Positions 1-64,000 of a stretch of DNA of 64,000 bases are shown here, one piece after another; positions within the stretch are counted from its first letter, which is position 1; each line of letters opens with the position of its first letter. This DNA comes from Asparagopsis taxiformis (Eukaryota > Rhodophyta > Florideophyceae > Bonnemaisoniales > Bonnemaisoniaceae). The position numbers and the translations under genes were made by a program. The notes beneath the pieces are model-generated. The model was given only the letters and a program-made list of their open reading frames with translations, was not told the origin of the DNA and ran no database searches. Location of the stretch: NCBI GenBank assembly GCA_030407315.1, contig JALQPE010000319.1, positions 1 to 64,000 on the forward strand, read 5' to 3'.

Positions 1-1
1 C

Positions 2-2045
2 CGTCTCCCCTCGAGTCGCCCTATGCGTCACTTCCGTGTCCCCCATACGCTATGCAGCGACAGGACTTTCCTGCTCCATCCCGGAGATGCGCTGTACGTC
101 GAACGTATGAATCGTCGCTTGTTCAGGAAGGATCGTACAAGGCTCCGTAGCGGATCTACCGATGTTCGGTCACGCTGGTTTGCGTACCCTCCACGTCCCG
201 ATACGGGTAGCTACGAGCATCATATGCGTTTGCACGCTAGGTTACTTCCCGAAGGATGGGGCGTCAGGTGACGGCGAATGATTATCGCGTGTTCGCGCAC
301 CGTCATGGTAGCTCTGCTGAGCCGGCCACTAGGCCCATGAAGGTAGCTAGGGAAGCTTTGGACCCGCTATGGGATGATCCCACTTGGGAAGGCAAGTCAT
401 CCCCACCGATGTGTTTGCCCGTCGCCGACCCTCCGTCGCTGGTGTATTTCCACAATTCCGCTCTTCGCGACGCGCCCGAATGGCGAATGGACAGGTTCCG
501 ATCGTACCTCGAGTTGGAGAGTGATATCCTTATAGGGATCGAGTTGGCTCGTACCGCCGAGACGCGGGGCTTTGTGCCGGTGATGGCGGAGGAACTCCTC
601 AATAGGGTGAGTAGTACTTGGTACGATATCCCGAAGGTTCCGGTGTCGGACGTGGTCCCCTATAGTCGGGAGTTACCTGGTTCGGTAGTGCGTCGGTTGC
701 TGAAGGTGGCCCTTGGGGGTGATGATTATCCGCAGGAATTGGTCAGTACCAACATCACGGGAGTGGCACCGGAGAAGGTGGTTATCTACAGGACTGTTGA
801 CTTGCCGGTGAGGGCGTTACGTATTAACGTGTTAAACCATCGAGATGGTACAGTCGCAGAGCTGCCGCCTTATCGCAGAGATGGTGAGTTCACCGAAGAT
901 GGGTATTACGGCGTGGAGCCTGACAGGTATTCCGACGGTCACCCCGACTCTTACAAATATCAGCCTGTTGGCGAGGCATTTGTGCCGCGTCCGTGGTGGA
1001 CGGCCGCCGAGGCGGGAGGCCCAGCTGGGCGTTTCGCCTTACGCAGGACGGAGCTTCGCTCCTGTTGCTTCCTACCACCCAGTGGTGCTGATGACTTGTA
1101 CGAAAGTCAGGTCCCGATGACCGTCGCGCCTACCGCGCCCCCCTCAGCCTACAGCTGCCCCTTCATCCCAAGTGGGTCCCGCCATGGAGGCGCTTCTGAC
1201 ATCCGACCAAGGCTCTGAGCCATCCGTGAACGGTGATGATGTAGTCACGCGTCAGCCTCCTGCTGTTGATATCCTACGTGGGGAATTGTCGAGTCGCGAA
1301 TTGCTATCGATTCCGCATGTGCGGCGGTTGGCCGATGATCTCGGGATGGTACGGTGGCTTCCATTTTGCCTCTGCCAATGGGCGTTACATCGTAAGATCC
1401 GTGTTGGATGGACTCGCATTGTCGTGCATCTACGTTAGCTGCTCGCTATAAGCAAGGACGCGAACAGCGTAACATCGCCCGAGAGCGTCGCCGCACAGCG
1501 GATAGGGAGGTTGAGGCCGCACGCCTGGAGGCAGCAGAATTGCGAACCCGGGTTGGGGAATTAGAAGGTGAGTTGGAGGACGCCAGGCGTCTACTGCAGC
1601 AAGCAGTTATTCCCGAAGAGGGTGGCGAGGAGGCCGTTCAGCCTGGTTACTCGCGTCGTCGCGCTAGGTCTCCCGATGAGGGTCTTCCCGAACGCAACGT
1701 GCGTACTCGTCTTCATTCCCCCGTGGGTGCTGCGGATGCTAGTAATCCTTTACTTGCGCGTCTTGATGCCCGGTTAGGGTCGCCTGAGTCGCCAGATGTT
1801 TCTCCGCCTCCCGCGTCCATCCCAGCAGTTGGGTTATCCGCCTCTGCGGTTGCGTCTTCGCATGGCCCTGTGCCTGCCCGTCGTCGGGGTTCTAGTGCAG
1901 TTCCGCAACGCGGTTTGCGTCGTAATCCTACCTTCACAAGGTTGCACCCCGCCATCCTCGTCCTTCGACGAATGTACGCGCTCCTGCCCCTACGGCACCG
2001 TCTGCCTCTCATCGGCCTCGGCCTTCTAGCCATTATCGTCGCTAA
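2..2045 (+). pseudogene. antisense accessory gene of copy A1, 3' part, frameshifted
   Basis: Nearly identical to nucleotides 11760-13811 of the intact antisense gene in A2. The reading frame is broken into pieces (open to about 271, about 256-1218, and 1408 onward) by roughly ten single-base indels, for example near 123, 139, 165, 240, 1034, 1073, 1345, 1365 and 1943. Base substitutions over the same stretch are fewer. The homologous stop codon lies at 2043-2045, but the local frame runs to 2073 because of the last indel. The 5' part lies outside the window. The encoded segment covers the conserved core, the coiled coil and the basic tail described for A2. Confidence 0.8.
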
Positions 2046-2352
2046 GGACTGGCAATTGCCTTTGGGAGAATAACCTCTAACGGTAGTTTGAACACGCTTT
2101 TGCGTTGCGCCATTGTTCATCAGGTAGTCCTGAGGCACCTCTGAGGTACATTAAAGATGCATCATCACGCTGACGTGCGGATTTGTTTGTTGAAACCCTT
2201 TTTGGTCAATTTTTTTCATTTCCTGAAATCTAAATTTCCACAGTGGCTCCGGTTGGCGGTGATAAAGTGCGCCCTTTTTGGCTTGACCCTCCGAGGTTTG
2301 GTAGCTCCACCCAGTGGGTACCTTGTTAGGTTCTTATCCCTGTGGGGTTACT

Positions 2353-5300
2353 CTACTTCTTCCCTCTCTTGGGTTTGCGCGTGCGCGCTCGGCGTGGTTG
2401 CCGGTCACCTTCGCGGTGTTGTCTTCGACGGAAGTACCTTGATGCCCATTCAGGGGGACGTTCGCGCGTTGCGTCCATGTCGGCTTTCGGTAGCCATACC
2501 ACTTCACCAGGAACCATTGTTCCCCGTCGTCGTCAGTGACGTAATCTATGAGATCATCGATGGGATATTCCTCCTCTGAGGTTGCGCGTTCGGCGTCGCT
2601 ACTTCCCTCTGGGGTTTCCTTCGTCCCTTCAGGGAGAGCTACTCGTTCCGAGTTCGGCTGCGTGCCCTGTGGCGCTTTCTCTTGTTCCCCATTGGGGGTG
2701 GCTTCCAAAGACCTTACGGGGTTTGCCGTGGCTATCTTCTTCGCACTTGAGCGAGTTGTCGACCCGGTTTGGGTTTTGCCAAATGGGCGGGTGCTTGACT
2801 TGCTTGGTTCGCTATGCGAAGTTCGGCTCCCGATGGAGGGTTCGCGTCCCGTTGAGGGAAGTCGGCGTTTGTACGCGTGCTGTGATTGAGCGTCGCCTGG
2901 TCCGTTTGCGTTTGGTGTCAAATGCCTTGGGGCTGAGTCTGTGGCGTCGGTGCCTGCATACTTTGGCGAGTTGCTCGCTTGTGCGACGGGAGAGCCCTGT
3001 CAGGGTTGACGTATTGGTCTTGGTCTGCATTGGCAGAGTTGTCGTGGCGTCTTTGTTGACTTCTTCGCAATTGTGTGCGATTGCGGTTGGTAGTTACCGG
3101 CTGTGTGGGTGAACGACTTGGGTCGTGTGCGTCGTTCCCAATTGTGGGTGAGTTACCGAAGGGTGAAAGACTACAAGGTTCATCCCGAGAGGGTGTTGCG
3201 AAATTTTTGCTTACGCGCCTAGCGTCGGGGGCCCCCTCCTGAAGGGTGGTTTGTCCCAAACCACTACCTTCAGGTGTTATCCTAATTGTAGGTTGTCGTG
3301 GAGACGATAGTTGATCCCTGAAGGGGTATTCCTGATTAGGAGTTGGCGGAAGTGATTCGCTTTGTGCGTTCTGTTGGCCGTCGCCTGTCGGTTGGCGTGA
3401 TTGTGTCTTTGGCGCGAGGGCATCTGCACCTGATGGTGACGCTTGTGCGTTAGCGGCATGTAGCCGAGGTGGTAAGGTTGGTTCCTCGGTTGGTCGCGGA
3501 GCGAGTGCAACTCTATCGAGACTAACCTTTTCGGTGATACCATCGCGGTCGATGTAAACCGTTCGCCGTCCGGCACGGATAACCCTATAGGGACCTTGAG
3601 CTATTGGAGTTAGCTTGTTCCGTTCACGGACTTCTGGATTATCCAGATAAACGTAATCATCGGTAGTGATGAGTCGTTTAGACTTCCGGATTGACCGGTC
3701 GAAGTTACGCTTGTAGCGTGCTTGCGCGCCGTGGAGGCGTTTACCTGCCATATCATGGTGTCCGTAATACGGCGTAAGAAGTCTTGCTTCGTGAACGCGT
3801 CCGGCGTTGCCCTCCTTTTCACCGAATGGTGTGTCGCATATGGCGGTGGAGGTCGGCTTAGGATTAGGTCGAAGGGTGTAGTTCCCGTTGTGCGATGCAC
3901 GTGCGTGTTGTACGCATAGGTTAACGCTGATGCGTAGACATCCCAGTCGTCCTGGTTATCATTAACGTAATTACGTAGCATGCTCAATAGAGTGCGGTTA
4001 TACCGTTCGACTTGCCCATTTGTCTGGGGATGGTAAGCCGTCGTGAAGACGTTCTTCGTTCCTAACTGGAGGCAGACGGCCTGGAAGAACTTCGACGCAA
4101 ATTGCGGACCGTTATCGGATAGTAATGTCCGTGGAGGACCATACTTAAACACCCAATGTGTACAAAAGGCTACTGCCACATGGTAAGCCGTGATGCTTCG
4201 CAGTGGAACCACTTGGGTTAGCTTGGTAAGCGACACGAAATCACCAGTAGGTGCACGTTACCCTTCTTGGTACGAGGTAGAGGACCGAGGAGGTCGATTG
4301 CAACGTCATCCAATGGTGTGGTAGCTGGGAACAGCTGGAGAGTACTCGCATGTTTGCGCAACCGTAATCGGTTTCTCGCGCACGCTGAACAGCGTTCAAC
4401 CGTTCCGGTTATGTCCGCAGCCATTGCAGGCCAATAATAAGATAGACGCATCGTGTCGTACATGCGGTTCTGACCAGGATGTCCTGCCAAGATGCCGTGG
4501 TGGCACATCGTCAATAGACGTTGCCGTAAGGCTTTGGGTACCACAATCTGGGATGACCCGTCCAATTTGGACTTCCTACAAAGGACACCGTCTTCGTCTT
4601 CGAAGAAGAGAGTCAGATTTCTGCGAGGCCAGGGCCTGTTGACAGAAGTCGTCTGTTCGTTGCTCTTCGAGCCACTCTTGGAGAGTTATCGGGCAGTAGT
4701 TTTCCGTTTGCGGATGAGTTGTTAAGACGGGTGTACCGTTGCGATTAGGCGCCTCCTCGGCGTGGTCTCTTGCTAGAGAAAGGTCGTAGAACCAAACATC
4801 AGTGTCATCATCCAGGGATGTTTCACCTTGCGGTGCGTGCGTGGCCAACAGAGTTGGTATTTCATCGTCAATAGTGACGGGCGTCTCGCCGTTAGTTTCA
4901 ACACGCGAAAGGGCGTCTGGTAGTTGGTGAACCCGGCCGGGTCGGTAGACTATTTGATAGTCAAATCCGCAAGTCGGAGGCGCCAACGGCATAGTCTCCC
5001 TGAAGGGTCATTGATATTCATGAGCCAACGTAGCGCGTTATGGTCCGTCCGGACTACAAACTTTGTTTGCTCCAAGTATGGACGTAGGATAGTGACAGCC
5101 CATACGACGGCTAGACATTCACGCTCCGTAGGGGAGTAACCTCTTTCAGGTTTAGTCAAGGTCCGCGACCAATAGCCAATTGGCTTGAGATCGTTCTCTT
5201 CCCCTTGCTGCTGAAGCAGAGCGCATCCTATTTGGTATGCGGAAGCGTCCGTGTCTACGGTGTAGGGTTGACCCAACTTGGGTAGAGCCAGTATCGGCGG

Positions 5301-7360
5301 CTTGGTCATAACCTCCTTAAAGGTGGTGAACGCTCGCTTTTGCTCCTCAGAGGGAGGTTCTTTCCCGAATTTAGGGAGGCTGTCTTTGGTCAGCATTTCG
5401 TTCAAGGGGTGCGCAATTGCGGCATACCCTTTGATGAATCGTCGAAAGACGCCACAGCTTCCGAGGAAGGATCGCATTTGCGTAGGCGTTTGCGGAAAGA
5501 TCGCGTCAGCGATAGCCGAAGTGGCGTTCTGTGCACAGCTAGCTTTCCTGGCATCACGACATGTCCCAGGTAATCAACCTTCTTTTCGAAGAAATGACAC
5601 TTTGTCAACTTCAGGGTGACACCTGCTTCCCGTAGGAGGGAGAGTACTTGGTCCACATGGTGGAGATGTTCGGCCTCGTCCCGAGAGAATACGATCACAT
5701 CGTCTAAGTAAATCAGACAGGTCTGCCAGCGAACGCTGCTAAGAATAATGTCGATGGCACGCTGAAACGTTGCCGGTGCATTCTTTAAGCCAAAGGGCAA
5801 ACGCTTGAAAGCGATATGTCCCCAAATGGGAGGTGAATGCCGTTTTGTCACGGTCGTCCTGTGCAACAGGAATCTGCCAATAGCCAGAATTACAATCCAA
5901 TGTGGTGAATATTGAGCATCTCCGAGGGAGTCAATACAATCATCCATTCGTGGAAGGGGGTACACATCATTCACAGTGATGTCGTTAAGACCCCTATAGT
6001 CGACGCAAAAGCGTAATTTACCATCCTTCTTCGGGACAAGAACCACTGGGCTAGCCCATTCGGAGGTCGACGGTTCGATCACTCCCTTTTCCAGCATGCT
6101 GGTTATTTCCTTACGGGCAATCTCTCGGCGAGCGGGTCCCATCCGGTAGGGTTGTTGCCGTCTAGGCTTGCTCCCTTCGACTATGTCGATTCGGTGTTCC
6201 GTAGCGCGGATGTCCCCTAGGGATCCATCCCACATAGACTCGTGTCGAGATAGCATGCTAAGGATGCGTTCCCTCAACGGGAGTTGACCAAGGTGGTCCA
6301 GAGAGACTTCTTGCTTCCAGCTTGGTGGTTGGGTGGCCTCGGCCTTTTGCTCCTGATGGAGAGTAGTCACCATAGTGGAGGCCTCTTGGGAGGAAGGGGT
6401 AGAACGGCTGAGAGCCATGGGGCGCATTGGCCGTTCGGGTGCCCGAAGGGCATAGCCTATAATTGTCCCTTTAGGGAGGTACTTGTCGGATGTACCGAAG
6501 TTAGTTAATATAGTCAGGAATTCCTGTCGCGGGATGACTTCCGCAACCCCATTCGGGATAGAGACACGATGTCGGTGAAGGATCCGATCTCTCGGAGAGA
6601 GTATACTCAAGCCGCCACCGGCGCATACAACAGTAGTTGTCACTTGACTCCGCGGAGGAACATTCACACTTTGTGACAATCGAATGCCATGAGGCTGGCG
6701 GTCTAAGTTAATCCCATTAGAGGGTCGCGAGGCATCCACGTAGCACGAAAGGGTGGGGATGTTTTACGCGTAGGCGACATCACTAGGATAGCTATCGACC
6801 CGCCGTCGTGAATATCAATTCGTTGGGCCCGGCACCTAATTGCGTCTACGTGGGTGTTCATTGCCCCAGTTCCCAAGATGAGGGGTACGGCCAACTTAGG
6901 CGCGACGAAGAATTCTTCCTCAAAGGACTTGTGGCCTAACTGTAATGACAGTGTTATCTTGCCTTTTATCCGAAGAGGATTGCCGTTAGCATCGGCCAGT
7001 TGCGGAACTTTCCCCGTAGGGACTTGGAATTGTTCCCAATTGTGGGGTAGGCTCCTTTCCTGGATGACCGATGGTCCGGACCCGGTGTCCATCACCATAC
7101 GCATGGGCGTGAGAATTGACGGATCGAGTCCGATGGAACCCATTACTACGTAATGGGCGGCCTTAAGCAGGCATGAGGCTTTCGGCCTTGAGGTTCGAGT
7201 CCCTGTGGGGGAACCCGAAGGGGTTGGTGTCTGGGAAAGACTTTGGTCCCTAGAGGGAGTTGCAGCCTTTTCCTGCGGAGGTGGTTGTGTGTGAGATGTC
7301 CACCGAGTAGCGTAATCGCTCCACCTCCTGACGGGAGTGCGACACCTCACTCCCCGTCAT
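2353..7360 (-). pseudogene. pol: pol of copy A1: protease, RT, RNase H, integrase, chromodomain; frameshifted
   Basis: All domains seen in A2 are present in the same order: protease with DTGSG, reverse transcriptase with YLDD, RNase H, HHCC zinc finger, DDE integrase core and C-terminal chromodomain. The frame breaks about seven times, at or near 6720, 5850-5530, 4985, 4600, 4230, 3750 and 2900. A1 is continuous at two places where A2 is shifted: the RT-RNase H junction near 5330, and the integrase-to-chromodomain linker near 3370. The two copies therefore complement each other, and the ancestral pol was one long frame. The start codon is the ATG that overlaps the gag stop at 7358-7362. Confidence 0.88.
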
Positions 7361-9286
7361 TAGTTTTCCGACGACGTGTCGGAGTCGTCGGAGGTTTCCA
7401 AGGCGTCGGCAACGTCTTGAGCCGTTACGGAAGATCCGTTACGTTCTAAAACGTCTCGCCATACTGGGGCCCCAATTTGGGATGATTTCGTCATCGGCGA
7501 ACGCAACCATGCGTGTAGAAGGACTTGGCCGTTGGAGCACGGTTTTAGGGTAATCCCTTTTTCGGTTGAACCGATTGGACTGGCGCTGTTGGCGGCGCAT
7601 AACCTGTTCCGGTTCTTGCTGGTAAGCGTAGTTCGCAAAGGCGAAGTAAGTTCCCACTGAGGGTGGTAGGTAAGGGCAAGTGTACAACACATGCCCCGGT
7701 TGGCGACAGCCAGAGCATCTCCAAGTAACAGCCCCTTCGGGGATCATACTCTCAGCGAGTTTGAGATGTTCTCCCGTTAGGGTAGGGGCCTGCATTGGCG
7801 CGCCCATTGGGTTCCCGGTAGGGGAAGGTAAGGTCGGCGGCGGGGTCCGCGGTATCACAGCCGGTTCCCCGGGTACGGTAGCGAGCAACGCTTTGCGTTT
7901 ACGATCCGCGATTTCCCGAGTAGGGTAGGCCTTAGGTTTCGCGGGTAGCGAAGCTCGTAAAGAGTCCCCGAGTCCTTTAGCAAGGTTACGGACAGCAAGG
8001 AAATCTTCTCCGCCACTGCGGCCTATAGTCACCTTGACGGTGTGTTTAACCTCTGGGCGTAGGCCCTTGAGGTAGTAGTTGACCAAGTCTCTTTCCGAGA
8101 AGACGTTCGCACACAGGAGTGCAGCGTCCTGCAGTCTGTCTGCGTATGCAGCTTCATCTTCATCCGGCCCTTGCCGTATACGCGTTACTGCGTCATATGC
8201 GTCCGCTAGGACATTGTCCGTCGCGTAGCGAGCCAGAAGGGCGTTAACGGCTTGAGGCCAAGTGATCTGCTGATGCAGGTGGTTGAGAAGCTTGCGCTTT
8301 CGCGCCTCAGCGGCGATAAACCGTTGAGGTTCTCCTTCCAGGAAATACTTGAGTAACTTGGTAGCTTCTCCCTCCGAGACTCCGCATGAATCACATGCAT
8401 CTTGAAATTCCGCGAGGAACCGGAGGATATCGATGGGTTCCGTACCATCGAACGGCGTGAATGACGCGTTGAAATTACGGATCTTCTCCGTTAGCTTATA
8501 CAAGCTTCTTGATTTACCCGTTGGGGTATCAGTCGTTAGGGACTTGTTCTTGAGTCGGTAGTACCGATAGGAGACCACTAGGTCGAACGCGGGTTCGCGG
8601 GCCTTCAAAGGCACTAAGCCTTCCTCAAGAGGTCCTTCTTCATCATCCCACGAGGGATTTTCCGGTATAGATCCGGTGGCACGAGTGTGCTGTCTCGTGC
8701 GAGAGATATTCCCTGTTTGGGATAGTGATTCGGCGAGGGCGTCGACACGGTCCGACAGGTGTCGTGTTGCTTCCGCGACTTGATCCAATCGGGGATCTTC
8801 TTCTTCCTCCCTACCGGATGTAGGGTCAGGGAAGTCAGCCGGTCGGCTGCGGCGAGCAGGAAACTCCTGTTGTCCTAATGGACTGGCATTAAAGCCGTGA
8901 ATCGAAAGCTCCTCCAGACGAGTTTCCAAAAGGGACACGCGTTTAGCGAATTCGGCTTTGACCTGATTCCAGGTTTCCGCTAGGAACTCGGCGTCCCGAT
9001 CTTGGGTGGCTTCTCGGCTGGCGGCCATCAGCTTTGGCTCGACCAGTTCCATGACGGTTTCGACCGTAGCGTCTACAATTTCCGCCCTGCGGTCTTGAAC
9101 AGTCTTCTCGACGACGGTGCTGAATTCAGCCTTGAACTCTTCCAACCGTTCGTTGAAGATTCGGTCGGCTCGGTCTTGCAGGGTGTTAATCACCACGCCT
9201 TCTTCGGCGATCAGATCCGAATCGGATAAGTCGCTGGCAGGCGCTATGTCCTCACTAGAGGGTCCCGCTGTAGGGTTACGAGGCAT
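7360..9286 (-). pseudogene. gag: gag of copy A1, frameshifted near the C-terminus
   Basis: About 600 residues are collinear with the A2 Gag: acidic N-terminus, long coiled coil, capsid-like helical region, and a CCHC knuckle of the form C-x2-C-x4-H-x4-C. A single-base loss in a T-run near 7488 shifts the last part, so this frame ends at 7439 instead of at the TAA shared with the pol start (7360-7362). The start is the ATG at 9284-9286, as in the other two copies. The C-terminal 60 codons are locally more like copy A3 than A2, which suggests mosaic ancestry or gene conversion. Confidence 0.88.
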
Positions 9287-9361
9287 CGTGAAGATGATTG
9301 TGAAGGAAAATTTCTCTCAAAGAGACTTACCCGAGGGTACAAGGTTCTAGGTCGAGAGACT

Positions 9362-10044
9362 TGTAGCAGGTAGAAAATCCGCTAGAGCGGCAAACCACCC
9401 GACAGGTGTCCCGAGCCTCGGTAGAGGAAGTGGTAGAGCAGATGAACCTTATAGGTACCCGGCGGGTAGTCTCGTGAGAGAGAAGGGATCGCTACCCGGA
9501 GGGGGTTGTGCGATTATAGCGCTCACGCGAGATGCGTATTAATGGAGCAAGATGACGTAATCCGTCGAGCTGTTGGCTAACCCTAAGGTTTTCCCGGAGA
9601 GGGGTTGAACAATAGGTATGCGAACACTGTTCCTGTGGGTCGTAATTCCACTTGAGTTTACGTTACTCTAGAAACCGTGCCTACTGGCTATTCCAGTGGC
9701 CGTTTTATACTAAGTCTACTGTAAGCTAGGGTTAGTGGTTAGGAATAAATATCCAGTTAGTGACCAATCAGAACCCAATTACTGGCGCTCGCCTACCCGC
9801 GAGGTCATTGCCAATAGGCTTACATTGTAATGTATGGCTGATCAGCCTAAGTTAAAATTTGCCCCTTGTGGGGTCTTGGCCGGGGCCGATAGGCCCGGGT
9901 GGGGTTATTTGTCAGCCTTAGCTGGTCCTAAGTATAGGAAACACGCCAGTTGGCTGGTGCCTTCTGATTGGCACATCCCGTAAGTGGGTACCCAATAGGG
10001 AAGCGACACGGCTCGATCAGCGAGGACCGCCAGGCGGTACGACA
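9362..10044 (-). repeat. family A LTR shared by copies A1 and A2
   Basis: This is a 683-bp LTR. In element orientation it starts TGTCGTACCG and ends CCTGCTACA. Its right edge is defined because three copies agree up to GGCGGTACGACA and then diverge. A polypurine tract for A2 abuts its right side and A1's leader abuts its left side, so one LTR serves two elements. It differs from the other two family A LTRs at only a few positions. The 3' end of the adjacent A1 primer-binding site is damaged: GAGACCAA in the other copies reads GAGACT here. Confidence 0.9.
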
Positions 10045-10060
10045 CGGCCCCCTCCTGAGA
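10045..10060 (-). promoter_or_regulatory. polypurine tract of copy A2
   Basis: On the minus strand the purine-rich run CAGGAGGGGGCCG lies immediately upstream of the TG that opens the 3' LTR. This is the expected position of the plus-strand DNA primer. Its presence shows that the LTR at 9362-10044 is the 3' LTR of A2. Confidence 0.7.
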
Positions 10061-10344
10061 GATTTGTCGTCCCGACAAAATTTGATCAAATAAAATTACA
10101 ATTTTTGGCTGTGGCCGTTGCATTGTGCAATTCAAAATTTTCCCGCGCGCGGCGCGTGCACACTAAATGTGTTGTCCATCCGACTCTTCCCGAGTTCCGC
10201 CCGACCGTTTCCTATTGGAATCAATACCTGTTTCAGGTCCATCATCGCCCTAACGCAACACAGCGTATTCACCCCTTCGGTGTCCAACTGCGTCCACGCA
10301 TTCGCGTCCTTTCCATTATCCCTCAAAGGGTTTTTGCGTCCATC

Positions 10345-10375
10345 TGCTAAATAATTAGCCGCGTGATCGCACGAG
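10345..10375 (+). promoter_or_regulatory. candidate promoter of the antisense gene in A2
   Basis: The AT-rich run TAAATAATTA is followed by GCCGCG and then GTGATCGC, about 187 bp upstream of the antisense ATG at 10545. Family B has TTATTTAA, GCCGCG and GTGATAGCG in the same order, about 207 bp upstream of its antisense ATG. The similarity is seen by eye; promoter function is inferred. The rest of 10061-10544 has no recognisable gene and is probably the antisense gene's 5' untranslated region. Confidence 0.4.
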
Positions 10376-10544
10376 CGGTGCCAATTCGAGGCTTGCATTC
10401 GCCGTTTCGGCCCATTGCCTCGCGATCCCCCTTCCTGGGTTGAATAGCGCAGCTCCCTCCCGGAGACTTAAGCCAATAGGCCACTTGTTCGTCCCGCTTC
10501 AGGGTTTTTATCAACGTCCGTCATCGCCTCTACTGGCTTTTAGG

Positions 10545-13500
10545 ATGACCCCTCGTGCTCCGATTCAATTCGAATCCTCTGAAGAGGAAGGAGACAATAT
10601 GGGTTCGCCCAACCGTCCTACCACACGCTCCAGCGTTCGCCGTCCCACGACGCGCCACCAGGCTTCCTCCTCCCGCACCGGGGTTCCGCCTACACCGGCT
10701 AAGTCTTCGTCGACTTCAGCGCCACGCGTGCCGTCAGCCACCGCGGCTCAATCGCAAACGCGAACGCGTTCGACTGCCGCCAAAGGCACCGCTGATCCAG
10801 CGTCGCCTGCTGGCAAGGTTGTGAGTGCGCAAGCACGTTCCGAAGAGACGGTCCCCCCTACCAGGGCAAGCGCACAAGAGCGCGACTCTGTTCCGGCTGA
10901 ATCGCCTGCTTCCCCGAAGCCTTCCACCCCAGTGGCAAGTGTCAAACCGTCATCGGTTAATCCGCCGTCACGCGAAGGTGAGTCATCGAAGGCCGCCGGC
11001 CCGTCCCCAAGGGGAGCCATGCCGGCCGACACCGAGGAGGTGATAGAAGTCGTCGCCGAGGGAGGCGCTACGCCCAGGCCAACAAGGCAGCCGAACGTCA
11101 GGCCTTCGCCAAGTTCGCGTCCGATTACTTCTCGTCCTTCCGCCCCGGCGGCTCGTACCTCTTCTGGTCATGACGCTTCAGCGAATCCCTATGAGGACTA
11201 TGGCCGCCGCAACCAACAGATACTGGCGGACGCTCGAAAGCGTAGGGAAGAAGAATTGCGCCGCGAGGCTGCTCGAGCAGAAGCCGAGAAGGCTGCAGCC
11301 GAAAAGGCTAATGCTCAACCTGTCGAGAAGGTCATAGACCCATATGCCTCTACTGGCAGAGTTACCCGAAGTGGGTCTGGTGCGGCTGCCGCCGATGCCT
11401 CTGTAGGCGTAAGACCGTCGGGCACCGCCTTGGTTGACCCTTACGCGGTTGCGTCTGCTCCAGCACCAGCTGTTCCGTCACACGACACTCCCCCTCGGGC
11501 ACCTAAGCCGACTGCCAATTGGCGCTCCATGGGAGAATTCTACCCAGCCAATGCTGATGAACTGGTGGTATTCGACTCGCAAGCCTTGCCTTTCAGGCGT
11601 GAGCTCGCCGCTCCTTGGGAACACTACCCGTTTGCGCGACTCCCTCGTAGGGACTTTACGGATCGCCCGAGAAGCGAGTTACGTCGCGATATGCTTCTCA
11701 TGAGCTCCCTCCGGGGTCAAAACCATCAGGTTCAAAACGAATGTTGGTCGGCGTATGCCCGTCTCCCCTCGAGTCGCCCTATGCGTCACTTCCGTGTCCC
11801 CCATACGCTATGCAGCGACAGGACTTTCCTGCTCCATCCCGGAGATGCGCTGTACGTCGAACGTATGAATCGTCGCTTGTTCCAGGAAGGATCGTACCAA
11901 GGCTCCGTAGCGGATCTACCGATGGTTCGGTCACGCTGGTTTGCGTACCCTCCACGTCCCGATACGGGTAGCTACGAGCATCATATGCGTTTGCACGCTA
12001 GGGTTACTTCCCGAAGGATGGGGCGTCAGGTGACGGCGAATGATTATCGCGTGTTCGCGCACCGTCATGGTAGCTCTGCTGAGCCGGCCACTAGACCCAT
12101 GAAGGTAGCTAGGGAAGCTTTGGACCCGCTATGGGATGATCCCACTTGGGAAGGCAAGTCATCTCCACCGATGTGTTTGCCCGTTGCCGACCCTCCGTCG
12201 CTGGTGTATTTCCACAATTCCGCTCTTCGCGACGCGCCCGAATGGCGAATGGACAGGTTCCGATCGTACCTCGAGTTGGAGAGGGATATCCTTATAGGGA
12301 TCGAGTTGGCTCGTACCGCCGAGACGCGGGGCTTTGTGCCGGTGATGGCGGAGGAACTCCTCAATAGGGTGAGCAGTACTTGGTACGATATCCCGAAGGT
12401 TCCGGTGTCGGACGTGGTCCCCTATAGTCGGGAGTTACCTGGTTCGGTAGTGCGTCGGTTGCTGAAGGTGGCCCTTGGGGGTGATGATTATCCGCAGGAA
12501 TTGGTCAGTACCAACATCACGGGAGTGGCACCGGAGAAGGTGGTTATCTACAGGACTGTTGACTTGCCGGTGAGGGCGTTACGTATTAACGTGTTAAACC
12601 ATCGAGATGGTACAGTCGCAGAGCTGCCGCCTTATCGCAGAGATGGTGAGTTCACCGAAGATGGGTATTACGGCGTGGAGCCTGACAGGTATTCCGACGG
12701 TCACCCCGACTCTTACAAATATCAGCCTGTTGGCGAGGCATTTGTGCCGCGTCCGTGGTGGACGGCCGCCGAGGCGGGAGGCCCAGCTGGGCGTTCGCCT
12801 TACGCAGGACGGAGCTTCGCTCCTGTTGCTTCCTTACCACCCAGTGGTGCTGATGACTTGTACGAAAGTCAGGTCCCGATGACCGTCGCGCCTACCGCGC
12901 CAACCCCTCAGCCTACAGCTGCCCCTTCATCCCAAGTGGGTCCCGCCATGGAGGCGCTTCTGACATCCGACCAAGGCTCTGAGCCATCCGTGAACGGTGA
13001 TGATGTAGTCACGCGTCAGCCTCCTGCTGTTGATATCCTACGTGGGGAATTGTCGAGTCGCGAATTGCTATCGATTCCGCATGTGCGGCGGTTGGCCGAT
13101 GATCTCGGGGATGGTACGGTGGCTTCCATTTTTGCCTCTGCCAATGGGCGTTACATCGTAAGATCCGCGTTGGATGGACTCGCATTGTCGTGCATCACGT
13201 TAGCTGCTCGCTATAAGCAAGGACGCGAACAGCGTAACATCGCCCGAGAGCGTCGCCGCACAGCGGATAGGGAGGTTGAGGCCGCACGCCTGGAGGCAGC
13301 AGAATTGCGAACCCGGGTTGGGGAATTAGAAGGTGAGTTGGAGGACGCCAGGCGTCTACTGCAGCAAGCAGTTATTCCCGAAGAGGGTGGCGAGGAGGCC
13401 GTTCAGCCTGGTTACTCGCGTCGTCGCGCTAGGTCTCCCGATGAGGGTCTTCCCGAACGCAACGTGCGTACTCGTCTTCATTCCCCCGTGGGTGCTGCGG

Positions 13501-13811
13501 ATGCTAGTAATCCTTTACTTGCGCGTCTTGATGCCCGGTTAGGGTCGCCTGAGTCGCCAGATGTTTCTCCGCCTCCCGCGTCCATCCCAGCAGTTGGGTT
13601 ATCCGCCTCTGCGGTTGCGTCTTCGCATGGCCCTGTGCCTGCCCGTCGTCGGGGTTCTAGTGCAGTTCCGCAACGCGGTTTGCGTCGTAATCCTACCTTC
13701 ACAAGGGTTGCACCCCGCCATCCTCGTCCTTCGACGAATGTACGCGCTCCTGCCCCTACGGCACCGTCTGCCTCTCATCGGCCTCGGCCTTCTAGCCATT
13801 ATCGTCGCTAA
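10545..13811 (+). CDS. antisense accessory protein of family A (1088 aa, intact), unknown function
   Basis: Long open frame on the strand opposite gag-pol, lying between the pol end and the 3' LTR and converging on pol. The frame extends upstream to a TTG at 10440, but the first ATG is at 10545. Residues 1-370 are rich in Pro, Ser, Ala and Thr, with a K/E/R/A helical stretch near 220-260. A globular part follows at about residues 375-800; its core (about 410-640) resembles the family B antisense protein, with shared spots such as DALYVERM / DAIYVDRM, NDYRV / DDYRV and RDAP / KDAP. A coiled coil (LEAAELRTRVGELEGELE) lies near residues 900-935. The tail is Arg/Ser/Pro-rich and ends HYRR. There is no zinc knuckle, signal peptide or membrane span, so it is neither Gag- nor Env-like. 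I do not recognise the family. Confidence 0.85.
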   Translation: MTPRAPIQFESSEEEGDNMGSPNRPTTRSSVRRPTTRHQASSSRTGVPPTPAKSSSTSAPRVPSATAAQSQTRTRSTAAKGTADPASPAGKVVSAQARSEETVPPTRASAQERDSVPAESPASPKPSTPVASVKPSSVNPPSREGESSKAAGPSPRGAMPADTEEVIEVVAEGGATPRPTRQPNVRPSPSSRPITSRPSAPAARTSSGHDASANPYEDYGRRNQQILADARKRREEELRREAARAEAEKAAAEKANAQPVEKVIDPYASTGRVTRSGSGAAAADASVGVRPSGTALVDPYAVASAPAPAVPSHDTPPRAPKPTANWRSMGEFYPANADELVVFDSQALPFRRELAAPWEHYPFARLPRRDFTDRPRSELRRDMLLMSSLRGQNHQVQNECWSAYARLPSSRPMRHFRVPHTLCSDRTFLLHPGDALYVERMNRRLFQEGSYQGSVADLPMVRSRWFAYPPRPDTGSYEHHMRLHARVTSRRMGRQVTANDYRVFAHRHGSSAEPATRPMKVAREALDPLWDDPTWEGKSSPPMCLPVADPPSLVYFHNSALRDAPEWRMDRFRSYLELERDILIGIELARTAETRGFVPVMAEELLNRVSSTWYDIPKVPVSDVVPYSRELPGSVVRRLLKVALGGDDYPQELVSTNITGVAPEKVVIYRTVDLPVRALRINVLNHRDGTVAELPPYRRDGEFTEDGYYGVEPDRYSDGHPDSYKYQPVGEAFVPRPWWTAAEAGGPAGRSPYAGRSFAPVASLPPSGADDLYESQVPMTVAPTAPTPQPTAAPSSQVGPAMEALLTSDQGSEPSVNGDDVVTRQPPAVDILRGELSSRELLSIPHVRRLADDLGDGTVASIFASANGRYIVRSALDGLALSCITLAARYKQGREQRNIARERRRTADREVEAARLEAAELRTRVGELEGELEDARRLLQQAVIPEEGGEEAVQPGYSRRRARSPDEGLPERNVRTRLHSPVGAADASNPLLARLDARLGSPESPDVSPPPASIPAVGLSASAVASSHGPVPARRRGSSAVPQRGLRRNPTFTRVAPRHPRPSTNVRAPAPTAPSASHRPRPSSHYRR

Positions 13812-14118
13812 GGACTGGCAATTGCCTTTGGGAGAATAACCTCTAACGGTAGTTTGAACACGCTTTTGCGTTGCGCCATTGTTCATCAGGTAGTCCTGAG
13901 GCACCTCTGAGGTACATTAAAGATGCATCATCACGCTGACGTGCGGATTTGTTTGTTGAAACCCTTTTTTGTCAATTTTTTTCATTTCCTGAAATCTAAA
14001 TTTCCACAGTGGCTCCGGTTGGCGGTGATAAAGTGCGCCCTTTTTGGCTTGACCCTCCGAGGTTTGGTAGCTCCACCCAGTGGGTACCTTGTTAGGTTCT
14101 TATCCCTGTGGGGTTACT
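13812..14118. other. convergent spacer between the antisense gene and pol (A2)
   Basis: This 307-bp stretch separates the two converging stop codons. On the minus strand it contains two A-rich purine runs near 13962-13990 (GGAAATGAAAAAAA and AAAAAAGGG). It probably holds the 3' ends of both transcripts. A1 has the same spacer at 2046-2352. No gene is seen. Confidence 0.5.
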
Positions 14119-15027
14119 CTACTTCTTCCCTCTCTTGGGTTTGCGCGTGCGCGCTCGGCGTGGTTGCCGGTCACCTTCGCGGTGTTGTCTTCGACGGAAG
14201 TACCTTGATGCCCATTCAGGGGGGACGTTCGCGCGTTGCGTCCATGTCGGCTTTCGGTAGCCATACCACTTCACCAGGAACCATTGTTCCCCGTCGTCGT
14301 CAGTGACGTAATCTATGAGATCATCGATGGGATATTCCTCCTCTGAGGTTGCGCGTTCGGCGTCGCTACTTCCCTCTGGGGTTTCCTTCGTCCCTTCAGG
14401 GAGAGCTACTCGTTCCGAGTTCGGCTGCGTGCCCTGTGGCGCTTTCTCTTGTTCCCCATTGGGGGTGGCTTCCAAAGACCTTACGGGGTTTGCCGTGGCT
14501 ATCTTCTTCGCACTTGAGCGAGTGTGTCGACCCGGTTTGGGTTTTGCCAAATGGGCGGGTGCTTGACTTGCTTGGTTCGCTATGCGAAGTTCGGCTCCCG
14601 ATGGAGGGTTCGCGTCCCGTTGAGGGAAAGTCGGCGTTTGTACGCGTGCTTTGATTGAGCGTCGCCTGGTCGCGTTTGCGTTGGTCAAATGCCTTGGGGC
14701 TGAGTCTGTGGCGTCGGTGCCTGCCATACTTTGGCGAGTTGCTCGCTTGTGCGACGGGAGAGCCCTGTCAGGGTTGACGTATTGGTCTTGGTCTGCATTG
14801 GCAGAGTTGTCGTGGCGTCTTTGTTGACTTCTTCGCAATTGTGTGCGATTGCGGTTGGTAGTTACCGGCTGTGTGGGTGAACGACTTGGGTCGTGTGCGT
14901 CGTTCCCAATTGTGGGTGAGTTACCGAAGGGTGAAAGACTACAAGGTTCATCCCGAGAGGGTGTTGCAAAATTTTTGCTTACGCGCACAGCGTCGGGGGC
15001 CCCCTCCTGAAGGGTGGTTTGTCCCAA
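14119..15027 (-). CDS. pol: pol of A2, C-terminal part with chromodomain
   Basis: C-terminal segment of the pol polyprotein, separated from the integrase segment by a one-base loss near 15132 (A1 has one more base there and stays open). It begins with a low-complexity Pro/Ser/Gln/Arg linker of about 200 residues. It ends with a chromodomain at roughly residues 220-268, with the hallmarks DDLIDYV, FLVKWYGY and PTW followed by a final helix. In chromoviruses this domain binds histone marks and directs integration. The last residues are basic (RKPKRGKK). The apparent start is only the first start codon after the shift. Confidence 0.85.
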   Translation of the reverse strand: MGQTTLQEGAPDAVRVSKNFATPSRDEPCSLSPFGNSPTIGNDAHDPSRSPTQPVTTNRNRTQLRRSQQRRHDNSANADQDQYVNPDRALPSHKRATRQSMAGTDATDSAPRHLTNANATRRRSIKARVQTPTFPQRDANPPSGAELRIANQASQAPAHLAKPKPGRHTRSSAKKIATANPVRSLEATPNGEQEKAPQGTQPNSERVALPEGTKETPEGSSDAERATSEEEYPIDDLIDYVTDDDGEQWFLVKWYGYRKPTWTQRANVPPEWASRYFRRRQHREGDRQPRRARTRKPKRGKK

Positions 15028-15044
15028 ACCACTACCTTCAGGTG

Positions 15045-17081
15045 TTATCCTAATTGTAGGTTGTCGTGGAGACGATAGTTGATCCCTGAAGGGGTATTCC
15101 TGATTAGGAGTTGGCGGAAGTGATTCGCTTTGGCGTTCTGTTGGCCGTCGCCCGTCGGTTGGCGTGATTGTGTATTTGGCGCGAGGGCATCTGCACCTGA
15201 TGGTGACGCTTGTGCGTTAGCGGCATGTAGCCGAGGTGGTAAGGTTGGTTCCTCGGTTGGTCGCGGAGCGAGTGCAACTCTATCGAGACTAACCTTTTCG
15301 GTGATACCATCGCGGTCGATGTAAACCGTTCGCCGTCCGGCACGGATAACCCTATAGGGACCTTGAGCTATTGGAGTTAGCTTGTTCCGTTCACGGACTT
15401 CTGGATTATCCAGATAAACGTAATCATCGGTAGTGATGAGTCGTTTAGACTTCCGGATTGACCGGTCGAAGTTACGCTTGTAGCGTGCTTGCGCGCTGTG
15501 AAGGCGTTTACCTGCCATATCAATGGTATCCGTAATACGGCGTAAGAAGTCTTGCTTCGTGAACGCGTCTGGCGTTGCCCTCCTTTTCACCGAATGGTGT
15601 GTCGCATATGGCGGTGGAGGTCGGCTTAGGATTAGGTCGAAGGGTGTAGTTCCCGTTGTGCGATGCACGTGCGTGTTGTACGCATAGGTTAACGCTGATG
15701 CGTAGACATCCCAGTCGTCCTGGTTATCATTAACGTAATTACGTAGCATGCTCAATAGAGTACGGTTATACCGTTCGACTTGCCCATTTGTCTGGGGATG
15801 GTAAGCCGTCGTGAAGACGTTCTTCGTTCCTAACTGGAGGCAGACGGCCTGGAAGAACTTCGACGCAAATTGCGGACCGTTATCGGATAGTAATGTCCGT
15901 GGAGGACCATACTTAAACACCCAATGTGTACAAAAGGCTACTGCCACATGGTAAGCCGTAATGCTTCGCAGGGGCACCACTTGGGTGAGCTTGGTAAAGC
16001 GACACGAAATCACCAGTAGGTGCACGTTACCTTTCTTGGTACGAGGTAGAGGACCGAGGAGGTCAATTGCAACGTCATCCAATGGTGTGGTAGCTGGGAA
16101 CAGCTGGAGGGTACTCGCATGTTTGCGCAACCGTAATCGGTTTCTCGCGCACGCTGAACAGCGTTCAACCGTTCCGGTTATGTCCGCAGCCATTGCAGGC
16201 CAATAATAAGATAGGCGCATCGTGTCGTACATGCGGTTCTGACCAGGATGTCCTGCCAAGATGCCGTGGTGGCACATCGTCAATAGACGTTGCCGTAAGG
16301 CTTTGGGTACCACAATCTGGGATGACCCGTCCAATTTGGACTTCCTACAAAGGACACCGTCTTCATCTTCGAAGAAGAGAGAGTCAGACTTCTGCGAGGC
16401 CAGGGCCTGTTGACAGAAGTCGTCTGTTCGTTGCTCTTCGAGCCACTCTTGGAGAGTTATCGGGCAGTAGTTTTCCGTTTGCGGATGAGTTGTTAAGACG
16501 GGTGTACCGTTGCGATTAGGCGCCTCCTCGGCGTGGTCTCTTGCTAGAGAAAGGTCGTAGAACCAAACATCAGTGTCATCATCCAGGGATGTTTCACCTT
16601 GCGGTGCGTGCGTGGCCAACAGAGTTGGTATTTCATCGTCAATAGTGACGGGCGTCTCGCCGTTAGTTTCAACACGCGAAAGGGCGTCTGGTAGTTGGTG
16701 AACCCGGCCGGGTCGGTAGACTATTTGATAGTCAAATTCCGCAAGTCGGAGGCGCCAACGGCATAGTCTCCCTGAAGGGTCATTGATATTCATGAGCCAA
16801 CGCAGCGCGTTATGGTCCGTCCGGACTACAAACTTTGTTTGCTCCAAGTATGGACGTAGGATAGTGACAGCCCATACGACGGCTAGACATTCACGCTCCG
16901 TAGGGGAGTAACCTCTTTCAGGTTTAGTCAAGGTCCGCGACCAATAGCCAATTGGCTTGAGATCGTTCTCTTCCCCTTGCTGCTGAAGCAGAGCGCATCC
17001 TATTTGGTATGCGGAAGCGTCCGTGTCTACGGTGTAGGGTTGACCCAACTTGGGTAGAGCCAGTATCGGCGGCTTGGTCAT
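15045..17081 (-). CDS. pol: pol of A2, RNase H and integrase segment
   Basis: An RNase H-like domain opens the segment (VDTDASAYQIG near residue 18) and runs to the conserved RPGRVHQLPDALSR near 123-136. The integrase follows. Its zinc finger uses His 271/272 and His 278 with Cys 308 and Cys 311. The catalytic triad is Asp 340 (AIDLLGPLP), Asp 400 (LLSDNGPQF) and Glu 436 (GQVERYN), which gives the classical D,D-35-E spacing. A usually acidic position after the first beta strands (VIxDRFTK in family B) is Cys here (VISCRFTK) in both A1 and A2; it is not a catalytic residue. The segment starts just after a frameshift near 17090, so its Met is not a biological start. It is shifted again near 15132. 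Confidence 0.9.
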   Translation of the reverse strand: MTKPPILALPKLGQPYTVDTDASAYQIGCALLQQQGEENDLKPIGYWSRTLTKPERGYSPTERECLAVVWAVTILRPYLEQTKFVVRTDHNALRWLMNINDPSGRLCRWRLRLAEFDYQIVYRPGRVHQLPDALSRVETNGETPVTIDDEIPTLLATHAPQGETSLDDDTDVWFYDLSLARDHAEEAPNRNGTPVLTTHPQTENYCPITLQEWLEEQRTDDFCQQALASQKSDSLFFEDEDGVLCRKSKLDGSSQIVVPKALRQRLLTMCHHGILAGHPGQNRMYDTMRLSYYWPAMAADITGTVERCSACARNRLRLRKHASTLQLFPATTPLDDVAIDLLGPLPRTKKGNVHLLVISCRFTKLTQVVPLRSITAYHVAVAFCTHWVFKYGPPRTLLSDNGPQFASKFFQAVCLQLGTKNVFTTAYHPQTNGQVERYNRTLLSMLRNYVNDNQDDWDVYASALTYAYNTHVHRTTGTTPFDLILSRPPPPYATHHSVKRRATPDAFTKQDFLRRITDTIDMAGKRLHSAQARYKRNFDRSIRKSKRLITTDDYVYLDNPEVRERNKLTPIAQGPYRVIRAGRRTVYIDRDGITEKVSLDRVALAPRPTEEPTLPPRLHAANAQASPSGADALAPNTQSRQPTGDGQQNAKANHFRQLLIRNTPSGINYRLHDNLQLG

Positions 17082-19132
17082 GACCTCTTTGAGAGCGTTG
17101 AACGCGCGCGTTGGTCCTCGGTAGGAGGTTCTTTCCCGAATTTAGGGAGGCTGTCTTTGGTCAGCATTTCGTTCAAGGGGTGCGCAATTGCGGCATACCC
17201 TTTGATGAATCGTCGAAAGACGCCACAGCTTCCGAGGAAGGATCGCATTTGCGTAGGCGTTTGCGGAAAGATCGCGTCAGCGATAGCCGAAGTGGCGTTC
17301 TGTGCAACAGCTAGCTTTCCTGGCATCACGACATGTCCCAGGTAATCAACCTTCTTTTCGAAGAAATGACACTTTGTCAACTTCAGGGTGACACCTGCTT
17401 CCCGTAGGAGGGAGAGTACTTGGTCCACATGGTGGAGATGTTCGGCCTCGTCCCGAGAGAATACGATCACATCGTCTAAGTAAATCAGACAGGTCTGCCA
17501 GCGAACGCTGCTAAGAATAATGTCGATGGCACGCTGAAACGTTGCCGGAGCATTCTTTAAGCCAAAAGGCAAACGCTTGAAGCGATATGTCCCCAAATGG
17601 GAGGTGAATGCCGTTTTGTCACGGTCGTCCTGTGCAACAGGGATCTGCCAATAGCCAGAATTACAATCCAATGTGGTGAATACTTGAGCATCTCCGAGGG
17701 AGTCAATACAATCATCCATTCGTGGAAGGGGGTACACATCATTGACAGTGATGTCGTTAAGACCCCTATAGTCGACGCAAAAGCGTAATTTACCATCCTT
17801 CTTCGGGACAAGAACCACTGGGCTAGCCCATTCGGAGGTCGACGGTTCGATCACTCCCTTTTCCAGCATGCTGGTTATTTCCTTACGGGCAATCTCTCGG
17901 CGAGCGGGTCCCATCCGGTAGGGTTGTTGCCGTCTAGGCTTGCTCCCTTCGACTATGTCGATTCGGTGTTCCGTAGCGCGGATGTCCCCTAGGGATCCAT
18001 CCCACATAGACTCGTGTCGAGATAGCATGCTAAGGATGCGTTCCCTCAACGGGATTTGACCAAGGTGGTCCAGAGAGACTTCTTGCTTCCAGCTTGGTGG
18101 TTGGGTGGCCTCGGCCTTTTGCTCCTGATGGAGAGTAGTCACCATAGTGGAGGCCTCTTGGGAGGAAGGGGTAGAACGGCTGAGAGCCATGGGGCGCATT
18201 GGCCGTTCGGGTGCCCGAAGGGCATAGCCTATAATTGTCCCTTTAGGGAGGTACTTGTCGGATGTACCGAAGTTAGTTAATATAGTCAGGAATTCCTGTC
18301 GCGGGATGACTTCCGCAACCCCATTCGGGATAGAGACACGATGTCGGTGAAGGATCCGATCTCTCGGAGAGAGTATACTCAAGCCGCCACCGGCGCATAC
18401 AACAGTAGTTGTTACTTGACTCCGCGGAGGAACATTCACACTTTGTGACAATCGAATGCCATGAGGCTGGCGGTCTAAGTTAATCCCATTAGAGGGTCGC
18501 GAGGCATCCACGTAGCACGAAAGGGTGGGGGATGTTTTACGCGTAGGCGACATCACTAGGATAGCTATCGACCCGCCGTCGTGAATATCAATTCGTTGGG
18601 CCCGGCACCTAATTGCGTCTACGTGGGTATTCATTGCCCCAGTTCCCAAGATGAGGGGTACGGCCAACTTAGGCGCGACGAAGAATTCTTCCTCAAAGGA
18701 CTTGTGGCCTAACTGTAATGACAGTATTATCTTGCCTTTTATCCGAAGAGGATTGCCGTTAGCATCGGCCAGTTGCGGAACTTTCCCCGTAGGGACTTGG
18801 AATTGTTCCCAATTGTGGGGTAAGCTCCTTTCATGGATGACCGATGGTCCGGACCCGGTGTCCATCACCATACGCATGGGCGTGAGAATTGACGGATCGA
18901 GTCCGATGGAACCCATTACTACGTAATGGGCGGCCTTAAGCAGGCATGAGGCTTTCGGCCTTGAGGTTCGAGTCCCTGTGGGGGAACCCGAAGGGGTTGG
19001 TGTCTGGGAAAGACTTTGGTCCCTAGAGGGAGTTGCAGCCTTTTCCTGCGGAGGTGGTTGTGGTGAGATGTCCACCGAGTAGCGTAATCGCTCCACCTCC
19101 TGACGGGAGTGCGACACCTCACTCCCCGTCAT
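17078..19132 (-). CDS. pol: pol of A2, protease and reverse transcriptase segment
   Basis: The pol start ATG at 19130-19132 shares its A with the gag stop TAA (TAATG), so Pol is probably made by termination-reinitiation. An aspartic protease has its active site DTGSG at residues 91-95 and the distal LILGTGAMNTH near 160-170. A linker follows, then reverse transcriptase at about residues 390-600: VLVPKKDGKLRFCVDYR, the first catalytic Asp in TTLDCNSGYW (489), and YLDD at 551-554. The thumb continues to the RNase H connection, where a frameshift near 17090 ends the frame. A1 is open at that point. The shift falls inside a short block where A2 differs from A1 at many bases. Confidence 0.92.
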   Translation of the reverse strand: MTGSEVSHSRQEVERLRYSVDISPQPPPQEKAATPSRDQSLSQTPTPSGSPTGTRTSRPKASCLLKAAHYVVMGSIGLDPSILTPMRMVMDTGSGPSVIHERSLPHNWEQFQVPTGKVPQLADANGNPLRIKGKIILSLQLGHKSFEEEFFVAPKLAVPLILGTGAMNTHVDAIRCRAQRIDIHDGGSIAILVMSPTRKTSPTLSCYVDASRPSNGINLDRQPHGIRLSQSVNVPPRSQVTTTVVCAGGGLSILSPRDRILHRHRVSIPNGVAEVIPRQEFLTILTNFGTSDKYLPKGTIIGYALRAPERPMRPMALSRSTPSSQEASTMVTTLHQEQKAEATQPPSWKQEVSLDHLGQIPLRERILSMLSRHESMWDGSLGDIRATEHRIDIVEGSKPRRQQPYRMGPARREIARKEITSMLEKGVIEPSTSEWASPVVLVPKKDGKLRFCVDYRGLNDITVNDVYPLPRMDDCIDSLGDAQVFTTLDCNSGYWQIPVAQDDRDKTAFTSHLGTYRFKRLPFGLKNAPATFQRAIDIILSSVRWQTCLIYLDDVIVFSRDEAEHLHHVDQVLSLLREAGVTLKLTKCHFFEKKVDYLGHVVMPGKLAVAQNATSAIADAIFPQTPTQMRSFLGSCGVFRRFIKGYAAIAHPLNEMLTKDSLPKFGKEPPTEDQRARSTLSKRS

Positions 19133-21057
19133 TAGTTTTCCGACGACGTGTCGGAGTCGTCGGAGGTTTCCAAGGCGTCGGCAACGTCTTGAGCCGTTAC
19201 GGAAGATCCGTTACGTTCTAAAACGTCTCGCCTCAGAGGGCCCAATTTGGGATGATTTTCGTCATCGGCGAACGCAACCATGCGTGTTGGAGGGTTTGAC
19301 CGTTGGAGCACGGCTTTAGGGTAATCCCTTTTTCGGTTGAACCGATTGGACTGGCGCTGTTGGCGGCGCATAACCTGTTCCGGTTCTTGCTGGTAAGCGT
19401 AGTTCGCAAAGGCGAAGTAAGTTCCCACTGAGGGTGGTAGGTAAGGGCAAGTGTACAACACATGCCCCGGTTGGCGACAGCCAGAGCATCTCCAAGTAAC
19501 AGCCCCTTCGGGGATCATACTCTCAGCGAGTTTAAGATGTTCTCCCGTTAGGGTAGGGGCCTGCATTGGCGCGCCCATTGGGTTCCCGGTAGGGGAAGGT
19601 AAGGTCGGCGGCGGGGTCCGCGGTATCACAGCCGGTTCTCCGGGTACGGTAGCGGGCAACGCTTTGCGTTTACGATCCGCGATTTCCCGAGTAGGGTAGG
19701 CCTTAGGTTTCGCGGGTAGCGATACTCGTAAAGAGTCCCCGAGTCCTTTAGCAAGGTTACGGACAGCAAGGAAATCTTCTCCGCCACTGCGGCCTATAGT
19801 CACCTTGACGGTGTGTTTAACCTCTGGGCGTAGGCCCTTGAGGTAGTAGTTGACCAAGTCTCTTTCCGAGAAGACGTTCGCACACAGGAGTGCAGCGTCC
19901 TGCAGTCTGTCTGCGTATGCAGCTTCATCTTCATCCGGCCCTTGCCGTATACGCGTTACTGCGTCATATGCGTCCGCTAGGACATTGTCCGTCGCGTAGC
20001 GAGCCAGAAGGGCGTTAACGGCTTGAGGCCAAGTGATCTGCTGATGCAGGTGGTTGAGAAGCTTGCGCTTTCGCGCCTCAGCGGCGATAAACCGTTGAGG
20101 TTCTCCTTCCAGGAAATACTTGAGTAACTTGGTAGCTTCTCCCTCCGAGACTCCGCATGAATCACATGCATCTTGAAATTCCGCGAGGAACCGGAGGATA
20201 TCGATGGGTTCCGTACCATCGAACGGCGTGAATGACGCGTTGAAATTACGGATCTTCTCCGTTAGCTTATACAAGCTTCTTGATTTACCCGTTGGGGTAT
20301 CAGTCGTTAGGGACTTGTTCTTGAGTCGGTAGTACCGATAGGAGACCACTAGGTCGAACGCGGGTTCGCGGGCCTTCAAAGGCACTAAGCCTTCCTCAAG
20401 AGGTCCTTCTTCATCATCCCACGAGGGATTTTCCGGTATAGATCCGGTGGCACGAGTGTGCTGTCTCGTGCGAGAGATATTCCCTGTTTGGGATAGTGAT
20501 TCGGCGAGGGCGTCGACACGGTCCGACAGGTGTCGTGTTGCTTCCGCGACTTGATCCAATCGGGGATCTTCTTCTTCCTCCCTACCGGATGTAGGGTCAG
20601 GGAAGTCAGCCGGTCGGCTGCGGCGAGCAGGAAACTCCTGTTGTCCTAATGGACTGGCACTAAAGCCGTGAATCGAAAGCTCCTCCAGACGAGTTTCCAA
20701 AAGGGACACGCGTTTAGCGAATTCGGCTTTGACCTGATTCCAGGTTTCCGCTAGGAACTCGGCGTCCCGATCTTGGGTGGCTTCTCGGCTGGCGGCCATC
20801 AGCTTTGGCTCGACCAGTTCCATGACGGTTTCGACCGTAGCGTCTACGATTTCCGCCCTGCGGTCTTGAACAGTCTTCTCGACGACGGTGCTGAATTCAG
20901 CCTTGAACTCTTCCAACCGTTCGTTGAAGATTCGGTCGGCTCGGTCTTGCAGGGTGTTAATCACCACGCCTTCTTCGGCGATCAGATCCGAATCGGATAA
21001 GTCGCTGGCAGGCGCTATGTCCTCACTAGAGGGTCCCGCTGTAGGGTTACGAGGCAT
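19132..21057 (-). CDS. gag: Gag polyprotein, copy A2 (641 aa)
   Basis: Structural protein that forms the retrotransposon particle and binds its RNA. The first 140 residues are acidic and then strongly coiled-coil (for example ERLEEFKAEFSTVVEKTVQD). The capsid-like helical region lies at about residues 270-430, with FDGTEPIDILRFLAEF, YFLEGEPQRF and DEDEAAYADRLQDAA, which are typical of the retrotransposon Gag family. One CCHC zinc knuckle is at residues 524-537 (CSGCRQPGHVLYTC). The tail is acidic and Ser/Asp-rich. Start chosen: the ATG at 21055-21057, conserved in all three copies and 58 nt from the primer-binding site. Confidence 0.93.
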   Translation of the reverse strand: MPRNPTAGPSSEDIAPASDLSDSDLIAEEGVVINTLQDRADRIFNERLEEFKAEFSTVVEKTVQDRRAEIVDATVETVMELVEPKLMAASREATQDRDAEFLAETWNQVKAEFAKRVSLLETRLEELSIHGFSASPLGQQEFPARRSRPADFPDPTSGREEEEDPRLDQVAEATRHLSDRVDALAESLSQTGNISRTRQHTRATGSIPENPSWDDEEGPLEEGLVPLKAREPAFDLVVSYRYYRLKNKSLTTDTPTGKSRSLYKLTEKIRNFNASFTPFDGTEPIDILRFLAEFQDACDSCGVSEGEATKLLKYFLEGEPQRFIAAEARKRKLLNHLHQQITWPQAVNALLARYATDNVLADAYDAVTRIRQGPDEDEAAYADRLQDAALLCANVFSERDLVNYYLKGLRPEVKHTVKVTIGRSGGEDFLAVRNLAKGLGDSLRVSLPAKPKAYPTREIADRKRKALPATVPGEPAVIPRTPPPTLPSPTGNPMGAPMQAPTLTGEHLKLAESMIPEGAVTWRCSGCRQPGHVLYTCPYLPPSVGTYFAFANYAYQQEPEQVMRRQQRQSNRFNRKRDYPKAVLQRSNPPTRMVAFADDENHPKLGPLRRDVLERNGSSVTAQDVADALETSDDSDTSSEN

Positions 21058-21115
21058 CGTGAAGATGATTGTGAAGGAAAATTTCTCTCAAAGAGACTTA
21101 CCCGAGGGTACAAGG

Positions 21116-21133
21116 TTCTAGGTCGAGAGACCA
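21116..21133 (-). promoter_or_regulatory. primer-binding site of A2
   Basis: On the minus strand, one base after the LTR, the sequence is TGGTCTCTCGACCTAGAA. It begins with TGG, the complement of a tRNA CCA end. Exactly the same 18 nt, with the same one-base spacer, follows the 5' LTR of family B. The primer tRNA would end TTCTAGGTCGAGAGACCA; its identity is not known to me. Confidence 0.85.
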
Positions 21134-21134
21134 A

Positions 21135-21816
21135 TGTAGCAGGTAGAAAATCCGCTAGAGCGGCAAACCACCCGACAGGTGTCCCGAGCCTCGGTAGAGG
21201 AAGTGGTAGAGCAGATGAACCTTATAGGTACCCGGCGGGTAGTCTCGTGAGAGAGAAGGGATCGCTACCCGGAGGGGGTTGTGCGATTATAGCGCTCACG
21301 CGAGATGCGTATTAATGGAGCAAGATGACGTAATCCGTCGAGCTGTTGGCTAACCCTAAGGTTTTCCCGGAGAGGGGTTGAACAATAGGTATGCGAACAC
21401 TGTTCCTGTGGGTCGTAATTCCACTTGAGTTTACGTTACTCTAGAAACCGTGCCTACTGGCTATTCCAGTGGCCGTTTTATACTAAGTCTACTGTAAGCT
21501 AGGGTTAGTGGTTAGGAATAAATATCCAGTTAGTGACCAATCAGAACCCAATTACTGGCGCTCGCCTACCCGCGAGGTCATTGCCAATAGGCTTACATTG
21601 TAATGTATGGCTGATCAGCCAAAGTTAAAATTTGCCCCTTGTGGGTCTTGGCCGGGGCCGATAGGCCCGGGTGGGGTTATTTGTCAGCCATAGCTGGTCC
21701 CAAGTATAGGAAACACGCCAGTTGGCTGGTGCCTTCTGATTGGCACATCCCGTAAGTGGGTACCCAATAGGGAAGCGACACGGCTCGATCAGCGAGGACC
21801 GCCAGGCGGTACGACA
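21135..21816 (-). repeat. 5' LTR of copy A2 (682 bp)
   Basis: Starts TGT and ends ACA in element orientation; boundaries are fixed by the primer-binding site and by divergence of the flanks after GTACGACA. It contains several CCAAT-type motifs (GCCAATCAG, CCTATTGG, GATTGG) upstream of a TATA box, as expected for a Pol II promoter. Confidence 0.92.
21475..21482 (-). promoter_or_regulatory. TATA box in the family A LTR
   Basis: TATAAAAC on the minus strand, downstream of the CCAAT-type motifs and about 340 bp before the LTR end, so it would start the genomic transcript inside the LTR. The same motif is present in the other two family A LTRs. Confidence 0.6.
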
Positions 21817-22522
21817 CTACTGTACAATGTCAATCCCTCCACTCTTCATTGTAATTCCCGTGTTCACTACGGCTCCACCACCCAATTGACCTCCCTTCCA
21901 GCACTACCATACTATACTACCTATCAATTATTTCCTAGCTTTCACCTTCTCACCTACCTTAACATAGGATATTTCCCTCGCTCACCGCAACGCCAGAATA
22001 TATTCCAAGAAACATTTTCATACATGCACCTAGCCTACAAGCAGCTCACCCTAAGACATTGCTCATGCGTAAGTTCATTTACACCATGTCCCAAACTACA
22101 CCTACTGTAATGGAACCACCAAAACCAGCGAAACCAGCCTCCCAAACTAGTCCATGCACTGGTTTCAACCACCCTCCGTACTGTATCCGTCGCTGGTTTG
22201 CCATTCCCGTCATTCCATAGCCGAAATTAGTAATTTCAATGGTTTCTTTCCACCCACCGCCGGCCGCCAGCGTATGGACCGGCGCAAATCTAAAACCATC
22301 AAAAACATCATGCCCAACTACAGTACAGAACCAGCCTTTCAGCCTGGCCTGGCCAATACTTTCCTCTGGTTTTTTCCATCCCATTTCTCTACTGTATCCA
22401 GCCACGTCGCGTGGTTTTTTTCCAATAAAATTTACAAATTTTGCTCTGGCCGGCTATTCCATCCAAATCTACTGGTTCAAACCAGTGAAATCAATGGTTT
22501 TCTCAAAAATTGCTCATGCTGT
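21817..22522. other. unassigned 0.7-kb insert between copies A2 and A3
   Basis: No gene is recognised. The stretch is rich in CTGGTTT and AAACCAG words in both orientations, including a short palindrome at 22471-22486 (ACTGGTT-CA-AACCAGT). It separates the A2 5' LTR from the abrupt break in A3 pol. It may be an unknown repeat, or the filler of a deletion or insertion that removed the 3' half of A3. Confidence 0.5.
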
Positions 22523-24268
22523 GGTGACACCTGCTTCCCGTAGGAGGGAGAGTACTTGGTCCACATGGTGGAGATGTTCGGCCTCGTCCCGAGAGAATAC
22601 GATCACATTGTCTAAGTAAATCAGACAGGTCTGCCAGCGAACGCTGCTAAGAATAATGTCGATGGCACGCTGAAACGTTGCCGGTGCATTCTTAAAGCCA
22701 AAGGGCAAACGCTCAAAGCGATATGTTCCCAAATGGGAGGTGAATGCCGTTTTGTCACGGTCATCCTGTGCAACAGGGATCTGCCAATAGCCAGAATTAC
22801 AATCCAATGTGGTGAATACTTGCGCATCTCCGAGGGAGTCAATACAATCATCCATTCGTGGAAGGGGGTACACATCATTCACAGTGATGTCGTTAAGACC
22901 CCTATAGTCGACGCAAAAGCGTAATTTACCATCCTTCTTCGGGACAAGCACAACTGGGCTAGCCCATTCGGAGGTCGACGGTTCGATCACTCCTTTTTCC
23001 AGCATGCTGGTTATTTCCTTACGGGCAATCTCTCGACGAGCGGGTCCCATCCGGTAGGGTTGTTGCCGTCTAGGCTTGCTCCCTTCGACTATGTCGATTC
23101 GGTGTTCCGTAGCGCGGATGTCCCCTAGGGATCCATCCCACATAGACTCGTGTCGAGATAGCATGCTAAGGATGCGTTCCCTTAACGGGATTTGACCAAG
23201 GTGGTCTAGAGAGACTTCTTGCTTCCAACTTGATGGTTGTGTGGCCTCGGCCTCTTGCTCCTGATGGAGAGTGGTTACTATAGTGGAGGCCTCTTGGGAG
23301 GAAGGGGTAGAACGGCTGAGAGCCATGGGGCGCATTGGCCGTTCGGGTGCCCGAAGGGCATAGCCTATAACTGTCCCCTTTGGGAGGTACTTGTCGGATG
23401 TACCGAAGTTAGTTAGGATTGTTAGGAATTCCTGTCGCGGTATGACTTCCGCAACCCCATTCGGGATAGAGACTCGATGTCGGTGAAGGATCCGATCTCT
23501 CGGAGAGAGTGTACTCAAGCCGCCACCGGCGCAAACAACGGTAGTTGTTACTTGACTCCGTGGAGGGATGGTCACATTTTGTGATAGTCTTATGCCATGA
23601 GGCTGACGGTCTACGTTGATCCCTTCGGGGGGCCTAGAGGCGTCCACATAACAGGAAAGGTCAGGGGCCGATTTACGCACAGGAGACATCACTAGGATAG
23701 CTATCGACCCGCCGTCATGAATATCGATCTGTTGGGCCCGGCACCTAATTGCGTCTACGTGGGTATTCATTGCCCCAGTTCCCAGGATAAGGGGTACGGC
23801 CAACTTAGGCGCGACGAAGAATTCTTCCTCAAAGGATTTGTGGCCTAACTGTAGAGTCAGTTTAACTTTGCCAGTTATCCGAAGAGGATTGCCGTTAGCA
23901 TCGGCCAGTTGTGGAACTTTGTCCGCGGAGACTTGGAATTGTTCCCAATTGTGGGGTAAGTTCCTTTCGTGGATGACCGATGGTCCGGACCCGGTGTCCA
24001 TTACCATACGCATGGGCGTGAGGACTGACGGATCGAGCCCGATGGAACCCATTACTACGTAATGCGCGGCCTTAAGCAGACATGAGGCTTTCGGCCTAGG
24101 TATTCGAGTCCCTGTGGGGGAACCCGAGTGGGTTGGTGTCTGGAAAGGCGGATGTTCCCCAGGGTGATGGTTTACCTTTACCTGCGGAGGTGGTTGTGGT
24201 GAGATGTCCACCGAGTAGCGTAATCGCTCCACCTCCTGACGGGAGTGCGACACCTCACTCCCCGTCAT
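22523..24268 (-). pseudogene. pol: pol fragment of A3: protease and truncated RT with mutated active site
   Basis: Starts at the ATG overlapping the gag stop (24266-24270, TAATG). The protease is intact, with DTGSG. The linker after residue 30 and the part after the protease differ from A1 and A2. RT is collinear with A2 up to residue 580 and then breaks. The catalytic YLDD is YLDN, from a G-to-A change on the coding strand at about 22609, so this enzyme could not polymerise. The last few residues of the open frame come from the unrelated flank. Confidence 0.9.
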
Positions 24269-26193
24269 TAGTTTTCCGACGACGTGTCGGAGTCGTCGGA
24301 GGTGTCTAAGGCGTCGGCGACATCTTGAGTTGTTACGGTAGATCCGTTACATTCTAAAATGTCTTGCCATACTGGGCCCCTATTGGGATGAATTTCGTCA
24401 TCGGCGAACGCCACCATGCGTGTAGAAGGACTTGGCCGTTGTAGAACGGTTTTAGGGTAATCCCTTTTTCGGTTGAACCGATTGGACTTGCGCTGTTGGC
24501 GGCGCATAACCTGTTCCGGTTCTTGCTGGTAAGCGTAGTTCGCAAAGGCGAAGTAAGTTCCCACTGAGGGTGGTAGGTAAGGGCAAGTGTACAACACATG
24601 CCCCGGTTGGCGACAGCCAGAGCATCTCCAAGTAACTGCCCCTTCAGGGATCATAGTCTCAGCAAGCTTGAGATGTTCTCCCGTTAGGGTAGGGGCCTGC
24701 ATTGGCGCGCCCATTAGGTTCCTGGTAGGGGAAGGTAAGGTCGGCGGCGGGGTCCGCGGTATCACAACCGGTTCTCCGGGTACGGTAGCGAGCAACGCTT
24801 TGCGTTTACGATCCGCGATTTCCCGAGTAGGGTAGGCCTTAGGTTTCGCGGGTAGCGATGCTCGTAAAGAGTCCCCGAGTCCTTTAGCAAGATTACGGAC
24901 AGCAAGGAAATCTTCTCCGCCACTGCGGCCTATAGTCACCTTGACGGTGTGTTTAACCTCTGGGCGTAGGCCCTTGAGGTAGTAGTTGACCAAGTCTCTT
25001 TCCGAGAAGACGTTCGCACACAGGAGTGCAGCGTCCTGCAGTCTGTCTGCATATGCAGCTTCATCTTCATCCGGCCCTTGCCGTATACGCGTTACTGCGT
25101 CATATGCGTCCGCTAGGACATTGTCCGTCGCGTAGCGAGCCAGAAGGGCGTTAACGGCTTGAGGCCAAGTGATCTGCTGATGCAGGTGGTTGAGAAGCTT
25201 GCGCTTTCGCGCCTCAGCGGCGATAAACCGTTGAGGTTCTCCTTCCAGGAAATACTTGAGTAACTTGGTAGCTTCTCCCTCCGAGACTCCGCATGAATCA
25301 CATGCATCTTGAAATTCCGCGAGGAACCGGAGGATATCGATGGGTTCCGTACCATCGAACGGCGTGAATGACGCGTTGAAATTACGGATCTTCTCCGTTA
25401 GCTTATACAAGCTTCTTGATTTACCCGTTGGGGTATCAGTCGTTAGGGACTTGTTCTTGAGTCGGTAGTACCGATAGGAGACCACTAGGTCGAACGCGGG
25501 TTCGCGGGCCTTCAAAGGCACTAAGCCTTCCTCAAGAGGTCCTTCTTCATCATCCCACGAGGGATTTTCCGGTATAGATCCGGTGGCTCGAGTGTGCTGT
25601 CTCGTGCGAGAGATATTCCCTGTTTGGGATAGTGATTCGGCGAGGGCGTCGACACGGTCCGACAGGTGTCGTGTTGCTTCCGCGACTTGATCCAATCGGG
25701 GATCTTCTTCTTCCTCCCTACCGGATGTAGGGTCAGGGAAGTCAGCCGGTCGGCTGCGGCGAGCAGGAAACTCCTGTTGTCCTAATGGACTGGCATTAAA
25801 GCCGTGAATCGAAAGCTCCTCCAGACGAGTTTCCAAAAGGGACACGCGTTTAGCGAATTCGGCTTTGACCTGATTCCAGGTTTCCGCTAGGAACTCGGCG
25901 TCCCGATCTTGGGTGGCTTCTCGGCTGGCGGCCATCAGCTTTGGCTCGACCAGTTCCATGACGGTTTCGACCGTAGCGTCTACAATTTCCGCCCTGCGGT
26001 CTTGAACAGTCTTCTCGACGACGGTGCTGAATTCAGCCTTGAACTCTTCCAACCGTTCGTTGAAGATTCGGTCGGCTCGGTCTTGCAGGGTGTTAATCAC
26101 CACGCCTTCTTCGGCGATCAGATCCGAATCGGATAAGTCGCTGGCAGGCGCTATGTCCTCACTAGAGGGTCCCGCTGTAGGGTTACGAGGCAT
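24268..26193 (-). CDS. gag: Gag polyprotein, copy A3 (641 aa, open)
   Basis: Same length and architecture as the A2 Gag, with the coiled coil, capsid-like region and CCHC knuckle all preserved. Differences are mainly in the C-terminal 120 residues, around the proline-rich linker and after the knuckle. It shares some of these variants with A1 rather than A2. An intact gag in an element with a dead RT could still contribute particles if transcribed; that is inference. Confidence 0.9.
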   Translation of the reverse strand: MPRNPTAGPSSEDIAPASDLSDSDLIAEEGVVINTLQDRADRIFNERLEEFKAEFSTVVEKTVQDRRAEIVDATVETVMELVEPKLMAASREATQDRDAEFLAETWNQVKAEFAKRVSLLETRLEELSIHGFNASPLGQQEFPARRSRPADFPDPTSGREEEEDPRLDQVAEATRHLSDRVDALAESLSQTGNISRTRQHTRATGSIPENPSWDDEEGPLEEGLVPLKAREPAFDLVVSYRYYRLKNKSLTTDTPTGKSRSLYKLTEKIRNFNASFTPFDGTEPIDILRFLAEFQDACDSCGVSEGEATKLLKYFLEGEPQRFIAAEARKRKLLNHLHQQITWPQAVNALLARYATDNVLADAYDAVTRIRQGPDEDEAAYADRLQDAALLCANVFSERDLVNYYLKGLRPEVKHTVKVTIGRSGGEDFLAVRNLAKGLGDSLRASLPAKPKAYPTREIADRKRKALLATVPGEPVVIPRTPPPTLPSPTRNLMGAPMQAPTLTGEHLKLAETMIPEGAVTWRCSGCRQPGHVLYTCPYLPPSVGTYFAFANYAYQQEPEQVMRRQQRKSNRFNRKRDYPKTVLQRPSPSTRMVAFADDEIHPNRGPVWQDILECNGSTVTTQDVADALDTSDDSDTSSEN

Positions 26194-26251
26194 CGTGAAG
26201 ATGATTGTGAAGGAAAATTTCTCTCAAAGAGACTTACCCGAGGGTACAAGG

Positions 26252-26269
26252 TTCTAGGTCGAGAGACCA
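26252..26269 (-). promoter_or_regulatory. primer-binding site of A3
   Basis: Identical to the A2 site, with the same one-base spacer before the LTR. Confidence 0.85.
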
Positions 26270-26270
26270 A

Positions 26271-26951
26271 TGTAGCAGGTAGAAAATCCGCTAGAGCGGC
26301 AAACCACCCGACAGGTGTCCCGAGCCTCGGTAGAGGAAGTGGTAGAGCAGATTAACCTTATAGGTACCCGGCGGGTAGTCTCGTGAGAGAGAAGGGATCG
26401 CTACCCGGAGGGGGTTGTGCGATTATAGCGCTCACGCGAGATGCGTATTAATGGAGCAAGATGACGTAATCCGTCGAGCTGTTGGCTAACCCTAAGGTTT
26501 TCCCGGAGAGGGGTTGAACAATAGGTATGCGAACACTGTTCCTGTGGGTCGTAATTCCACTTGAGTTTACGTTACTCTAGAAACCGTGCCTACTGGCTAT
26601 TCCAGTGGCAGTTTTATACTAAGTCTACTGTAAGCTAGGGTTAGTGGTTAGGAATAAATATCCAGTTAGTGACCAATCAGAACCCAATTACTGGCGCTCG
26701 CCTACCCGCGAGGTCATTGCCAATAGGCTTACATTGTAATGTATGGCTGATCAGCCAAAGTTAAAATTTGCCCCTTGTGGGTCTTGGCCGGGGCCGATAG
26801 GCCCGGGTGGGGTTATTTGTCAGCCTTAGCTTGTCCCAAGTATAGGAAACACGCCAGTTGGTTGGTGCCTTCTGATTGGCACATCCCTTAAGTGGGTACC
26901 CAATAGGGAAAAGACACGCTCGATCAGCGAGGACCGCCAGGCGGTACGACA
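26271..26951 (-). repeat. 5' LTR of copy A3 (681 bp)
   Basis: Same ends as the other family A LTRs. It carries several private changes near its element 5' end (for example CCCTTAAG for CCCGTAAG). The right flank begins AAAGG. Confidence 0.92.
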
Positions 26952-27309
26952 AAAGGCTTGAAATGGACAAAATGTTGACTCAAGCAAAAAATGAGGCTTT
27001 AAGGGGAGGATCAAAGCGGGTGTCAGATGAGGAATGAATTGAGATCGATAGTTCATTACAACTTATCGTGGAAGCCCAGGTCGTTTTGAACGCGAAGTAA
27101 GAGCAACCTACCACGACAAATAAATACTAGTGACACCCTCCCTCATCACTCCAGAATTTTGTCTTTTTCGCTCACTCCAGCAGACTCATACCAGCTGCAA
27201 GGAAGTTATACAAACCCAGATATCTAAGGTCTCTTTAAATTTCCATGATTCTCTTTGCAAATACACACTTCAGTTTAGTACTAAAAGGGGCCTTTAAATT
27301 CCACACAGT
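26952..27309. other. intergenic stretch between A3 and a Harbinger transposase
   Basis: AT-rich sequence without a recognisable gene. It probably includes the 3' flank of the transposase at 27310-28470. Confidence 0.4.
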
Positions 27310-28470
27310 TCAATTGTTCTCAGCTAGGGAAGAAATATACTCTTCAAACTTTGGTGGTGGGCAATCGAATTTTCTACTGGACTGAGATCCATAGAAGCAG
27401 GTCTTGAAATTGAAAAGCAAACAGGCTGAAACGTACCATAGTCCTACCGGAGCAGCTGCTGTCTTCATCTTCCTAGTTAGATCCACATGCGTAAAGTATT
27501 GCTTCACTTCTTTGAATTCCCACTCAACTGAAACTCGTAGCATTGCCATCGATCTGTTGAACCACTTTTGCTCTTCAGTAAGATCGTTCCCCTTGAATCC
27601 AAGTATAACATATGGACGTAGTGCGTATGCTGAATCTGCATATACGTAAAACTGTCTCCCTCTTATGTACAACTTCTCTTCTAGTTCCCTCTCAATTCCA
27701 GACTCCCTGAAGAGCGTCATATCGTGTCTTCTTCCTTCCAATGGACCTCCAACATGGGCGATAATTCCATCAGGGAGTGTCACGGCCTGGAACTTTATAC
27801 AGTTACGTTTCTTATGTCCATTGTACGTAGCCCGTTGCATGAGTCCGCTTGGCCTAGCAATATAGATATTAGTAGCATCCAAAAACCCAATACAACTATC
27901 CAAGGCATCACCAGCATCGTATACAGCCTGCGAATATTCTTCGGGTTTTGGATGAATTATGTGTATAGGAAGGGATAACACCAGGGGACTGAAGTGATCA
28001 TAAAATTTCTGCAGTGCCTCATAGAATATTTCATATAAGCTTGGAGAAGAACGTTTGAATTCGTGCTCCAAACCAATCCATCGACATGGTGAACTCAACC
28101 TCCGGGCTAATATGCAGAAAGATTATATGGAATTGTTTGAGTATCTTTTCCGCTCCGTCTTGAATGTTTTCTGGTCCCATGTTAGAGCAGAAACTATTTT
28201 ATCTATGTCCTGTTTTGTGAACCGGAATCTACGGATAGATTCGAAGTCTTCTAGTAGGAATAGATCCAACTTCGTGGAGAAGATTTCCATTTTCCTTTCG
28301 TTTCGCAATATCATGTCCTCGTACTCTTTACTAGCTTGTTGCAAGAACAGGAGGCTCAATGCAGAAGTAGTGCCAGCTCCACGCGCGTATGCCAGAAACA
28401 GGACGTTCTTGTCGTATCTTGATCGTACGCGGTGGGGTGCAAAGTCCTTTTGATTCCGACCGCTCCTCAT
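27310..28470 (-). pseudogene. HARBI1-like (PIF/Harbinger) transposase with one nonsense codon
   Basis: A continuous frame of 387 codons, the normal length for HARBI1-type nucleases, from ATG 28468-28470 to TGA 27310-27312. It is interrupted by one in-frame TAA at 28123-28125, where the related copy at 30.2 kb has GAA. The N-terminal helical region is followed by RRLSSPCRW and then the DDE_Tnp_4-type catalytic core. The core shows the first Asp in GFLDATN, the conserved GPLEGRRHDMTLF, the second Asp in YADSAY, and the Glu in SVEWEFKEVKQ. The first catalytic motif is DAT rather than the usual DGT. It would cut transposon ends in the nucleus. No inverted ends were found around this copy. Confidence 0.85.
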
Positions 28471-28760
28471 CGCAGAAAGTGGGTTGCGAACGCTCTAATG
28501 AGGACAAGTAGTGTGGGGGTTAAGGCACAACTTGGGAGAAGATGTTCCGGTCGAAGGTACCTCCGAATCCCTGAGGTGGGGAGCGGAGGGTAGTTTATAT
28601 AGACTAGGAGGTAGCTCTAGGAGGGGTAAAATGAAGGGTAACTACGAGGAGCTACGAGGAGGAGGCATCGGGAGATCAACCAATAGGAGAGGAGAATGGG
28701 AGATATTGTTGGTGGTGGCGGATCTGGAAACGGTCATAAGGAGAGTGTGACAGGGAGGGC
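28471..28760. other. no gene seen
   Basis: Purine-rich on the plus strand (many GGAG and GAGG words). It may be the 5' flank of the transposase. No promoter can be assigned with confidence. Confidence 0.4.
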
Positions 28761-28858
28761 CACGTGTAAGAGTCCAGCAATGTAACACGTGTAAGAGTCC
28801 AGCAATGTAACACGTGTAAGAGTCCAGCAATGTAACACGTGTAAGAGTCCAGCAATGT
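28761..28858. repeat. four tandem copies of a 25-bp unit
   Basis: Unit CACGTGTAAGAGTCCAGCAA plus TGTAA, repeated head to tail at 28761, 28786, 28811 and 28836. The copies are identical apart from the end of the last one. Each unit starts with the palindrome CACGTG. Confidence 0.95.
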
Positions 28859-28920
28859 TCGGCAGGAACCCCTGACACGTGGAAACCTGGAGCCGGGCGC
28901 GACCGGGCCCCGCAGGGCGG

Positions 28921-29225
28921 CTTACAGTGTAAGCTTACATTTCTTACATGTAAGCTTACAGTTGAAATTTCATTGAAAAACGAGGTTTCCGTCAGTTACA
29001 GTTGTAAGTTACCTGTCATACGGGCGTATGTGTGTAAGTAACCCTGTAAGTGGGGCGAAAGTGGCTGAAAAAGCCATGTAATCTTGTAAGTAACCGTGTC
29101 AGTCACATGACAGGTGTTGTAAGTCTATCATAACATGTAAGTAGCCTGCTCAAGTGTCTCCTAGGTGGTGTAAGGTATGTGGAAAGCTGTAAGTAGCCTC
29201 GTAGGAGTGGTTACTGTAAGCTTCC
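28921..29225. repeat. cluster of TGTAAG motifs
   Basis: About fourteen TGTAAG or CTTACA words in 300 bp, including two perfect 12-bp palindromes TGTAAGCTTACA. Such clusters are typical of subterminal transposase-binding regions of DNA transposons, but no element ends were identified here. 29226-29672 holds no recognisable gene. Confidence 0.55.
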
Positions 29226-29672
29226 CTTGTAGTTGGGAGCTTTGGTCTCTGTGGAATGGTACTATCTTATTGGTTGGTCGGGGTATGGTGTTATAAGAAC
29301 AGGAATCTAGTGTTTACCATGAGGTCTAGAGGGCTGATCCCTGACAAGTAGACAGTTTCGGTCAGACACGAAGTCTGATGTGGAAAGTGGAAAACTTAAT
29401 CTTCCTGGGTTTTTATCGTTTCACGCAGGTCGATCCCGTGCGACAGCTGTCTATCTGGTCGTAACAGTCACTAATAGTAAATTTAGTCGTGACATGGACA
29501 AATTCGTCTGGAACTTTCAAACTATCTGATTCAGGGTAACAGGACCACTGTAAGGGAAATTTCTCTTTTATGTAAACTCGCCATAAAGGCTCACCCTGTT
29601 GTCATAAGGTGGAGTAACTGCACACGCTGTGCTAAAACTGCTCGCACTTTTGCGTTGCCAAATCTCTCTATT

Positions 29673-29754
29673 GGAGGAATTTGGCAATAGTCATATGGCT
29701 ATTTTGTGACTAATTTGTGACTAATTTTGTGCAGCGGCGGTGCTAGCACGGCAC
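29673..29754 (+). repeat. left inverted end of the Harbinger element
   Basis: Matches the reverse complement of 36241-36311. It has a local 11-bp duplication (TGTGACTAATT) relative to the right end. The target duplication ATT is at 29670-29672. Confidence 0.85.
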
Positions 29755-30187
29755 AGGCTTTTGGCCTACTGCGTTCAGGGCAGAGCAAAGAAGACATTTA
29801 GTAAAGATTACTACATTTTAGCTTACAGATAGTTTGAATCAAAACATCTACAGCATTTTCGGAAAACCATAAGTAAAGGAGGAATTTACTCGACTTCTTC
29901 ACCGTCACCATCACGATGGGACTCAGAACGTCACGGTAGAGTGAAAAGACAGTTGTCTCTCTTCGTTCGAATGACTGTAAGGCAGTAATCACTCGCTGAG
30001 CTCGCAAATTGATGTTGCACATCAAATTTTTCTTGTTGAGCAGCGATGCTGATGAAATGCACTTCAGGGCAAATCTATTACATTTCTTATGGGCTTTGCC
30101 GAGCTGGAAAGCATCGTCAGGAAAAACTAGAATTCTGCTAGACGGATCTGGTGCCTTGGGAAATGCACGTAGCTAGAATTTACAGCA

Positions 30188-31354
30188 ATGGAGGACATGA
30201 AGAGGCAACGAGACTTCACAGTTTCACGAGCGGCAAAGAGGACACTTGTGCAATTTGCATGCTTCCGCCATACTTACAACACTGGTGATTTTATCCTCTC
30301 ATCAATATTTCTCCGGGAGGCATGTGATAACTATTATGACAGGCTTTTAAGAGAAGAACGAAGGAGATCATTACTTTCAAATGAGTTTGATTTGGGCGTA
30401 TTGGATGAGTTTGAGTGCTTCAGACGCTTTCGACTGACAAAATGCCACTTACTACAGGTCATTGAAGGTATTTGATGGGCTGATTCTACGTGGAATACCG
30501 GAAGAAGGCGATACAAAACTAATGGCACAGAATCATTTTGTATCTTGACAAGAAGATTAAGCGCACCATGCGTGTGGATTGACTTGGAGAAAGAGTTTCA
30601 TCGGACGGCGCCTGTTCTTTGCGAGATATTTCACGACGCACTGGATGCATTTGTTGACCAGTTCGAACATTTGCTAACTGTTTTTAACTCCGGTTTCATT
30701 CAATCCCGAGCACAAATGTACGCTCTTAAAGTACAAGAATCTGGTGCCCCTTTAGACAGCTGTATCGGTTTTCTTGACGGAACTAACAATTATATCAGTA
30801 AGCCAAAAGGACTCATGCAAAGGGCTACATATAACGGGCACAAGAAGCGTAATTGTCTAAAGTTCCGGGGTGTTTCGCTGCTGGATGGAAGAATTGGAAA
30901 CCTGTATGGACCCGTAGAAGGCAGACGTCATGATATGACTCTGTTTAGGGAGTCAGGACTAGAGAATGAGTTGAGAAATCATTTGGTAGTGGGAGGGAGG
31001 CAGTTCTATCTCTATGCGGATTCAGCGTACTCCCTGAAGCCCTATCTAATTGTGGGATACAAAGGAGACGTGTCGGAGCAGGAGCGGGAATTCAATAAGA
31101 GGATGTCAGCAGCAAGGTCTACAGTGGAATGGGCGTTTAAGGACATTAAGCAGCATTTTGCTCATGTCGATTTCACTCGTAAAATGAGAATCGGAAAATC
31201 CCCCGTTGCCTCCTGGTATTAAGCATCATGTATCCTGACAAATATACGTACTTGCTTTTATGGGACGCAAACTTCGAGGTACTTCAATTGCGAACCGCCC
31301 AAATTTGAAGAGTACTTATCAATCGGTACATATCAAGTGGAGGAAAGTGCGTAG
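30188..31354 (+). pseudogene. HARBI1-like transposase of the Harbinger element, two nonsense codons
   Basis: One reading frame from ATG 30188 to TAG 31352-31354 (about 388 codons, full family length). It contains two in-frame stops: TGA at 30473-30475 and TAA at 31220-31222. Codons on both sides align with the transposase at 27310-28470, so these are point stops and not ends. The catalytic core is well preserved: GFLDGTN (first Asp), GPVEGRRHDMTLF, YADSAYSL (second Asp) and STVEWAFKDIKQHF (Glu). The C-terminus after the TAA still reads like the homologue (CFYG, then PPKFEEY). The TGA is at the same site as a TGA in the copy at 39 kb. Confidence 0.87.
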
Positions 31355-32474
31355 ATAAACAAGTGGAATGATTTGCTTTACTTGAGATAGGGCGTGCAAG
31401 TATCTGAGAGCTTCACTTTTCTTTATTAAACTGAATTCATTTCTTTCATGCCTATTCTAATTTACTAGCAAGGAAATATGAACAACAAAAGAGCGAAATA
31501 GGGGCATGGTTTGGAACGTTAGCAGAGAGGCGCTGGGCCCTTACGTAGCCTGGTTCGGTTTTTGCCACGCTTCGAGTTGATTGAGTTGTGCAATCTTCAC
31601 TGTCGCAGATGCACACGAATCATGAAACTCTCTTTATACCCGACAGCGACCGTTTACAGCATGTTGTGATTCGTTGTCTACGTTCGTCGTCAATGTTGAC
31701 ATGATCCTGGGACATAAGTCCTTTTCCACGCGTCCGCATTGATGCAATCGCTATGAGCAAGGTTTCACGATTCCGCGTCACAAGCGTGTTACAACGTATC
31801 AAGAGACATTTTGGTGTAACAAACCACCTCATGATTTCACTTTTCCACGTACAATCCATCACCCATGCAGACTCACATAGCACTGAAGAGTGTACCTCTT
31901 TTCGCTTTCCACATGTCCTTCCGCGCATCTTCATCCCATGTATGTAACTACGACTAGCCGTTTATCCGGACATATTTGTGCCGCTACAATATTTTACAGC
32001 TTGGAGAAAGAGGTAATAAAATGTCCGTCATGTATCCTCGATATTTCTTCACATGACATTGCGCTATACCGACTTTGGTTTCCTATCGACAGCGTTGCAG
32101 TTGCAAGTAACGTTCCTTATCAAACCAGTCAACCGTCCACGTTTTCTGATTCAAGAAACTATACATTTTTTGTAGCACAACCTAACAACAGTATAAGTTC
32201 TCTCATATTGACCATTGCTTTTAATTCACCACGATCTCAAACTTGATACTCAGCCACCTGAAACGTTGGACGCACCCATTATATTTTCTTCCGCTAATGG
32301 ATGTACATCCCGCACAAAAGCTCCAACCACACTACTAGTGTGGGATGTAAACTGGTAGGTTAGTAACCTACCAGTTTGAAATCCCTTCAAATCGACGTGA
32401 CTTTCTATCAAAACGTCGCATCAGCATTCTCATTTGGTCTGAAACACCAAACCTGCTTCCCTTTCTCACGAATA
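31355..32474. other. spacer inside the Harbinger element, with a long hairpin
   Basis: No gene recognised. A near-perfect hairpin lies at 32342-32385. Its centre is a 29-bp palindrome (arms AAACTGGTAGGTTA and TAACCTACCAGTTT around one G) with outer arms GGGAT and ATCCC. It sits about 90 bp beyond the stop of the FkbM-like gene and could mark a transcript 3' end or be a small inserted repeat. Confidence 0.6.
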
Positions 32475-33556
32475 TCAGATCCTTAAACACATTCTCGAAT
32501 AGAAAATACCCCCTGTCTGAAACTTTCGCAGAATACGTTGTTTGTACTCCATGACAATCACGTCAATCTGCACCTTCTCCCAGTCAATGCCCTTCAGAAT
32601 TGGGAGTTCATACCCTCCCACATCAAGACTCATAAAATTCCACCCGCCCTTCCATTCCAATCTGACGTAGTACTTTTCGTGCTGTTCTACATTTGATCTC
32701 TCTTACACCGACAAATTGTCCACGATACTTCTCCTCACTCGCGTGCTGCGAAGTATCAACACCAAATCCATCCTTTCCACGCACAACACCGCTATACGCA
32801 TCCGTGAACGAGAATTTCACAAATCGCTCTTCGCCCGACAGACATATATCCACCTTGGTGATAATGGCGTTCCTGCATCAACTCTTGATGGTATTTCGGA
32901 TTGGCTTCAGCGCATGCACCATCCCAGCCCAGACAGCGGTCTAGGAACCATGTGTTACTCCGCTGTTTGGCATGGTTGGCGGCAATATCCAGATAACGTG
33001 GACGACGCCCATGTTGTCGATTGTTGTGGAAGCTTTCGTTGAAGTACATGGTATAGACAAACCATTTTTTTACATCTAATGATGTGAAATGCTTATCGTA
33101 GAGGTGCAATCGTTTCGTATCATGTTCCAATTCACGCCATAGAGCACATTTTGACGGGACGGAAAGCTCTTCATGACCTGATTTCATATACCCCTTCGTG
33201 GCGTATTGCGGTATCACATATGGATTATTCTCGTTGTGCTCTTCCTCCACATGTGTTTCCGTACTGTCCGATAGTGTAGCCACGTTCCACTTTCGGCTTT
33301 TCGAAACAGCGGATGATGCTATGTGAGGAATCGGGATAGGAGACGTGGTAGATTTTGTGGAGAATGAAGGCGATGAAGAATTTTTACAGTTGCCGTTGTG
33401 ATAGGAGAGGGAGAGCATAATGAGGGACAATGGGAAGAATGTTGCGTGCACAGCTGCAGACAACGGAACTAGTGCAAAGAAGCGCCTGAGCGTCAGAATA
33501 CGATGTTTGAGCGCGCGAAACTCGGACAAGTTGCTCTTTGTACACATGACAGACAT
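32475..33556 (-). pseudogene. FkbM-family methyltransferase-like gene, two frameshifts
   Basis: Three overlapping frames join into one protein of about 360 residues. The N-terminus has a hydrophobic stretch around residues 25-50 (FFALVPLSAAV, then FFPLSLIMLSL), a possible membrane anchor. The SAM-binding motif region reads YLDIAANHAKQRSNTWFLD, followed by CLGWDGACAEANPKYH, the FkbM pattern. After a shift near 32875 comes VDICLSGEERFVKFSF. After a second shift near 32640 come the late motif FMSLDVGGYELPILKGIDW and VDVIVMEY-like sequence (read here as IDVIVMEY). FkbM enzymes O-methylate sugars or small molecules. The gene lies between the two Harbinger genes, so it looks like cargo. Frameshifts may be decay or sequencing error. 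Confidence 0.72.
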
Positions 33557-33984
33557 TTAATGTGAACGTTGGGATGATGATGACAAAGGTAGTGGGTTGT
33601 ATGTGCGTTGCATGATTGATGACGAGCTTTCGCGCGGAAATTTGATAAGCTGCGTTTTTTGAATGAGAATCGTGGATGGTGTGCCGAGTGTCAGAGGCAA
33701 ACAGTCGGCGAGACCATCATTTTAGGTTACCTCATATTTTCATGGAATTGTACGCAACGTGATATGATGGACGGGTCGACATTAAAATTTTTTGCAGCCG
33801 GGGAAAACACGTATCGTAGACTGACTGTTCTCGGGTTGATCAGGTAGATGGTCGTGCTGTGCGATGAATAATGTTGAGCAAAGTCCACTGTTACCCTGCA
33901 GCCGATGTTGAACTTTGGCAATTGCCAATACTTAAGAATTTAAAGGGAAGGGGTGGATCCAAGCGAGCGGAATGAAAAGAGTTT
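33557..33984. other. spacer between the FkbM-like and Myb-like genes
   Basis: AT-rich sequence without a recognised gene. It would hold the FkbM-like promoter and the 3' end of the Myb-like gene. Confidence 0.4.
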
Positions 33985-35232
33985 CTATAGCGAACGTGTT
34001 ACCTCATACGAAGACACGTTCGCTCGCAGGGTATGGATGGGTGCTATAGTTGGCTTGATGAATACAAGATTGGAAATCGTCCAGTCTACGTATTTTACTA
34101 TTTTTACCAGCTCACAAGATGTATTATCATTTGCACTACCACCGCCGTATGCACCACCATGGCGCTTACACGCCTCCAAATCACGACGCATATCTTTCCA
34201 AGCCTGTGAAAATGCTCTATCCTTTTCTGCCTGCGCTCTCTGCTGAGCAGCAGCAAGCTCCACTTCCGCCTTTTTTATATCCAACTCCTTTGCAACATTT
34301 TCCGCTGCTTTCGCAGCCTGTTCTCTTCTCGCTTTGGCTTCCTCTCGCTGCGCTTTGAATATGTCACGCTTCAATTTGATAGCCCTCTCAGCATTAACAT
34401 TCTCCCTTTCGACCTTCATCCTTTTTATTTCAAGCTCTTTTTCGTGCCGCTCGTTTTCTATTTTCGCCTGTTCCATCCTCTGTTCCTCTGCTCGCTGCAT
34501 TGAATTGAAAAATGTATGTAGTTTCGATTCCCTTCCCCTCCTTCCCAGCAGCGTGATCGGTGCTGGCGAGGGAAAAAGTTCCGTGACAGGAACAACTCTG
34601 CCTTGTGTGGGAATGGTTTGTGCATCACGAATGTCCACTGTGTTCTGTGGGGATAAAGAAATAGAACGAGTAGAAAGCCTGCGCACCTCGGCACCTGCAG
34701 CTATCAAATCCTAATCATGACGACGCTCCTCGTTCCTCCTCGCCTCTTTTTCATCCTTCTCATGCGCTATTTCTTCGGAAATTTGGACACAGAGACCAGT
34801 GTACTTTACACTTTCCTCTGCTTGAAGGTCAAGAGGCGGCCGTTCCCCTCTATTAAAACGATCCATAATAAATTTGAACCTGTCCATGCAAGTCTTTGCT
34901 GTCGCTTTCCATATCCGAACGTCCTCGATTTCCCTTCCAGTCCTATTTGCGATTTCGTCTTTCATGGCATCGACGAATTCCTCAGATTCGATTAGATACT
35001 CCGCAATGCAATCAAAAGATCTGAGTCGTTTCCCGTGCCTAGCAATATGAACCTTTTCGTTAACGATTTTGGAGAGGAGAATGATGCCCATTTCGCCAGT
35101 ATACTTCCTTCCGGTATATGTTCTCGTTGCTCCTCTCTGACTGCTAGGTCTCGTTCCGCTCGCTATTAATCCCTCTTGTTCTGTTGCTACTTTTTCGCTC
35201 TCCTCAACATTTTCGCCAACCAATCCACCCAT
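33985..35232 (-). pseudogene. Myb/SANT-like coiled-coil protein of the Harbinger element, one nonsense codon
   Basis: Continuous frame of 416 codons interrupted only by TAG at 34711-34713. Residues about 45-140 form a helical Myb/SANT-like unit (MGIILLSKIVNEKVHI, then DAMKDEIANRTGREIEDVRIWKA broken over helices, then CMDRFKFIMDRF) of the kind found in the second protein of PIF/Harbinger elements. The middle of the C-terminal half is a long charged coiled coil rich in Glu, Lys, Arg and Ala. In known Harbinger elements this partner carries the transposase to the nucleus and binds the ends. The assignment rests on pattern and position, not on a profile search. Confidence 0.6.
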
Positions 35233-36240
35233 TCTCCCAACACCACCACCGCTGTTAATGTTGTCCAGGGATCTTTCACTATGCGTGCAACTGCTGTTCT
35301 CATCTAAATCAGTCGCGGAACAAAGACGACGTTGTGTGATAGACTTTGCAGCTCTATTGCAAACGACCGAGGGATCCAGATGAAACGTTTGTTCCTGATC
35401 CCGTGGCTGTGCATTCCTGCCAATTGAACCGTTTTCTTGACGTATTCAAACTGTTTCGAACAGTATTTTGGTTCCTATTCATCTGGTAATCGTCTCCTGA
35501 ATCATGAGAAGTATTTCGAGCTTCGAAGCTGGAAATACTTCTCATCTGGTAGAGGCGCATTCATGAGCTCCCAAATGGTGCTGCGGTAGTTTGGGAAAGA
35601 TCCCATTCTGTTTCAAGTTCAAATTTTTAGTGCTGGAAACAGTTCAACCTTCACCACCAGTGATTACCTTCCATATATGCTATTCACAGTTCCCGTAAGC
35701 TTGTAACGAAATCCCACATTTCTCACCTTTGACGCTTCCTTTCCCTCCAACACGCATGTTGCTCTCACCGTTTATCCAATTGAATTCGTAGAATGAAGGT
35801 GTCGCAATCTCGGCTGATCTAATCGCCCGGATTGCAATTGCGTTGCGTAATCATGAATCGCAACAGGGCCACTTGTGATTGATCTAGACACGAAACGATG
35901 TGCGCACAAAGTGATAGACTTTTGCTGATCACAGTGTCCTGCGAAAACCCTTTGTCTGCATCGCCATGATCTGTTAGAACGAGGTGTTCGAAATAAAATA
36001 CCATGTCTATCTTTGCATGGCTTTCTCAGGTGATCGCAAATATACGTTCAGATAGCAGAGACAGGTGTCCAGTGCATAGACATGTCACGCTTCGAAACCT
36101 AAGAAAATGTCCTCTAAAGTTTGCACAAAGCTTGTACTTTACAAGAAACTTTCATGACTGCGAGCTCGTCTGATGTAATTCAGCATCCAAGTTATCTATT
36201 TCTCCAAGTCCCTCCCCGGACAACAGAAGTCCCAGATAGT
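35233..36240. other. right arm of the Harbinger element, no gene
   Basis: No convincing coding sequence. It contains a 40-bp palindrome at 35505-35544 (arms TGAGAAGTATTTC and GAAATACTTCTCA around AGCTTCGAAGCT, broken only by one G-G pair). Confidence 0.55.
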
Positions 36241-36311
36241 GCACCGTGCCAGCACCGCCGCTGCGCAAAATTAGTCACAAAATAGCCATATGACTATTGC
36301 CAAATTCCTCC
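36241..36311 (-). repeat. right inverted end of the Harbinger element
   Basis: Reverse complement matches 29673-29754; target duplication ATT follows at 36312-36314. The inner part GTGCCAGCACCGCCGCTGCG resembles GTGCCAGCGCCGCCGGCGCA at 37640, which may be a relic of a related end. Confidence 0.85.
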
Positions 36312-36314
36312 ATT

Positions 36315-37600
36315 AGACGAATTCTGGAGTTCCCATATGGGAATATACGGAAATGGCATGGAAATTTTGTGCGCATGGCTGGGCAGAGGAAGCGGTGTTC
36401 GCACGGAGCCTGTGTTTATCACACGCTGTCCAGGGAGCATGTGCAATACCTTACAGTAAAGACAAATTGCATGAATAGTTTTAGCAATTGTGCTACGATG
36501 ATTTCAATGCTTAAGAAGAAGAGTCACGGTTCTTCGTGCACTCGTAACGCGTCAAGTGAAAGACAGTTGTCTCGAAATCTCGACTCTGGGATATGAGCTC
36601 GTATCTGAACGAGATCGTGTGCGGATGTAGCCGCATACAGCGTTCAGATGACATACGCTGTGGACAGCCACGCAGGATGTTTCACATCAACCTTCTATCT
36701 ATTTCATCACTCCCTTCAATCATTTTCTGCTTCGAAGTGGCCCAGATACCAGTGCAGCTATATTGGTCGTGATTATCGTAGCTGCATTGTCTGCGTCATT
36801 CTTTCGCAATCGCAAGGCGCAAGTCGGAAACCGCAATTTCACAGCACAGTGGCGCTATTGTGAATCAAACAATAGACATGCACTGCGTTTATGAGACAGA
36901 CAACAAGGCGCATCTTGTACACGAAAAAGAAGCCAGCACATCGCGCGCGGAGGGTACATCTCGTCGTGCAATTTGCCAGCAATCTAACACATGAACTGCA
37001 TATACCAACGAGCTTTTCCAAGAGTGACGGCTGCACACAAAACCACATCCCTGCAGTCGAAACTAACCAACGATAATCGATGATGTGACGGATGGAGAGA
37101 AAGGTTTGACAGACAGGTACAAATCTGAGCAGAAAGAAATTTTCCCTAGCTGCAGTGTGACATTATTCAGTTGTGGCTAAAATATATCTGCAGGAATAGG
37201 CTCGGAACGAAGTTACTTCGGTGAAAGGATGGAGTGATACCAATCTTGCATCTTGAGTATTTGAGGAACTGTTGGAACTAGTTTATGTTCTGTTTGGCAA
37301 TAAAATGCGCGAGTATTATGCGTGATTGCGGAAATTTATTCGAAAGGAGTGAAAAGGTAAGATAGACTGCAAACGGAACTCTAGCTTCATTCAAATCTGC
37401 TTGCGCAAATGACAAGAGCCATGACACAAAGAGAGCATACTGTAGTGCAATGCCACTTGGCGAAGCGCTTACAGATAGGTGTTTTGCCTCCAATTTTGGG
37501 CACTTTACCCAATTCTTTTATTCCGAAACTATTTTGAACTATCTATTCTAGCAGCAGTGCAATCACTGAACACGTGGCACGTGACACCAGTGATACACTG
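36315..37600. other. no gene seen; one stem-loop
   Basis: Short non-conserved frames only. A two-level stem-loop at 36603-36649 has outer arms ATCTGAACG / CGTTCAGAT and an inner stem TGCGG / CCGCA. Function unknown. Confidence 0.45.
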
Positions 37601-37619
37601 AACTATACACTACAGCTAA

Positions 37620-38590
37620 CATTTTACACTGTATTTACAGTGTGCCAGCGCCGCCGGCGCACCCGTCACTTAGGGTTTTTCGACCACCCTACTGTATCAG
37701 TATTTAGCCTACCTATTGGACACCAACCACAAGGACATTTAGGGCTACAAGCCACATATAAGTTAGTATTTAACTAGAGGCGAACCGCCATGTCCTTTGA
37801 TTGTAAAAGCCAGTCGGAAGCTCGGTGTCCAATCTACCCCCAGGGTGCGTTTTGCCTACTGATTCAGTGTGATTCTCCATTGGCAATGGTGCTTGGCACT
37901 CTTCCGGTCCCTTTTCGCTGATTCAGCTTCTCAATGTCGGGACGCTGTATCAGCATTACCCCTACCACGCGTCACCGGTGGTGGGCGTGCCCCTCAATCA
38001 GGTGTCTTCGGCTGCTTGGTGCCCATCCGGAGGTATGGTTGCGAGCCACTCCCAACTTCCGTTTCGCAGTCTCATTGCAGCCTGCTTCGACTTTGGCTAT
38101 AGTGTCTGGCCTGCTTCTGGAACTCATTCCCCGCTGTATCAGCTTTCTGTCCTGGCCGTCGTGCTGGTTCAGCAACCCCCCGCCGACCAATCGGACTTGG
38201 TTATTGATGTGCTCCCAACTATCGTTTTGCGGTCTCATGGAAGCCTGCTTCGTCTTTGGCTATAGCGCGGACCGCGCCGACACTGGTCACTCAACTGATT
38301 CAGTCTGTGACTGGATAATCTGCTGGATCAGCTTTCCTTTCCCCGATACCACGCGTCACCGGTGGTGCGCGTGCCCTTCGGTCAGGTATCTTCGGGTGCC
38401 TGGTGCCCGGCTCTTGAGCCACTGCCCCTCTCCCGCTGTACCAGCGTATCGCTGTATGTATCGCTGTACCAGCGGCCGCCCTACTCTCCAGGGCTCCCCC
38501 TTCGTTTTCCCTTTTGCTTCTTATACAATGCACTCATCCCTTTTGTGCCTGGTGTTCTCCCTTCTTCCCTATTAGAGTTGGTGAACCACC
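37620..38590. repeat. diverged internal direct repeats (GC-richer block)
   Basis: CACGCGTCACCGGTGGTG with about 70 following bases occurs at 37966 and again at 38351. A second unit (GCTTCGACTTTGGCTATAG / GCTTCGTCTTTGGCTATAG) occurs near 38086 and 38248. Several frames are open at once, but none resembles a protein I know. It is best treated as an old repeat, possibly the body of the SINE-like element whose head lies at 38700-38815. Confidence 0.55.
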
Positions 38591-38654
38591 ATCCTTTCGG
38601 TGCACCACCATGACTCACCATGTGACCACAGGATTCTAGACGGATCGTCTGTGT

Positions 38655-38815
38655 GGCCTTACAACCCACACTAAGGCAGGCGATTCGCCTTTGCTCTACC
38701 ACACTCGACCCGAGCCTGACTACCGAGACAGGAGGGCTCGAACATCTCGCGGTGGCTCGCCGATTCGGCTTACAGCCAAGGCTGCCCGTTGTCGAATCGA
38801 CCAAGCCATTGCACT
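38655..38815 (-). repeat. tRNA-like (SINE-type) sequence
   Basis: The minus strand contains a good box A (TGGCTTGGTCG), a possible anticodon arm with loop CTGTAAG (anticodon GTA would be Tyr), and a box B (TGTTCGAGCCC). A second box-A-like TGGTAGAGCA and ATCGCCTGCCTTAG follow. Acceptor and T stems do not pair properly, so this is not a working tRNA gene. It looks like the Pol III promoter head of a SINE. Confidence 0.45.
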
Positions 38816-38853
38816 ACACATACCCTGCAAATGTCCAGAATAAAAGTAGGTTT

Positions 38854-39930
38854 ATGTCTATGGCGTACTACCGAAGTAGGTACCACGAAGAAGATATTAT
38901 CTCTCGTTTGTTGTTGCATGACGCATCATTGGAGTAAAGCGATTAATTGCTCCGAAAGGAGCTGAAAGCAGAGATTTTCTCAACAAATTTCAACTTGGGA
39001 GGGTTGGATGATTATGAATGTTTACGCTGGCTTCGTTTCGGTAAAGAAGAAATGAGAGGTATACTATGTGGTATTTGATGGGAAAATGTTTCGTTCGTAA
39101 CAGAGCGAGGGGAATATAGAGCGTCAGGTATGGAAGGTTTTTGCATTCTATTGCGAAGACTAAGCTCACCTTGCAGGTGGAAGGACTTAGAAAAAGAGTT
39201 CTTCAGATCTTCTACCTCGCTCTGTGAAATATTTCACCATGTAATTGAAGTTTTCTACCAAGAGTACCACCATTTGGTAACATCATTCCACTCTTCAATT
39301 ATACGATCGAGAAGTGAAATGTACGCATCCAAATATTCGAAACTGGAGCTCCCCTGGATAGTTGTGTTGGTTCATTGATGGGAGTAACCTATACATTTGC
39401 AAGCCGAAGGGTACTGTGCAACACGCAACGTACAATGGTTACAAACGTCGTAATTGATTCAAATTTTAGGCGATGACCCTGCCAGATGGTCTAATGTTCT
39501 ATGTTTATGGTCCTGCAGAAGGCAGAAGGCATGATTTAACTATGTTCAGGAACTCCGGAATCGAGCAATATTTACAAGATAGTCTCTTAATCAATGGAAG
39601 GCAGTTCTATGTGTACGCAGATTCTGCATATATTTTGCGGCCGTACATGATGGTTGGCTTTCGTGGCGCAGACTTGGAAGAGGACGAGGCCTTCTTTATC
39701 GTCGAATGTCTTCTGCCCGTATGTCAGTGGAATGAGCATTCAAAGAAGTCAAGAAGTACTTCTCGCATCTTGATCATCAACGGAAACTAAGGGTGGGAAT
39801 GTCTTCAGTTGGGTTATGGTACACCTGTGCATTTGTACTGACTAACTTCCACTCTTGCATTTATAGATCGCAAGCAAGTCGTTATTTCGACTGCAGTCCT
39901 CCAACTATTCAAGAATACATTGCTTTATGA
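38854..39930 (+). pseudogene. third HARBI1-like transposase, heavily decayed
   Basis: Recognisable from RLLLHDASLE onward. It carries in-frame TAA codons near 38936 and 38945, a TGA at 39077-39079, and a frameshift around 39360 where the first catalytic motif should be (GFLD is lost). The C-terminal half is clear: GPAEGRRHDLTMFRNSG, GRQFYVYADSAYILRP, a shifted Glu region near 39720-39750, and SRYFDCSPP. It is diverged from both other transposases here, so at least three Harbinger lineages invaded this locus. Confidence 0.8.
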
Positions 39931-40432
39931 CCGTTTTATTAATATCTGCGAAGGTTTGGTTAACTTCTCAGAGAAAACTTGGAAATCCTTCAAACGGTAG
40001 TAAGCAGAGTAAACATTTACTCACACTCGCCGACTATCTAGCGCTGCAGTGCGGAACATTTAGAGTAGACCAGATTTCAGAATGGACGCATCTGCTTCTC
40101 CATCGTCCTCGTTCTTACTGTTTTCGTCTGCATGAACATTGTCCATGCTACTGCATTTGCACCTGTCCCGCAGGAACCACGCTCTGCTGCACAACAAATC
40201 TATCGGTCCCGTCGGTGCCCCACATAGGCATAATGGACCTCGATTCACATTGCACCATTAAAATTCTATGACTAATAGGAGAGGACATGCGCGCGGCAAT
40301 GAAGGGGCAGATGTCGGGGATAGAGTGAGAGAACGCCAGTTATGTTCTCAGTTTTACGCTCGGACAGCTACAGACTGCGGACAATGAGAGAGGGAAAACA
40401 TACTAGAACTAACTTACTGTACTACAGATATG
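39931..40432. other. no gene seen
   Basis: Flank between the third transposase and the family B solo LTR. No coding or structural signal was recognised. Confidence 0.4.
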
Positions 40433-40437
40433 TAACC

Positions 40438-41114
40438 TGTGGAACGATAGTTCGTTAGACGTAGTAGCTGGTACGAGCCAGTGGACACGCTGTCCTTACG
40501 AAACGAAACGAACGAACAGTGCCACCCGCTGGTGTTTGACTGTATTGGTAGAATGGTAGAAGGTAGAGGTTAGCGAGTAGACACGAGCGTCACGACACAA
40601 CAATCCACGCGAGGATTACGTTCGGTAAACGAGGTGGTACGTCACCAGAGGCGCTCTCAACCAAGCCCGGAGGCACTACACGCAATCAGCCTTACGTGCG
40701 GCGATGGGTACGGAGTACGTAGCTCGACGGAGACGAAGCCTCGTTAGGCGAAAACGTAAACGTAAAACGTAGAAGTCAGTCGTAGACTAGAGCCGTTGCT
40801 CGTTCGATGAATTGTACCCTTTCCCTCCCGGCACGATGCCAATACCTATATAGCCACGATGGCATCGCTTTACAGTGTAAACACTGCTCGTAACGTCCCC
40901 GAATGGGAAAGGACCTTGTGGGTCGCACGTAGGGACCCGTTGGTCCGTTGGTCCGTTGGCCGTTGCCAGTACGTTCGTTGCACACGTGTGCCGGTTGCGC
41001 GCGCGCATGCGCCAGCAATGTTCGTGCATTGCTGTCGCCGGTCGTGTCCGCCAAAATTCGAATTCCGCGGAGATCGTAAATATTTGCAATTTCGGAATTG
41101 CCACGTATACTACA
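40438..41114 (-). repeat. solo LTR of Ty3/gypsy family B
   Basis: Full-length inverted copy of the family B LTR with correct TGT and ACA ends, flanked on both sides by TAACC (40433-40437 and 41115-41119), a 5-bp target duplication. It is more diverged than the two LTRs of the complete element. It records an older insertion that lost its internal part by LTR recombination. Confidence 0.92.
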
Positions 41115-41242
41115 TAACCTCGAGGTTATTGGGGATGCTCAAGTTCCCGCATGTTTACATTACTCAGCACTTCCTATATTCATGGAAAGCGTCCTTCTCT
41201 AATGCAACACCCGGTTTGGCTGCAATATCTTCACCAGATTAT

Positions 41243-41379
41243 CTAATCATGAAATCTCTGGAATATCATCTCGCGAAAAGCGCGCCGATCTTTTGTGTCT
41301 TCTTTTTCTCTAATAAATTGAGCTTCCATACGATTTTTGCGCTCTTCAGCGTCCAGGCGATCCCTTTCCATTTTTGCCA
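41243..41379 (-). pseudogene. C-terminal stump of an unknown coiled-coil protein
   Basis: The minus-strand frame directly abutting the family B 5' LTR gives a charged helix (ERDRLDAEERKNRMEAQ, then FIREKEDTKDRR) ending at TAG 41243-41245. It resembles the coiled-coil ends of Myb/SANT-like transposon proteins. It may be the C-terminus of the gene whose N-terminus lies right of the 3' LTR (54740-55239), but the two flanks share no target duplication, so this is unproven. The remaining 41120-41242 has no gene. Confidence 0.4.
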
Positions 41380-42040
41380 TGTAGTATACGTGGCAATTCC
41401 GAAATTGCAAATATTTACGATTTCCGCGGAATTCGAATTTCGGCGGACACGACCGGCGACAGCAATGCACGAACATTGCTGGCGCATGCGCGCGCGCAAC
41501 CGGCACACGTGTGCAACGAACGTACTGGCAACGGCCCAACGGACCAACGGGTCCCTACGTGTGACCCACAAGGTCCTTTCCCATTCGGGGACGTTACGAG
41601 CAGTGTTTACACTGTAAAGCGATGCCATCGTGGTTATATAGGTATTGGCATCGTGCCGGGAGGGAAAGGGGACAATTCATCGAACGAGCAACGGCTCTAG
41701 TCTACGACTGACTTCTACGTTTTACGTTTACGTTTTGCCTAACGAGGCTTCGTCTCCGTCGAGCTGCGTACTCCCTACCCATCGCCGCACGTAAGGCTGA
41801 TTGCGTGTAGTGCCTCCGGGCTTGGTTGAGAGCGCCTCCGGTGACGTACCACCTCGTTTAGCGAACGTAATCCTCGCGTGGATTGTTGCGTCGTGACGCT
41901 CGTGTCTACTCGCTAACCACTCTACCTTCTACCTTTCTAACAATACAGTCAAACACCAGCGGGTGGACTGCTCGTTTCGTTTCGTAAGGACAGCGTGTCC
42001 GTAGCTCGTACCAGCTATCTAGAACTAACGTTGTTCCACA
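41380..42040 (+). repeat. 5' LTR of family B element
   Basis: 661 bp, TGTAGTATACG to TTGTTCCACA. It lacks one copy of a short ACCAACGG repeat that the 3' LTR has. Confidence 0.93.
41635..41640 (+). promoter_or_regulatory. TATA box in the family B 5' LTR
   Basis: TATATA within GGTTATATAGGTATTGG. The 3' LTR (54335-54340) and the solo LTR keep it as GGCTATATAGG. Confidence 0.6.
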
Positions 42041-42041
42041 C

Positions 42042-42059
42042 TGGTCTCTCGACCTAGAA
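42042..42059 (+). promoter_or_regulatory. primer-binding site of family B
   Basis: TGGTCTCTCGACCTAGAA, one base after the LTR; identical to family A. The leader from here to 42323 contains one small upstream frame (ATG at 42145) but nothing conserved. Confidence 0.85.
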
Positions 42060-42323
42060 GTTGCTACGAGCATAACGACAATCAACGAGGTTGAGCTCTT
42101 TTACGTTAACGAAAAGCTACGTGCTACGCTACAGACGACGGTCTATGAATTACGCTGTGTCGAATTCCAGCGCGTCGCCCAGGCAACCGTTGCCAACGTC
42201 AGCGGACGCCGAAGCCGACGTGGCCTTGTCAGCAGAAGCGATCTTCGCGACTGATCGATCTATCCCGCCGGATATCGAGGCGATCGGCCAGCACGTACGG
42301 TAAGCCCGTTTGAGTCCCTGAGT

Positions 42324-44546
42324 ATGGACCCCGCAACGCGCGGTCAGCTCAACGAAGGGAACGTGACTCCCACGGCACTACGCGTAGTGTACGAAGACCT
42401 TCGAGGTCACATCGAAAGGGCGAGCGACGCGGCCGTCGACGAAGCCGTAAGGCAGAGACTCGGAGTCTCGGAGCGCGAAGCTCGTGCGTTACGTGAACGC
42501 TCAGCGACCCTCGAACGGGAAAACGAAGATTTACGAAACCGCCTCTCCGCCGTGGAGGGAAGACTCGACTCGTTTGTCGTAGTATTCAACGAAATCGTCG
42601 CCGGACGTTCCGCTCCGCCGAGCGGAAGCGATCCGAATTACGAAGAAGGCTCGCGCGCCTATAACTCGCAATCCTCCCCGGCCGTTCCGGGAGGATACCC
42701 ACCAACACCCGGTCCGACGACCCCGACAACGTACGGAAGGGGGGCGACAGTGCAACGAGCCATCGCCAACCCCGACGAGACGCCACGAAGGCAATTACGT
42801 TTTAACGATACGCCAGACCACGCGCGGTCGGCGGACGCAGCACGAGCTGCGCAATTCGATACGAGAGCTCCCCCGCCACGTGAGACGTACATTCCGTGGC
42901 TGGGTACGTTCGGCACGACGGACACGCGAGTCCACGAAAACGAACGTGCCGACGCGGTACGCTTACCAGGGAACGCCCTCGGACCCGTTTGCCACGCGTT
43001 GGCAGAGCACACGACAATGCTCGACGCATTTGCGAACGTGGTGTCGTACCGCATGTACCGACTTAACGATGTACGTGAACATCTCTACGTGAACGAGAGT
43101 CAAAGCGTACATAAGCTCAAACGTGAGCTGGAGGGACTTTTCCCTACGTTAAAGCCGTTCTCCGGCCGGAATCCGATTACGTTGCTCGGATTCCTCGCCC
43201 AAATACGTGATGGGTTCAGCACACTCGGAGTGTGCGAGGGAGTGGCAGTACGTGCGCTGCACTTCTTCCTCGAAGGGGACGCCCGACGGTTCTACGATTC
43301 CCAGTGTACGACTGGCGTGATCACGACTGATCCGACGAAGAGGTTCTCGTGGCCTCACGTAATCAACGCGTTGATTAAACGATACCTGCAAGACGACGTG
43401 CTGCAGGAGGCCTACGAAAAGGTCACGATGATCACGCAGAGTCCTAACGAGGACGAGAATCAGTACGCTGATAGACTCGACACCGCCACGCGGGCGTGCA
43501 ACTACGTGTTTACGGATCGACTCCTCGTTCACCACTACGTACGTGGTTTGCTGCCCTCGACGCGGGCAGCCGTGACGGAACGACTCCGGTCACTCCCCGA
43601 ACGAGAGAGGAACGACCTCACCGTTGTGAGACGATTGGCGACGGCCGAAGGAACGACCTTCCGTGCACGTACGGCAGCTGTCGCGTCAGCCGCGAAACCG
43701 AAAGTGCGGTTTCCGGTGAAGCCTACGTTGGCTATTTCCGACCACGAGTCGAGGAAGTTCGCGGACTACGATGAGTCCGCGTACTTACGTAATGAACGGG
43801 CTAGCGAGCCCAGTTACCACGATGGTAACCCGAACATCCCCGCGAGGGACGATGACGACGTGTCGCTCGCTGCGGCTCACGTTGCCGAGAATTTGGAGGC
43901 GATCCTCTTCACGAACGGGCCGCCGCCCAACGATACGAAAACGGCAAACGAAAAGCCGGACGAGCTCGAAGCTCGATTGAACCGTCCATGCGAGGACGTG
44001 CCGAAGCTCACGAGCGAGCAGACGCAATTGGCGCACTCCGTAATCCCGAATGATTACTGGACGCTGTCGTGTTGGTCATGCCGCGAAGATGGCCACTCGA
44101 CGTTTACGTGTCCGCGTCTGACGCCAGATCAACGGATCTTTTTCGCGTACAAGTACTACCTCTTCCACGTGAAGAGCAACCCACGTCAGGCTGAGTACTT
44201 CCGCCAACGAATGGCCAAACGTAACCAGGAACGACCTGGCGAGCGAGGGAACGTGACCCCGCGGAGGTACGGCACGCCGCCTACGATACTCCGAAACCCC
44301 AATCGTGACGGGGGAAGGCCCTTCGACAGGCGCCGCGGCGACTTTCGTAATGACCGACGTGACCCCCGCCCGTGGGCGAACGAACGAAATGGCCAGCGTA
44401 ATGGCCGCAGCGGAGTCTACGTGACGACTTCCGCTGACGAAACACCACTCGAGGTGGGAACGAGTCACGATGACGAACGAGCTTCGTGGGCTCACGACGA
44501 CGACGTGTCGAACGGCCTCGCGCCGGAAAACGACCAGGCGATGTAG
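42324..44546 (+). CDS. gag: Gag polyprotein of family B (740 aa)
   Basis: Particle-forming and RNA-binding protein. The N-terminal coiled coil (about residues 20-95) contains EREARALRERSATLERENED. A Pro-rich linker follows. The capsid-like region at about residues 270-430 matches family A Gag in pattern (FSGRNPITLLGFLAQI, HFFLEGDARRFYD, NEDENQYADRLDTA). The CCHC knuckle is at residues 583-596 (CWSCREDGHSTFTC). The tail is Arg/Asn/Gly-rich and then acidic. Start ATG 42324 is the first in a clean frame; the stop is TAG 44544-44546. Pol follows in the -1 frame. Confidence 0.92.
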   Translation: MDPATRGQLNEGNVTPTALRVVYEDLRGHIERASDAAVDEAVRQRLGVSEREARALRERSATLERENEDLRNRLSAVEGRLDSFVVVFNEIVAGRSAPPSGSDPNYEEGSRAYNSQSSPAVPGGYPPTPGPTTPTTYGRGATVQRAIANPDETPRRQLRFNDTPDHARSADAARAAQFDTRAPPPRETYIPWLGTFGTTDTRVHENERADAVRLPGNALGPVCHALAEHTTMLDAFANVVSYRMYRLNDVREHLYVNESQSVHKLKRELEGLFPTLKPFSGRNPITLLGFLAQIRDGFSTLGVCEGVAVRALHFFLEGDARRFYDSQCTTGVITTDPTKRFSWPHVINALIKRYLQDDVLQEAYEKVTMITQSPNEDENQYADRLDTATRACNYVFTDRLLVHHYVRGLLPSTRAAVTERLRSLPERERNDLTVVRRLATAEGTTFRARTAAVASAAKPKVRFPVKPTLAISDHESRKFADYDESAYLRNERASEPSYHDGNPNIPARDDDDVSLAAAHVAENLEAILFTNGPPPNDTKTANEKPDELEARLNRPCEDVPKLTSEQTQLAHSVIPNDYWTLSCWSCREDGHSTFTCPRLTPDQRIFFAYKYYLFHVKSNPRQAEYFRQRMAKRNQERPGERGNVTPRRYGTPPTILRNPNRDGGRPFDRRRGDFRNDRRDPRPWANERNGQRNGRSGVYVTTSADETPLEVGTSHDDERASWAHDDDVSNGLAPENDQAM

Positions 44547-44629
44547 GTCACGAGCCACCCACATCGCCTGAACCCTTACGTGAAAGGGGGACGACCGACG
44601 TCGATGATTGGTCCTCCGCAGGCTCACCG

Positions 44630-45751
44630 ATGAACGAGAGTTACGTAAAGCTCACGGCCGCGAAGGCCAACTCGAGTCACACGACACCCGACGTGGGGAG
44701 AGAAACGAAGTCCGACGGGACGAACGAACCTCACACGAAGAGGAAGCCTCGCAGACGAGCGAGACGCGCTACCCGGAAGCACGACGCTTCCGAGCGCGAG
44801 AAAGCCAAGCACGCGGCTTATACGAAGCGTGTCGACGCAAAAGAAGCCATACGGGCTCATACGGTGAAGCGACGAACCGCTAGCGAAGACGTAGACCGCG
44901 CGCCGGTCAGGACCGAACCGTTGGTCCTCGACGGGCATACGTGCCTACTTGCGTCGAAGCATTATATCGTGTCCGGAACGATCGGACTAGACCTCAACGT
45001 GATGAGGGCGATTACCATCGCGATGGATACGTGCAGCGGCTACAACTTGATACGAACAAGTTTACTACCCTACGACTGGGTCGACCGCTGTCTACGTGAC
45101 GAAGAGCTACCGAAGCTCGGAGACGCCAACGGGCGACGTTTGCCTATCGAAGGCGCCATCCTGCTTCGTGTCAGGCTTGGGAACTCGCTGTTCCGCGTAA
45201 AATTCTTCGTAGCCAACACGCTGGCTGTCCCCGTCATAATGGGCACGTCGTTCATGTCGAAGCATGTCGATGCTATACGCTGTCGAGCGCAAACGATCGA
45301 CCTCCATCGAGGAGATACGATACCCATTATCGCGGAGGGTGATACGACGACTCCGTACGAGGAGGGGGAAGAGACGAATCCAAACGTGGAACACCCGAAA
45401 CGCCGCGAGCGTAACGCGGCCTCGAATCGGCCAAGCCGAACGTTTTCGGTTCGCCTGACGAAGTACACGCGTGTACCGGCGATGTCGCAACGGACCGTCA
45501 ACGTGACGACGGATGCGACCGGACTCGTGTTCCTCGAACCGAAAGCGTCGGTGCAATTCCGGCATGGGCTTCGTATAGCCAACGGAGTGGTCGACGTAGG
45601 ACCAGAGAGACGTTCTCTATTATCGTATCTAACTTCACGAAGAAGGACCGCGAGCTGCCGAAAGGCGCGACGATTGCGTACGCGGTACGCTCCCCGTTGG
45701 GAATCGTCCCACTCAAGCGTGAGGGCGGCGAAGCCCTCGCGAAGGTTTTGA
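44630..45751 (+). CDS. pol: pol of family B, protease segment
   Basis: Open in the -1 frame relative to gag. The frame extends back to 44486, overlapping the gag end by 61 nt, so a -1 frameshift is possible. The first ATG is at 44630. After a basic linker (KRKPRRRARRATRKH) comes an aspartic protease. Its active site reads MDTCSGYNLI (Asp codon 45026-45028), with Cys where the retropepsin triad has Gly. The distal part PVIMGTSFMSKHVDAIRCRAQ aligns with LILGTGAMNTHVDAIRCRAQ of family A. The frame is lost near 45605-45612; the last 45 codons here are out of frame. Confidence 0.82.
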   Translation: MNESYVKLTAAKANSSHTTPDVGRETKSDGTNEPHTKRKPRRRARRATRKHDASEREKAKHAAYTKRVDAKEAIRAHTVKRRTASEDVDRAPVRTEPLVLDGHTCLLASKHYIVSGTIGLDLNVMRAITIAMDTCSGYNLIRTSLLPYDWVDRCLRDEELPKLGDANGRRLPIEGAILLRVRLGNSLFRVKFFVANTLAVPVIMGTSFMSKHVDAIRCRAQTIDLHRGDTIPIIAEGDTTTPYEEGEETNPNVEHPKRRERNAASNRPSRTFSVRLTKYTRVPAMSQRTVNVTTDATGLVFLEPKASVQFRHGLRIANGVVDVGPERRSLLSYLTSRRRTASCRKARRLRTRYAPRWESSHSSVRAAKPSRRF

Positions 45752-48700
45752 ACCTACCGCTAGTCGACGCGACGACGCGGACGAATACGAACGGGTTGGG
45801 CGACGAAACGCCAGACCCGTTGGTCAACGAAAAGGGGAACGACCCCGCCACGGATTGGCAGTCGACAATCGATTTGTCGCACCTCGACGACGAGGATTTA
45901 CGAAAGCGCATCAACGAGATGCTAGCTACACATTCGTCAATGTGGACGAGCGGACGCCTCGGCGAAATCAATGCTACGGAGCATCGAATCGAACTCGAAC
46001 CGGGCACGCGGCCCATACGTTCAATGCCCTATCGTCAGGGTCCGGCTTTACGTACGATAGCCGAGGAGCAGATCACGAAGATGCTCAACGAAGGGGTTAT
46101 CGAACCCGCGTCCAGCGAATGGGCGTCACCAATCGTGTTGGTGCCGAAGAAGGACGGATCCTTACGTTTCTGTGTCGACTACAGGCGTTTGAACGCGAAA
46201 ACGATCGCTGATTCGTACCCGCTTCCTCGTATGGAAGATTGCCTCGATTCGCTTGGCGACGCCGCCATCTTCACGACACTCGATTGTAACGCCGGTTACT
46301 GGCAAGTGCCCGTCTCCGCCGAGGACCGTGATAAGACAACGTTTACGTCTTTCATGGGAACGTATCGCTACGTGCGAATGCCATTCGGGCTACGAAATGC
46401 CCCCGCTACGTTTCAGCGGACGTTGGACATCATCCTCTCCGGAGTACGTTGGCAATCGTGCCTTGTTTACTTAGACGACGTAATCGTCTTTTCGAAAGAC
46501 CTCGAGTCTCACCTGGGTCACGTTGACCAGGTGCTTTCCCTGCTACGCGCAGCGGGAGTAACGTTAAAGCTCACGAAGTGCTCGTTCTTTCAACCACGAG
46601 TTGACTACCTGGGGCACGTGATTACCCCAGGGAAGCTGCACGTCGCAGCACGGAACAAGGAAGCCTTTCGTACGGCTACGTTCCCGCGAGACAAGACGCA
46701 ATGTCGATCGTTTTTGGGCGCGGCCAACGTTTACCGCCGTTTCGTAAAGGCGTATGCCGAGATCGCTCGGCCACTCAACACGATGTTGAAGAAGGACGCT
46801 TCCCCCGATTGGACGAACCCAACGGACGCGCAAACGAATGCGTTCGAAACGTTGAAGACAATACTGGTGTCGCCACCAGTATTGCACCTTCCGAAGGCGG
46901 GACGTCCGTTCATGATCGATACCGACGCGTCGGCGTATCAGCTGGGAGCTACGTTGCTCCAGCAGCAGAACGAAGATAAGCCCAACGAATGGGTGCCGAT
47001 TGGGTACTGGTCGAAGACCCTTAACGAAACCGAACGTGGTTACTCGGCGACCGAGCGCGAGTGCTACTCCGTCGTCTGGGCGATAACGTCGCTCCGACCC
47101 TACGTAGAGGGTCAGCGGTTCACCGTACGTACGGACCACGAAGCCTTACGTTGGCTGATGACGTTGACGGACGCGTCCGGACGACTACTACGATGGAGGC
47201 TACGCGTTGCCGAATTCGATTTCGAAGTTACGTACAGGCCTGGGCGCGTGCACCAGGTACCTGACGCTTTATCACGTGTGATATCTACGTATGACGACGG
47301 TCGACCCGTCGACGATGACGTACCATCGTACGGGGACGCGGTCCTCGTGACGACTCGCAGTCGTCGACAACCCACACGAAATGGGCAAGGACGAACGACG
47401 TCCGTACGTAAAAAGGCAACGAATGCCAGGGGTCACGACGACCCGTCGAACGAGACTCGTGACGAACGGACACCAGCCGCGACGGCTGGCAACGATGGAC
47501 TCGAGTTCAACCGCGACGCGTCGCTCGATGACGTTCTCGACGAGGAACCGGATTTCCTCGACGAACAGCGCGCTGCTGAAGACGATTCGGCACGCGTGCC
47601 ACCAGCTGACGTTCAGCTTCCCATTACGAGGGACGAGCTTATCGAAGCTCAACGCGAGGACACGTTCTGTCAAACGATACTGACACGACAGTCCGAGACG
47701 CAGGACGCTGCATTCTTCGAAGGCCACGATGGCCTACTCCGACGCCGGAACCCTCACGACGAGGAACGTACACAAATCGTTGTGCCGGCTTCGTTGCGGC
47801 CGCGGCTGCTGGAGTTAACGCACCACCACGTCCTCGCTGGACACCCCGGACAAACGCGTATGTACTACACCCTACGGAGGACGTACTACTGGCCCGCGAT
47901 GGCCGCCGACATCTACGCAACGGTACGAAACTGCGTTGGATGTGCGAAGAACCGCGTGAAGCTTCGCAAACGGACGAACCCGTTACGTTTATTTCCGGCT
48001 ACGGAGCCGTTGCGAGACCTATGTATCGACATACTAGGTCCGCTTACGAAGACCACGCGTGGCAACCGATTTATTCTCGTTATAACGGACCGCTTCACGA
48101 AGCTGACTAGAGTCGTACCTCTACGTAATATCGATTCCGCCAACGTGGCGAGTGCGTTCGTCAACGCGTGGGTCTTCTCGTATGGACCCCCACGGACGCT
48201 CATAAGCGACAACGGAAAGCAGTTCGCTGCTAAGTTCTTCCAGCGCGTTTGCAACGAGATTGGCGTAACGAACGTCTTTACGTCGACGTACCACCCCCAA
48301 ACGAACGGGCAGGTGGAGCGCTACAACAGGACGATCCTGGCGATGCTGCGCAATTACGTGAACGAAAACCAGAACGACTGGGATCGATACGCATCGGCGT
48401 TAACGTTTGCGTACAACACGCATGTGCATTCGAGCACGGGCACGACGCCCTTCGACTTGATTCTCACGAATCCACCGCCACCGTTGGCGCTACACACGTC
48501 GGTAACGAACCGCGAACTACCCGACGGGGGAGGGCGAGCCACTTACGTTCGTGAGCTCGCCACAACGATGGATAACGCGTATCGAACGCTGAAGGCCGCG
48601 CAGGCACGTTATAAACGAAATTTCGACAAACGAGTCCGTGTCTCGAATCGAAACATCCGCGCGGGAGAATACGTATTCATCGACCCGACGGACGGGACCA

Positions 48701-49074
48701 CGAAGGGCACGAAGCTCGGCAACCACGCGTTGGGACCGTTCCGCGTACTACGTAACGACGTACGTACGTTCGTCATCCAACGAGGAGACGTAGTTGAACG
48801 TGTCAACTCGGACCGCGTTGCGTACGCGCCAACGCCGGCGAACGCGCCCCCGCCGGAGCCATACGATGCCACCGAGGCAGATCTCGACAAGAACCGCGAC
48901 GGTCCGGCGTACGTAGTAGACGACCTACTCAACCATCGCGTAAACGATGACGGCACCCTAGACTTCCTCGTGAAGTGGGTCGGGTATCGTAACCCTACGT
49001 GGGAGCCCCGCCGGAACGTATCTGAAGAGAGCGTCTCTCGATACTTCGCACGCGTGCGACGAGCAACAACGTGA
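45613..49074 (+). CDS. pol: pol of family B: RT, RNase H, integrase, chromodomain
   Basis: Continuous after a single-base shift near 45605. Reverse transcriptase has VLVPKKDGSLRFCVDYR, FTTLDCNAGYW and the catalytic YLDD. RNase H has IDTDASAYQLG. The integrase has its HHCC finger (HHHVLAGHPGQ, then CVGCAKNR) and the triad Asp in CIDILGPL, Asp in LISDNGKQF and Glu in GQVERYN. A chromodomain closes the protein (VVDDLLNHRVNDDG, FLVKWVGYRNPTWEP) shortly before the TGA at 49072-49074. All catalytic residues are present, so apart from the shift this part looks functional. Confidence 0.93.
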   Translation, partial: FSIIVSNFTKKDRELPKGATIAYAVRSPLGIVPLKREGGEALAKVLNLPLVDATTRTNTNGLGDETPDPLVNEKGNDPATDWQSTIDLSHLDDEDLRKRINEMLATHSSMWTSGRLGEINATEHRIELEPGTRPIRSMPYRQGPALRTIAEEQITKMLNEGVIEPASSEWASPIVLVPKKDGSLRFCVDYRRLNAKTIADSYPLPRMEDCLDSLGDAAIFTTLDCNAGYWQVPVSAEDRDKTTFTSFMGTYRYVRMPFGLRNAPATFQRTLDIILSGVRWQSCLVYLDDVIVFSKDLESHLGHVDQVLSLLRAAGVTLKLTKCSFFQPRVDYLGHVITPGKLHVAARNKEAFRTATFPRDKTQCRSFLGAANVYRRFVKAYAEIARPLNTMLKKDASPDWTNPTDAQTNAFETLKTILVSPPVLHLPKAGRPFMIDTDASAYQLGATLLQQQNEDKPNEWVPIGYWSKTLNETERGYSATERECYSVVWAITSLRPYVEGQRFTVRTDHEALRWLMTLTDASGRLLRWRLRVAEFDFEVTYRPGRVHQVPDALSRVISTYDDGRPVDDDVPSYGDAVLVTTRSRRQPTRNGQGRTTSVRKKATNARGHDDPSNETRDERTPAATAGNDGLEFNRDASLDDVLDEEPDFLDEQRAAEDDSARVPPADVQLPITRDELIEAQREDTFCQTILTRQSETQDAAFFEGHDGLLRRRNPHDEERTQIVVPASLRPRLLELTHHHVLAGHPGQTRMYYTLRRTYYWPAMAADIYATVRNCVGCAKNRVKLRKRTNPLRLFPATEPLRDLCIDILGPLTKTTRGNRFILVITDRFTKLTRVVPLRNIDSANVASAFVNAWVFSYGPPRTLISDNGKQFAAKFFQRVCNEIGVTNVFTSTYHPQTNGQVERYNRTILAMLRNYVNENQNDWDRYASALTFAYNTHVHSSTGTTPFDLILTNPPPPLALHTSVTNRELPDGGGRATYVRELATTMDNAYRTLKAAQARYKRNFDKRVRVSNRNIRAGEYVFIDPTDGTTKGTKLGNHALGPFRVLRNDVRTFVIQRGDVVERVNSDRVAYAPTPANAPPPEPYDATEADLDKNRDGPAYVVDDLLNHRVNDDGTLDFLVKWVGYRNPTWEPRRNVSEESVSRYFARVRRATT

Positions 49075-51249
49075 AAGGCCACGACGGCCCCCGAAAACGC
49101 ACACGAGCGTCGGGTTAAGCGCACGCGTGCGCGACGTTGCACGATGCAACAAACGAAGGCGACGAGCCGCACGAACGAGAAGCGAAGGCACAACGAGTGG
49201 CCGGGACGTCCACCCTTGCGTTGGGGGGGCGCGATGCGTGCTAGAGCCGTCGCTCTTTTCTTTTTCGACACCATACGTTGGTGGAGGCACGAGCGCCAAC
49301 GAAAGATTGGACGACGAGTCCACGCGCGGACGATTCACACGATGTGAAGAGCCACGACTGGCTCGACAGTGTTGACCGTCCCACGGGCAAAGGTGACGAC
49401 ACCACGGGCCACGGACGGACAACACGTCAGATTTTTCGCGCGAAAAATTATACTTGGGCCAGCGGGCCATGGACGCACGGTACGAAAAATCGGGCCGATT
49501 ACAGTGCGCTAACCTGGCCAAATCTCGGGGCACGCGTGCCCCGAAAATTTCGTAATTTTGGCATGACGTGTGAGCCATCGTACGTCCCCGTGGACAACCG
49601 CTGACAACGAGTCGCATCGACCAACGAGGTCAACGCCAAGCTCGCGAGCTAACGGCAACGTAACGCCGGAAGGCGGAAAAACGACGTAGGACGGACGCGT
49701 CCCCGACGAAGATGGCAACGGCCTCATTACGAAACTTCACGCACGAAGCGGAACGAAGCTATACGCTAGCTGACGAACGAGACCAACGGGTCTCGGCGCA
49801 CGAAGCGCGCGCGAAGAACGTGCGAAACGAATGAGCCAACGAGGCCGCAGCGACGGACGGCGAACGAAGACGCTAACGTCTCGAATGCGATGCGACGGCA
49901 AACCGTTACCGCCACATCAAGGCACGACGCCGAACACGGTAGCCACGTACGGCAACCACGAAACGACACAACGGTGTCCTGCCACGCGGGCGCAACGATC
50001 GACGCGCGAAAAGAAAAGCCCGCCGGCTATGCGAAACGACGCGAGCGAACCCAAAAGGGGTCGACCACGTACGGTCACGTAGATTAAATCGCGCACGTCC
50101 GCGTCGCGAACAAAGTAAGCTAACGAAGCTTAGGCTCCGTTCGAACTCGAAGGCACACGCGCCACCGGCCACGTTGGCCAGGATACGAGCGCGTACGCGG
50201 GCGTCGCCAACGATAACGACGTACGCCAACGGGTCGACCCTGCGAAACGAAATACGAGTACGCAACGGCGAACAAGCTAGTAGCCAACGGAAACGGCACA
50301 GCTGAAGGCAACGAGCCGACGAAAAATTGACTCACGTAGTAGCCCTGAACGCCCGCGGGCACACGAAACGACTTCGTCAATCGTTTCCCCGTCGGGTTCG
50401 CAAGGCGAATGAACGAAAGTGACGCAACGGCGTAAAGGCGAGCATTACGTATGCCCAGGTGCACGACGCACCACAAAACGGACGAGCTAATGAAACGCTC
50501 CAACGACGCTGCTACGCGAAGCGGACCAGCGCAACGATTGCGCCACCGGCTAACGTGAAGCCGCGGTAACGTGAAGCGCGACGGCGCTAACGGTGTTAAC
50601 GGCTATACGAAAAGCCAAGCCCGCCGGCAAAGACGTTGCCAACGGAACCGCAACGTACTGCGACGAATTGCTGCGTACACGCCACGGCGTAGAACGTCAA
50701 ACCGACTCACGTGCGAGTCGGTCTGACGTTCGATGAAATTCTCACCTAGCTCATCGGAGCAAATTAAAATTAGCACCGACGTGCTACGCGCTAAAGAGCT
50801 CGAATGCTCAACGGAATTCGACACCCGACGGGGTCATTCGAACGAGAAGCGACGGCGGAAACGATTTCCGAGTTAGTTACTAAATGATACGCACGCCAAC
50901 GGGCTAAACGATCGAGGTTAACGTACCACTCGCAGTGAAAAGCCGCCGCTACGCGCCGCCGCTTAGCCGAATAGTTACGATTTGTACGAACCTGCCAACA
51001 GGCACACGCCGCTGCGAACGCGGAGACTAGCTACGAAAGCTCTACGACGCCCAACGGGGTAGACGCCACAACAAAAAAATTGTGGGGAGGGGCTTAACGC
51101 TTACCCCTCCCCCGCTGCAGACGACCTGCCAAACACGAATTACGAAGCTCAACGGAGCCATGCGATTACGCAAAGAAACAAGACGAAAGTTTACGAAAGC
51201 AACACGATGCTAGAAGCCTACGTGGCCTACGAACTAACCTAGGAACGAC
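49075..51249. other. 2.2-kb non-coding spacer of family B with extreme base skew
   Basis: No long plus-strand frame; minus-strand frames are unconserved. The plus strand is A-rich, T-poor and full of ACG. In 49621-49740, counted by hand, A is 37 and T is 12; ACG occurs 12 times and CGT twice. The skew continues through both coding parts of the element. Family A has only 307 bp at this place. Confidence 0.7.
51081..51113 (+). promoter_or_regulatory. G-run hairpin, possible internal polypurine tract or terminator
   Basis: TGTGGGGAGGGGC followed by an 11-nt loop and CCCCTCCCC forms a 9-bp GC stem. The first arm resembles the 3' polypurine tract of the same element (GTGTGGGGGTGGGGC). It lies 140 bp past the antisense stop. 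It could prime internal plus-strand synthesis or end transcription; both roles are inferred. Confidence 0.4.
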
Positions 51250-53477
51250 CTAGTAGCGACGAGAACGCTTGCCCGCAGGGTCATACGGACCAGGGCCTTC
51301 GCCGCGGCTATCGTGGCTGCGGCTGCGATTGGGCTGAACGAAGCCCGGCGCGTACGGATCGACGGTCTGCGTGACCACGGGGGCTCGCTCGCGACGCGAC
51401 GCGGGGTCCCTGGCGTAAGGTTCCGCAGTCCCGTGACTGCGCGTATCCGAAGGGCGCGCCGAAGCGGGGTCGCGTGGCAGGTACGCCGCTGCGTGACCAT
51501 ACCCGACGGGGTCGCCGAAGCCGCCGCCACTCGCAAATGCGTAAGGATCGTTACGACCACCAACGGGCGGTGCGTAACCACGAGTCGCCGCGGCGAGACG
51601 TTCCGAAATCGCGCGCTCCGTTGCCAAGCGGGCAGTCAGATCCAACGTCTGGGCTCTGAAATCTTCGGCTGCGCGAGCCACGGACGTAATGAGGGAACGA
51701 ATAACCCAGCCGTCCGCACGAGGCGGAGCGGCCATCGACGTACCGAGAAGCCGACGGGCATCCTCATCGGAGACGCGGTCGTCCAGGCTCACGAACCGTG
51801 GCGCGCGCTCGGCCGGCGTGGCCACATCCGGACGACCGACGCGGGCAACGTTGCCCCCTCCCGTAGCCTCGCGTGGCACGATCTCTCGAGGATCCGGCGC
51901 ACGCGGCGCTTCGTTTTGATGGCCACGACGGCCAGAACGCGTCCCTCGGGGGCGCTCGTTGCCCCCGAGGCCACCGAAATAACCGGTACGATTGCCACGA
52001 CGGCGTTCGGAACGGGAAGCGACCCGCGGCACGTAAGCCCCATCGCTACGCACGGAGACGAACTCCTGGTTATCGCCGCTTGCGTAATCGGGACGTATAA
52101 CCCGATACTCCGGCCCCAACGCAAGGGCGCCGCGAGCCTCAGCCAACGCGCTGGTAACGGAGACGAACGTATCGGAACCGTCCACCGGGATTGCACGAAG
52201 CATCTCGTAGTCGGCCAGGAAGTCCAACGTGGACTCCGGCAGCAGGCACGCGCGCCCGAACACACGACGTTCCACGAACAGCGAGCACGCGAGCATCGCT
52301 GCGTGTTCGATATCCACGGCCATGAGGAAACGTTCCTTCACGGGGGCAGGCGCGTCCTTCACGGCATCGGTAAAATAATGCACCACGCGTGGTAGCAATG
52401 TGGACGATCCACGAGGATACGGGAACTCCTCCACTACTTCCGGCAACGGCGGGAAGTAGTGTTCGCTCGGGACGACCCACGGAGCCGACGCGTGCGACAC
52501 GCGGTAATCGTCCGCGTTCACGTGACGGAGCGCGAAATGGTCGTCGTACGAACTACGCTCTTGGAGATGACGCTCAACGAAAGAGCAGTCTTCCATTCGG
52601 CACGTTGCCTTTCGGAAAGTGTCCGCGGACACACGAACACGGACGCGACCGTGATGAACGGTGGTTCCTCGGGCGTTCCCTTCCACAGGAACGCGTCCAT
52701 GCGGTCAACGTAGATCGCGTCGTTGACGTCACGCAACCACGAGCGGTCGCAACGTATCGACGCCGGGATCTGGTAACGTTCCGATCCCGGTGGCCCGTTG
52801 GCGAAACGACGCCCGGCTGCCCGCCCCCACGTATCCTCGGCGGAACGCATATAGTCGACGACCGCGCGGGCGTCCAGACGATCTCTGGCCAACGTGGCGA
52901 GATCGTCATCCGTGATACCCACGCGAGGCAACGCAGCCCACGCGTGGGTCAGGACGCCTACGTTTAGCGCCGCACCGCCACGTGAGGCGGTGCCGACTGT
53001 CCCAACGGGGTCACCACCCTCCGGCGAGGGATCCTGACGAGGAGAACGAGGCGAACCGTCACGACGAGGCACGCCCGTGCGGGCCGCCGCCACAGCACGA
53101 CGCGAACGAGCGGCCGCTGCCATCGCGGCTACGCCCCTCGATGGGGCCGCGACATCCGGGATGATGGGTGACGAATTCCCCGAGTCGGACGCCGTTGCGT
53201 CATCATCACGTGGGGCATCGGCCCTAGCAGCCTCGGCAGGCGTCACGGAAGCCACCAGGCGAGACGGAGCCATCGGGCGAGACGAAGAGGCGACGGCCTG
53301 AGGAGCAACGGCTTCTCCCGCCCTAACGGATGGGGCGGGAGCGACGGACGCTTCCGTCGCTGGCGGCGCACCGGCTCCGACGAGGGAGGGAGCGCCCTGC
53401 GAAGGGTTCCTCGCTCCACCTCCAGCAGAGCCGGCGGGCCGCGGAGTGTTAGCATCGGTACTACGAGTCGTAACCAT
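51250..53477 (-). pseudogene. antisense accessory gene of family B, one frameshift
   Basis: Homologue of the 10545-13811 gene in the same place and orientation. The first frame (ATG 53475-53477) gives a Pro/Ala/Ser/Thr-rich N-terminus and the start of the core (CDRSWL, DAIYVDRM). A shift between about 52570 and 52620 passes to a second frame with NADDYRV, VVHYFTDAVKDAP, IPVDGSD, a Gly/Arg-rich linker, a coiled-coil stretch (FRAQTLDLTARLATERAISERL split by turns) and a basic tail ending KRSRRY. About 740 residues in total. The frame is also open upstream to a TTG at 53621, which would add a membrane-like helix; I prefer the ATG because family A lacks such a helix. Confidence 0.8.
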
Positions 53478-53669
53478 CGTGGTTACGCTGTACACGATAA
53501 TTACGACGAGTGCAACGAGCACGACGACGAGAGCCACGCGGGCTAGACGAAACAAGAGAACGAAATGAACGGAGGTAGCAGTACCCAGCGGGGGAAAAAG
53601 ATAAGGGAGAACGAAAGGCAACGGCCTGGATGACGATGGTGAGAGGAAGGGTGAGCGACGATCGCTATC

Positions 53670-53697
53670 ACGTTAAGCCGCGGCTTAAATAACCTTC
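53670..53697 (-). promoter_or_regulatory. candidate promoter of the family B antisense gene
   Basis: On the minus strand: TTATTTAA, then GCCGCG, then GTGATAGCG. It includes the perfect 16-bp palindrome TTAAGCCGCGGCTTAA (53673-53688). It lies about 207 bp upstream of the antisense ATG and mirrors the block at 10345-10375 in family A. The stretch 53698-54055 holds no gene. Confidence 0.42.
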
Positions 53698-54055
53698 GGA
53701 CGACCGTTGTCGTAATGCCCGCTGGCAGATTCACGAAAAGGCCGCGGCCTGCGCACGTATCGCGCTGAATTGAAGCACACCCGCGTGGTGGAATTGGACA
53801 CTGCATTCGTTGCAGGGAAACGCCTAAGCGAGGCATTGACGTACGATGCCAACGGGCGGGCCTCGATGATTACGAAAGAGCCGGAGCGCACGCGCGCGCT
53901 CCGGCGCCGTGGCGATTCGATCAGCCAACCGGGCCGCGTACGTTTAAACGAGATTTTTCGGGACAACTGCCACGTCCGCAGTTGTACCCGAAAAGACGCC
54001 ACGGCCCCGTGTCTCAGGCGCGTCCTGACGGGCCTCGCGTGGCGGGGACGTCCAC

Positions 54056-54072
54056 GTGTGGGGGTGGGGCTG
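54056..54072 (+). promoter_or_regulatory. polypurine tract of family B
   Basis: GTGTGGGGGTGGGGCTG directly precedes the TGTAG of the 3' LTR. It is G-rich with some interruptions by T and C. Confidence 0.65.
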
Positions 54073-54739
54073 TGTAGTATACGTGGCAATTCCGAAATTG
54101 CAAATATTTACGATTTCCGCGGAATTCGAATTTCGGCGGACACGACCGGCGACAGCAATGCACGAACATTGCTGGCGCATGCGCGCGCGCAACCGGCACA
54201 CGTGTGCAACGAACGTACTGGCAACGGCCAACGGACCAACGGACCAACGGGTCCCTACGTGCGACCCACAAGGTCCTTTCCCATTCGGGGACGTTACGAG
54301 CAGTGTTTACACTGTAAAGCGATGCCATCGTGGCTATATAGGTATTGGCATCGTGCCGGGAGGGAAAGGGGACAATTCATCGAACGGGCAACGGCTCTAG
54401 TCTACGACTGACTTCTACGTTTTACGTTTACGTTCTGCCTAACGAGGCTTCGTCTCCGTCGAGCTGCGTACTCCCTACCCATCGCCGCACGTAAGGCTGA
54501 TTGCGTGTAGTGCCTCCGGGCTTGGTTGAGAGCGCCTCCGGTGACGTACCACCTCGTTTGCTAACGTAATCCTCGCGTGGATTGTTGCGTCGTGACGCTC
54601 GTGTCTACTCGCTAACCACTCTACCTTCTACCGTTCTAACAATACAGTCAAACACCAGCGGGTGGACTGCTCGTTTCGTTTCGTAAGGACAGCGTGTCCG
54701 TAGCTCGTACCAGCTATCTAGAACTAACGTTGTTCCACA
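54073..54739 (+). repeat. 3' LTR of family B element
   Basis: 667 bp, same ends as the 5' LTR, with TATA at 54335-54340. Followed at once by GTCTGCGGCA, which is not a duplication of the left flank. Confidence 0.93.
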
Positions 54740-55239
54740 GTCTGCGGCACGATCCCGGAAAGCATGCAGTGCTCAACCCATTGCCCGATACGCTCATCCT
54801 GTCTTGAAAACTCGGCAATCGGTAATGCCAGACGAACAATCTGCTTGGCTCGCTCAACGTTCCTCTCTGCCATGACGATTTCGGCAACATCCGCCTCGAC
54901 TCCAGCATTCTTCGAACGACCGCTGAAGGCCATGCTGAGTCGACCTTGCAGCGCCGCAAATTGTTCTTCCGTGCCCTGCGCAACCCAAGCGCCAAGGTCC
55001 GCGTATGTGAAACCTCCCGGCTTGTCCGTCAAGTCTGCGAAACTTGAGTGGGCGAACAAATCCAGCAAGAGGCGGAGGAAGTCTTTGCCAGCGAGAGTAG
55101 TTTCGCGGGCGGCGCGACCTACGTTTCGACGTGTACCCATGTCACTAGAATCCTCCCAAGGGCTAGCGGGTTCGCGCAGAATTGGCACGGTTGCGTCGTC
55201 AACGATCGGATTGCTGTTGCGCCTGCGCTTATTCGTCAT
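54740..55239 (-). pseudogene. N-terminal stump of an unknown gene, cut by the family B LTR
   Basis: Frame from ATG 55237-55239 runs 167 codons and then enters the LTR. The protein starts with a basic patch (NKRRRNSN), has helical segments (KDFLRLLLDLFAHSSF, then ERNVERAKQIVRLALP) and ends in VEHCMLSGIVPQT before the junction. I do not recognise a domain. Whether the coiled-coil stump at 41243-41379 is its other end is uncertain. Confidence 0.5.
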
Positions 55240-56192
55240 AATGGAATGAGTGGAAATTCGGTACAGGATGGCGACCGCTCGGCGAGACAGTCAAATTTGA
55301 CGACGTATCTCGTGACGTTTGCACTCTTTCGTGAGGAACACTGGTTGATATCGAACGGAACAGAGTATACGGGTACACAGCAATGGAAAGGTCTTGAAAC
55401 CCGTAACCGGTGTAGGTAATAAGTTGTGACGGATACGTGGTAGAGAAAAAGTTTAAAAAGATTGTGATTCCCTGTCTTTGAGTGTTGTACTGCACGGCCG
55501 CCATGGCGGCTGTGACTGCAGTCACATAGGTTGTCACAGGTGCATCACGCTTACCAGGTGAGCGACATCCGGACGGCCACTGGACATGGGGATGTCCAGC
55601 TCAGATGCATTGCTGGCCAGCCCAGAAATTGTAATATTTCGGGCACAAAAAATCTTGCAAAAATCAACGATTTGGGCGGGTCGATTGTGCCGTACGGCAC
55701 ACCCCCATCTCAAAAACATGTTCACATGTGCATGTTTTTGAGAATAGCCCAATTTTTAACTCAAATCAGGGTGTTCCCCGGATAAAGGGGTGCTTGCAGC
55801 CGCCCCAAAAGCCGCCTAGCTTGACAGCTGTAATTTTAACACATTACACATCAAGGACACTGCCTGCTTCACGCCACCTTGTCAGGTTTCGAGAGCCCGA
55901 CTCGGGCCCGTTCCGAACGGACACTCACATCTCGATTGCCTGTCTTGCATTCCAGCGGTCACGATAGGTGTGTACCTAACAAAATTTCGGTTGTATTGTG
56001 TTATTATTTCCAGCGATTGGCGTTCACGACTATTCTTCAACGTGAAACATACCATCCACATCACTCGAATACGTCAACGTCAACCATCTCTTTTCCTTTC
56101 CAACTCAACAACCATGGCGGATACGCATTTCAGCAGTTTATTTTCAACGGTTTGCGGCGATCAAGTGAGCGCGTCAGCGGAGTCGCGCGGAC
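55240..56192. other. no clear gene; two small palindromes
   Basis: Contains GTGCCGTACGGCAC at 55687-55700, immediately followed by a hairpin with arms CTCAAAAACATG / CATGTTTTTGAG (55709-55742). The ATG-started frame at 56114-56334 is antisense to the copia relic and has no support of its own. Confidence 0.5.
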
Positions 56193-56561
56193 TCAAGCGC
56201 GGCGTCGATGTCGACTTGTTTGCGGACGTGGACGGTGCGGCTGTGCATATTGGGACGGCTTCGGTGAGCACTGCTGGTGGCGATGTTGGCCTTCCGCGCA
56301 CGCTGCACAACCACAAGCTGTATCCTGTTTGGTAGAGAGACCAGACTTGCTGTCTCCATCCCATGGCTCAGTATTGGACTCAGGAGCAGCATCAACGCTG
56401 TTGTAGTCTGTATCAGAAGATGGTAAACGCTTCTTCTGCAGCTCGTCGAACACTACGTCTCGCGACACAACGACCTTTTCATTTGCTGTGTCCCATAGTT
56501 TGTAGGCTTTCTGGGAGCTTGCGTATCCAAGCATAATTGCTTCCTTTGCCCGCAAATCAAC
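56193..56561 (-). pseudogene. Ty1/copia pol fragment (integrase C-terminal motif)
   Basis: The minus-strand frame begins AKEAIMLGYASSQKAYKLWD, followed by KVVVSRDVVFDE. This is the hallmark of the copia integrase C-terminus just before the RT domain. The downstream linker is acidic and Ser/Pro-rich. Upstream sequence is cut off at 56562 by the CACTACGGTG terminus of another repeat, and downstream RT is absent. Confidence 0.85.
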
Positions 56562-57340
56562 ACTACGGTGTTGAAAAGGGGGCCTCAGACAGTACTGCGA
56601 GACAGTGATTTTTACTGTCTGAGACAGTAAAAATCACTATGCGGCAAATGAAAATTAATGCCACACTTGGAGACAGTGATTTGCACTGTCTGGCAGACAG
56701 TACGGAACACTGTCTGCAGACAGTAAAAAACACTGTCTCACAGTACTGTCTGAGGCAGTGAATGGAGACAGTAAAAATTAATGATTTATTCAATAGTTGG
56801 ATATGATGTAATTTACTGTACTGGGCAGTGTTGGCGGATAGTGTTTTGTATTGGCCAAGGCAACATGGCCGGATAGTGAAATACGCTGCCTGGGACAATA
56901 GATGGAACCAACACGGTGCACTGTCCTGGGCAGTACCTGGAGACAGTGATTTTCACTGTCCTGGGCAGTACCTGGAGACAGTGATTTTCACTGTCCTGGG
57001 CAGTACCTGTAGACAGTACTTTGTGCTGCCCTGGGCAGTACCTGTAGACAGTACTTTGTGCTGCCCTGGGCAGTACCTGTAGACAGTACTTTGTGCTGCC
57101 CTGGGCAGTACCTGTAGACAGTACTTTGTGCTGCCCTGGGCAGTACCTGTAGACAGTACTTTGTGCTGCCCTGGGCAGCACCTGTAGACAGTATTTCGTG
57201 CTGCCCTGGGCAGCACCTGGAGACAGTACTTTGTGCTGCCCTGGGCAGCACCTGGAGACAGTATTTCGTGCTGCCCTGGGCAGCACCTGGAGACAGTAAA
57301 AGTAGTGTCCTGATATAGTAAAATTCGGTGTCTGGGAGTG
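56562..57340 (+). mobile_element. CACTA-like terminus with subterminal motif array
   Basis: Starts CACTACGGTGTTGAAAAGGG and interrupts the copia relic. Next come many CAGACAGT / ACTGTCTG words in both orientations (56585-56780), then the minisatellite. The same terminal 35 bp recur at 63074. CACTA at the end plus subterminal repeats suggests an En/Spm-type (CACTA) element, but no transposase or opposite end is in the window. Confidence 0.45.
56926..57299 (+). repeat. 35-bp minisatellite, about 10.7 copies
   Basis: Unit CTGGGCAGTACCTGTAGACA plus GTACTTTGTGCTGCC, with starts every 35 bp from 56926. Variants are ordered along the array: GTGATTTTCACTGTC in the first units, GTACTTTGTGCTGCC in the middle, and GCAGCACC with GTATTTCG in the last. 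All six frames stay open because of the repeat. Confidence 0.95.
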
Positions 57341-59177
57341 GTGGATGAGATGGAGCGTCACGCTGTCGTGGGCATCTTTCCGGGGTAGAGGAAGGCAGTT
57401 CTAGCGCTATGAGGATGGGGCATGGACGGTATTCATATGGGAATGGACAGAATAGTACGGCTAGGAATTTTTATTTCGTAGTGACTATGAGCTAGCGAGA
57501 GGTATACGCGGTAGGATAGGTAGCAATCTAAGAGGGTGCGATATGGGAAGCTTCACTCTGGATTTGTTTATTTGCGCAGGCTACATTGAGAATAAACAAT
57601 CCCTATGTTAAAAATGCTACTACAACTAACACTATTCCGACGAGTAAAACTAAAACTACTAGAAAAGTCTAGAAATCTATCAACTGATTGAGCTGCATGA
57701 ATAAGCTAGGAAATGAAGAGAAGAAGAAAAAATGATGTAGAGAAAGGAAACAAGTTAGTGACGTTGAATTGGAGAGGGAAATTGATGGTGATTAGGAGAC
57801 TAACGTACCTTAACAAATACCATTGCATCCCAAATTGAGATATGTACTCACAGGCAGAAAAGAAAAGTAGTGGAGAAGTGGTAAGAGAGAAAGATAAATG
57901 AAAGTAGAAGTGGAACACTCACCGACTGGAAACCTGAGAAAGAGAAAACAAATAGAAAACTGGGTTAGTGGCGTGAGTTGTGGAAACGTACCATCATGGT
58001 TCATATCCGTCGGAGACAAAGCAACAACTTTGGCCTTGGAAGCCGTATTGATGATCTAAAACTTACGCTTTGGAAGCAGTTTAGATGATCTATACGGCTT
58101 CCACGGCCAGGGTTGTTGCTTTGTTTCCGACGGATATGAAGATGGAAACAGGGATTTTCAGAATCTGTTGTTTAAGTAGCACTCTGCGGGCGGAAATGAC
58201 GTGTAGGAGAACAATAGAGGGATGAATTTGAAACAGAGCGGTGCGATGGGAGGCCCAGAAAAACGATACCTAGGCTGCGAATTACGCTTGGAAGCACATG
58301 ATCTGGCAGAGGAGGCGCACATTATCGTATCTTCTACCGCCTTTTATTGTCTAGAATGACGTCATCACTACAGAAATATAGGAAAAACACTAGCATATGG
58401 GGCCTACAGGACAGGCGGAGGTGAAGAGTAAGAAAAATGGCGCACTTTCCTGGACGAGGAGTCCGCCCTTCCAGTGATGATGTGGATGGTATATATCGAT
58501 AACGTCATTGTATGCTCCGAGTACACTTGGCAGGCAGTCAAAGCGGGCCACGTGGATGGTGGCGGTTAGGAAACAGCAGTGTCGAAGAATTTTTATAATT
58601 TTCATGTTTCAAGCGAGCAGTGAGTCTGCATTGCAATATATAAATGTATCCTAATTTAAGATATCACACCGAGTACGATTCAACGAGACATCGTGTTTTC
58701 ACCTTGTGAATAGGGCCGAGAATATGGTAGAGTATACGAGTAGGAACTACGTGCATGAGAAAATCAGATTCAGTATTAGTGCTTAGAGCATCACTGCGTA
58801 ACAAACGGAAGTGGATACGTCTTGGCCAGGCTGGTGTTTAGGGAATGCGATACAAGATAGCAAAACGATATTGAGTAGGTCGAGCCCGGATGAAATAGCA
58901 ATCATTGTGCATAAAGTAATGAGCATAGGACAAATCATTGTGGTGAAACAGTTCATTGGATCGAATGAAAGCCAGGAAAGGTTTCTTAATGGTTGAATTT
59001 AGTGGCGGAGAAATATAATTCTGCACTATAGCGGAGAAGTAGCGGAAAAGAGTAAATCTCCTTCAGCAAGCGAGACATGCATCAATATTGCCCAGTATAG
59101 TTCGTCTGAAGTGCAAGTTGAACCTCGCAAAGTGAATATCAGAGGTCGTTGGCTAGTGGTTGAAGAAGTCTGCAACG
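57341..59177. other. no gene seen; long hairpin
   Basis: AT-rich, without conserved frames. At 58000-58061 and 58080-58140 two arms of about 61 bp are about 90 percent complementary around an 18-nt loop, each including GCAACAAC-type and ATATCCGTCGG-type segments. It could be a foldback element or a small-RNA precursor. Confidence 0.55.
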
Positions 59178-61358
59178 ATGGAGCAATTCTTGAAAACGGA
59201 TTTGGCTGCAGAAAACTATTCCGAACAGGCCAGAGTTCGTGCAGTTCTCTTCGACGGAGAATCTGGCTGGGTGTACGGTGAAATTGTTGTTCAACGGATC
59301 GTTTAGGGGTGCTCCGGACGTCCAAAATTGTGTCAACCTCGAGATGACGGCGTACTACACTTGTAGCCGTTGGTGGGCCGGGCTGAAACCGAACTCGGTT
59401 GGTACCATTGGGCAGGAATGGATTGCTGGTTTGTTGGAAATCTTCGGGTACGTGAAGGAGGTGGCCGAGTATTGGAACGTTTCGGATGTGTTGAGGATGC
59501 TGGATGGCTCCATTCCCAGCGTGGGTGACCCGAGCAAGAGCTTCGACATTCACTCACGCGTTGTCGAAGTTTTTGCGCTGATGGTGCCCAAGAAGGGGTT
59601 CTGAGCGGACTTACATCCCAAGGAAGGCCCTCCCAATGGCTCCAAGTTTGAGAAGATCTTTCCCAATCGGAAGTCTGTGTTTTGAAAGGACGCCAGGAAA
59701 ATGCTCCTGCGCGTAACTGGCTACCGCGACATGTAAATGCGGAAACAATTTTACGTGGTGGACCCACACATCCCACATGCTGCGCTCCCAGTCACATGTG
59801 GTCATGATTCCGCCAACCCTTCCCCTTCCATTTCCATTTCCCTGACCATCCCTTCATCCTCCATTCCTTTGCCTTTGAAGAATCCAATTGAGGTAGTACC
59901 ACCTCAATTAGATTCTTCCAGCTATTCCGAGGCTGCCTCTGTTTCTGCCACTGCCCCTGTCGTGTCTGCATCGTCCGGAGTGGAAACTTCTGGGAAAGTG
60001 ATGCCCAAAAGGAGTACCTGCCTGAAAGAGAGTCGTTCCGGTCGTGGTGGAACAGCGACGGCGGGTGGTGCGAGCCCTGTTCAGGTCGTCGAGCTGGAGA
60101 GCGCACCCAAGGATGCGGGTAAAAGCTCCATCCTTGGGAAGCGCAACTGGGAAACCGCTTCTGCGACGCCCGAGCCCTCTACCAAATTTGGTACTTTTAA
60201 AAGAGGAAGCTCAGTGAGACTTCATCAAAGTCGTCGTCAAAGAAATCCAAGTCGGCTTCCAGAGGACGTTCTCGGGAGCCGATTCTCCAGTTCGACGACG
60301 CCCATGAAAATCCTATTCCCGACAGTATCGTCGATGAGAATGTGGCCGCCGTTCTCCCTAACGCAATTGCGTCTGGTAGCCCGATGAAGTACTACATGGA
60401 AATTACGACGGTAGAGACGGTGCGGGCGGAAATAAAGGCGGCAGCATTCCTGGCAGCTGCATCGCCAGGTGCTGAGGACTCGGTGGTGGAATAGTACTTT
60501 GCGGTGAAGCGGCGTTGCTGGACAACATGGGGGTGGTTGTTGTGGAAGGCCTCTTGCAGTCGTCCACGGCTGGTAGTGCGACGCATGACCTCTTCAGTCA
60601 CTTTTCTCGGCAGTTCCAGCTGGTTGAGGAGGTTGAAAAGCCACAGAAACCCTCCCAGCAGTCTGATTCTGATTATGAAGACAGGAAACCACAGGACGAG
60701 CCCCCAGATTTCGCCAAGCCCGGTTTTGATCCTTCGCCGTGGCATTTCATCCACAACGTGGGTGCTGCGAAGGACCGCATAGATGGTGGTCGTGGGCGAC
60801 TCCCCCTGCCGCGGTGTGAATTGTGCGACAAGCTGGAGGAGGGGAATTTGGATATGTACAGGAACAAGTTGGTGGCAGAGCTTGCTCTTGGTGTTTGTGC
60901 GGATTTCTTGAAGTTGGGAATGGAGGGTGAGGATCCTGTCTTTTTCCCGAAGACAGGATTACGGCTGCTTCTTAAAACAGATGGGGCTGCGGACCAGGAT
61001 GGGCACACGGACTTCTGAGAATCCCAATTTTGAGGAGTCGGACCTACCCAATCCCCATCCTATTTCATGATGTCGAGCGGATCCGATGGGTTCTTTATAG
61101 TAGCTGCACCTTATAGTCATGTATGCCTGGTCCATACGGACGCCGACATGTGGAAGGTTCCCGTTAACCACTTTTATGTGCCACCCTATTCCGTCTTAGT
61201 TGATCGCGGTGACCTTTACCATTACGGGGTCGGCTTCAGGTGAGGAGATCTTCCTGTGGGAGCAGAATTTAGTCTATGGTCTGCCCACGCGCGGCCACAT
61301 CTACTTGAAGACGGAGAAGGACGTCCTCACGGACCACATCCACACCGTCGAATATTAA
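59178..61358 (+). pseudogene. decayed gene, possibly a 2-oxoglutarate/Fe(II) dioxygenase-like protein
   Basis: Successive frames switch many times but read as one protein: MEQFLKTDLAAENYSEQARV at the start, then MTAYYTCSRWWAGLKPNSVG, then Ser/Lys-rich stretches (SSKSSSKKSKSASRGRSRE), then ATHDLFSHFSRQFQLVEEVE. The C-terminal region has DQDGHTDF, then YVPPYSVLVDRGDLYHYGVGF, then GHIYLKTEKDVLTDH, ending at TAA 61356-61358. The HxD and the later His in a double-strand beta-helix arrangement fit an Fe(II)/2OG oxygenase fold. Some of the breaks could be introns or sequence errors. The family assignment is tentative. Confidence 0.4.
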
Positions 61359-61649
61359 AAGTATGACAGGAGCAATAGATAGCATACGAGAAGTATTAAA
61401 ACCTATGCTATTGTTCCCTGCTATGAAGTTCTGTCTTTCTCATCTCAACATTATTCGCTTAGCCCACCTTTCTATTTTCATCTATACATCTGACCTTCAT
61501 GTCATAGTTTAGTGCTACTAAGCCTATTGATTGCTACATTTTTGTATTAGTCTACAACTTTACATGATTTCACTAGCTAGACCGTAGGGGGGAACTAGTT
61601 TTAGACCTTGACAACCCGTGAGGTTCGACTATAAGAGACGTTGCTGAGA

Positions 61650-62365
61650 TAACACATGACACAGAATGCTCCTGGAAGCCACTCACAGCCGTACAAACGT
61701 TCTGCTGAGCCATGTTCCTGACTTCCCAATTCCTTGCTCACCCTTCCCTAGGTGGGAGGGGGACGGAACTCTCAGCCCCTTACAGCGGAAGCCGTTTACC
61801 GGGGATTCTTACAGCAAAGTCATCGTTACGATGACTTTGCTGTAAGAAAGCGTTTCCATTACAGTGGCCAAGAATTTTTTCACCGGGTAAAAAAATCATG
61901 GCAGCTGTAATGATTTATTTTCTTACAGCAAAGTCATCGTAACGATGACTTTGCTGTAAGGAAACGTTTCCATTGCAGTGGCCAAAGAAATTTTACCGGG
62001 TAAAAAATCAGCAAGAATTTTTACCGGGTGAAAAATCGTGGCTGCTGTAATGATTTATTTTCTTACAGCAAAGTCATCGTTACGATGACTTTGCTGTAAG
62101 AAAGCGTTTCAATTACAGTGGCCAAGAATTTTTTACCGGGTAAAAAATCATGGCTGCTGTAATGATTTATTTTCTTACAGCAAAGTCATCGTAACGATGA
62201 CTTTGCTGTAAGCATCCCTGGTAAATTGCTTCCGCTGTAAGCGGCAGGTACTTCCGTCCTTTTCCGACCTAGGGAAGGGTGAGGAGGGAATTATGAAGTC
62301 AGGAAACAGGGTATAGGAATGGTATGGACGGCTGTAGGCGGCAATAGGTAACACATTGTGTTGTT
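61650..62365. repeat. compound palindromic repeat, copy 1
   Basis: Imperfect inverted arms of about 200 bp (left from 61650, right to about 62365, sharing for example CTCACCCTTCCCTAGG) enclose four copies of a 39-bp near-perfect palindrome at 61808-61846, 61922-61960, 62062-62100 and 62174-62212. Each reads CTTACAGCAAAGTCATCGT, one base, and its reverse complement. The centre base alternates T, A, T, A, so neighbours are in inverted orientation. Spacers contain TTTTACCGGGTAAAAA-type palindromes. Confidence 0.85.
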
Positions 62366-63073
62366 TACACCCGGTTTGAGCTGGGTGTTGTGTCTAGTAT
62401 GGTTGGAGGAGTGTACGAAATTTCTACCACGTGGTCGGAAATGGTTCAATTTTCTCACGACAGAGATTCTGACTTTCGAAATTCAAACTCGTTAAAGTGG
62501 GCTGGAGTTGGTGTGAACACCTCCAGGACCTCTGGGAAGGATCTGGTAACACATGTCCTGTGACTGCACGCGGTTATCCTCTCTGAAATCAACCATAGAT
62601 TATCGGAGGGCAAAATCTACTCTTGGTGCCGTGTGGCACATTGACTATACAAAACCGTCTGTTTCCAGTTTTTATATACTTTACTCTCGAGTAGATAGGA
62701 TTTCAGCTGTCCGAGTAAAGAATGGGCCATATAAATGTTTCATTTCAACACAAGCATTGTGCAATTCAACCTCTTCCAGGTCCAAAAACTTGTCCAGAGT
62801 ACACTTCCAGGCCATCGCCTGGGAGCGTACTCTGGACAATTTTTTGGACTAAGTGCACTTTCAAGTGCATGCACTTGGAGGCATCCAGTCCAAATCTACG
62901 TCGTTCCGACAAAGTTGAATTTTGGCCATGGCCGAAATTCATCATATCTGCAGTTGTGAGAATCTGATGACCAAAAATCGATGCATTCTGCCAGCCCTAA
63001 TGCGCAAGCCAGAAGCTTTACGGACAGATAAAACACCTTTCTGTAATCCCCAGAGCCACTCCAGCCCTTATAC
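62366..63073. other. flank of the palindromic repeat, with a 23-bp-arm hairpin
   Basis: 62366-62660 is repeated beyond copy 2 (63650-64000), so it belongs to the same larger repeat. A hairpin at 62780-62849 has arms of 23 bp with one mismatch (beginning GTCCAAAAACTTGTCCAGAG) and a 24-nt loop. No gene is seen. Confidence 0.55.
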
Positions 63074-63145
63074 ACTACGGTGTTGAAAAGGGGGCCTCAG
63101 ACAGTACGGTGAGACAGTGATTTTTACTGCCTCACTGTACAATGA
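63074..63145 (+). repeat. second CACTACGGTG terminus
   Basis: Shares CACTACGGTGTTGAAAAGGG and the following GGCCTCAGACAGTAC with 56562, then GAGACAGTGATTTTTACTG, and ends in non-repeated sequence. It is a truncated end in the same orientation. 63146-63373 shows nothing recognisable. Confidence 0.6.
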
Positions 63146-63373
63146 TCTTCAGGAAGTAGGATATTCTCTAAGCCTAGCACGGGAGAGAAAGATGGAAGCG
63201 TAGGCATGCAGAAGTATAGAGGCAATAGTATGTGTAGACTATGGCAGTGGTAGAAAAGTATTTCATGCACGAAAAGGACTGGTAGAGTGACACTAGAGAA
63301 GTGATGCTTAGCAGGAAGGGATGTGGAGATGATGAAGGAGGACAACAGACATGAGATCGAGGGTTGAGACCAA

Positions 63374-64000
63374 CGGCTTACAGACGGAGCAGTTTACCAG
63401 GGATGTTTACAGCAAAGTCATCGTTACGATGACTTTGCTGTAAGAAAACAATTCATTACAGTAGCCATGATTTTTTTACCGGGTAAAAAATTCCTGGCCA
63501 CTGTAATGAAAACGTTTTCTTACAGCAAAGTCATCGTAACGATGACTTTGCTGTAAGCATCCCTGGTAAACTGCCTCAGCTGTAAGCGGCTGGGAGCTTG
63601 GTCCCTCCCTCACCTTGGGAAGGGTGAGCAAGGAATTGTGAAGCCGTAAAACATGGCAGAGGGATGGTTTGGACGGCTGTTAGCGGTGTTGGGGAGCACT
63701 CTGCGTCGTGCTAACCCAGTCTGGGCTGGGTGCCCTGCCTGGTACGGCGGGAGGAGTGCACAAAATTTCAAACACAATTTCCTCAAGAGTGAAATTCTGA
63801 TTGTCGAAACTCAGCCTCCCTAAAATGAACTAGAGCTGGCATGAGCACCTCCAGGACGTCTGGAAAGGTACTGACAGCACGTTTTCGGAGCATTGGCGCA
63901 GCTGTTCTCTCTGAGATCAAGCATAGAGTATCCGTGGCCAGATTCTATTCCTGGTGCCGTGTGGCACAGTGACCACACCAAATCGCCCTTTTCAGCAGAC
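63374..64000. repeat. compound palindromic repeat, copy 2 (runs to window end)
   Basis: Carries only two of the palindromes (63407-63443 with centre T, 63519-63557 with centre A) and a shortened left arm. The right arm (to about 63700) and the following 300 bp match copy 1 at roughly 70-80 percent by eye. It ends outside the window. Confidence 0.8.

Follow-up and report, generated by a model that had tools for sequence, protein, structure and literature searches.

A conserved antisense gene beside the 3' LTR of Ty3/Gypsy retrotransposons in the red alga Asparagopsis taxiformis

Plant Gypsy elements can carry open reading frames (ORFs) that run antisense to gag-pol in the stretch from pol to the 3' LTR, termed aORF-3R; the available portions of the sources name gene23 of Grande, RIRE2, Retand and PvRetro13 (PMC7264820; PMC11963269). 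According to the same portions, the Grande antisense gene is transcribed from a promoter upstream of the gene and its protein is nuclear, TRP28 is encoded in the antisense ORF by 97% of Retand clusters, and a regulatory role has been suggested for the plant antisense ORFs (PMC7264820; PMC11963269). In fungi, the element Boty of Botrytis cinerea and Sclerotinia is described, in the available part of one source, with an antisense ORF at the same place (PMC7264820). Boty shows outside plants, and in a different kingdom, the layout that we report below for red-algal elements, a likeness of position.

Deltaretroviruses also possess antisense genes, of which HBZ of HTLV-1 is one. APH-2 of HTLV-2 is another, as stated in the available part of PMC11963269, and the HTLV antisense promoter lies inside the 3' LTR, as stated in that of PMC7264820. 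Their likeness to the elements described here is that of an accessory regulatory protein encoded on the minus strand near the 3' LTR, the regulatory role being on our side a proposed one, whereas the candidate promoter described below lies outside the LTR.

Here we analysed 64,000 nucleotides of contig JALQPE010000319.1 of Asparagopsis taxiformis (hereafter the window; Table 1) and searched the 141-Mb assembly that holds it. Two Ty3/Gypsy families in the window, A and B, each carry, between pol and the 3' LTR, a long gene on the strand opposite to gag-pol, that is, in the aORF-3R layout and at the place occupied by the ORFs of Grande, RIRE2, Retand and PvRetro13. Retand differs in that, as far as the available portions of the sources describe it, it belongs to a non-chromovirus lineage and encodes TRP28 (PF04195), whereas the elements here have a chromodomain pol end and an antisense protein with no meaningful Pfam match. 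Among the matches listed in the open-licence literature, none described an antisense ORF in retrotransposons of red algae. The arrangement is already known; its protein family and its host group both appear to be new within the literature and databases searched.

Family A occupies the minus strand of the window in tandem copies, the middle of which reads from LTR to LTR through gag, protease-reverse transcriptase (RT), RNase H-integrase and a chromodomain-like end; its LTRs start with TG and end with CA. Among ten genomic copies of which both ends were read, four are flanked by a 5-bp duplication (GCACG, CCAAC, ACGAT and CTGCT, identified by eye), three have none and three could not be judged. 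Family B extends over 41380-54739 on the plus strand, and no duplication was seen at the flanks of the window copy. The chromodomain at the C-terminus of integrase that characterises chromodomain Ty3/Gypsy elements passes the Pfam cut-off in family B and falls below it in family A, where the corresponding end matches the family B chromodomain region at 56% over 48 aa. Since chromodomain Gypsy lineages that are not chromoviruses are reported from a brown alga in the available part of PMC12477816, we refrain from applying the name chromovirus to these elements unless an RT tree supports it. In searches with pol, the nearest organism-named matches were red algae (Chondrus crispus and Agarophyton chilense). 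In keeping with a red-algal host, the assembly yields 13 matches to phycobilisome proteins, of which 11 share a single contig.

Table 1. Features of the family A and family B elements and of the antisense genes, in window coordinates.
Feature	Position	Strand	Basis or remark
Middle family A copy, 3' LTR	9362..10044	-	TG..CA, 683 bp; shares 99.4% identity with the LTR at 21135-21816
GGAGACTTAAGCC, family A counterpart of the TATA-like box	10462..10474	+	83 nt before the ATG; the pattern itself is not matched
Family A antisense ORF	10545..13811	+	1088 aa; opposite strand to gag-pol; intact open frame
Three [DN]PY motifs	11184..11453	+	NPYED at 11184, DPYAST at 11337, DPYAVA at 11436
Conserved core of the antisense protein, residues 311-745	11475..12779	+	Family alignments; hhalign of A against B
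DALYVERM motif in the core	11844-11867	+	
NDYRV motif in the core	12039-12053	+	
Coiled-coil-like stretch, residues 874-943	13164..13373	+	Translation, by eye
Arg-rich tail after the coiled-coil-like stretch	to 13808	+	Translation, by eye
Family A pol, chromodomain-like end, converging on the antisense ORF	14119..15216	-	PF00385, E 0.0079, below cut-off
Family A gag, protease-RT and RNase H-integrase frames	15045..21087	-	ORF list and Pfam
Family A primer binding site	21121-21133		
Middle family A copy, 5' LTR	21135..21816	-	LTR comparison
Family B 5' LTR	41380..42040	+	97.9% identical to the 3' LTR at 54073-54739
Family B primer binding site	42042		13 bases identical to that of family A
Family B gag and pol, chromodomain at the end	42255..49074	+	PF00385, E 1.3e-7, above cut-off
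Family B antisense gene	51250..53477 (read 53477-51250)	-	Frameshifted; the window copy is divided between two frames
GGTTATTTAAGCC, TATA-like box ahead of the antisense start codon in family B	53682..53694	-	

The family A antisense ORF sits in an open frame of 1150 codons between the 3' LTR and the opposite-strand pol; in 1000 Markov-1 random sequences modelled on 10046-14118, plus-strand frames reached a maximum of 411 codons with a median of 160. The full frame was found in four of the eight family A loci read, one of them the window copy. In family B the frame is single and open over at least 790 codons in 20 of 30 genomic loci read, which were the top scorers of 125 scored from 938 candidates, so that intact copies are over-represented. 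The long antisense gene that a sequence-only reading of the window had placed between pol and the 3' LTR in both families is thus confirmed, intact in A and open in these top-scoring loci of B.

The gene is not confined to families A and B. A codon pattern for DA[LIVMF]YV[DE]RM that excluded the alanine codon of A and B found 160 further places in the genome and none with the reversed control. All 30 of these that were read encode the motif, in frames of 190-971 codons (several broken or ended by a piece boundary), and sort by eye into C1 (six), C2 (eight), D (11) and E (five). A second codon pattern gave five additional places, perhaps a further family, and the exact motif counts in the genome were 25 for family A and 350 for B-type codons. 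Two loci with other B-type codons (L091 and L092) both proved to be family B. In global alignments, identity to the A antisense protein is 82% for D, 74% for E, 43% for C1, 42% for C2 and 27% for B. Element families are usually delimited at 80% identity; with a DNA identity to A of about 82% (from the dN/dS site counts), D may rank as a subfamily of A. For C1 the aORF-3R layout was seen on the pol side only, where an opposite-strand integrase-chromodomain frame comes after the final 27 residues of the antisense protein. A protein search with the A core returned one relative, P0001, which is 98.7% identical to the C1 antisense protein and so probably comes from this species or one very near to it. 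We conclude that the antisense ORF is a genuine gene that occurs in no fewer than six Gypsy families or subfamilies within one red-algal genome, where it is present in many copies, conserved and selected, as an aORF-3R should be.

The antisense proteins of A and B are homologous. BLASTP matched the window pieces with E-values of 4e-6 and 0.002, and the A protein matched an open B copy with an E-value of 6.6e-8 (22% identity over 259 aa). The shared core that had been pointed out by eye was recovered as a significant profile match, with an hhalign probability of 92%, an E-value of 5.8e-7 and a score of 58.4; the highest score among 40 block-shuffled controls was 23.1, and a single reversed control scored 14.0. 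The sequence-only reading had further portrayed the antisense gene as a conserved island in strongly diverged elements, and this did not hold. Between A and B, Pol is 56% identical in protease-RT (main B pol frame) and 52% in RNase H-integrase, falling to 39% over 234 aa only for the protease-RT stretch in the first B pol frame, and Gag is 31% identical; most of Pol is better conserved than the antisense protein. Between A and C1 the integrase region is 76% identical, against 43% for the antisense protein. Judged by these identities, the antisense protein evolves faster than Pol.

The antisense frame is under strong purifying selection as a protein-coding gene. In family B, over the best-matching stretch of the 30 loci (all pairs, rearranged loci kept), the whole frame has a pN/pS of 0.14; the value drops to 0.039 within the core and rises to 0.30 beyond it. 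Whole-frame values for the other five frames are 2.1 or more (up to 3.4) in four and 0.23 in the fifth, an opposite-strand frame with 0.14 in the core, whose low value probably arises because its third positions share the third-position sites of the antisense frame. Between the ATG and the core's end, the difference is 0.01-0.02 at codon positions 1 and 2 and 0.07-0.11 at third positions; the upstream element flanks differ by 0.03-0.07, the outermost 300 bases (mostly beyond the element) by 0.42 and the downstream stretch by 0.11. The coding pattern sets in at the ATG, with differences at positions 1, 2 and 3 of 0.099, 0.048 and 0.129 just upstream and of 0.021, 0.005 and 0.094 just after it. 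In the last third of the frame constraint is weak, positions 1 and 2 reaching 0.05-0.08 against 0.07-0.13.

Comparison between families gave the same picture. The dN/dS set comprised 15 of the 30 codon-pattern loci, picked for long open frames, of which seven were used with the window in between-family pairs. Six such pairs, all within the A-D-E group or the C1-C2 group, have dN/dS of 0.14-0.21 for the whole frame, 0.08-0.13 for the core, 0.16-0.31 for the N-terminal part and 0.12-0.36 for the C-terminal part; in a seventh, A against C2, synonymous sites were saturated. Within families dN/dS is higher (0.13-0.72, 21 pairs), as expected if many copies decay after insertion. Selection for an antisense protein, proposed originally from the conservation between A and B, is thus upheld by ratios far below 1 both within B and between families.

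The antisense protein consists, in order, of a Pro/Ser/Thr/Ala-rich start, which is probably disordered, a more aromatic core, a coiled-coil-like stretch (assigned by eye) and an Arg-rich end. Three [DN]PY motifs are present in 17 of the 18 sequences that represent the six families; the remaining one, P0001, starts within the core. Shuffling predicts approximately 0.16-0.32 per protein, and none occurs in the five Gag and Pol frames tested. The motifs lie before the core in the A-type families and near the C-terminus in B. Pfam returned only weak, mostly coiled-coil-type matches for the antisense proteins (E 0.2 and above; eight sequences, E up to 10). TRP28 was not among the matches of the window proteins at E up to 0.1 or of the eight sequences at E up to 10, with HMMER filters that drop most weak matches, so at the sensitivity of Pfam the earlier remark that no relation to Retand could be recognised stands. 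A sequence search of the PDB with the core profile gave no relative, a search of IMG/VR gave none that was confirmed, and a profile search for antisense relatives gave no match but carries little weight, as it missed P0001 too. An AlphaFold model of the core was unusable (mean pLDDT 34), which leaves composition as the guide to the proposed nucleic-acid binding.

A TATA-like box lies upstream of the antisense ATG in 12 of 13 sequences and five of six families, a count from which L075 and L082 were omitted since the start-finding string did not match. The box reads GGAGATTTAAG in D and E, TATATAAG in C1 and TATTTAAG in C2 and B, while the family A window copy carries GGAGACTTAAG upstream of its ATG and does not match the pattern. 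By chance the pattern occurs in approximately 5-13% of random sequences, and the sequences tested are related rather than independent. The LTR is known for A and B, and there the boxes fall outside it. In C1 and C2 the box is just 25 nt before the first ATG, so that translation may start at a later Met. The box is a suggestive hint of a dedicated antisense promoter.

Based on these observations, we propose that the antisense ORF is a selected Ty3/Gypsy accessory gene, probably with its own promoter, that regulates the element, a reading as a whole that we would accept as readily as doubt. Most likely, transcription of the gene would start at its own promoter, located between the 3' LTR and the ATG, and run towards pol. 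The protein would self-associate and may bind nucleic acid or a host factor, perhaps via the repeated [DN]PY motif. By analogy with what has been suggested for Grande and Retand, it would then regulate the element's own expression, RNA or chromatin. An alternative, which we consider unlikely, is that the protein is an anti-silencing factor that would act like VANC of VANDAL elements and protect the element from methylation or small-RNA silencing by the host. Its rapid change relative to Pol suits a host-facing protein, and the many copies carrying the A and B motifs fit too; however, a disordered accessory protein would also evolve fast, Gag is likewise diverged between A and B, and the protein has no Pfam relative.

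Retroviral env lies next to the 3' LTR, and the antisense gene occupies the same kind of place, so the protein might instead be structural, envelope-like or particle-associated, and made from a minus-strand mRNA; particle proteins also have Pro-rich and basic segments. We regard this as improbable, since the gene runs opposite to env, whereas an Env-like ORF3 is in sense. A hydrophobic N-terminus in B, which would have favoured an envelope, was rejected because the stretch precedes the first ATG, does not show the gene's codon pattern and is interrupted by a stop in two of 30 copies and by gaps of one to two bases in four of 30. Nor does the protein match the Gag of these elements significantly (best E 0.36), for which reason we also discard an origin from Gag. 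The convergent layout would further allow the antisense RNA to matter in place of the protein, for example as double-stranded RNA with the gag-pol transcript, an effect discussed for plant elements in the available part of PMC7264820. We think this very improbable: third positions vary freely and first and second positions do not, a pattern that, with the frame length and the homology, rules out a noncoding RNA as the whole explanation, although an additional RNA effect is compatible with a selected protein. Finally, we give practically no credence to a chance frame or a shadow of a sense-strand gene. The window has a GC content of 52.5%, which gives fairly long chance frames, and one opposite-strand frame has the lowish pN/pS noted above, but the antisense frame has the lowest ratio of all, and chance is excluded by its length against the Markov-1 sequences, its codon-position pattern and its homology against shuffled controls.

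The accessory-gene reading extends to a broader proposal, offered tentatively and with slightly more doubt than belief: that red-algal chromodomain Gypsy elements have their own, unrelated antisense accessory family with a dedicated promoter, and that a minus-strand regulatory gene arose several times. If true, the plant elements Retand and Grande, the fungal element Boty, the deltaretroviruses and now a red alga would represent repeated independent origin of such a gene beside the 3' LTR. The red-algal case suggests that the arrangement recurs across eukaryotes and, with hundreds of loci in a single genome spread over six or more families or subfamilies, it offers a deep comparative set for the role of such genes.

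The copies of family A, a Ty3/Gypsy family on the minus strand of the window, form a tandem array with LTRs in common. In one of these copies gag-pol is spread over four overlapping frames, and the antisense frame, which runs opposite gag-pol between pol and the 3' LTR, is intact in that same copy. The third copy is shorter, and the antisense gene is absent from the stretch to which its matching is confined.

Coordinates of features in the window
Feature	Position	Strand
Tandem array of family A copies	1-26953	
Family A gag-pol (gag, protease-RT, RNase H-integrase, chromodomain end)	14119-21087	
Family A primer binding site	21121-21133	
Third family A copy, matching stretch	22523-26951	
Family B primer binding site	42042-42054	
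Family B, pol to antisense gene	49074-51250	
Family B leader	53478-53672	-
Tandem array, 35-bp repeat, at least 11 units	56780-57333	

Pol and the antisense gene are only ~0.3 kb apart in family A and in C1, a related family elsewhere in the genome, whereas ~2.2 kb separates them in family B. Translation of the family B leader, which precedes the ATG of the antisense gene, would yield a hydrophobic segment, but the antisense gene's codon pattern, in which first and second positions vary much less than third ones, is missing from this leader. The antisense proteins of A, B, C1, C2, D and E carry three [DN]PY motifs per family, ahead of the conserved core in the A-type proteins but close to the C-terminus in B. 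Finally, since their 13-base primer binding sites are identical, families A and B probably use the same tRNA primer.
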